A stretch of 34,535 nt of DNA, taken from the NCBI GenBank assembly GCA_017546455.1, contig JAFYWY010000098.1, positions 1 through 34,535 of the forward strand, written 5' to 3'. A program made the translations under genes and the position numbers. The notes under the pieces were generated by a model, which saw only the letters and a list, made by a program, of their open reading frames with translations, ran no database searches and had not been told where the DNA came from. This DNA comes from Opitutales bacterium (lineage in GTDB: Bacteria; Verrucomicrobiota; Verrucomicrobiia; Opitutales; UBA953). The number at the start of each line of letters is the position of its first letter. The stretch's first letter is position 1. Below are positions 1-34,535 of this stretch, piece by piece.

Positions 1-161
1 CCTGTGAGGAAAATATCAGAAACTCTCACGGGGACACAGAGTCACGGAACGACAACGGAGATTAAAAACAGCTACTTCCAATCCAAACTCCTCCGAGGAT
101 TTGCGCTTTGGAATAAAAAGAAAACGTGTTACTTTTTCTTCCATCCTGACCGTCAAAATAT

Positions 162-325
162 GTGCGCTGAAGGCGCACTACATTGGATAACCGCGGGTGT
201 AGGCAGAGCTGAAACCCGCGGGCCGGACTCCGCCCTTATGCGCCGCTAAGTGACGCAGATTTGTCCCCGAGATTCCTGCGGCGCAATGGAACAAGCTGCG
301 CACTCTTTTTCGAAGTTACCTAAAA
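162..325 (+). repeat. Dispersed structured intergenic repeat, copy 1
   Basis: About 165 bp that recur at 7704-7870 (same orientation) and 33671-33838 (opposite orientation). The unit starts with a small hairpin (GTGCGC/GCGCAC, 162-176). It continues with an 8-bp stem CCGCGGGT (191-198) / ACCCGCGG (214-221), a highly conserved stretch around GCAGATTTGTCCC, and a CCTAAAA end. The last bases overlap the hisH stop codon (320-322), so the element abuts the hisH 3' end. Loop sequences differ between copies while stems are kept. No transposase is associated, so it is either a non-autonomous mobile element or a REP-like unit. Positions 1-161 hold no gene I can support; only a CACAGAGTCACGG-type phrase (about 35-50) resembles a motif I remember from intergenic DNA elsewhere. 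Confidence 0.8.
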
Positions 326-946
326 GGATTCCAAGAAGTTGCGATAAAGCGCAATGCCTTTAGCCTGACTCTTTTCCGGGTGAAATTGGACGGCAAAGAC
401 CTTGCCGCGTCGAATCCCGCTGACAAATTTCAAACCGTAATCCGACAGCGACCAAACAATTTCGCGTTCCGGAGTATCCACGTAATAGCTGTGAACGAAA
501 TAAAAAGACTCCCCTTCCGGATTTAAATCTTTCGCAAGCTTTCCCGAATTATTTACATCAACGGAAACTGTATTCCAACCCATGTGCGGAACCTTTAAAT
601 CCGCGCTTTCAGGAAAACGCTTTACCTTACCGCGGAAAATACCGAGTCCGTCCGCATCGCCTTCCTCGGAATGCTCGAATAAAAGCTGCAGGCCGAGACA
701 AATTCCCATAAACGGTTTATCCGAAGCAATCCAGTCTCTGATAAAAGAATCAAAACCCGTTTTCTTGAGCTGTGCCATGGCATCCACGATTGCCCCCTGC
801 CCGGGAAAAACAAGCGCCGAAGCCTCCCCGACCGCTTCCGGAGAAGCAACAATCTGAACAGTTGCGCCCGCCGCTTCCAAAGCGCGTCGGACACTCCTCA
901 AGTTTCCCATTCCGTAATCAATTAAGGCAACTTTTTTGGTAGCCAT
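320..946 (-). CDS. hisH: Imidazole glycerol phosphate synthase subunit HisH
   Basis: Glutamine amidotransferase subunit of IGP synthase. It hydrolyses glutamine and passes ammonia to HisF, giving IGP and AICAR in histidine biosynthesis (cytosolic). The N-terminus carries the [10 protein letters not shown] class-I amidotransferase opening. The nucleophilic cysteine lies in [10 protein letters not shown] (about residue 83), and the His-Glu pair is in VQFHPEKS near the C-terminus. I chose the ATG at 946 (208 aa, the usual family length). A TTG at 955 would add three residues, and neither has a clear Shine-Dalgarno. It lies 18 bp downstream of hisB and is the last gene of the leftward block. hisF and hisA, its usual neighbours, are not in the window. 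Confidence 0.96.
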
Positions 947-964
947 CGGAATCAAAAAAAAAGA

Positions 965-1564
965 CTAAATAACACCCTTGGTGCTCGGAATCGTCCCCGC
1001 AGCACGCTCATCCGTTTCACAGGCGGAACGCAAAGCACGGGAAACACATTTGAAAATAGCTTCGGCGATATGGTGCGGTTCTTCGCCGTATTCCAGGCAA
1101 ATGTGGAGATTGGCCCCTAAGGTATTGGCAAAGGCAAGGAAGAACTCGCGGACAAGGCAAACATTGAAATCGCGAATCATCGGGTTATTGGCAACCACAT
1201 CGTAACGGAAATAAACGCGTCCGCTAAGATCGAGCGCTACGCGTGCCAAAGATTCATCCATCGGAAGAATGAAAAAACCGTAACGTCGGATGCCGATTTT
1301 CTTTCCGAGCGCTTCCTTAAAAGCCGCACCGAGAGCGATTCCGACATCCTCAACCGTGTGGTGGTAATCCACCTCGATGTCGCCCTTTGCTTCGATGTTT
1401 AAATCGAAGAGACCGTGTCGCGAAAAAAGCGTAAGCATATGATCAAAGAACGGAATTCCGGTCGAAATTTTCGATTTTCCGGAACCGTCAAGATTAACGC
1501 TCAAACGAATCTGCGTTTCCGCAGTATTACGCTCAATTTCAGCAACACGATCAATAGTTTCCAT
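965..1564 (-). CDS. hisB: Imidazoleglycerol-phosphate dehydratase HisB
   Basis: Converts imidazole glycerol phosphate to imidazole acetol phosphate, the sixth step of histidine synthesis. The 199-residue, single-domain form shows the manganese-binding signature DYHHTVED (H68, H69, E72) and GIPFFDHML near residue 36. It lacks the histidinol-phosphatase domain fused to HisB in enterobacteria. The ATG at 1564 is supported by the alignment-like start [17 protein letters not shown]. It sits 21 bp after hpt and 18 bp before hisH, so it is probably cotranscribed with both. Confidence 0.97.
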
Positions 1565-1585
1565 TCAAGTAATTTTATAATTTAT

Positions 1586-2110
1586 TTATTCAATATAACC
1601 GATGAAAGGCAATTCACGGTATTTTTCGGCATAGTCGAGACCGTAGCCGACGATAAATTTATCTTCAACTTCAAAGCCGCGATAGTCCGGAACCAAATCA
1701 ACGGTTCTGCGGGAGGGTTTATCCAGTAGAGCACACACTTTGACGGAAGCCGCACCAAAATTTTCAATCTGCTCACAGATTCTCTTTAGGGTATTTCCCG
1801 TATCAACGATATCGTCGACAATCAAGATGTGGTTATCCTTGAAATCCTCCGCGGAAAGCGTCCCGAAAATTTCGGGATTTCCGGAGGAAACACAGGATTT
1901 TTTGTAAGACGAGACACGGATGCACTCCATGTAAACGGCAACATTCTTCATGGAACGAATCAAATCGACGGCGAAGAAGACTCCGCCATTGGCGAGAATC
2001 AGCATCGTAATCGATTTGCCGGCATACTCGCGGGAAATCTGTTCTCCGAGTTCGGCAATTCTTTCAAGGACGCGCTGTTGCGGGATAAGTTCTTTGATTT
2101 GTTTGTTCAT
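1586..2110 (-). CDS. hpt: Hypoxanthine phosphoribosyltransferase
   Basis: Purine-salvage enzyme that transfers the ribose 5-phosphate of PRPP to hypoxanthine (and usually guanine), giving IMP or GMP in the cytosol. The 174-residue product has the PRPP-binding loop ILIVDDIVDTGNT (about residues 95-107), the early LANGGVFF segment that positions pyrophosphate, and DKFIVGYGLDY, typical of HPRT near the base-binding region. Length matches bacterial Hpt. It lies 12 bp downstream of lepB and 21 bp upstream of hisB, inside the leftward block. TilS and FtsH, frequent neighbours of hpt elsewhere, are absent here. Confidence 0.95.
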   Translation of the reverse strand: MNKQIKELIPQQRVLERIAELGEQISREYAGKSITMLILANGGVFFAVDLIRSMKNVAVYMECIRVSSYKKSCVSSGNPEIFGTLSAEDFKDNHILIVDDIVDTGNTLKRICEQIENFGAASVKVCALLDKPSRRTVDLVPDYRGFEVEDKFIVGYGLDYAEKYRELPFIGYIE

Positions 2111-2122
2111 GTGAGTGTCTTT

Positions 2123-3358
2123 CTATTTGGCAATGCCCCAACGACGGGAAAACGGGTAGAGAATAAAAGAGGCCCTTCCGACGGCATCATCGGCGGGAAC
2201 GCAGCCCCAGCCCCGGGAGTCGAAGCTGTTTCCGGAGTTATCTCCGAGGGCGTAATAAAAATCAGCGGGAACCGTAAACGGCTTATTGAGCGGTTTTGCA
2301 TGCACGCCTTTTCCGCCGGAACGCGGCAAATAACCGTAGTAAGCTTCATCAGTCACACGATTATTGTTTTTATCGAAAGCTTCCGAGCCTTCGATAATAT
2401 TTCCATTTCGGTAAAGTTTATTTTCTTCCACCAAAAGCGTATCTCCCGGGATACCGGCAAGGCGCTTGATGTAATACAGCTCGGCATTATTCAAGCCGGG
2501 AATATTGTGCGTACGGAAAACGAAAGGCTCTCCGATTTCCGGTTTTTTGAAATGATATACGAAACGGTTCACGACCACCATATCACCGCCGAGAATCTTG
2601 AAATTCAGAAAGCTCTCTCCGGCTTTGACCCGAACACCGGTCTTCAGGCAGGTTTCTCCGCGGGCGTTTTTGAAAGCTCTACCTAACTTTCCAGATTCGG
2701 AAATTGCATTCATCCAGCGTTCACGCTGCGACAGGCTTTTATCATTCGCGTGTTCGGGAAAGAATCGTTCCAAAAAGACCGCATCCATGGAAAAATCGCG
2801 CGGACAGCGGATGCTGACGGGTACATTTCCGACGTAAGCTTCGAAAACATCTTCGTTCCCCGTTCTGGCAACGCGGTTAACGCAAATCGAGACTTCCCCG
2901 CTGACGGGCGCCTTTACTTCATAAAACGAGGCACTTCTAAAAATGCGTTCAAACCATTTTTCCGCGGGATTTAAGGCTTCGGAGCAAAGCTCGGAGGTCA
3001 TCCCGTTGTAAGTCGGAAACATGGAATTCGTCGGAATTTTAAAAAGTTGGAAGAAAAAGGCACGAATACCGCCGGCAAGGATTGCCGCAACGATAATCAG
3101 TTCCACCCATTCCGGAATCATTTTTTGCGGGAAGACACTGCCTCCCAAGCGTTTTAAAGTCTCTTTTAATTTTTCCGAAGCTTCGGTGATCGCCTCCGGA
3201 GTCAATGCGGACTTCAACGCGTCCACGTCCGCGTGAAGACAGGCTTTTTCTTCATCACTAAAAAGATCGCCGCGATAGTTCTCGACCTTTTCAGCGGCGC
3301 TCAGAAGCAATTCCGCGTCCTTATTCAAACGTGAGGATTTTCTGCGAAAAAAAGCCAT
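2123..3358 (-). CDS. lepB: Signal peptidase I with a large insertion
   Basis: Membrane-anchored serine protease that removes signal peptides from exported proteins. An N-terminal cytoplasmic stretch of about 80 residues precedes one clear membrane helix (about 84-105). The catalytic serine is in IPTNSMFPTYNG (S112), the general-base lysine in YYIKRLAGIPGD (K298), and the family's late box in LGDNSGNSFDSRGWG (about 371-384). At 411 aa it is longer than usual. The S-to-K distance is about 186 residues, against about 55 in E. coli, because of an insertion at roughly 120-250. It ends 12 bp before hpt. Start ATG at 3358. Confidence 0.95.
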   Translation of the reverse strand: MAFFRRKSSRLNKDAELLLSAAEKVENYRGDLFSDEEKACLHADVDALKSALTPEAITEASEKLKETLKRLGGSVFPQKMIPEWVELIIVAAILAGGIRAFFFQLFKIPTNSMFPTYNGMTSELCSEALNPAEKWFERIFRSASFYEVKAPVSGEVSICVNRVARTGNEDVFEAYVGNVPVSIRCPRDFSMDAVFLERFFPEHANDKSLSQRERWMNAISESGKLGRAFKNARGETCLKTGVRVKAGESFLNFKILGGDMVVVNRFVYHFKKPEIGEPFVFRTHNIPGLNNAELYYIKRLAGIPGDTLLVEENKLYRNGNIIEGSEAFDKNNNRVTDEAYYGYLPRSGGKGVHAKPLNKPFTVPADFYYALGDNSGNSFDSRGWGCVPADDAVGRASFILYPFSRRWGIAK

Positions 3359-3390
3359 GGTTAAATCTTTTAGAGAGAAATTTTAAAATA

Positions 3391-3427
3391 AAAAGCGTTC
3401 CCGCAGTTTAACGGGAACGCCTCTTTT
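3391..3427 (-). terminator. Intrinsic terminator downstream of dnaN
   Basis: Perfect 9-bp stem GCGTTCCCG (3395-3403) / CGGGAACGC (3412-3420). On the minus strand the stem is followed by a T-run. It lies between dnaN (ends 3437) and lepB (starts 3358), so lepB probably has its own promoter. The same stem core is used by the terminators at 7871, 20021 and 24135. Confidence 0.85.
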
Positions 3428-3436
3428 AAAAAACAA

Positions 3437-4561
3437 TTATTTTCGCTGCGGCATGACCACGCAGAGGAAAGATTCGTCCTTGGTCTTGAATACACCCGGG
3501 CTCAGGTCGTCCTTGAATTCAAAGACTACGGAATCCTGGGTGAGCGCCTTGAGCGGATCGGTGATGAACTGCGGGTTGAAGGCAATGCGGGCTTCCGGTC
3601 CTTCGTAGCGGACAGCAAGCTTATCGCTCGCTTCGCCGTATTCGGTTGAGCTCGCCGTAATTTCGATCAGATTTGCCGAAATATTGAGCACCACGGAGCT
3701 GTTTTTATCCGTCGTCACCTTAGCAGCCTGAAGCACGGCGCTCAGAAGGTCTTCGCGTTCGACTTCGATGCGGTTGCCCGAATCCTTCGGAATCACTCCC
3801 TTGTACTGAGGATAGTTCCCTTCGACAATCTTGGAAACAATGCGAATCTTGTCCATCAGGCCGCCGTTGCCGTCGTTAACGTCGATTTCGAAAACAACCT
3901 GGCGTTCGCTGAGTGCGAATCGGATCTTACCGGAGCTGCCGAGTTGCTTCTGCAATTCGGAAATGGTTTTTGCGGGAAGGATGAACTGCGTCGGATTTTC
4001 GACCGAAACGGGCATCTTCTTTTCGCTGGTTGCCAAGCGGCGACCGTCCGTAGCCACGAGAGCCACCTTATCTTCGTTGAAGCTGAAGAGGACGCCGTTA
4101 AGGACGTAGCGATTTTCGTCCGTCGATTGTGCGTAGGAAACGGACTTAATCATCGAGGAGAGATCGCCCTGCTCGATTTCAAAAGCGAATTCGTCACCGA
4201 CCGGCGGTTCCGGCGGGAAGTCCACCGCGGGAATACCGATAGGATTGAACTTAGAGCTTCCCGAAGTAATCTTCACGCGGCTTTCGCCCTGCATTTCTAC
4301 AAAAACATCGCTGCTCTTGAAGCCGCTGACGATGTCTTTAAGCCATTTTGCCGGAAGCGTGATTTTACCAGCATCCATGATCTCGGCCTTGATTTTGCAG
4401 GAAATACGGAGATCAAGATTCGTCGTCGTCAGGCGAATGGAGTCGTTTTCCGCTTCAATAAGCACATTGACGAGAACCGGGAGGCTGAGACGATTGTTAA
4501 CTACGCTGACAACCTGGCCCAAACCGGCGGCAAAATGATCGCGATTGATTTTGAACTTCAT
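3437..4561 (-). CDS. dnaN: DNA polymerase III sliding clamp (beta subunit)
   Basis: Ring-shaped homodimeric clamp that tethers DNA polymerase III to DNA. The 374-residue length fits the family, with three repeated clamp folds. Recognisable segments are LPVLVNVLIEA and TTTNLDLRI in domain 1, ENRYVLNGVLF and LVATDGRRLA in domain 2, and the conserved C-terminal FLCVVMPQRK. The ATG at 4561 opens with MKFKINRDHF, typical for DnaN. The gene reads leftward out of the candidate origin at 4562-4860 and ends at its own terminator. dnaA and recF, common partners of dnaN, are not adjacent. Confidence 0.97.
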   Translation of the reverse strand: MKFKINRDHFAAGLGQVVSVVNNRLSLPVLVNVLIEAENDSIRLTTTNLDLRISCKIKAEIMDAGKITLPAKWLKDIVSGFKSSDVFVEMQGESRVKITSGSSKFNPIGIPAVDFPPEPPVGDEFAFEIEQGDLSSMIKSVSYAQSTDENRYVLNGVLFSFNEDKVALVATDGRRLATSEKKMPVSVENPTQFILPAKTISELQKQLGSSGKIRFALSERQVVFEIDVNDGNGGLMDKIRIVSKIVEGNYPQYKGVIPKDSGNRIEVEREDLLSAVLQAAKVTTDKNSSVVLNISANLIEITASSTEYGEASDKLAVRYEGPEARIAFNPQFITDPLKALTQDSVVFEFKDDLSPGVFKTKDESFLCVVMPQRK

Positions 4562-4860
4562 GGGTTTAAAGCTTGTTTCTTTTGACCTGCGTTTGCAAGT
4601 TTTCTTCTCGGGAACTTATTCACGCACATAATCCTTTCTTTGTTCTTAATTTATAAATTTTCTTACAATTAATATAGTCTGTGAATTCGGTGAATAAATG
4701 CGGAGAGCCTTTTATCTAAGCGGATTGTAAGGTACAACGAATTTGGGATAACTTTGTCGGGAGAATGTTCGAACTTTGTTAATAAAGATGTTCACGCCTC
4801 TATTTCCCCTTTATTCACAGAACTATTTACAAAGGAATTTTAAAATTTCTTGGCGTTCCC
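4562..4860. other. Candidate chromosomal replication origin (oriC)
   Basis: A 299-bp non-coding gap between divergently read dnaN and argS. Seen directly: TTATTCACA at 4811-4819, an exact match to the DnaA-box consensus TTWTNCACA; TTATTCACG at 4616-4624; and TTATTCACC on the minus strand (4689-4697). There are weaker matches at 4744-4752 (minus) and 4822-4830, and an A+T-rich tract at about 4643-4678 that could be the unwinding element. Context agrees: coding direction flips here, the + strand is G/T-rich to the right, and mnmE-mnmG and two parS sites lie within 7 kb. It must also contain the promoters of dnaN and argS. The origin call is inference. Confidence 0.6.
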
Positions 4861-4887
4861 GTGAAAATTGCTTCATGCTTCTTCCTT

Positions 4888-6681
4888 ATGGAAATTTGGT
4901 TCAACCCGGCTCAATCACTTGAAAGCATTTTAAAGAAAGTTGCGGGAACGCTGGAAGGCTTTTCCGAAGAATTTTCTCCGGACGTACGCGCTTCGGATCC
5001 CCGCTTCGGGGATTTTCAGGCAAACGGCGTTTTGGCGGAAGCTAAGCGCATGAAGAAGAATCCGCGCGAACTCGCGCAGTCCTTCGTCGCGGAACTGGAA
5101 AAATCGGGAGAGCTGGACTCTGACTTGGTGTCGATGAGTATTGCCGGCCCCGGATTCATCAATTTTAAATTTTCTCCGAAATTTTTCGGACTTTGGGTGG
5201 CGCAGTACCGCGATGCCGAAAATCTCAAAAAATCCTCGGGTACGCTTTACGCCGGAAAGAAAGTCGTCATCGACTATCCGTCTCCGAACACGGCTAAGCA
5301 AATGCACGTCGGTCACCTGCGTATTCTCGTTATCGGCGAGGCCATTGCGCGTCTGCTCCAATTCTGCGGTGCCGACCTCGTGCGCGACAACCACATCGGC
5401 GACTGGGGAACCAATTTCGGTATTCTGATTTTTGAAATCAAGCGGACGGGCTATGTTTTCCCGGAAGACGACAGCGTCGCCCTGGCCGAGCTGGAAGAAC
5501 TTTATAAGGCGGGAACGGCTTATGTTAAAGACGAGGAAGCTCACCCGGGCGCATTCGACGAAGCCCGTCTCGAACTCGTTAAATTGCAGCAGGGAGATCC
5601 CGAAAATCTCGAGATCTGGAAACGCATCGTTAAAGTTTCCAATGCTGCCTGCGAAAAAATCTACGATCTTTTCGGTGTGCATCCGGACGTTACGCTCGGG
5701 GAATCTTTCTATCGCGACAAGGTGGACCGCATTTACAAAGAACTCTGCGAATGCCAAATCGCCGAGGAAGACGAAGGCGCACTCATTGTTTGGAATGACT
5801 CCGATCCGCGCTACGCCCGCACCAACGAAAATGCAGCACCGTTTATCGTCCGTAAAAAAGACGGCGGATCCAATTACGCCTCCACTGACTTGGCAACGTT
5901 GCTCTATCGCGTAGAACATTTCAAGGCCGACGAAGTGGTTTATGTGACTGACGACCGCCAGCAGGACCATTTCCGCATGCTCTTCCTGACGGCAAAGCGC
6001 TGGTTTGATCAAAAGCAGTATCCCTTCCCCTCGCTGCGCCACGTCATGTTCGGAAAGATTCTCGGCGAAAACGGAAAGCCGATTAAAACCAAGGAAGGCG
6101 GCTCGATTAAGCTGAAATCCCTGGTGGATGAAGCCACCGAACGCGCCTTTGCGATTGTTTCCGAAAAGAATCCGGACCTTCCCGAAGAGGAAAGAAAGCA
6201 AATCGCCGGTACAATCGGTATCGCGGCAATCCGCTACGCCGACTTGCTCCAAAACCGCACGATTAATTACATGTTCTCATGGGATCGCCTCCTCGCATTT
6301 GAAGGAAATACCGCTCCCTACCTGCTCTACGCGGCTGCACGTATTTTGTCCATCTTCCGCAAGGCCGGAACAAGCTTTGAGGCCATCGCCGAAAACAACG
6401 ACGTACTGCTTCCGACCACCGACGGAGAAATCGCGCTCGTACGCAAGCTCATGGGCTTCTCGACGGCCGTACAAACTGCCTGTTCGGAACTCAAGCCGCA
6501 CTACATTTGCACCTATCTCTTCGAACTCGCGGGAACCTTCTCTTCGTTCTACGCAGCCGATAAGGTGATGGATGACGATGTAAATACGCGTAACTTACGT
6601 CTCCGACTCTGTGCAAATACGTACATGATTCTGAAAACCGGGTTGCACTTGCTCGGCATCGAAACGCTCAACCGCATGTAA
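4888..6681 (+). CDS. argS: Arginyl-tRNA synthetase
   Basis: Class I aminoacyl-tRNA synthetase that charges tRNA-Arg with arginine. The N-terminal Add-1 domain (about 1-105) is followed by [17 protein letters not shown], where HVGH (140-143) is the HIGH motif. Next come [12 protein letters not shown], the active-site region with [10 protein letters not shown] and [10 protein letters not shown], a divergent KMSKS region (KPIKTKEGG), and the helical anticodon-binding domain ending in [10 protein letters not shown], the usual ArgS tail. I prefer the ATG at 4888 (597 aa) because the family starts close to [12 protein letters not shown] at 4861 would add nine residues. It is followed after 11 bp by menB. 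Confidence 0.95.
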
Positions 6682-6692
6682 AGGAAAGTGCT

Positions 6693-7541
6693 ATGGAAAC
6701 AGCCAAGACACCCGAGTGGAAAGTCGTTAAAGAGTTTTCGGAAATTGTTTACGAAAAATGCGACGAAGGTATTGCCCGCATAACGATTAATCGCCCGCAT
6801 CGCCGAAATGCGTTTACGCCGGAAACGGTCAACGAAATGTACGAAGCGTTTTGGGATGCGCGCGAAGATGTTAAAATCGGCGTTGTGCTCCTCCGCGGTA
6901 TGAATCCGCAAACCGACGGTAAGTTTGCATTTTGTTCCGGAGGAGACCAGAAAATCCGCGGGGACAAAACCGGCGGATACACTTCCAAAAGCGGCGTTCC
7001 GCGTTTGAACGTTTTGGATCTTCAGCGTCTCATTCGCACGATGCCGAAAGTCGTTATCGCTCTCGTTGCCGGTTATGCCATCGGCGGCGGGCATGTGCTT
7101 CACGTTGTGTGCGATTTGACGATTGCCGCCGACAACGCAATCTTCGGGCAAACCGGACCGAAAGTCGGGAGCTTCGACGGCGGTTTCGGCAGTTCCTATC
7201 TGGCACGCCTTGTCGGCCAGAAAAAAGCACGCGAAATTTGGTACCTTTGCCGCCAGTACAACGCGCAGGAAGCGCTTGATATGGGATTGGTGAACACCGT
7301 TGTTCCCTATGAGCAACTCGATGCCGAAGGCGTTCAATGGGCACGTGAAATTCTGATGAATTCACCGATTGCTATCCGCTGTCTCAAATCCGCATTCAAC
7401 GCAGAACTCGACGGACAGGCCGGCATCCAGGAATTGGCCGGTAATTCCACTCTGCTCTACTACCTGACCGATGAAGGTAACGAAGGACGCAAAGCCTTCC
7501 TGGAAAAGCGAAAACCGGAATTCGGCGATTGGTTGCCGTAA
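6693..7541 (+). CDS. menB: 1,4-dihydroxy-2-naphthoyl-CoA synthase MenB
   Basis: Crotonase-fold enzyme that closes the second ring of menaquinone by cyclising O-succinylbenzoyl-CoA. Diagnostic segments are [22 protein letters not shown] (oxyanion-hole region and CoA contacts), [17 protein letters not shown], and the MenB-specific [16 protein letters not shown]. The 282-residue length and the C-terminal [14 protein letters not shown] are those of MenB rather than of a generic enoyl-CoA hydratase. It is probably cotranscribed with argS (11-bp gap). No other men gene is in the window, so the pathway is scattered. Its presence implies a menaquinone-based respiratory chain. Confidence 0.96.
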
Positions 7542-7703
7542 TTAATTCCCTACGGAAAGCTTAAAGAGACCCTGGCGAAGGAATAGTGGATAACTGACAA
7601 AGAATAGGTTTCTCAGCAAAAAGATCAAAGAAGCTCTCGCTTGATGCTTGGCGCTAATGTAATCATTCGGAATTCGCAATTGCGAAGCAGCCTCTTCAAG
7701 TCC

Positions 7704-7870
7704 GTGCGCCGGATGCGCACTACATTGGATAACCGCGGGTGTAGGCAGAGCCGAAACCCGCGGACAGGCCTCCGGCCTTTTGCGCTGCTAAGTGACGCAG
7801 ATTTGTCCCCGAGATTCCCGCGGCGCAATGGAACAAGCTACGCGCTCTTTTCGTAGATAAATCCCTAAAA
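7704..7870 (+). repeat. Dispersed structured intergenic repeat, copy 2
   Basis: Second copy of the unit at 162-325, in the same orientation, within the convergent gap between menB and rpsR. The first hairpin is GTGCGC/GCGCAC (7704-7720). The long stem is CCGCGGGT (7733-7740) / ACCCGCGG (7756-7763). A third hairpin AGGCC/GGCCT follows at about 7765-7778, then the conserved GCAGATTTGTCCC and the TAGATAAATCCCTAAAA end. Its 3' end touches the bidirectional terminator at 7871. The preceding 7542-7703 shows no gene or recognisable signal. Confidence 0.82.
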
Positions 7871-7908
7871 CAAAAAACGTTCCCGTGAAATCTGCGGGAA
7901 CGTTTTTT
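7871..7908. terminator. Bidirectional intrinsic terminator
   Basis: A-run, stem AACGTTCCCG / CGGGAACGTT with a short loop, then a T-run (7871-7908). A/T tracts on both sides let it serve menB (rightward) and back up rpsR (leftward). It has the same stem core as the terminators at 3391, 20021 and 24135. Confidence 0.85.
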
Positions 7909-7913
7909 AATAT

Positions 7914-7951
7914 AAAAAAAGGCGTCGTTCTCGGGAAGAGAACAACGCCTC
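7914..7951 (-). terminator. rpsR intrinsic terminator
   Basis: Read on the minus strand, AGGCGTTGTTCTC and GAGAACGACGCC pair around a short loop and are followed by seven Ts (7914-7920). It is 16 bp from the rpsR stop and forms a tandem with the bidirectional hairpin at 7871. Confidence 0.85.
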
Positions 7952-7966
7952 GGAAAGACTTTCGGC

Positions 7967-8155
7967 TTACTTCATCAGCAACATGTTACGTGCGCGCTTG
8001 ATGGCTTTCGTAACATGGCGCTGTTGCTTCGCGGTCAGTCCCGTAATGCGACGCGGCAAAATCTTGCCGGTTTCCGTGACATAGCGGGAAAGGACTTCCA
8101 CATCGGTGAAGTCAAAGTCTAACGGTGTTTTGGAATGTTGCTGTGTTTCTGCCAT
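7967..8155 (-). CDS. rpsR: 30S ribosomal protein S18
   Basis: Small-subunit ribosomal protein of the platform that binds 16S rRNA beside S6. Only 62 aa, but diagnostic: [19 protein letters not shown] followed by [19 protein letters not shown]. No cysteines are present, so this is the zinc-independent form. The gene stands alone, read leftward. The usual rpsF-ssb-rpsR-rplI cluster is not present here. Two tandem terminators follow it, which suits a single-gene transcript of a highly expressed protein. Start ATG at 8155. Confidence 0.95.
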
Positions 8156-8340
8156 AATGAAACGCCATTAACTCAAAATTCACCCGCCCTAGCAAGTTTT
8201 TTATTTGGGAGAATCCACGAATTCCACAGATTACACGGATTTTTTATTTTTGTTGTTTATTTATTCTCCTTTGCGCTTCTTTGTTAACGCCCTAACGCAT
8301 TGCGTTTTGTTGGTGGATATGCTTCATTTTCGGGATAATT
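8156..8340. promoter_or_regulatory. Divergent rpsR / mnmE promoter region
   Basis: A 185-bp A+T-rich gap between two divergent genes must carry both promoters; I cannot assign -35/-10 boxes with confidence. It contains a phrase at 8211-8241 (core CCACAGATTACACGG) that resembles a sequence I recall from intergenic DNA of many unrelated bacteria. Confidence 0.4.
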
Positions 8341-9699
8341 ATGGGCGAAACATCCACCATAACCGCGTTTGCAACGCCGCTTAGCGAATCTGCCATTGCT
8401 GTTATTCGTGTAAGCGGACCGGACTCTCATAAAATCGCGAAAGAGGCGTTCGGCGTGAAGAAAGAACTCAAGGCGCGTTATTCCGTTTTCGGAGTTTATA
8501 AATCGGTTTCGGGGGATGCTTTGGACGAATGTTTGTATATTGCGTTTAAGGACAAATCGTCTTACACCGGTGAAGATGCCTTGGAAATTTATTGCCACGG
8601 GAATCCGTTTATCGCGAAGAAAATATTTTCGGATCTGATCGCCCGCGGATGCCGGCAAGCGCTTCCCGGAGAGTTTACGCGGCGTGCTTTTCTGAACGGA
8701 AAGATGGATTTGACGCAGGCGGAAGCGGTTGCTGACGTGATTTCCGCACGTTCGGAAATTGCTTTGAATGCGGCGCAAAAACTGCTTTCTGGGACACTCG
8801 GAAAGAAGATTTCCGATTGGAATGAAAAGATCATCCGGCTGCTGGCGGAAATTGAGTCGCAGATCGATTTTTCGGATGAAGAAGTTCCCGATTTGGATCG
8901 TGCTTATTTTGAACCGAAGCTTTCGGAGATCATCAGCGAGCTGAAAAATACGGAGAATACAGCCCGTTATTCTTCGGCGCTCCACGAAGGAATTAATGTC
9001 GTTATTTTCGGTCCGCCGAATGCGGGAAAATCGTCCCTGCTCAATGTACTTGTCGGCGAGGAGCGCGCGCTTGTTAGTGAAGAAGCGGGTACGACGCGTG
9101 ACTTTATTTCGGAGAATATTAATATCGGTCCTTATCGTATTCGTATTTTGGATACGGCGGGTATTCGTGAGTATGCGGCTTCAAAGATTGAGGCAGCCGG
9201 CATTCGCCGTTCGATTGAATGCATGCAGAAGGCCGATTTTTTCATTTTTGTCGTCGATGCTTCCGTGGAAGCTCCGGAAATCGGAGAAGAAGCTAATGCA
9301 CTGATTACGCCGGAGAACACCCTGCTCGTTCTCAATAAAAGCGACCTCGGATCGGTCTTGGATGCGAACGGATTTTTGCCTGGATTTGAAAGGATTTCAC
9401 TTTCGTTGCTGGATTCGGGCGCTTATGAAGCGCTTTCGGAAAAGATATTAGGTGTTTTGAAGAGCAAAGAAATCGTTCCGAAAGATGATGTTCTGATTGT
9501 CGGTATTCGCCATGCGGAATCGCTTTCACGTGCACGCGACTATTTGGAAGAAGCGATTCAAAGTCTGGGGATTGTTCCTCTCGAATTTACGGCCAATAAC
9601 TTGCGCAGCGCGATGAGTGAGCTTTCAGAGATTCTCGGAAGATTCGATAACGAAAGAATTTTAGATAAAGTATTTTCTTCCTTCTGCATCGGAAAATAG
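8341..9699 (+). CDS. mnmE: tRNA modification GTPase MnmE (TrmE)
   Basis: GTPase that works with MnmG to install the (carboxymethyl)aminomethyl group at C5 of the wobble uridine in certain tRNAs. The N-terminal tetrahydrofolate-binding domain starts with TITAFATPL and includes LPGEFTRRAFLNGKMDLTQAEAV. The helical domain holds an inserted G domain with Walker A GPPNAGKSS (from G224), TTRD, DTAG and NKSD. The C-terminal FCIGK carries the catalytic cysteine. At 452 aa it has normal length. It is separated from mnmG by a single base, so translation is probably coupled. mnmE-mnmG is a classic origin-proximal pair. Confidence 0.97.
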   Translation: MGETSTITAFATPLSESAIAVIRVSGPDSHKIAKEAFGVKKELKARYSVFGVYKSVSGDALDECLYIAFKDKSSYTGEDALEIYCHGNPFIAKKIFSDLIARGCRQALPGEFTRRAFLNGKMDLTQAEAVADVISARSEIALNAAQKLLSGTLGKKISDWNEKIIRLLAEIESQIDFSDEEVPDLDRAYFEPKLSEIISELKNTENTARYSSALHEGINVVIFGPPNAGKSSLLNVLVGEERALVSEEAGTTRDFISENINIGPYRIRILDTAGIREYAASKIEAAGIRRSIECMQKADFFIFVVDASVEAPEIGEEANALITPENTLLVLNKSDLGSVLDANGFLPGFERISLSLLDSGAYEALSEKILGVLKSKEIVPKDDVLIVGIRHAESLSRARDYLEEAIQSLGIVPLEFTANNLRSAMSELSEILGRFDNERILDKVFSSFCIGK

Positions 9700-9700
9700 T

Positions 9701-11578
9701 ATGAAAAAGGAAATCCGTATTGATTCAACGCGTCCTTATGACGTCATCGTAGTCGGTGCCGGGCATGCCGGCGTGGAAGCAGCTTTGGCTTCGGCGCGTA
9801 TGGGAGCTGACACTCTGCTCCTGACCGGGAATCTCGACACTATTGCCAAGATGAGTTGCAATCCCGCCATCGGCGGTCAGGCAAAGGGACATATTGTGCG
9901 CGAGATTGATGCAATGGGCGGCGAGATGGGAGTTTGCGCGGACGCAACGGCTATTCAATTTCGTATCCTGAATGCTTCTAAAGGGCCGGCAGTGCAGTCT
10001 CCTCGGGCGCAGTGTGACAAGTTGGTTTATGCGGCGCGCATGAAGCAAACCTGTGAATTACAGAAGAATTTAACCCTATTTCAGGCGATTGTTTCCGGCC
10101 TTATCTTGAAAAACGGGAAAGCTATCGGAGTGGATACAACCCTGGGCGTTTCTTTCTACGGAAAGACGGTGGTATTGACCACGGGAACGTTTTTGAAGGG
10201 GAAAATGTTTGTCGGGAGAAACGTTAACGAAGGCGGGCGTTTGGGTGATTTTAATGCGGAAACGCTTTCGGATAGTTTTAGAGATGTCGGAATGCAGGTG
10301 GAACGTTTGAAGACGGGGACACCGGCGCGCATTTTAGGCACGACGATTGATTTTTCTAAGTGTGATGAACAACCCGGGGATGAAAATCCGGTGTTTTTCG
10401 GTTTTTACGATACGCGTACGGAAGAGGATGTGTTCCACGTGGAACATACCGGGGAAACGCGTTTGGGGTGGACTCCGGGGACAAATCAGCGCTCTTGCTG
10501 GTTGGCGGACACGGCTCTTTCCACCCGTGATGTCGTCAACGCCAATATTCATGAATCGCCTCTGTACTCCGGTTTGATTAGCGGGACGGGGGCACGTTAT
10601 TGTCCCAGCATTGAGGATAAATATGTGAAGTTTCCCGATAAGGAGACACATCGTCTTTTCTTGGAGCCGGAAGGGCGTTTTTCCGATGAATGGTACATCA
10701 ACGGTTTTTCCACTTCCCTGCCCTTCTCGGTTCAGTTGGAAATGATTCGGAGTGTTCCTGCTTTGGAAAATGCAGCAATCCTTCGTCCTGCTTACGCGAT
10801 AGAATACGATTATGTCCCGCCGACACAGCTTTTTCCGACTTTGGAAACGAAGGCTGTGGAGAACCTTTTCTTGGGTGGGCAAATCAACGGTACTTCCGGT
10901 TATGAGGAAGCCGGGGTGCAGGGGTTGGTTGCAGGGGCTAATGCTGCGGCCCGTGTTTTAGGTTTGAAGCCCTTGGTGATCGGGCGTGAGCATGGTTATG
11001 CGGGGGTTTTGATTGATGATTTGGTGACTAAGGGGACCCAAGAGCCTTATCGCATGTTTACCAGTCGTGCGGAGTATCGCCTTCTTTTTAATCATGCCAG
11101 TGCCGAGTTGCGTTTAATTGATTTGATTGCGGATATGGGTCTTTTGAGTGAATCCCGTAAAAAGAATATTCGGGAAAAACAGGAGAAGATTCTTTATTGG
11201 ACGGATGCTCTTGAAAAAACGCTGATTAAGGGCGGTTACGCCGGAAATGTCCTTCGTAAGGATATTACGCTGGTTCCTGCGGATCTACCGGAGGCATTTA
11301 CTTCGCTTTCTAATGAAATTAAGGAAGAGGTCCTGTATCGTGTGCGTTATGCCGGATACCTTTCGCGTGAATTAAAGACGATTGAACGCATGAAGGATTT
11401 GGAGCGTGTCGCGATTCCTGCTGATTTGGATTATGATAAGATTCTCGGCTTGCGAATTGAGTCCCGGCAGAAGCTTTCTTCGATTCGCCCGATTAATTTG
11501 GCACAAGCGGAGCGTATTAGCGGAGTAAGCCCGGCGGACATTTCTCTTTTGATGGTTTATTTGCGTTCCCGAGCTTAG
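9701..11578 (+). CDS. mnmG: tRNA uridine-5-carboxymethylaminomethyl modification enzyme MnmG (GidA)
   Basis: FAD-dependent partner of MnmE in wobble-uridine modification. The Rossmann motif VVGAGHAGVEAALA begins at about residue 16. Family segments follow: MSCNPAIGGQAKGH, RGPAVQ-like KGPAVQSPRAQCD, LTTGTFLKG, GRLKTGTP-like ERLKTGTPARI, NGTSGYEEAGVQGL and TSRAEYRLL. The 625-residue length is normal. Codons 244-249 (VFHVEH) contain a perfect 16-bp parS palindrome, and a second copy lies 4 bp after the stop. It heads a tight rightward run through tlyA. Confidence 0.97.
   Translation: MKKEIRIDSTRPYDVIVVGAGHAGVEAALASARMGADTLLLTGNLDTIAKMSCNPAIGGQAKGHIVREIDAMGGEMGVCADATAIQFRILNASKGPAVQSPRAQCDKLVYAARMKQTCELQKNLTLFQAIVSGLILKNGKAIGVDTTLGVSFYGKTVVLTTGTFLKGKMFVGRNVNEGGRLGDFNAETLSDSFRDVGMQVERLKTGTPARILGTTIDFSKCDEQPGDENPVFFGFYDTRTEEDVFHVEHTGETRLGWTPGTNQRSCWLADTALSTRDVVNANIHESPLYSGLISGTGARYCPSIEDKYVKFPDKETHRLFLEPEGRFSDEWYINGFSTSLPFSVQLEMIRSVPALENAAILRPAYAIEYDYVPPTQLFPTLETKAVENLFLGGQINGTSGYEEAGVQGLVAGANAAARVLGLKPLVIGREHGYAGVLIDDLVTKGTQEPYRMFTSRAEYRLLFNHASAELRLIDLIADMGLLSESRKKNIREKQEKILYWTDALEKTLIKGGYAGNVLRKDITLVPADLPEAFTSLSNEIKEEVLYRVRYAGYLSRELKTIERMKDLERVAIPADLDYDKILGLRIESRQKLSSIRPINLAQAERISGVSPADISLLMVYLRSRA
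10431..10446. other. parS centromere-like site (inside mnmG)
   Basis: TGTTCCACGTGGAACA, a perfect 16-bp palindrome matching the chromosomal ParB-binding parS consensus, encoded within mnmG codons 244-249. An identical copy is at 11582. ParB nucleates on such sites, and ParA/SMC act on the nucleoprotein complex to segregate origins. parA and parB are not in the window. Confidence 0.85.
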
Positions 11579-11581
11579 CCG

Positions 11582-11597
11582 TGTTCCACGTGGAACA
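11582..11597. other. parS centromere-like site (after mnmG)
   Basis: Second perfect TGTTCCACGTGGAACA palindrome, 4 bp after the mnmG stop and 42 bp before the next gene. Being intergenic, it is not explained by protein coding. It lies about 6.8 kb from the candidate origin, a usual parS distance. Confidence 0.88.
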
Positions 11598-11639
11598 TTA
11601 AAATTGTCCTGCCCTGCTCTTCTCCTGTAGGATGCCGGT

Positions 11640-12122
11640 ATGGAGTGGAGTATCAAGTCTTTATCCAGGCGGTGTAATGCGACAAATGAAGTCTTTGCTG
11701 ACGGTGACATTGTCGTTTGTTTTGTTGTAAAAAAAGAAAACGGAGATTTGGAGCGTTTTGATGTTTTGGAGCGCAATCTTTCCGGGTTTTCCCATGGCGG
11801 GACCGTTGTCGGCTTTTGGAAGCGGATGTTTTCCTCTAACACTGATGCTCTCGTTGAGTTGAAGCAGAAATTAGCTTCGCAGGAGGATTTTTTTGTTTCG
11901 CTTTTTGAGTCGCCCGAAACCGAAGACGGTGAAACGCTAAAGCAGCTTTTGGCTCTGTTTTTTGAGCGGAAGCGCGTTTTGAGATCTGCCGGGATGGTTG
12001 ACGGCAAATATCAGCGTTTTATCCATATAAAAACAAAGCGTGAATTTCTTGTGCCTTCGAAGGAAATTACTCCCGAGAGTTTGTCTCGACTTGGTTCCGT
12101 TATTGATGATTTCATTATGTAA
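11640..12122 (+). CDS. Conserved-looking protein of unknown function (160 aa)
   Basis: I do not recognise a named family. The protein opens with MEWSIKSLSRRCNATNEVFADGDIVVC, in which RCNATNEVFADGD resembles a degenerate one-cysteine-pair cap seen in small uncharacterised planctomycete/verrucomicrobial proteins. LERFDVLERN and an acidic, helical C-terminal half (about 75-160) rich in leucine and phenylalanine follow. There is no signal peptide or membrane segment, so it is probably cytosolic. It lies 61 bp after mnmG and 6 bp before the lipoprotein gene at 12129, hence likely in the same transcript. A link to translation or the envelope would only be inferred from position. Confidence 0.75.
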   Translation: MEWSIKSLSRRCNATNEVFADGDIVVCFVVKKENGDLERFDVLERNLSGFSHGGTVVGFWKRMFSSNTDALVELKQKLASQEDFFVSLFESPETEDGETLKQLLALFFERKRVLRSAGMVDGKYQRFIHIKTKREFLVPSKEITPESLSRLGSVIDDFIM

Positions 12123-12128
12123 CTACTT

Positions 12129-12674
12129 ATGAAAAAGCTACTCCTTTTTATCGGTCTTTTTATTTCATTGTTTTTCTTGGCCTGCTCTAAGCCGATGCCG
12201 ATGAACGCAATTGATGTTTTTCTGGAAGCTCCGGCGCGTTCGGGGAGTTTCGGTTTGCATCAGACGCTTACGATGCCGGTTAGTGGCGTTAAAGCACGCA
12301 TTACGACGCCTCCCGTTGCCGACATTGATTCTTTCACGAATGCTCAGTTCCTAGTTCAGGAAATTCCGGAAACCGGAGAGACCAATTTGGGGATTCTCTT
12401 GCATGTTAAGGCCGACAAGTGGCTCCAAATCTATCAGGCATCCGGTGAAGCGCTTGCGGAAGGTCGCGGGATGAAGCGGTTTTTTCTGGTGGTTAACGGC
12501 CAGCCGATGGGATACTGCCTGATTCGCCGCCAAATTCGCCGCGAAGACCTGTTTTTCATCATTGAATCCAGAAAAGAAGGAGCGGAACTGGCTGAAAGCC
12601 TCAGAAACATTTGCTTTGATTTGAATGAATTTATTTTGGCTCGCCGGGAATACATGAAGGATCTCCAACGCTAA
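12129..12674 (+). CDS. Putative lipoprotein of unknown function
   Basis: 181 residues with a lysine n-region, a hydrophobic core and the lipobox FFLACS (cysteine about residue 19), so a lipoprotein attached to the inner or outer membrane. The mature part holds a predicted mixed alpha/beta domain without cysteines important enough to suggest disulfides, and ends in a basic helix (FILARREYMKDLQR). I recognise no family. The ATG at 12129 follows the upstream stop by 6 bp, and the next gene starts 1 bp after its stop, indicating tight coupling with the M23 peptidase. Confidence 0.75.
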   Translation: MKKLLLFIGLFISLFFLACSKPMPMNAIDVFLEAPARSGSFGLHQTLTMPVSGVKARITTPPVADIDSFTNAQFLVQEIPETGETNLGILLHVKADKWLQIYQASGEALAEGRGMKRFFLVVNGQPMGYCLIRRQIRREDLFFIIESRKEGAELAESLRNICFDLNEFILARREYMKDLQR

Positions 12675-12675
12675 G

Positions 12676-13671
12676 ATGCGATTCTTTCTTCTTTTTGTTT
12701 TTAGTATACTGCTTCATCTTGAGCTGTCGGCGCAGAAAATTTTTAGCCCGACAGCTTTAGATATTTTTAAGCATGTCGAGCAAGTCGATAATGGATTTCT
12801 GCAGCCGGCTTCTTCGGGACGTATCCAATCGGCGATGTTCGGAATGGTTCGCGACGGAGGATCCCGCTTTCATGAAGGTATTGATGTCAAATCGGTTAAA
12901 AAGATGGGAAACGGAACGCCGATGGACCTTATTTATGCTGTCTATCCGGGAATAGTGGCCCATCTTTCTCCCGAAAACAACGGCTCTTACGGGCGTTATG
13001 TCGTGCTTTTGCACCGCAAGGACGGCTTTGAATTTTACACCTTGTACGGGCATTTACTTTCCGTTTCTCCCGCTTTAAAGGAAGGTGATACAATCCGTGC
13101 CGGAACTATTTTGGGAATGCTCGGTCAAACTTCCACGGTTTATAATATCTCTAAAAGTTCAGCTCATTTGCATTTCGAGATCGGCATGGTTCTCGGTGAG
13201 TCCGGATTTGATAATTGGTTTGCCCGGAATTACGGTCCGGGGAATTTACACGGACGCTACAACGGATTTAATCTCGTGGGAGTCGATCCGATCGGTTTTT
13301 ACACGTTTCATTCGGGAAAGACGGATTTTCTTCCTGCTGCATGGCTAAAGACTCTGAAGCCTGCTTTTACGGTTTATTACCCCGATTCGGCTGTTCCGTC
13401 GCTATTGAAGCGGTCTCCCGCACTGTGTAAGCAGGAGATTCCTGCAGGACAATTCCATTGGGAGATTGACTTTACCTGGTTCGGCCTTCCCGTGGCTTTC
13501 CGTCCCGTTAAGATGAAGTCTTCGAGTTTGAAAATAGAAAATGTTTCGGCGGATTTCCGCAGTATAGCGGAAAAAAGGTCTGTACTCGCGTGCCGGGAAG
13601 GGCAGTTTTTTCCGGGTAAGACGCTAAAGAATTATTTGGAGATTATCTTTAATCCTTCTTCGGGGAAATAG
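12676..13671 (+). CDS. Secreted M23 (LytM-type) metallopeptidase
   Basis: Exported protein (signal peptide about 1-19, ending near LSAQ) with a LytM/M23 zinc peptidase domain at about 55-215. All catalytic elements are present: HEGID (H66, D70), YGHL (H126) and HLHFE (H164, H166). Active members cut peptide crosslinks in peptidoglycan. A C-terminal region (about 220-331) has no recognisable domain and includes a second possible beta-sandwich. The complete active site argues for a real hydrolase rather than an EnvC-like activator. It is embedded in a run with 1-4 bp spacings between a lipoprotein and a small membrane protein, consistent with a cell-wall remodelling unit. Confidence 0.9.
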   Translation: MRFFLLFVFSILLHLELSAQKIFSPTALDIFKHVEQVDNGFLQPASSGRIQSAMFGMVRDGGSRFHEGIDVKSVKKMGNGTPMDLIYAVYPGIVAHLSPENNGSYGRYVVLLHRKDGFEFYTLYGHLLSVSPALKEGDTIRAGTILGMLGQTSTVYNISKSSAHLHFEIGMVLGESGFDNWFARNYGPGNLHGRYNGFNLVGVDPIGFYTFHSGKTDFLPAAWLKTLKPAFTVYYPDSAVPSLLKRSPALCKQEIPAGQFHWEIDFTWFGLPVAFRPVKMKSSSLKIENVSADFRSIAEKRSVLACREGQFFPGKTLKNYLEIIFNPSSGK

Positions 13672-13675
13672 AACG

Positions 13676-14215
13676 ATGAACACTCTCGTTTATTTTTTGT
13701 ACGGCATTCTTGCTTTGGCGGTTTTAGCGCTAATTGTAAATATTCGTTTTAAACTGCCTAAAAAGCTGTTTCTCGGACTTGCGGTGGCAATTTTGGTGTT
13801 TATGTGCTGGTTTGCAATGGAGTCGCCGAAACCTTCGCCGACTTTGCCGCAGACGCCGCGGGAACCGCTTGTTTCCCTTGTTTCTGAACACGCGATTCTG
13901 AATCCCGGAGAAAATCGATTCCCTTTGTCCATTAACGAGCCGTGTAAGGGTGCGAGTTATTTATTGTATTTTGCTTCAGGGAAGGGCGATATTCCGGAAG
14001 AGGCTTCGCCTTTGGATTTTTCGTTTGTGCTCTGTTCGGCTGACAACGATGTTTTGGAATGTTCAGCGGTCTATTTTTCGGGGAAAGCTCTGAAGGCTGT
14101 TTTTGTGTTTCCGGAGAATTTCGATTCGCAGGCGGTTCGTTTTTTGAAGATTGTTTGGAACTCGGTATCTCCTTTAGACTTGGAAAAGATTTCTGAAGAA
14201 AAAATTTTAAACTAA
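13676..14215 (+). CDS. Small membrane protein of unknown function
   Basis: 179 residues with two N-terminal membrane helices (about 5-22 and 32-47) joined by a short basic loop. A proline-rich linker (about 50-62) leads to a soluble domain of about 115 residues with beta-rich, hydrophobic/polar alternation. With both helices crossed, the C-terminal domain would face the same side as the N-terminus. I recognise no family. It starts 4 bp after the M23 gene and stops 2 bp before tlyA, so it belongs to the same transcript. Confidence 0.7.
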   Translation: MNTLVYFLYGILALAVLALIVNIRFKLPKKLFLGLAVAILVFMCWFAMESPKPSPTLPQTPREPLVSLVSEHAILNPGENRFPLSINEPCKGASYLLYFASGKGDIPEEASPLDFSFVLCSADNDVLECSAVYFSGKALKAVFVFPENFDSQAVRFLKIVWNSVSPLDLEKISEEKILN

Positions 14216-14217
14216 GC

Positions 14218-15033
14218 ATGGCATCGGTGAAGAAAGTTCGAGCGGACGAATTGCTTTTTGTCCAGGGGAAGGCGGAGTCGCGTTCTCAGGCAAAAATTTT
14301 AATTATGGCGGGAAAAGTCCGTAGCGGGAAAGATTCTGTCATTCAAAAGCCGGCGCAGTTGATTCCCGAAGACACGGAGCTTTGGGTGGAAAATCCGCCG
14401 CGCTTTGTCTCCCGGGGTGGAGAAAAATTGGCGGGAGCGATTGAAAAATTCTCCATTGATGTTGCGGGTTCTTACGCCTTAGATGTCGGAGCTTCTACCG
14501 GCGGGTTTACGGATTGCCTGCTTCAAAACGGAGCGGAAGCCGTCACTTGCATCGACGTCGGGCACGGTCAGCTCCATTTTAAACTGCGTAGTGATCCCCG
14601 TGTTTCCAATTTTGAGAAGGTTAATGCCCGGGCTTTGGATTCGGTCGAACTCCCGCGGGAAAGCTATGACTTTGTTGTCGGGGATTTATCCTTTATTTCG
14701 CTGACCAAGATTTTGGTGCCGTCGTGGAATCGCGTTTCCGAAGGCGGCGCGCTGATTATGCTTATCAAGCCTCAGTTTGAGGCAACGCGTGAAGAGGTTT
14801 CCCGCGGAAACGGAATTATTCGCGACGAGAAAATCCACCGGCGCGTGGTCGAGGAGGTACTCCAATTTTGCAAAGAAAATCTGAGCGACTTTAAGCTTGT
14901 CGGACTTTGCGATTCTCCGATTTTGGGTGGAGACGGCAATAAAGAGTTTCTCTTCTATGCCCGTAAATTAAAGAAACTTGAAGCTGAGAATTCTGAATCG
15001 CCTGCCGAAACGCCGATTCTTCCCGTTGGCTGA
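14218..15033 (+). CDS. tlyA: TlyA-family rRNA 2'-O-methyltransferase
   Basis: S4 RNA-binding domain (about 5-65, RADELLFVQGKAESRSQAK) followed by an FtsJ-like SAM methyltransferase domain. The segment PRFVSRGGEKLAGAIEKF is the TlyA hallmark, and the SAM-binding motif is ALDVGASTGGFTDCLL (from residue 87). IDVGHGQL, VGDLSFISL, LIKPQFE and GGDGNKEFLFY follow. Family members methylate ribose in 16S and/or 23S rRNA (relevant to capreomycin sensitivity in mycobacteria); haemolysin names are historical. 271 aa is the normal length. The 3' end overlaps the convergent gene at 14968 by 66 bp. Confidence 0.93.
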   Translation: MASVKKVRADELLFVQGKAESRSQAKILIMAGKVRSGKDSVIQKPAQLIPEDTELWVENPPRFVSRGGEKLAGAIEKFSIDVAGSYALDVGASTGGFTDCLLQNGAEAVTCIDVGHGQLHFKLRSDPRVSNFEKVNARALDSVELPRESYDFVVGDLSFISLTKILVPSWNRVSEGGALIMLIKPQFEATREEVSRGNGIIRDEKIHRRVVEEVLQFCKENLSDFKLVGLCDSPILGGDGNKEFLFYARKLKKLEAENSESPAETPILPVG

Positions 15034-17838
15034 TTCGTATTCGATTCCCGCACTCTGGGAGGAATCGAATAAATCCGGTAGGCGTTGAATTCTTGCTTCA
15101 AGATTGACTACGGCTTCCGTCTGCCGGGTTAGCGGATTGATTTGTTCCGATCGGAGAAGGAGGGTAAAACTGTCTCCGCGCGGACTTGCCCGTAGTGCGA
15201 GTGTTTCCAAAAGGTGTTCCTGTTTCAGGAATGCGGGAAACCATGCGGGAATTTTGTTGTCGTCGATGGTGTTAATTTGGGCGGATTCTATTCCGTTTTC
15301 GAGTATTCCGGAATCGGCGAAATCGGAAAGGGAAAGAAAAGGTTCCCGCTCTGAAAGACGTTGCTTGATTGTTTTGGCAAGGTAGTTGGCTAGAGAAGCG
15401 ACAGATTCGGGGGTGAGGCTACGTAATCCCTGGGCGAGTAAAAAATGCTCGCGCGAGCGCCGGGGTGCTTTTTCTAAGTCGCTGTCTTTCAGTGGATAAA
15501 TCTTTCCGCAGGAGGAAAAAATGTGAGCGGAGAAGGGCTGTGTGAAGTAAACGTTTTCCCAATCTTCCGGGTTGCTGTTTCGGTCCCAGGGCATGATTCG
15601 TCTCCGGTCACGTCCGGAGTATTGTTTCCATTGTCTGAAGGTATTGCTCAGAAGAGCCTCCCAGGCTTTTGTGTCCGTTGAGTTCAGATTGAACGGGCCG
15701 CGTATCATGCATTGCTCGGCAAAATTGAAATCTTTGCTTTTCTCGAGCGCTTGGAGTGAGAGCATTTGATCTTTATGGACGAAGAGCGGATTTTCGCTTG
15801 TCGTTGAAAATTCATTGCTAAATTGCAGCGAGAAAAAGTAACGGTCCAGAATTTGATTTATTTTTTGAGTTTTTACCGTTTCAGAATGGCGTCCGACAGC
15901 GAGTGGCGGAATCTTGTTTGCCTGAAGGAAACGCAGAGTTCCCGCAGAGGCATGCTTTCGGTTCGGAAGGTCGTAAAGCCTGATTTCCGAAAAGGCGGGC
16001 CTCGAGTTCTCTGTGCGGTGTTCGTTTACGAAGCGATCGAAGAAATAATTGCCGTCTTGTTCCTCTTCGGAGAGCCGGCGTGCTTCTTCTCCTGTATGGG
16101 CGGATACTTCGAAGGCGTTTGCAACGTAGGGGTTTTCGAAATCCAAAACGCCGTTTCGGAGGTCGCAGTGATCGAGCAGGTTTTTCATCGCTTTAGCGTC
16201 TTCGTATTTCAGTCGGATTCTAAATACGAGATTCGCCTGTTGTATCGTATAATCACCGGCTTTTTCGCGGTTGTATGTCTGGCCGCTTATAGTGAAATCG
16301 ACGTAGGGAAAGCGGAAGTTTTTTAGTGTGACGATTGGAGCCGAATAATCCTTAGGCTCCGTGGATTGCGGGAAGCTTCCGTTATAGTGTCGTATTACAA
16401 TGGATTCCGGAAGCATTGAAGGCATGGAAAAGATGTTAATCCTGTGCAAATCATGAAACCATCTGCCGTCGTTTGTTTTATAGGGGGCTTTGTTCGGATC
16501 GGAGTTTTTTTGAAATTTCCAGGTTGGGCCGCCGCAAATGCGCGAAAGCCCGGAACTTTGTCCTCGGGGGTCGGGAAATCGTGCGAGATAGATTTCGCCG
16601 GCGTGTAGCCCGGCAACGGGTGATTTGGGGTCATCTCCGAAACCCTGGTCACTTGCGTCGAAAATTTTGCAGTAGGCATTAAATGTTTTGTCCGAAGGTG
16701 TTTGCCTCACGAGCCCGAATCTTCCTGTCGGAAAATTTGAGAAATCGACGGAGAATTTTCCTCCTGTATCCAGATTTTGTATAAAGAAAGTCGGGAGTTG
16801 TGAAAAATCAATAAGGCCCAGTTGCCCGTCTGCGTGTGCGAGCATCGGGAATGTGTTCGGATTCCATAATTTCGCTGTGATGTGAAAGCGCACTCGGTGT
16901 TGTCCGTCCGTGCGTGCATTGATAAATCCGACGTGTAGTTTCAGGTCAACGGGAACGGGGACGATTCCGAAGCGGATTCCGAGTTGGCCGATTTCCGGCG
17001 GGACGGAACGGGAGACGGGAAGGCCGGCGTGGGGAAATTCTGGAAGCGCCTCTCTCAGGTTTTTAAGCAGGGAGGGCGGAAAGATTTCATCGCTGTTGTT
17101 TTCGTCGGAAAGGTCTTTTTTCAGTCGTTTGCGCGGCCAGTCGGCGATAACGCCGAAGGTGTGCAGGGTGGTGTCTGCAGGGGAAATTTTCTTTTGGCGT
17201 CCGTGCTTTGTGAAAAACCATGCGGGATCGTATTGTGCGGAGCGGATTGCTTCCGAGTGTTTTTCGTCCGAATCATCTCTGCGATTATCGTTTTTACCTA
17301 TGTAATTAAAATTCAATAATTGGTTGCGTGCCTGTCGCGTTGCTTCGTCTTCTTTGCCGGTCTTACTTTGCGGAGTCGGGCGTTTGGGCGGCACCAGCGG
17401 GAATTTTTGTGATTCGTCTATAATGAGATAGGCGAATCGGAATTGTTCGCCGACGTATTCCCAGGGAGCGGAGAGTGCCTTTCCGTCGTTTGATTTTCTC
17501 GGAAATTCCGCATGCTCGGTATCGGCAGTCTGCCCTGTGCCGGAGGAGAGCGGTACCGGTGTCTCCGGAGAGATTTTTTCCGGAAAATGGGGCGGCGGAT
17601 TGGCAACATTCCAGGCGAGGTGCGGGAAGCCGCTTGCGGAATGAGGATGGGCGCTTGTGACGACGGCATCGGTTCCCGCGATTTCCTGGAGACGGGCGAG
17701 GGCGATTTCGGCGGCATTGTAAGCAAAAGCCTGTAATGCGCTCCGTTTCTGTTTGGCGTCACTGATTTGTTTTTCGCGGTCGGCATGTGCTGAAACGGCG
17801 ATTCCGACGGCGCTCATGAGCAGGAGCAATACGGCCAC
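14968..17838 (-). CDS. Verru_Chthon cassette protein A-like prepilin protein
   Basis: A large (956 aa from the first GTG) protein whose N-terminus is a type IV prepilin-like helix. In frame upstream of 17838 the reading continues as RGKGFSLLAVAVLL (codons back to about 17868), i.e. a G|F prepilin cleavage site followed by the hydrophobic helix. Then come RSALQAFAYNAAEIALARLQEIAGTDAVVTS, which matches the layout of Verru_Chthon cassette A proteins as I know them. A long extracellular region with PNTFPMLAHADGQL and YDLPNRKHASAG follows. The frame is open to 17940 without ATG, GTG or TTG, so the true start is either a rare codon (ATT at 17877 or 17868, ATA at 17928) or lies behind a frameshift. 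Cassette proteins B-D are not adjacent. Confidence 0.75.
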   Translation of the reverse strand: MAVLLLLMSAVGIAVSAHADREKQISDAKQKRSALQAFAYNAAEIALARLQEIAGTDAVVTSAHPHSASGFPHLAWNVANPPPHFPEKISPETPVPLSSGTGQTADTEHAEFPRKSNDGKALSAPWEYVGEQFRFAYLIIDESQKFPLVPPKRPTPQSKTGKEDEATRQARNQLLNFNYIGKNDNRRDDSDEKHSEAIRSAQYDPAWFFTKHGRQKKISPADTTLHTFGVIADWPRKRLKKDLSDENNSDEIFPPSLLKNLREALPEFPHAGLPVSRSVPPEIGQLGIRFGIVPVPVDLKLHVGFINARTDGQHRVRFHITAKLWNPNTFPMLAHADGQLGLIDFSQLPTFFIQNLDTGGKFSVDFSNFPTGRFGLVRQTPSDKTFNAYCKIFDASDQGFGDDPKSPVAGLHAGEIYLARFPDPRGQSSGLSRICGGPTWKFQKNSDPNKAPYKTNDGRWFHDLHRINIFSMPSMLPESIVIRHYNGSFPQSTEPKDYSAPIVTLKNFRFPYVDFTISGQTYNREKAGDYTIQQANLVFRIRLKYEDAKAMKNLLDHCDLRNGVLDFENPYVANAFEVSAHTGEEARRLSEEEQDGNYFFDRFVNEHRTENSRPAFSEIRLYDLPNRKHASAGTLRFLQANKIPPLAVGRHSETVKTQKINQILDRYFFSLQFSNEFSTTSENPLFVHKDQMLSLQALEKSKDFNFAEQCMIRGPFNLNSTDTKAWEALLSNTFRQWKQYSGRDRRRIMPWDRNSNPEDWENVYFTQPFSAHIFSSCGKIYPLKDSDLEKAPRRSREHFLLAQGLRSLTPESVASLANYLAKTIKQRLSEREPFLSLSDFADSGILENGIESAQINTIDDNKIPAWFPAFLKQEHLLETLALRASPRGDSFTLLLRSEQINPLTRQTEAVVNLEARIQRLPDLFDSSQSAGIEYESANGKNRRFGRRFRILSFKFL

Positions 17839-18053
17839 GGCTAAGAGTGAGAATCCTTTTCCCCGAATCCCGGTAATGGCATTTCGGGTAAAATAGTTTC
17901 GGTATGGATTGTGTGTAGGTTGTTTTATGTCGGGGAGGATTTATAAAAGTTGTATTAAAGTCAACGGTTTTTCTTTTCCTGCTTTAAAAGAGAGCTTTTT
18001 TGGGCTATCGTTTTCGCTAAATAACACATTAACCCCCGATACGAGACAAAAAC

Positions 18054-19988
18054 ATGGAACTTATCGAAGCGATTAAGGCGGCTTTTGCGGCCGGCAATAT
18101 TACCGAAGACACGAAAAACAACTTCACGGAATGGCTTTCCGCCGGATTCCTTCCGGCTTGGGCTGTCACGGCGATTGAAGAGCTCGTCGCCGACGCTCAG
18201 TGGAGCGAAATCAACGACCGATTTTTCAAGAAGATCGCCTTTGGTACGGGCGGGATGCGTGGCCGTACCATCGGAAAAGTAACGCCGCCGGCGGAGGCGG
18301 GTACGCGCGATGCTCTCGGTGCTCCGGAACATCCGGCTGTCGGCACGGCCAACCTGAACGACTTCAATATCGTTCGCGCAACGGTCGGTTTGTTCCGCTA
18401 TATTTCCAAGTACCTCGCTTCTACGGGGGCAACGCGCGCACCGCGTATCGTCATTGCCCACGACGTCCGCCATTTCTCGAAGCACTTCTCGCAACTTGCG
18501 GCGAGCATCTGGACGAAGCTCGGCGGGGAAGCTTATGTTTTTGATGATGCCCGTTCCGTCCCGCAGCTGAGCTTCACGATTCGCGCTCTTGAAACGGATA
18601 CCGGTATCGCATTGACGGCGAGCCACAACCCGTCGCACGACAACGGCTTCAAGTGCTACTTCAACGACGGAGCGCAGGTTATTTCTCCGCATGCGGAATC
18701 CATCATCGGCGAAGTTAATGCCGTAACGCTTGCGGACATTCCGCAGTTCCTGACAAAGGATCTCTCGCAGGTCAAAATCGTTCCCGCGGAAATCGAAGAA
18801 CGCTATCTCACGGACCTGGAATGCGCCGTTTTGGACAAGGCCGTTATCAAGGAATCGCCGATTAAGCTCTGCTACACGAATATTCACGGTACGGGCGACG
18901 TGATGATCGTCCCCGCGATGAAGAAATTCGGCGTTGACATCACGGTGGTCGAGGAACAGCTGCCGCACGACGGCCGCTTCCCGACTGTTAAGTCGCCGAA
19001 TCCGGAAAACGCCGAGGCATTTACGCTCTCGCTTGCCAAGGCTAAGGAAATCGGTGCGGATATTGTTATCGGAACGGACCCGGACGACGACCGTGTCGGC
19101 ATCGCCGCGCGCAATCGTGACGGCTCCTATACGCTTTACTCCGGCAACCAAACCGGATCCATGCTCACGGCTTTCCGTTGCGCCCGCATGAAAGAACTCG
19201 GTATCCTGCCGCCGGAAGGTTCTCCGCACGCGACGATTATTAAGACCTTCGTCACGTCGCCGATTTGGGACGTCATCGCCGAAAAGAACGGCCTGCGCTG
19301 CGTGAACGCGCTTACGGGCTTTAAGTGGATCGGCGCAAAGCTTCAGAAGTACCAGAAGGAAGTTGAGAAGACCGTCCCGAATTATATGTCGCTTCCGTGG
19401 CGCGAACGTGCGGCGGCGCAGCTTTCCGCAGGTATGTTCTACGTATTCGGCGGCGAAGAAAGCTACGGCTATCTGCACTCGGATAGCGTCCGCGATAAGG
19501 ACGGCAATGCCGCAGCACTCATGGTTGTCGAAATGGCTTCCTGGGTGAAGGCTAAGGGCATGACGCTTCCGGAATACCTTGATTCGATTTATCGCGATTA
19601 CGGTTACTTCCAGGAATCCTTGCTCAATATCGTCCTCGAAGGTGCTAAGGGCGCTGCGCAAATTAAGCGCATCCTGGCTTCGCTCCGCGAAAATCCGCCG
19701 CAGGAGGTCCTCGGGAAGAAGGTTGTTTCCTTCCTCGATTTCGGCCGCGACGAAATTAAGGATTGCGACGGCGACATTATTCCGAAGGAAGACTTCTACT
19801 TCTTCACCTTGGAAGACGGCATGAAGATTGCCGTGCGCGGAAGCGGAACCGAACCCAAGATCAAGTTCTACCTCTTCGCGACGAGCTCGAATCCGGACCT
19901 TGCTGCCGCTAAGGCGGATGCTGCGGCTGCAATCGATGCCGCCAAGGCATTCCTGCAGGAAGAGGCGATGAAGCGCGCCGACGCGTAA
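18054..19988 (+). CDS. Phosphoglucomutase / phosphomannomutase
   Basis: Alpha-D-phosphohexomutase that interconverts sugar 1- and 6-phosphates through a phosphoserine and links glycolysis to glycogen, envelope and capsule sugars. 644 aa. Motifs in order: FGTGGMRG (about 62-69), the catalytic TASHNPSHDNG loop with S190, the metal-binding DPDDDRVG (342-349), the sugar-binding GGEESYGYL, and the C-terminal phosphate loop RGSGTEPKIKFYL. Length and the EWLSAG-type N-terminus fit the long PgcA-like branch. Codons are strongly biased to AAG, GAA, TTC, CGC and ATC, which suggests high expression. A terminator follows. pgcA is a possible symbol, but I cannot fix substrate preference. Confidence 0.93.
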   Translation: MELIEAIKAAFAAGNITEDTKNNFTEWLSAGFLPAWAVTAIEELVADAQWSEINDRFFKKIAFGTGGMRGRTIGKVTPPAEAGTRDALGAPEHPAVGTANLNDFNIVRATVGLFRYISKYLASTGATRAPRIVIAHDVRHFSKHFSQLAASIWTKLGGEAYVFDDARSVPQLSFTIRALETDTGIALTASHNPSHDNGFKCYFNDGAQVISPHAESIIGEVNAVTLADIPQFLTKDLSQVKIVPAEIEERYLTDLECAVLDKAVIKESPIKLCYTNIHGTGDVMIVPAMKKFGVDITVVEEQLPHDGRFPTVKSPNPENAEAFTLSLAKAKEIGADIVIGTDPDDDRVGIAARNRDGSYTLYSGNQTGSMLTAFRCARMKELGILPPEGSPHATIIKTFVTSPIWDVIAEKNGLRCVNALTGFKWIGAKLQKYQKEVEKTVPNYMSLPWRERAAAQLSAGMFYVFGGEESYGYLHSDSVRDKDGNAAALMVVEMASWVKAKGMTLPEYLDSIYRDYGYFQESLLNIVLEGAKGAAQIKRILASLRENPPQEVLGKKVVSFLDFGRDEIKDCDGDIIPKEDFYFFTLEDGMKIAVRGSGTEPKIKFYLFATSSNPDLAAAKADAAAAIDAAKAFLQEEAMKRADA

Positions 19989-20020
19989 TGATCGGTTCTC
20001 CGAAAAAGAACATGCTTTCC

Positions 20021-20057
20021 CGTTCCCGTGACGATTGCCGTCGCGGGAACGTTTTTT
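20021..20057 (+). terminator. Intrinsic terminator downstream of the phosphohexomutase
   Basis: CGTTCCCG (20021-20028) pairs with CGGGAACG (20044-20051), followed by six Ts. It lies 32 bp past the stop codon and separates this gene from crcB. It shares its stem core with three other terminators in the window. Confidence 0.82.
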
Positions 20058-20091
20058 CCCTTTGTTCGAGAAAAACGAAGCTCGTGGCCCG

Positions 20092-20472
20092 ATGAATCCG
20101 GAAGTCTTGAAAAACGTATTGGCCGTCGGTTTCGGAAGTGCCCTCGGCGGTATTGCGCGTTACGGAATCGCCCTCGCCCTGAAAAATCTCAGTGGAGCCT
20201 TTCCGTGGGGAACCCTGTGTGTTAACGCGCTCGGGTGCTTCCTGCTCGGTCTGCTTTGGGGCTGGTTCGGTCGTCACGGCAACACGGACGGAGCTTGGGC
20301 GCTTTTTCTCTCGGTCGGCTTTTGCGGCGGTTTTACGACGTTTTCCACCTTCTCCAAGGAAGCACTGGCTTTACTCCAGAGCGGGGCGTGGACGGCTTTT
20401 GTGCTCTACCTCATCGGGAGTGTCGTCGTCGGCCTCGTTCTGATGCTGCTGGCTTACTCGCTCGCGAAATAG
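20092..20472 (+). CDS. crcB: Fluoride ion channel CrcB/Fluc
   Basis: Small dual-topology channel that expels fluoride. 126 aa with four hydrophobic segments. Family marks are GGIARYG (about 19-25), GTLCVNALGCFLLG (N45 conserved in the pore), and GFCGGFTTFSTFSKE, which holds the phenylalanine-box residues (F81, F84, F87) and the central sodium site. The ATG at 20092 is chosen. An upstream TTG (20035) would place the N-terminus inside the terminator hairpin. I see no fluoride riboswitch in the 100 bp upstream. Confidence 0.93.
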   Translation: MNPEVLKNVLAVGFGSALGGIARYGIALALKNLSGAFPWGTLCVNALGCFLLGLLWGWFGRHGNTDGAWALFLSVGFCGGFTTFSTFSKEALALLQSGAWTAFVLYLIGSVVVGLVLMLLAYSLAK

Positions 20473-20496
20473 CGTCAACGAAGCTGTCCGGCTGAG

Positions 20497-20512
20497 TGCT
20501 ACACGTGGAACA
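20497..20512. other. Degenerate parS-like site
   Basis: TGCTACACGTGGAACA differs from the two perfect parS palindromes at 2 of 16 positions and sits in an intergenic gap 15.7 kb from the candidate origin. One half-site and the CACGTG core are intact. It may be a weak ParB site or chance. Confidence 0.35.
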
Positions 20513-20591
20513 CCGGCTCCGTTTGCGGCTTGTGGGCTGTAAATTTGTTTGGAATTTTTAGGTGTATGCGTTAATCTTCGCGGCATATAGG

Positions 20592-20840
20592 ATGTGTACT
20601 CTCCGCAGAGATTGGATTCTTTCCCGAATGGCGTATTTGTCGCTGTCCGGCGGAATATTTGTCTTGGCGGCCTGTGCGGCGCGGGAACCCGAAGATCCGG
20701 GTTACAACAAACCGGCGGTTTCCGGCGTCGTAAGCGGAGAAATTCAGTCTATGGACGGCTATCTCGAGGCCGTTCGGAAGGAAAACGAACGCCGAATCAG
20801 GACCGAAGGCGATGTTTGGAGCAATCCGGAAGATTTTTAA
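20592..20840 (+). CDS. Small putative lipoprotein
   Basis: 82 aa from the ATG at 20592; alternatives are 20562 and 20628, none with a clear ribosome-binding site. A basic n-region, a hydrophobic stretch (YLSLSGGIFVLAAC) and the lipobox LAAC mark a lipoprotein signal. The mature part is short (about 53 aa) and charged: PEDPGYNKPAVSG, SMDGYLEAV, RKENERRIR and a terminal DVWSNPEDF. I know no function. It ends 11 bp before the RelE-like gene and may be cotranscribed with it and pssA. Confidence 0.65.
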   Translation: MCTLRRDWILSRMAYLSLSGGIFVLAACAAREPEDPGYNKPAVSGVVSGEIQSMDGYLEAVRKENERRIRTEGDVWSNPEDF

Positions 20841-20851
20841 AAAGAATACTT

Positions 20852-21202
20852 ATGAACCAGTTAAATTTCAGTGACCAAAGCACGGCGGAGCTCAATAAGC
20901 TGTCCCCGCTCGATCAGATGCCCATCATTGATGCCTTGACGAATATTTCGCTCGACGAGTTGAAGAACGACAAGAATGCCTACGGTGCATTTGTCCGCGG
21001 CAAGCAGACCTTCTATCGCCTCCGTCAGGGCGACTTACGGATTTATTTCACGGCCTCCGAAAACGAAATCTTCTGCAGCTATATCCTGCACAAACACAGC
21101 ATCACGGATTTCGCTTTCCGTGCCAATCTCCCCGTTAAGGACGAGCACATCGTCGAACAGGACAAGAATTTCTGGGATTATCTCGATTCCTTTAACAAAT
21201 AA
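20852..21202 (+). CDS. Orphan RelE/ParE-fold-like protein
   Basis: 116 aa. The first half is helical (LNFSDQSTAELNKL, MPIIDALTNI). The second half has the strand pattern of RelE/ParE toxins, with KQTFYRLRQGDLRIYFT followed by FCSYILHKH. This is the YRLRxGDyRi / ihHR pattern of the superfamily, though the basic residues of an active RNase are only partly recognisable. An acidic tail (EHIVEQDKNFWDYLDSF) is extra. No antitoxin gene flanks it: upstream is a lipoprotein, and downstream (21 bp) pssA. It may have been domesticated to another role. The fold assignment is by eye. Confidence 0.65.
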   Translation: MNQLNFSDQSTAELNKLSPLDQMPIIDALTNISLDELKNDKNAYGAFVRGKQTFYRLRQGDLRIYFTASENEIFCSYILHKHSITDFAFRANLPVKDEHIVEQDKNFWDYLDSFNK

Positions 21203-21223
21203 CCCAAACCGGAGCAAAAGGAC

Positions 21224-22147
21224 ATGAACGACGACAATCAAACCGTTCCCGCGCCGACGGAGCCGAAATACAAGTGCGTCCAGGATGCCGCGAGAATTTA
21301 CATCCTCCCGAATTTCTTCACGGCGGGAAATATGTTTTGCGGCTTCATGTCGCTCTGCCAGTGCATCGAAGCGAAGTACAGCGAGACTCTTGCTGCCGCC
21401 AACGAAAAGTACATGCTCGCCGTCTATCTGATTTTCGGGGCCTGCCTTTTCGACCTCTTCGACGGCCGCATGGCGCGCATGTTTAAGAAAGAATCGATGT
21501 TCGGGGCTGAGTTCGACTCGATTGCCGACACCGTTTCCTTCGGCGTTGCCCCCGCGTTTCTGGTTTACTTCCTGATTCTCGACCCGAGCCGCAGCGCTGC
21601 CGAATTCGGCGATATGCTCGCGAAGGTCGGTCCGATAGTCGGCTTCATTTACCTGCTTTGCGCGGGTATCCGCTTGGCGAAGTTCAACGTATTGACGAAT
21701 CCGCTCATCCCCGGCAACGAGAAGAAGAGCCCGGCATCCGATTTCATGGGCATTCCCTCGCCGGTGGCCGCCGCGATTACCGCATCGTTCGTGCTCCTGC
21801 TTACGAGCATGAACGGCGGAGAAACGAACTCTTCCGCCCAAACGCTTCAGGACTACATTCCGATCGTGTTGCTTCCGACGATGGTGCTCGTTTCCATTCT
21901 CATGGTTACGAATATCCCGTATCCGACCTTCAAGCACATCAACTGGAATACGAAGGCAAAGGCCCAAGCCTTTATCCTTATTGTGCTCTTCGTTATCTTC
22001 GCCTTGTTGTTCCACGTGTACGCGATTCCCGCTGCGCTGTTGGCATATGTGCTTTTCGGGCTGATTCGCGCCTTGCGCCGGAAAATCTCCCGCGGGAAAG
22101 TCGTCCCCGAAGAAGAGGAAAACGGAGCGATTGAAGATACGTTCTAA
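21224..22147 (+). CDS. pssA: CDP-diacylglycerol-serine O-phosphatidyltransferase
   Basis: Integral membrane enzyme that makes phosphatidylserine, the precursor of phosphatidylethanolamine, from CDP-diacylglycerol and serine. It carries the complete CDP-alcohol phosphotransferase signature D80-G81-x2-A84-R85-x8-G94-x3-D98-x3-D102. The N-terminal IYILPNFFTAGNMFCGF is typical of the Gram-positive-like/type II PssA subclass. There are six or more hydrophobic segments up to about residue 285 and an acidic cytosolic tail. The 307-residue length is somewhat longer than many homologues. psd, the next enzyme, is not in the window. Confidence 0.92.
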   Translation: MNDDNQTVPAPTEPKYKCVQDAARIYILPNFFTAGNMFCGFMSLCQCIEAKYSETLAAANEKYMLAVYLIFGACLFDLFDGRMARMFKKESMFGAEFDSIADTVSFGVAPAFLVYFLILDPSRSAAEFGDMLAKVGPIVGFIYLLCAGIRLAKFNVLTNPLIPGNEKKSPASDFMGIPSPVAAAITASFVLLLTSMNGGETNSSAQTLQDYIPIVLLPTMVLVSILMVTNIPYPTFKHINWNTKAKAQAFILIVLFVIFALLFHVYAIPAALLAYVLFGLIRALRRKISRGKVVPEEEENGAIEDTF

Positions 22148-22228
22148 ATCTCCCGTTTTTCGGCTTGCAAAAGCATGCCCGTAAGCATTCCATTTCGAAC
22201 AAACCTTATTTAAGATTTTTTAATCACT

Positions 22229-23068
22229 ATGAAGAAAGCAATCCTCCCCCTTACGATGCTCGCTCTCGCCGGTACCGCGTTTGCGCAGCAGGCCGCTGTT
22301 GCTCAGGAAAACAACGTCGAAGTCGGCGCTAAATTTGCCTACGAATCCCACTACGTGTATCGCGGGATTGACCAGTCTGATGACAACCTCCAGACGACGC
22401 TCAATGTCGGTGTTGGCGGTTTCGGTTCCGGCTACTGGGCTGTCCGTGCTTACGGCGAACTCGCCTACATGTCCCCGGTTTCCGACGAAGGCAATGAAGC
22501 CGATTGGACCCTCGGAGCACGTGCTGTCTACGCTGACGAATACTTCTTTGACTTCGGCTATCGCTTTAAGAGCTACCCGAACGGCGGCATTGAACACGCC
22601 CACTCGATGCGCCGCGCTTACGTCAACCGCTCCAACGAACTGTTCCTCCAGGTTGGTCGTGATGTCGAGCTCGTTACGGACGAAGATTGGTCCCGCGTCA
22701 TCATTTCCGGTTCTGTCTCCTACGACTGGAATCTTGAGCAGACCACCTGGGAAGTTTCCGCCGAAAAGACTTTCGAAAGCATTTTCACTAACGAAACGGA
22801 TCTCGCTCTCGGCGTTACCTACGGCTACATCACCGCAAACGATTGGATCGGTGACCAGTACCATGGCGTCGGCGATCCGGACAACGATTACGGCTATCTC
22901 ACGGTCAAGGCAGACCTCATTTACCACCTGAATACCTCGACCGAGCTCAGCGTCGGCGTCCACTATTCCTACAACAATGACCATGACCGCTATGTCGGTG
23001 CGTGGCGTGTTATGGACATTGATTGCAACACCTTCTGGTGGGGTGTTTCGCTCAATTTCTGCTACTAA
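22229..23068 (+). CDS. TorF-like outer-membrane beta-barrel protein
   Basis: 279 aa with a standard signal peptide (about 1-20, ending AFAQ) and no cytoplasmic features. The mature protein is a run of alternating polar/aromatic strands: KFAYESHYVYRGIDQS, YWAVRAYGELAY and YGYLTVKADLIYHL. It closes with a terminal aromatic strand, WWGVSLNFCY, as required for BAM insertion. The SHYVYRGIDQSDD segment is the mark of TorF-family putative porins. Codon choice is extremely biased, like gap, suggesting an abundant protein. gap begins 45 bp after its stop with no terminator between, so partial cotranscription is possible. Confidence 0.8.
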   Translation: MKKAILPLTMLALAGTAFAQQAAVAQENNVEVGAKFAYESHYVYRGIDQSDDNLQTTLNVGVGGFGSGYWAVRAYGELAYMSPVSDEGNEADWTLGARAVYADEYFFDFGYRFKSYPNGGIEHAHSMRRAYVNRSNELFLQVGRDVELVTDEDWSRVIISGSVSYDWNLEQTTWEVSAEKTFESIFTNETDLALGVTYGYITANDWIGDQYHGVGDPDNDYGYLTVKADLIYHLNTSTELSVGVHYSYNNDHDRYVGAWRVMDIDCNTFWWGVSLNFCY

Positions 23069-23101
23069 TCCATCGAAAAACTATTTTTTTAACCTACATA
23101 A

Positions 23102-24115
<1,014 letters not shown>

Positions 24116-24134
24116 GTAATTTCGGATAATTGAG

Positions 24135-24171
24135 AAAAACGTTCCCGCAAGCAACGGCGGGAACGTTTTTT
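24135..24171 (+). terminator. gap intrinsic terminator
   Basis: AAAAACGTTCCCGC (24135-24148) pairs with GCGGGAACGTTTTT (24157-24170) around an 8-nt loop, followed by further Ts. Strong, possibly bidirectional, with the same stem core as three other terminators here. Confidence 0.9.
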
Positions 24172-24216
24172 ATTTTTACGCTTTAAGAAGCTACAACTTC
24201 AAATTAGATTCTGAGC

Positions 24217-25629
24217 ATGTCTATCGCTTCCGAATATAAAATTGCGGATATTGCGCTCGCCGATTGGGGACGCAAGGAACTCGACGTCGCCGCCTTCGAA
24301 ATGCCCGGCCTGCAGTCAATCCGCAAGAAATACGCACCCGAAAAGCCGCTTGCGGGAACCCGCATCATGGGATCGCTTCATATGACGATCCAGACCGCCG
24401 CGCTTATCGAAACACTGGTCGATCTCGGTGCAGATGTCCGCTGGGCTTCCTGCAATATCTTTTCGACGCAGGACCACGCCGCTGCCGCCATTGTCGCTGC
24501 GGGAACCCCTGTCTTCGCATGGAAAGGCGAAACCCTCGAAGAGTATTGGGATTGCACTTACCGTGCAATGACTTGGGCGGACGGAAACGGACCGGATCTC
24601 ATCGTCGATGACGGCGGAGACGCGACCCTGCTCATTCACAAGGGCTACGAGCTCGAAAACGGAGACATTTGGGTGGATTCTCCGAGCGAATCCGAAGAAG
24701 AAGCCGTCATCAAAGCCCTTTTAAAGAAAGTTTACGCGGAAGATCCGCAACATTGGCATCGCGTCGTTGCAAAATGGCGCGGCGTCTCTGAAGAAACGAC
24801 GACCGGCGTTCACCGCCTCTACCAACGCGCTACCGCCGGAAAGCTCCTCGTTCCCGCCATTAACGTGAACGACTCCGTCACGAAGTCGAAGTTCGATAAT
24901 CTCTACGGTTGCCGCGAATCGCTCGTTGACGGCATCAAGCGTGCTACCGACGTAATGATTGCCGGGAAAATTGCCGTCGTCTGCGGCTATGGCGATGTCG
25001 GAAAGGGTTGCGCCCAGTCGCTTCGCGGTCTCGGCGCCACGGTCTGGGTGACGGAAGTCGATCCGATTTGTGCGCTCCAGGCGGCGATGGAAGGTTATCG
25101 CGTTGTCACCGTCGAAGACACGCTCGGCGTGGCGGACATCTACGTTACGACGACCGGCAATTGCGATATCATTACGCTCGAGCACATGCAGCAAATGCGC
25201 GACCAGGCCATTGTCTGCAATATCGGCCATTTCGACAACGAAATCCAGGTCGGGCGCCTCAACGCGCTTGCAGGAACGAAAAAGGTGAACATCAAGCCGC
25301 AGGTCGATCGCTACGATTTCGAAGACGGGCACTCGATTTTCCTTTTGGCGGAAGGGCGTCTCGTCAATCTCGGTTGCGCGACCGGCCACCCGAGCTTCGT
25401 TATGTCCAACAGCTTTACGAATCAGGTTCTCGCTCAGATGGATTTGTGGAAGAACCGCGACAGCTACAAGCCCGGCGTTTATATCCTCCCGAAGCGCCTC
25501 GACGAAGAAGTCGCCCGTCTCCACCTTGAACGTATCGGTGCTAAGCTGACGACCCTGACGCAGAAGCAGGCCGATTACCTCGGCGTCTCCGTCGACGGTC
25601 CTTACAAGGCGGAAAACTACCGCTACTAA
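24217..25629 (+). CDS. ahcY: S-adenosylhomocysteine hydrolase (adenosylhomocysteinase)
   Basis: Cleaves S-adenosylhomocysteine to adenosine and homocysteine, relieving product inhibition of methyltransferases. 470 aa. The substrate domain has [32 protein letters not shown] and [10 protein letters not shown]. The NAD domain has [16 protein letters not shown]. The C-terminal helix pair ends in PYKAENYRY, where the Lys/Tyr contact the NAD of the partner subunit. The segment from about 150 to 190 ([22 protein letters not shown]) is the insertion of the bacterial long form. No SAH riboswitch is visible in the 45 bp between the gap terminator and the start. Confidence 0.97.
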
Positions 25630-25647
25630 TATCGCATTCGACGATTT

Positions 25648-25689
25648 CATCCTCCGTAAGCATTTAAGCTACGGGGGATGTTTGTTTTT
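25648..25689 (+). terminator. ahcY intrinsic terminator
   Basis: CATCCTCCGTA (25648-25658) pairs with TACGGGGGATG (25670-25680) with a single G-U pair, followed by TTTGTTTTT. It is 18 bp past the ahcY stop. Confidence 0.87.
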
Positions 25690-25774
25690 CGGGAGGATGG
25701 CGAAATTCTCTTTTCAGCGATATTTTTGTGTTGTGTAAATTTTAACTTTACAGGAATTTCAAAGGTGTTTTTTT

Positions 25775-25801
25775 ATTTGCGCAAATATTAACATTTGCCA
25801 A
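25775..25801 (+). promoter_or_regulatory. Palindromic upstream element of the calcium-repeat gene
   Basis: A perfect 12-bp palindrome ATTTGCGCAAAT (25775-25786) is followed by CATTTGCC, just before the start codon at 25802. A near copy (TTGCGCAAAATTCATTTG at 33943-33960) lies upstream of the paralogous gene at 34020. It may be an operator or part of a shared promoter. No function has been shown. Confidence 0.35.
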
Positions 25802-28519
25802 ATGAAAACACCGTTTACCGAAAATAAAAAACAGGCAGAGCGCGGTTTTTCGCGTGTGACATTAATATTGGCCCTTATCGTTTCCGCGGGAACGCTTTGG
25901 GCGCTTTCCGAAGTTTTTGAGAGCGATACCGACAATGACGGCTGGACGGACGCCGAAGAAATTGAGGCGGGTACCAATCCCGAGGATCCGACGGATCCTT
26001 GGGATTCCGATGAAGACGGTATTGCCGACTACCTTGAATTTGAAAATAAAACCGATCCGCTTGATCCGAATGATCCGCCTAAGCGGAGGAGGTTCTCAGC
26101 TTCGGCAACACCGGCAGTTACCCCGGTATTTCGCGATCTGATTGCGGAAGCGGAGGCAAAGGCAGGTGTGAAAAAAACGGATTCGAACGTCAAAATAATC
26201 GGACTCGGGAATGCGGATTTCAATGCGCCGCCGGGTTTTGAAGGCGGAAGCAAAGAAGAAACGGAAAACGCCCGCAAGATCCGATACCGCATTATGGGGA
26301 GTGATTCCCTGGGTTGGAGCGCCTTGGTCGGAAACGGGGTGGAGTATTGGCAGGAAGAAAACGGAAGTACAATCGGCGTTGAATTGTGCGCCGGTCCGAA
26401 GTCTCGCGGTGTCAAACAGCGATTTAAGATGGAGGCGACTAAAGATTTTTGCGGAGGCTATGCCCTTGTCTGGGATCATTACGGCCGCGTCCCGAAATCG
26501 GGGACAATCGATTACGGATACTCCGTGCGCGTGACCGTAGGCGATCCTTCGACAAATGCGGCTAAAACAATCGGGACTGAGCTGAAGATTGATTCGTCTC
26601 GTGTTCCTGTCGGCGGCACGGCGAAAGCTTGTTTATTTTTCGGTATCGACGAAATGCTGTTGCCCGCGATTGAGCAAAACGGGCTGTGGATCAGTATGAG
26701 CCCGAATGCTACGGGAACGCTTTCCGCCGTTGTCGGCAAGCTCCGTATCGTCAAAATCTGCATGGCAGTTGACAAAAATCGCGACGGAACGGTTTCCTTC
26801 GAGAGCGACGACTTTACTTCGGAGTCAGAGCCTTATCGCTTTTGGATTAATAATGACGATGACAAAGAAGATGGAGAAGGTGTGAGTGCTTCTTCGAACG
26901 ATCAAGCCGGAGTCGTTATTAGTGATCTCTCTACGGAAAATCCTGATAGTCTGCGCGATTTGGAAGATTTTTCGCGACTTCAGATTTGTTTTTCCGGTGA
27001 CCTGGATGCAATTGATTGGCTTTTCGGAAACTTCGAAAGCGGCAAAGTGAGAATGATGATTGCAACACCGGATACGGGAGGCGATACCCCGGAGATAAGG
27101 TTCATGCCGCACTTGGACCGGAGTGGCGATTTGGGTTACCTTGACGGAACTTATTCCGGCAGTCTGGATGCGCAATTAAAGGCGAAAATGTGGACTTCAC
27201 TTTCGGCTGATCCGGAAGACTGGCAGGACGATATTCTCGGTGAAATGTGGGGAAATCTTTGGAATTTATATCGAGAGAAATTTGTTGAATTTGATTCGAT
27301 TGAAAGAAGCGGAAATCTGTTAAATTTTCTTTTCGAGGGAAGTGCCGTCGGGAAAGGAAAATTCACGCTTGTGTTTTCCTCCTCAGAAAAAGATTTTCAC
27401 GAGTTGACAGGTGTCTGGCTGGAATTGTTAGATGTCCGCGAAATGTTCGAACAGGTAAAGTTGTCTTACAGTTCTTCCACGGAAACGAGTTCGTGGGAGC
27501 CTAGACAATCTAAACCTTTTAAATGTCCCTGGGACGAAGAGCCGGACAAACAAATTGTCTTTGTTCACGGATGGAATATGAAAGAGGGATCTACAAATTC
27601 CTATGCGGAAACCTCGTTTAAGCGCCTCTGGTGGCAAAATTACAAAGGGCGTTATTCGTCTGTTTACTGGCCGACAGGCTCGAATCCGTTAACTTATGCT
27701 CCGAGCGAGTTTACCGCTTGGAAATGCGGAGCTGCTCTGAAGGCGTACTTCGATGCACTGGCAGCCAACGGGCGATTGGTAAATGTAATGGCGCATAGCA
27801 TGGGCAATATTGTCGTGGGGAGTGCGTTGCGTGAAAAAGCCGTAATTAATAATTATGCGCTCATGAATGCCGCCATTCCGGCGGAATGCTATGACGATAG
27901 AGCAGATTTACGACAGGTCTCGGGAACGAAAAAACTTAGCTCGATGGGACTAAAATTTGCCAATCTCTTGTATGATTGGTCTTGGTCTGAATTTGAAAAT
28001 TGGGCCAAACCTTCAGTTGGAGATGATTCTAAGCGGGCGATTGCTTCTCGGGGGTATCGCGGATTTTTGAAAAATACCTCTTGCACGATGATCAATTTCT
28101 ACCTCCCGGAGGATTTTGCAACCGCAGAGGCCTGGGAGTTTCATAATTCGACCCAGAAACCCTTTTCCGGAGTTACTTCGTATAAATATAAAATAGGAGA
28201 GAAGATAGAGATGTATCGGGAAGTATACGCGGGGGAGGATTCGATGAATACCCCTGTAAGTAAAATAGAGCTTGTCCAAAGCGATGTTGAAGATCCTCAT
28301 CGAGTTATGGCGTATGTCGATTCCAGCAAAACGAAAGTCGCCGGAGCAGAAAGTAAGATGCAATTAGGTAATCACCCAATCGAAAGCATTAATATGGGAG
28401 ATAAAGACCCAAATTCGGTTTTCCCCAATTTCGAGGATAGTCATAGCGCCCAATTTGTGTGGCGCTTGCAAAAAACATGGAAGCTTTGGGAAACGTTAGA
28501 AGATAAACTGGATAAATAG
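25802..28519 (+). CDS. Secreted calcium-repeat protein with C-terminal alpha/beta-hydrolase domain
   Basis: 905 aa. An N-terminal hydrophobic signal/anchor (about 19-36) is followed by two thrombospondin-type-3 calcium loops (D42-T-D-N-D46-G and D68-S-D-E-D72-G) and the linker DPLDPNDPP. The middle (about 100-575) is of unknown fold, with an EF-hand-like loop D324-K-N-R-D-G and the phrase RFWINNDDD (from 346). About 580-890 is a serine hydrolase: FVHGW (H589), nucleophile AHSMGN (S666), and DSHSAQF with H881 as likely catalytic histidine. Probably a surface or periplasmic esterase/lipase. The next gene starts 1 bp after its stop. It shares its N-terminus with the gene at 34020. Base use is A+T-richer and codon bias weaker than in its left neighbours. 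The substrate is unknown. Confidence 0.85.
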   Translation: MKTPFTENKKQAERGFSRVTLILALIVSAGTLWALSEVFESDTDNDGWTDAEEIEAGTNPEDPTDPWDSDEDGIADYLEFENKTDPLDPNDPPKRRRFSASATPAVTPVFRDLIAEAEAKAGVKKTDSNVKIIGLGNADFNAPPGFEGGSKEETENARKIRYRIMGSDSLGWSALVGNGVEYWQEENGSTIGVELCAGPKSRGVKQRFKMEATKDFCGGYALVWDHYGRVPKSGTIDYGYSVRVTVGDPSTNAAKTIGTELKIDSSRVPVGGTAKACLFFGIDEMLLPAIEQNGLWISMSPNATGTLSAVVGKLRIVKICMAVDKNRDGTVSFESDDFTSESEPYRFWINNDDDKEDGEGVSASSNDQAGVVISDLSTENPDSLRDLEDFSRLQICFSGDLDAIDWLFGNFESGKVRMMIATPDTGGDTPEIRFMPHLDRSGDLGYLDGTYSGSLDAQLKAKMWTSLSADPEDWQDDILGEMWGNLWNLYREKFVEFDSIERSGNLLNFLFEGSAVGKGKFTLVFSSSEKDFHELTGVWLELLDVREMFEQVKLSYSSSTETSSWEPRQSKPFKCPWDEEPDKQIVFVHGWNMKEGSTNSYAETSFKRLWWQNYKGRYSSVYWPTGSNPLTYAPSEFTAWKCGAALKAYFDALAANGRLVNVMAHSMGNIVVGSALREKAVINNYALMNAAIPAECYDDRADLRQVSGTKKLSSMGLKFANLLYDWSWSEFENWAKPSVGDDSKRAIASRGYRGFLKNTSCTMINFYLPEDFATAEAWEFHNSTQKPFSGVTSYKYKIGEKIEMYREVYAGEDSMNTPVSKIELVQSDVEDPHRVMAYVDSSKTKVAGAESKMQLGNHPIESINMGDKDPNSVFPNFEDSHSAQFVWRLQKTWKLWETLEDKLDK

Positions 28520-28520
28520 C

Positions 28521-29549
28521 ATGAAGAATAGAAAACTATTTTTTTTTAACACTGTGGGAGTTTTGGCAATCTCAGCGTTTCTGGCAGTATTGCTGTTACC
28601 TCTGGTAAGCTGCGAAAGTCAATCTTTTTGTGTGAAGTTGTCCGAGACGAAAGGCAATGCTTCTGTGAGACCGGGGCTGCTTGATAAGATTCTTTCGAAC
28701 GAGATTGTTTTCTACGGGCAGGTTTTGGATTTAGAGGGGAATCCGGTTCCGAATGCGGAGGTAAGATATTCGACCTTAAACTCTCAAAACTTTGATAAAG
28801 TTTGGACAAGCGGAACGTCTAAAAAGATTGCGTTCGCAGATACGGATGGGTGTTTTGCAATTCATGACGTCGGCGGAAGCTTGTTTGTTAATTGCGACCA
28901 TCCGGAATACTATGGCACAGGAGATCATGCCGAGTCTTCTCAGCGTAAATTTAATTATGGCTTTCAAAGTGGCGATGAGCCGGCTTGGAATCCGCAGAAT
29001 CCTGCTATTTTCCGTTTGCGTAAAAAAGGCATTTGTGAGCCGCTGTACTACTCCTGTGGGAAAATGATAAATCAGGGAGAGTCGTGGACAAGACTTGATA
29101 AGGGGGAAAGTATCGTAATCAACCTTGCAAAAGGTGTACGCGGAGAAAGCGACACGAGTGTATCCGTTTCTTACGAGAGCGATAAGTCACCCGAACAGCG
29201 CGAAGGGTATGACTGGGAATATACTTTGCGCATTCCCGGAGGCGGCTTCATTGAAAAGCAAAAGAGCTTTGATTTCATTGCCCCGGAAGAGGGGTACAAA
29301 GAAGAGGTCAAAATTGGGTATAAGAAAACCGATGAAGCTTGGTGTCGCTTCAAGAAAGGCTTCTACTTTGTAAAGTTCCCGAACGGACTATACGGTATCT
29401 TTGAGATTCATGCAGAGCCGGGGAAAAAAGGGGATTTCACTTTTCGTGCGCTCGTTAATCCCAATCCGGATTCCCGAAACTTGGAATATGAGTACGAAAA
29501 ACAAATTAATAAAAACCAACGCAGTGGCTCCTATCGGGGGCGATTGTAA
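28521..29549 (+). CDS. Lipoprotein with carboxypeptidase-regulatory-like beta-sandwich
   Basis: 342 aa with a lipoprotein signal ending LVSC (cysteine 31). Residues about 55-125 form a carboxypeptidase-regulatory-like Ig fold: VFYGQVLDLEGNPVPNAEVRYS, then FADTDGCFAIHDVGGSLFVNCDHPEYY. The C-terminal half (about 160-342) is beta-rich without a family I can name, and includes KFPNGLYGIFEIHA and NPDSRNLEYE near the end. It starts 1 bp after the hydrolase gene, so translation is almost certainly coupled. It may dock, chaperone or restrain the hydrolase at the surface. The role is inference. Confidence 0.8.
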   Translation: MKNRKLFFFNTVGVLAISAFLAVLLLPLVSCESQSFCVKLSETKGNASVRPGLLDKILSNEIVFYGQVLDLEGNPVPNAEVRYSTLNSQNFDKVWTSGTSKKIAFADTDGCFAIHDVGGSLFVNCDHPEYYGTGDHAESSQRKFNYGFQSGDEPAWNPQNPAIFRLRKKGICEPLYYSCGKMINQGESWTRLDKGESIVINLAKGVRGESDTSVSVSYESDKSPEQREGYDWEYTLRIPGGGFIEKQKSFDFIAPEEGYKEEVKIGYKKTDEAWCRFKKGFYFVKFPNGLYGIFEIHAEPGKKGDFTFRALVNPNPDSRNLEYEYEKQINKNQRSGSYRGRL

Positions 29550-29652
29550 AGTTGGGCCATGGAGACCAAGAGGCGGTTCTCTTCTTCTGTGGGTGTTGAG
29601 AACTGCGGCTTGCCAAGGAGCAGTGTTTCCCGTAGATTCAACGTACTTTTTT

Positions 29653-29737
29653 GCTCGAGTGGTGAAATTGGCAGACACGTCGGATTTAGGTTCCGATGCC
29701 GAAAGGCGTATGGGTTCAAGTCCCTTCTCGAGTACCA
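29653..29737 (+). tRNA. tRNA-Leu (anticodon UAG)
   Basis: An 85-nt class II tRNA including the encoded CCA (29735-29737). The acceptor stem GCTCGAG pairs with CTCGAGT (one G-U). The anticodon stem-loop is TCGGA-TTTAGGT-TCCGA, giving anticodon TAG. The long variable arm is TGCC-GAAA-GGCG, and the T-arm is GGGTTCAAGTCCC. It reads CUN leucine codons. It is followed at once by a bidirectional terminator shared with icd. The 103 bp before it (29550-29652) show no other feature. Confidence 0.96.
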
Positions 29738-29773
29738 AAAAAATCCCTTACGGTTTCGTAAGGGATTTTTTGT
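29738..29773. terminator. Bidirectional terminator between tRNA-Leu and icd
   Basis: AAAAAATCCCTTACG (29738-29752) and CGTAAGGGATTTTTT (29757-29771) form a 15-bp stem with a 4-nt loop and A/T tracts on both sides. It serves tRNA-Leu rightward and icd leftward, 12 bp from the icd stop. Confidence 0.92.
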
Positions 29774-29785
29774 TTTCGGTTGGGC

Positions 29786-31030
<1,245 letters not shown>

Positions 31031-31033
31031 CGA

Positions 31034-31417
31034 TTAAACCTTAAAGCTGATTTTGAATTGGGCCTCGGCCTGATCGCGCGCCGGACGTCCGTTTTCAACG
31101 ACGAAATGAACGACGAGCTTGGCGGATTGACCGTTCAAAACATCTTCAAACATCGGCAGAACGCAGTTCGGCAGGAAGAAGCAGAAGCGGCCGTAATCGT
31201 AATACGACTTTTCGAGCGGAGCACCGGTTTGGACAAAATTAATCATTGCGGAACGGCCGTTTTCCGGCTTGAAGAACTCGCCTTCAACGAAGACTTCATA
31301 GCTGCAAACGTAGTTGTTGTTTGCGGGAAATTTCGTGGAGACGCGGATTTGCGCGCGCTCGGTTTGGACGCCGGATTTCGGGAGAAAGTTATTGTCTGCC
31401 ATGATGTTTGAGAGCAT
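31034..31417 (-). CDS. Unknown protein between mtfA-like peptidase and icd
   Basis: 127 aa from the ATG at 31417, which has a GGAAGA-like ribosome-binding site about 7 nt upstream. An internal ATG at 31402 (122 aa) is possible. A longer in-frame reading back to 31615 overlaps the upstream gene and is proline/arginine-rich shadow sequence. There is no signal or membrane segment. The protein is beta-rich with conserved-looking NNNYVCSYEVFVEGEFF, KSYYDYGRFCFFLPNCVLP and AEAQFKISFKV, suggesting a small beta-sandwich or PilZ-like fold, which is only a guess. It is cotranscribed with icd (3-bp gap). Confidence 0.65.
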   Translation of the reverse strand: MLSNIMADNNFLPKSGVQTERAQIRVSTKFPANNNYVCSYEVFVEGEFFKPENGRSAMINFVQTGAPLEKSYYDYGRFCFFLPNCVLPMFEDVLNGQSAKLVVHFVVENGRPARDQAEAQFKISFKV

Positions 31418-31494
31418 GAAATCTTCCCGCGAGCCTTTCAAATAGAAAAGCTCCGGAAGCGTGCTTTTGAGAAGGCGGGAGGCTCGCGTTTGGA

Positions 31495-32376
31495 TTAGTC
31501 TTCGGCGGTAGGCCAGGCGGCGGGGTCGAGGGCGTAGATTTCCGCAAGGGCGGTATAGGCCTCCGGGTGGGCGCGGCGGAGCGCTTGCGGGGTCCCGAAA
31601 AAGGCCTCCGTGCATACGGCGAAGAACTCGGCGGGATCGTCGGCTCCGTATTCGTCCAAGATCGTGTCGCTTGCGCCGGAACGCAGGCGTGCCATTTCTT
31701 TTTTGAAAAGCGCTTCCCAGCGTTCAAGGTGTTCTCGGGGAAAGTACAGCGGCTCGGTGTCGGCAAATTGGTGCGCGAACTCGTGGATGATGACGTTTTG
31801 GGCGTTTCCGGAAAAAGCAGCATCGCGCAAAATCCGTTCCTGAGACAAAATCACACTTCCGAAGGCCCGCGATTCGCCGTCATTTTCCGGTGGCTCCTCC
31901 TCGGCCGGCAAGGGAGTCGCTTCGCCGTCCGCGCTCGCCGCAAGCGTTTCCTGCGGATCGTGCAAACGAAAAGCTCTCGGGTAAATGAGCACGGAATGCA
32001 GAAAGCGCCAGGCCGGAGCCTCCCGTCCCAGCGTGAGTAGCGATGCATTGGCTGCGACGATGACGGCAATTTTATCGGACACTTCGCCGAGCCCGCCGCA
32101 AGGCTCGAAGGTTTTTTCCATTAAAAATTCTTTAATGCGTCGGGCGTAGCGGGCACGCAAGGGGCGGGGAATCTTTGCCGCGTGCGGAACATTGATTCGG
32201 ATGATTTTGGCCCAGGCTTTCGGAAAGGGAGCCGCTAAAAAACGCTCGCGGCGCCGTCGGGTGCGCCATGCGGGAAGGGCCGCGACAAGCAGTCCCGTCA
32301 AGAAAAGCACCCCCGCAACGCAGCAAAAAATCATGCCTGAAGCGTAAATGAATTTGCCGGAAGAAACGATGTTCAT
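31495..32376 (-). CDS. MtfA-like zinc metallopeptidase (M90 type), membrane-anchored
   Basis: 293 aa with one N-terminal membrane helix (about 12-36) and a basic stop-transfer RTRRRRERF. A soluble domain with the M90/MtfA layout follows: LRARYARRIKEFLMEKTFEPCGGL, LIYPRAF, GSVILS, then the zinc motif HEFAH (H198, E199, H202) in NVIIHEFAHQFAD. A downstream DDPAEFFAVCTEAFF (E250/E257) supplies the third ligand. MtfA in E. coli inactivates the Mlc repressor and is a cytosolic peptidase; the anchor here is a difference. It starts only 28 bp from the divergent maturase gene. Confidence 0.88.
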   Translation of the reverse strand: MNIVSSGKFIYASGMIFCCVAGVLFLTGLLVAALPAWRTRRRRERFLAAPFPKAWAKIIRINVPHAAKIPRPLRARYARRIKEFLMEKTFEPCGGLGEVSDKIAVIVAANASLLTLGREAPAWRFLHSVLIYPRAFRLHDPQETLAASADGEATPLPAEEEPPENDGESRAFGSVILSQERILRDAAFSGNAQNVIIHEFAHQFADTEPLYFPREHLERWEALFKKEMARLRSGASDTILDEYGADDPAEFFAVCTEAFFGTPQALRRAHPEAYTALAEIYALDPAAWPTAED

Positions 32377-32404
32377 TTTTCGAAAACTATGCTAAAACTG
32401 AGGC

Positions 32405-33640
32405 ATGAAGTCTCCGAAACAAAGTGCCGAGCCCCGTGCGTTCAATGTGATGACCAAGCCGATCGGCTCCATCTGCAATTTGAATTGCACCTATTGCTAC
32501 TACCTCGAAAAGCAGGCACTTTTTCCGCAAAAAAAGGATTGGCGGATGAACGACACCGTCCTCGAAACCTTCATCCGCGACTACATCGAAGCGCAGGAGG
32601 TGCCGGAAGTCAGCTTCGTTTGGCAGGGCGGCGAGCCGTCGTTGCTCGGCCTGGATTTTTTCAGGAAAGTCATCGAACTCGAAAAAAAATACGCCGGCGG
32701 AAAGCGTATCGAAAATGCATTTCAGACGAACGGCACGCTCATCAATGAAGACTGGGCGGCCTTTTTCGCGGACAACGGATTTCTCGTCGGCATCAGTATC
32801 GACGGTCCCCGGGAGTGCCACGACGCCAATCGCGTCACTCGAGCGGGCGCGCCGTCTTTCGATCTCGTGTTGGAAGGTATCCGGCAGCTTAAGCGCTTCG
32901 GCGCGGAGTTTAATACCCTGACGGTGGTCGGGGAGCATAACGTCCATCGCGGCGTCGAAGTTTATGAATTTTTGCGGGAAATCGGTTCGGGCTTTATCCA
33001 GTTTATCCCGCTTGTCGAACGTCCTGCGCCGCCGTCCGATGCCCCGATGCGTTTTGCTTCCGCGCCCGATTTGCTGAACGGCAATCTCGGCGGGGGCGAA
33101 GTCTTGCCCTGGTCCGTAAAGCCGGAAGACTACGGCAAATTTCTCTGCGATATTTATGATGTCTGGGTCCGGCGGGATGTCGGCAAGACTTTCGTTCAGC
33201 TCTTTGACGTTGCACTTTGCGCGTGGGCGGGCGTGCCTGCGCCGCTTTGCGTCTTCCGGGAAAAGTGCGGGAAGGCTCTCGCGCTCGAGCACAACGGCGA
33301 TGTTTTTTCCTGCGACCACTTCGTCTATCCGCGCTTCAAGCTCGGCAATCTTCTGGAAAAGAAACTCGGGACGCTTGCTGATTCCGAAGCCCAAAAACAC
33401 TTCGGCGAGATGAAGCTGAAATCGCTTCCGCGCGTTTGTCGCAAATGCGGCGTGCGCTTTGTCTGCAACGGCGAATGCCCGAAACACCGCTTCTGCGTTT
33501 CGCCCGACGGCGAACCCGGCTTGAACTATTTCTGCGCCGCGTACAAAAAGTTCTTCACGCACGTCGCGCCCACAATGACGCGCATGAAAAAGCTTCTCGA
33601 AGAAGGGCGCGCTCCCGCAGAAATTATGAATGAAGCTTAA
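32405..33640 (+). CDS. Anaerobic sulfatase-maturating radical SAM enzyme (anSME)
   Basis: Radical SAM enzyme that oxidises a Cys or Ser in type I sulfatases to formylglycine under anaerobic conditions. 411 aa. The SAM cluster motif CNLNCTYC (C24, C28, C31) is followed by the SAM-contact GGEP (75-78) and ISIDGPRECHD. The SPASM region has two more iron-sulfur clusters: C282, C288, C303, C345, C348, C354, C358 and C377, with CGVRFVCNGECPKHRF. No sulfatase is in the window, but the enzyme implies that sulfated glycans are used. Its start is 28 bp from the divergent peptidase. Confidence 0.93.
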   Translation: MKSPKQSAEPRAFNVMTKPIGSICNLNCTYCYYLEKQALFPQKKDWRMNDTVLETFIRDYIEAQEVPEVSFVWQGGEPSLLGLDFFRKVIELEKKYAGGKRIENAFQTNGTLINEDWAAFFADNGFLVGISIDGPRECHDANRVTRAGAPSFDLVLEGIRQLKRFGAEFNTLTVVGEHNVHRGVEVYEFLREIGSGFIQFIPLVERPAPPSDAPMRFASAPDLLNGNLGGGEVLPWSVKPEDYGKFLCDIYDVWVRRDVGKTFVQLFDVALCAWAGVPAPLCVFREKCGKALALEHNGDVFSCDHFVYPRFKLGNLLEKKLGTLADSEAQKHFGEMKLKSLPRVCRKCGVRFVCNGECPKHRFCVSPDGEPGLNYFCAAYKKFFTHVAPTMTRMKKLLEEGRAPAEIMNEA

Positions 33641-33670
33641 ATAATGCTTAGGGCTACCTCCAGAAATTCC

Positions 33671-33838
33671 TTTTTAGCGATTTATCTACGAAAAGAGCAC
33701 GTAGCTCGTTCCATTGCGCCGCAGGAATCTCAGGGACAAATCTGCATCGCTTAGCGGCGCATAAGGCCAGGGGCCTGTCCGCGGGTTTCGGCTCTGCCTA
33801 CACCCGCGGTTATCCTATGTAGTGCGCCTCCGGTGCAC
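33671..33838 (-). repeat. Dispersed structured intergenic repeat, copy 3
   Basis: Third copy, inverted relative to the other two, about 30 bp after the maturase stop. The long stem CCGCGGGT (33779-33786) / ACCCGCGG (33802-33809) is intact. The AGGCC/GGCCT hairpin is kept with a changed loop. The outermost hairpin has one mismatch. Like the other copies it lies at the 3' end of a gene. The remaining 33839-34019 contains no gene. Its only noted content is the TTGCGCAA element at 33943 and a possible promoter. Confidence 0.82.
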
Positions 33839-33942
33839 ATGCCAATCTTGAGACAGCTTTTAAAAAACGAATTTTTAGAAGTTGCCGTAAGTTTTCTGCG
33901 GCGTGGGTCGGAAGCGTAACCCGAAGGCATCAATCAATAAAC

Positions 33943-33986
33943 TTGCGCAAAATTCATTTGACAATTTTCGCTAAACAAATATCTCT
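33943..33986 (+). promoter_or_regulatory. Possible promoter/operator of the second calcium-repeat gene
   Basis: TTGCGCAAAATTCATTTG (33943-33960) resembles the element before the paralogue at 25802. It overlaps a TTGACA (33958-33963) that could be a -35 box, with a poor TATCTC-like -10 16 bp downstream (33980). Tentative. Confidence 0.35.
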
Positions 33987-34019
33987 TGCGTCTCTAAATG
34001 TATAAAACAAGGAAATAGG

Positions 34020-34535
34020 ATGAAAGTCTCTGCCCCCATCGAAAAACATCACGGACGTTACTTGCCGTGGGCGGCGGGAAGCGCCGCATTCCTCGGACTC
34101 GCTGGAACGCTTTGGGCGCTCTCAGACGTCTTAGAAAACGATACCGACGGCGACGGATGGACCGATGCCGAAGAAATTGTCGCGGGAACCGATCCCGCAG
34201 ACGAAACCGATCCTTGGGATTCCGACAGCGACGGAATCGCCGATTATCTCGAATTCCTCGACGGCACAGACCCGCTCGACCCGAACGACCCGCCGCGAAT
34301 CCGAAAAAGCGTGCTCACGTACAGCGTCGCCGTAGCAGGCGACGAAGCAACCAACATCTCGCTGGAGTCTCTGAAATCGGGTTCGCAACAAAATATGTAC
34401 CACAACACGGCGTGGTTCGGGAAGCGCTTGAACTACACGTTCTTTAGACCGGCCGCGGATTCGAAATGGCAGGCCATCAACGGCAACGAAATCGAATACT
34501 GGTCCACGGGGTATTATGACTTACTTGCCCGAAAC
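34020..34535 (+). CDS. Calcium-repeat secreted protein, N-terminal part (runs off window)
   Basis: 172 codons are visible; the gene continues past the right edge. The ATG at 34020 sits 5 bp after GGAA. A hydrophobic signal/anchor (about 15-35) ends in AGTLWALS, identical to the paralogue at 25802 and at the same distance from the start. Then come D-T-D-G-D-G and D-S-D-S-D-G calcium loops and DPLDPNDPP, again as in the paralogue. After about residue 90 the two diverge, but NGNEIEYW echoes GNGVEYW. Whether it too ends in a hydrolase cannot be seen here. Confidence 0.85.
   Translation, partial: MKVSAPIEKHHGRYLPWAAGSAAFLGLAGTLWALSDVLENDTDGDGWTDAEEIVAGTDPADETDPWDSDSDGIADYLEFLDGTDPLDPNDPPRIRKSVLTYSVAVAGDEATNISLESLKSGSQQNMYHNTAWFGKRLNYTFFRPAADSKWQAINGNEIEYWSTGYYDLLARN

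What the first reader, a model, noticed from the sequence alone, without database searches (positions are those of the whole stretch)
4562..4860. Candidate chromosomal oriC in the dnaN-argS gap, away from dnaA
Seen: an exact DnaA-box match (TTATTCACA, 4811) and two one-off boxes (4616; 4689 minus) in a 299-bp gap with an A+T-rich tract. dnaN and the genes left of it read left, and most genes right of it read right. The + strand to the right is G- and T-rich even over the minus-strand gene at 14968-17838 (for example 21 G versus 12 C at 15121-15180). Known: mnmE-mnmG and parS are typically origin-proximal. Inference: replication starts here although dnaA is not adjacent.
Basis: partly seen in the sequence, partly recalled or inferred. 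Interest (0 to 1): 0.65.

Follow-up and report, generated by a model that had tools for sequence, protein, structure and literature searches.

The report
Chromosome replication origin beside dnaN
The 299-base gap next to the sliding-clamp gene dnaN is very probably the spot where this bacterium (order Opitutales, phylum Verrucomicrobiota) starts copying its chromosome, an ordinary kind of origin that here sits away from the initiator gene dnaA and has stayed with dnaN while its other neighbours changed.

Summary
DnaA boxes are about 17-fold (one-off) to 95-fold (exact) enriched upstream of dnaN across 111 Opitutales sequences. In a complete relative (G040) the cumulative GC-skew minimum falls 54 bp beyond the dnaN–pssA gap; in a same-genus genome with the same dnaN|argS arrangement (G003) it falls inside that gap. 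dnaA lies on another contig here and 1.0 and 0.25 Mb from dnaN in two (near-)complete relatives. All parS sites of the genome lie in this window. The gap also has a basal-unwinding-system-like core: tandem boxes, a 4-base spacer, four DnaA-trio-like steps, an AT-rich tract. Two rival box clusters (upstream of dnaA; at mraZ–rsmH) show no skew switch. The window's own skew is weak evidence: its minimum is at 6.6-8.0 kb, probably because codon bias masks it. An oriC beside dnaN, apart from dnaA, is already known from cyanobacteria, so this is a new member of a known kind. No replication was measured.

The parts
4562..4860 (.). proposed oriC: intergenic region between divergent dnaN and argS
   Evidence: box cluster, order-wide box enrichment upstream of dnaN, skew minima at the equivalent place in relatives
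4811..4819 (+). DnaA box TTATTCACA, exact
   Evidence: a box in the same orientation at -258 to -263 from dnaN recurs in G004 (exact), G002 and G007 (one-off)
4777..4785 (-).
   Evidence: G004 has one at -230 in the same orientation
4689..4697 (-). DnaA box TTATTCACC, one mismatch; first of the tandem pair
   Evidence: aligned boxes at -136 to -141 in G002, G004, G007
4680..4688 (-). weak DnaA box GAATTCACA (two mismatches), directly abutting the previous one
   Evidence: the ...ACAG end aligns in all six genus members
4664..4675 (-). four DnaA-trio-like steps (ATA TTA ATT GTA, i.e. middle A on the other strand) after a 4-base spacer GACT (4676-4679)
   Evidence: rule taken from PMC8287927
4640..4680 (.). 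AT-rich tract (80-90% AT), presumed unwinding element
   Evidence: relatives also peak in AT at -100 to -40 from dnaN
4616..4624 (+). DnaA box TTATTCACG, one mismatch, on the dnaN side of the AT-rich tract
   Evidence: counterparts at -52 to -54 in G002, G004, G007
3437..4561 (-). dnaN, sliding clamp; the neighbour that stays beside the box cluster in all relatives compared
   Evidence: Pfam PF00712/PF02767/PF02768; gene orders
4861..6681 (+). argS; neighbour on the other side here and in G003 and G006, replaced by pssA in most relatives
10431..10446 (.). parS TGTTCCACGTGGAACA inside mnmG
11582..11597 (.). parS TGTTCCACGTGGAACA just after mnmG
20497..20512 (.). parS-like site with two mismatches

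Best explanation
The gap 4562-4860 is the chromosomal origin (oriC). Proposed steps: DnaA, made from a dnaA gene elsewhere on the chromosome, binds the boxes at 4811, 4777 and 4689/4680; the tandem pair 4689/4680 guides a DnaA oligomer onto the adjoining trio-like steps (4664-4675) and opens the AT-rich tract 4640-4680; helicases load and two forks leave in opposite directions; ParB at the parS sites 6-16 kb away segregates the new origins. The box cluster, tandem box-spacer-trio layout, parS placement, and skew switch at the equivalent place in relatives are shown. DnaA binding, unwinding and actual initiation here are inferred.
For: (1) Four boxes in 299 bp against 0.25 in shuffles, 0 of 2000 reach four. 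(2) In 111 dnaN loci of the order, boxes in the 400 bp upstream of dnaN run at 0.45/kb exact and 4.5/kb one-off, against 0.005 and 0.26/kb in the rest of the same loci; 1.66 per 300 bp against 0.24 in shuffles and 0.08 upstream of another gene; the top enriched 8-mers, sought without assuming a box, are TGTTCACA/TTGTTCAC, a box variant. (3) Complete relative G040: skew flips minus to plus only between 2.23 and 2.34 Mb among the samples, minimum 2,293,674, gap 2,293,276-2,293,620; dnaA at 680,279 with no flip. G003, same dnaN|argS arrangement: minimum 25,425 inside the gap 25,335-25,653; G008 within 1.4 kb; G007 within 1-4.5 kb. (4) All parS sites of this genome are in this window and an exact or one-mismatch parS lies 3-91 kb from dnaN in all 13 relatives searched. 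(5) Box positions and orientations recur in the genus whether the other neighbour is argS or pssA. (6) Tandem box, spacer and trio layout at -133 to -145 in this and related genera. (7) Own-genome rivals C60 (dnaA) and C44 (mraZ) have no skew switch.
Against: The window's own GC-skew minimum is at 6.6-8.0 kb, and third-position GC skew does not switch the expected way at 4.7 kb: dnaN +0.21, argS -0.23. Only 4.5 kb of the left arm is on the contig. Two other places in the genome hold as many or more boxes. In G004 and G055 the skew minimum is 3-11 kb from the dnaN gap. G006 has a weak, irregular skew around the gap. Only about 42% of the own genome could be scanned for other switches, and one further contig (C19) shows a switch of similar strength.
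Confidence: 0.92

Rival explanations
1. The boxes are a DnaA-regulated promoter of dnaN (transcriptional control), and the origin is elsewhere.
For: DnaA boxes also cluster upstream of dnaA (six in about 304 bp, C60:15384-15695) and between mraZ and rsmH (C44), where there is no skew switch, so a box cluster alone does not make an origin.
Against: Skew minima fall at the dnaN-upstream gap in G040 and G003 and close to it in G008 and G007; parS lies near dnaN in all 13 relatives. A double role, origin and promoter, remains possible.
Confidence: 0.04
2. The origin is in this window but in the mostly non-coding stretch 7542-8340 before mnmE, near the window's own skew minimum.
For: GC-skew minimum 6558, G+T minimum 7983; one one-off box at 7585.
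Against: Only one box there; the stretch holds an rpsR-like frame; in relatives with other gene orders the minimum follows dnaN, not mnmE (G040, G008). The shift is explained by C-ending codon preference in genes such as argS, gapA and sahH, which show negative coding-strand GC3 skew, as icd and dnaN do on the other strand (inference).
Confidence: 0.03
3. The origin is beside dnaA (contig C60), as in most bacteria.
For: Six boxes within about 304 bp upstream of dnaA; in Methylacidiphilum, of the same phylum, the origin is placed 250 nt or about 6.6 kb upstream of dnaA (PMC2474590, PMC4210602).
Against: GC skew on C60 stays +0.05 to +0.17 across 52 kb with no switch, and likewise no minus-to-plus switch around dnaA in G002, G003, G004, G007 or at the sampled positions in G040.
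Confidence: 0.01

Closest known systems
oriC of Synechococcus elongatus PCC 7942 and Cyanothece ATCC 51142 (circular chromosome)
   Same: oriC next to the start of dnaN, DnaA boxes plus an AT-rich stretch, a GC-skew shift point at dnaN in S. elongatus (PMC7198777, PMC4674748); dnaA not directly adjacent
   Different: the reported cyanobacterial box consensus is TTTTCCACA, here TTATTCACA/TTGTTCACA types; unrelated phylum; flanking gene is argS or pssA
Basal unwinding system (BUS) of Bacillus subtilis oriC
   Same: tandem DnaA boxes, short spacer, trios with conserved middle A, adjacent unwinding tract (rule from PMC8287927; found)
   Different: B. subtilis oriC lies at dnaA; here the second box is weak and only four trios are seen, although relatives L102, L106 and L107 have eight
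oriC of Methylacidiphilum infernorum and M. fumariolicum (same phylum)
   Same: single origin placed by GC skew
   Different: placed 250 nt or about 6.6 kb upstream of dnaA (PMC2474590, PMC4210602), not beside dnaN away from dnaA
oriC of Escherichia coli (from general knowledge; PMC8287927 for the separation from dnaA)
   Same: origin separated from dnaA, near mnmG (gidA)
   Different: E. coli oriC abuts mnmG itself; here it abuts dnaN, about 5 kb from mnmG

Membership tests
Bacterial chromosomal oriC (DnaA-dependent) | cluster of DnaA boxes beyond chance | tested here: met
   4 boxes, shuffle mean 0.25, 0 of 2000; order-wide enrichment
Bacterial chromosomal oriC (DnaA-dependent) | AT-rich unwinding element next to boxes | tested here: met
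   80-90% AT at about 4640-4680
Bacterial chromosomal oriC (DnaA-dependent) | cumulative GC-skew minimum at the site, in this genome | tested here: inconclusive
   105 contigs; window minimum 6.6-8.0 kb; second strongest minus-to-plus switch of 46 contigs scanned
Bacterial chromosomal oriC (DnaA-dependent) | cumulative GC-skew minimum at the equivalent site in relatives | tested here: met
   G040 and G003 within 0.1 kb of or inside the gap, G008 within 1.4 kb, G007 within 5 kb; G004 and G055 3-11 kb off
Bacterial chromosomal oriC (DnaA-dependent) | parS sites of ParABS nearby | tested here: met
   all parS sites of the genome at 10431, 11582, 20497
Bacterial chromosomal oriC (DnaA-dependent) | DnaA binds and replication initiates | not testable with these tools
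   needs binding assay and marker frequency
BUS-type unwinding core | DnaA box (at most 2 mismatches), spacer of at most 16, at least three trios with middle A | tested here: met
   TTATTCACC+GAATTCACA, GACT, four trios; tandem pairs this close to consensus with at least 3 trios: 5% of loci against 0.2% of shuffles
BUS-type unwinding core | trios required for unwinding | not testable with these tools
   needs strand-separation assay
dnaA-adjacent oriC (the common bacterial layout) | origin beside dnaA | tested here: not met
   dnaA on contig C60 with no skew switch; 1.0 Mb from dnaN in G040 and 0.25 Mb in G055

The most novel reading that the evidence does not exclude
Within one genus the block oriC+dnaN has changed its partner (pssA to argS) without losing origin function, so the origin behaves as a movable module tied to dnaN; and the separate, denser DnaA-box cluster upstream of dnaA acts as a titration or timing site for an origin that lies far away.
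Probability: 0.3. Interest if true: 0.4.

Novelty: new member of a known kind. Interest (0 to 1): 0.3.

Why it matters
It gives a located, comparable oriC for an order of bacteria known mostly from metagenomes, showing that in Opitutales the origin goes with dnaN and not dnaA. That matters for setting chromosome coordinates, estimating growth rates from read depth, and building plasmids; placing the origin at dnaA by default would be wrong by up to about 1 Mb.

Tried and rejected
Contig-level skew signs cannot be compared between contigs because their orientation is arbitrary, so only switches within contigs were used. Local skew of the window as a locator was rejected: codon preference for C-ending codons probably confounds it. 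Rejected as origins: the C44 cluster (mraZ-rsmH) and the dnaA upstream cluster, because skew does not switch there. BUS enrichment over all 107 loci is modest with loose rules (36% against 13%), so only the strict tandem form within the family is used as support. Literature searches for a described Opitutales/Opitutus origin found none in the held library; prediction databases such as DoriC could not be queried.

Full report
What is there. The window is the whole of contig C93 (34,535 bp) of a 105-contig, 2.15-Mb assembly. The closest named DnaN relatives are Opitutae/Puniceicoccales/Opitutaceae, phylum Verrucomicrobiota. Gap 4562-4860 separates divergent dnaN and argS. Four boxes in 299 bp compare with a shuffle mean of 0.25, and none of 2000 shuffles reaches four. 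The tract at about 4640-4680 is 80-90% AT.

Comparison within the order. In 111 sequences with dnaN, DnaA boxes in the 400 bp upstream of dnaN run at 0.45/kb (exact) and 4.5/kb (one-off), against 0.005 and 0.26/kb in the rest of the same loci. Since that background is mostly coding, two further controls were run: dinucleotide shuffles (1.66 boxes per 300 bp against 0.24) and the 300 bp upstream of another conserved gene (0.08). An 8-mer count that assumed no motif put TGTTCACA/TTGTTCAC, a one-off DnaA box, first. A few of these loci are near-duplicates (the same genome held in two collections); four were dropped, which leaves the picture unchanged.

Where relatives switch strand. In G040 (one contig, 2.63 Mb) 20 samples of 20 kb show negative GC skew from 1.04 to 2.23 Mb and positive from 2.34 Mb round to 0.93 Mb. 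Contiguous sequence places the minimum at 2,293,674, next to the dnaN-pssA gap 2,293,276-2,293,620. dnaA is at 680,279, about 1.0 Mb away. In G003, of the same genus and with the same dnaN|argS arrangement, the minimum at 25,425 lies inside the gap 25,335-25,653. G008 (93,807; gap 92,143-92,407) and G007 (64,029 or, for G+T, 67,589; gap 68,466-68,733) are close; G004 and G055 are 3-11 kb off with flat profiles. G006, also with the argS arrangement, has an irregular skew.

parS. Every parS-like site (TGTTCCACGTGGAACA, up to two mismatches) of this genome is in the window: 10431, 11582 and 20497. All 13 relatives searched have an exact or one-mismatch site on the dnaN contig, 3-91 kb from dnaN. 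The pair inside and just after mnmG, about 1.15 kb apart, recurs in G002, G004 and G007.

Gene order. Most relatives have a small conserved gene, pssA, the gap and dnaN in a row. This genome, G003 and G006 have argS in place of pssA, with pssA about 16 kb away on the argS side in this window. The box positions counted from dnaN stay similar in both arrangements: about -260, -225, -137 and -55. So the box cluster keeps with dnaN while the other neighbour changes.

Core element. By the published rule for the basal unwinding system (PMC8287927), the gap holds TTATTCACC (4689-4697, minus) directly abutting GAATTCACA (4680-4688), a spacer GACT, and four steps with a middle T on this strand, hence a middle A on the other (ATA TTA ATT GTA, 4664-4675). 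The same layout sits at -133 to -145 in G002, G004, G007 and in another genus of the family, where eight steps are present (L102, L106, L107). Over all loci, tandem pairs this close to consensus with three or more trios occur in 5% against 0.2% of shuffles; looser criteria give 36% against 13%. The family-level match is strong; the order-wide one is modest.

Rivals inside the genome. An exact-box search found two other clusters: upstream of dnaA (C60; six boxes within about 304 bp) and at mraZ-rsmH (C44; five within about 73 bp). GC skew stays positive over all 52 kb of C60 and negative over all 66 kb of C44, so neither is at a strand switch. Among 46 contigs scanned (42% of the genome), C93 has the second strongest minus-to-plus switch; C19 is slightly stronger. 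This own-genome test is consistent, not decisive.

What does not fit. The window's own cumulative minimum is at 6558 (GC) or 7983 (G+T), and third-position GC skew is +0.21 for dnaN and -0.23 for argS. The likely cause (inference) is preference for C-ending codons: argS, gapA, sahH and an outer-membrane-like protein on the plus strand, and dnaN and icd on the minus strand, all have C over G at third positions of their coding strand, whereas mnmE, mnmG and the genes up to 17.8 kb follow the replication strand, including the minus-strand gene 14968-17838 (+0.38). Third-position T over A does change sign between dnaN (-0.21) and the genes to its right. The gene names icd, gapA, sahH, hisB, hisH and lepB are partly from Pfam and partly from reading the translations.

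What is known. An oriC beside dnaN with dnaA elsewhere is described for cyanobacteria, experimentally for Synechococcus elongatus (PMC7198777; PMC4674748). In Methylacidiphilum, of the same phylum, the origin was placed near dnaA. I found no description of an Opitutales origin in the held papers, but DoriC could not be queried. This is a new member of a known kind.

Confidence. That the gap is the oriC: 0.92. Shown: boxes, layout, parS, skew in relatives. Inferred: DnaA binding, unwinding and initiation in this organism.

Noticed in passing
G000:C60:15384-15695 (L185): Six DnaA boxes (two exact) in about 300 bp upstream of dnaA, a denser cluster than at the origin gap, without a skew switch; probably dnaA autoregulation or DnaA titration. 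Similar clusters lie upstream of dnaA in G002, G003, G004, G007.
   Followed up: partly
G000:C44:61582-62231 (L191): Box-like TGTGAATAA repeats with about 10-11 bp period upstream of mraZ and between mraZ and rsmH; could be MraZ operators and not DnaA sites.
   Followed up: no
window 10431-10446 and 11582-11597: A pair of exact parS sites about 1.15 kb apart, inside and just after mnmG; the pair and its spacing recur in G002, G004 and G007.
   Followed up: partly
window 20594-22147: pssA and a small conserved gene before it, which sit directly upstream of the dnaN gap in most relatives, are displaced to the argS side here and in G006.
   Followed up: yes
window 7542-7964: Non-coding stretch after the enoyl-CoA hydratase gene, one one-off DnaA box at 7585, near the local skew minimum; content not explained.
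   Followed up: no
window 18054-25629: Plus-strand genes (phosphomutase-like, pssA, outer-membrane-like, gapA, sahH) with C over G at third codon positions, opposite to the surrounding strand skew; read as codon preference of highly expressed genes.
   Followed up: partly
G000:C19 (L223), about 3650: Another contig with a minus-to-plus GC-skew switch of similar strength to C93; not examined further.
   Followed up: no
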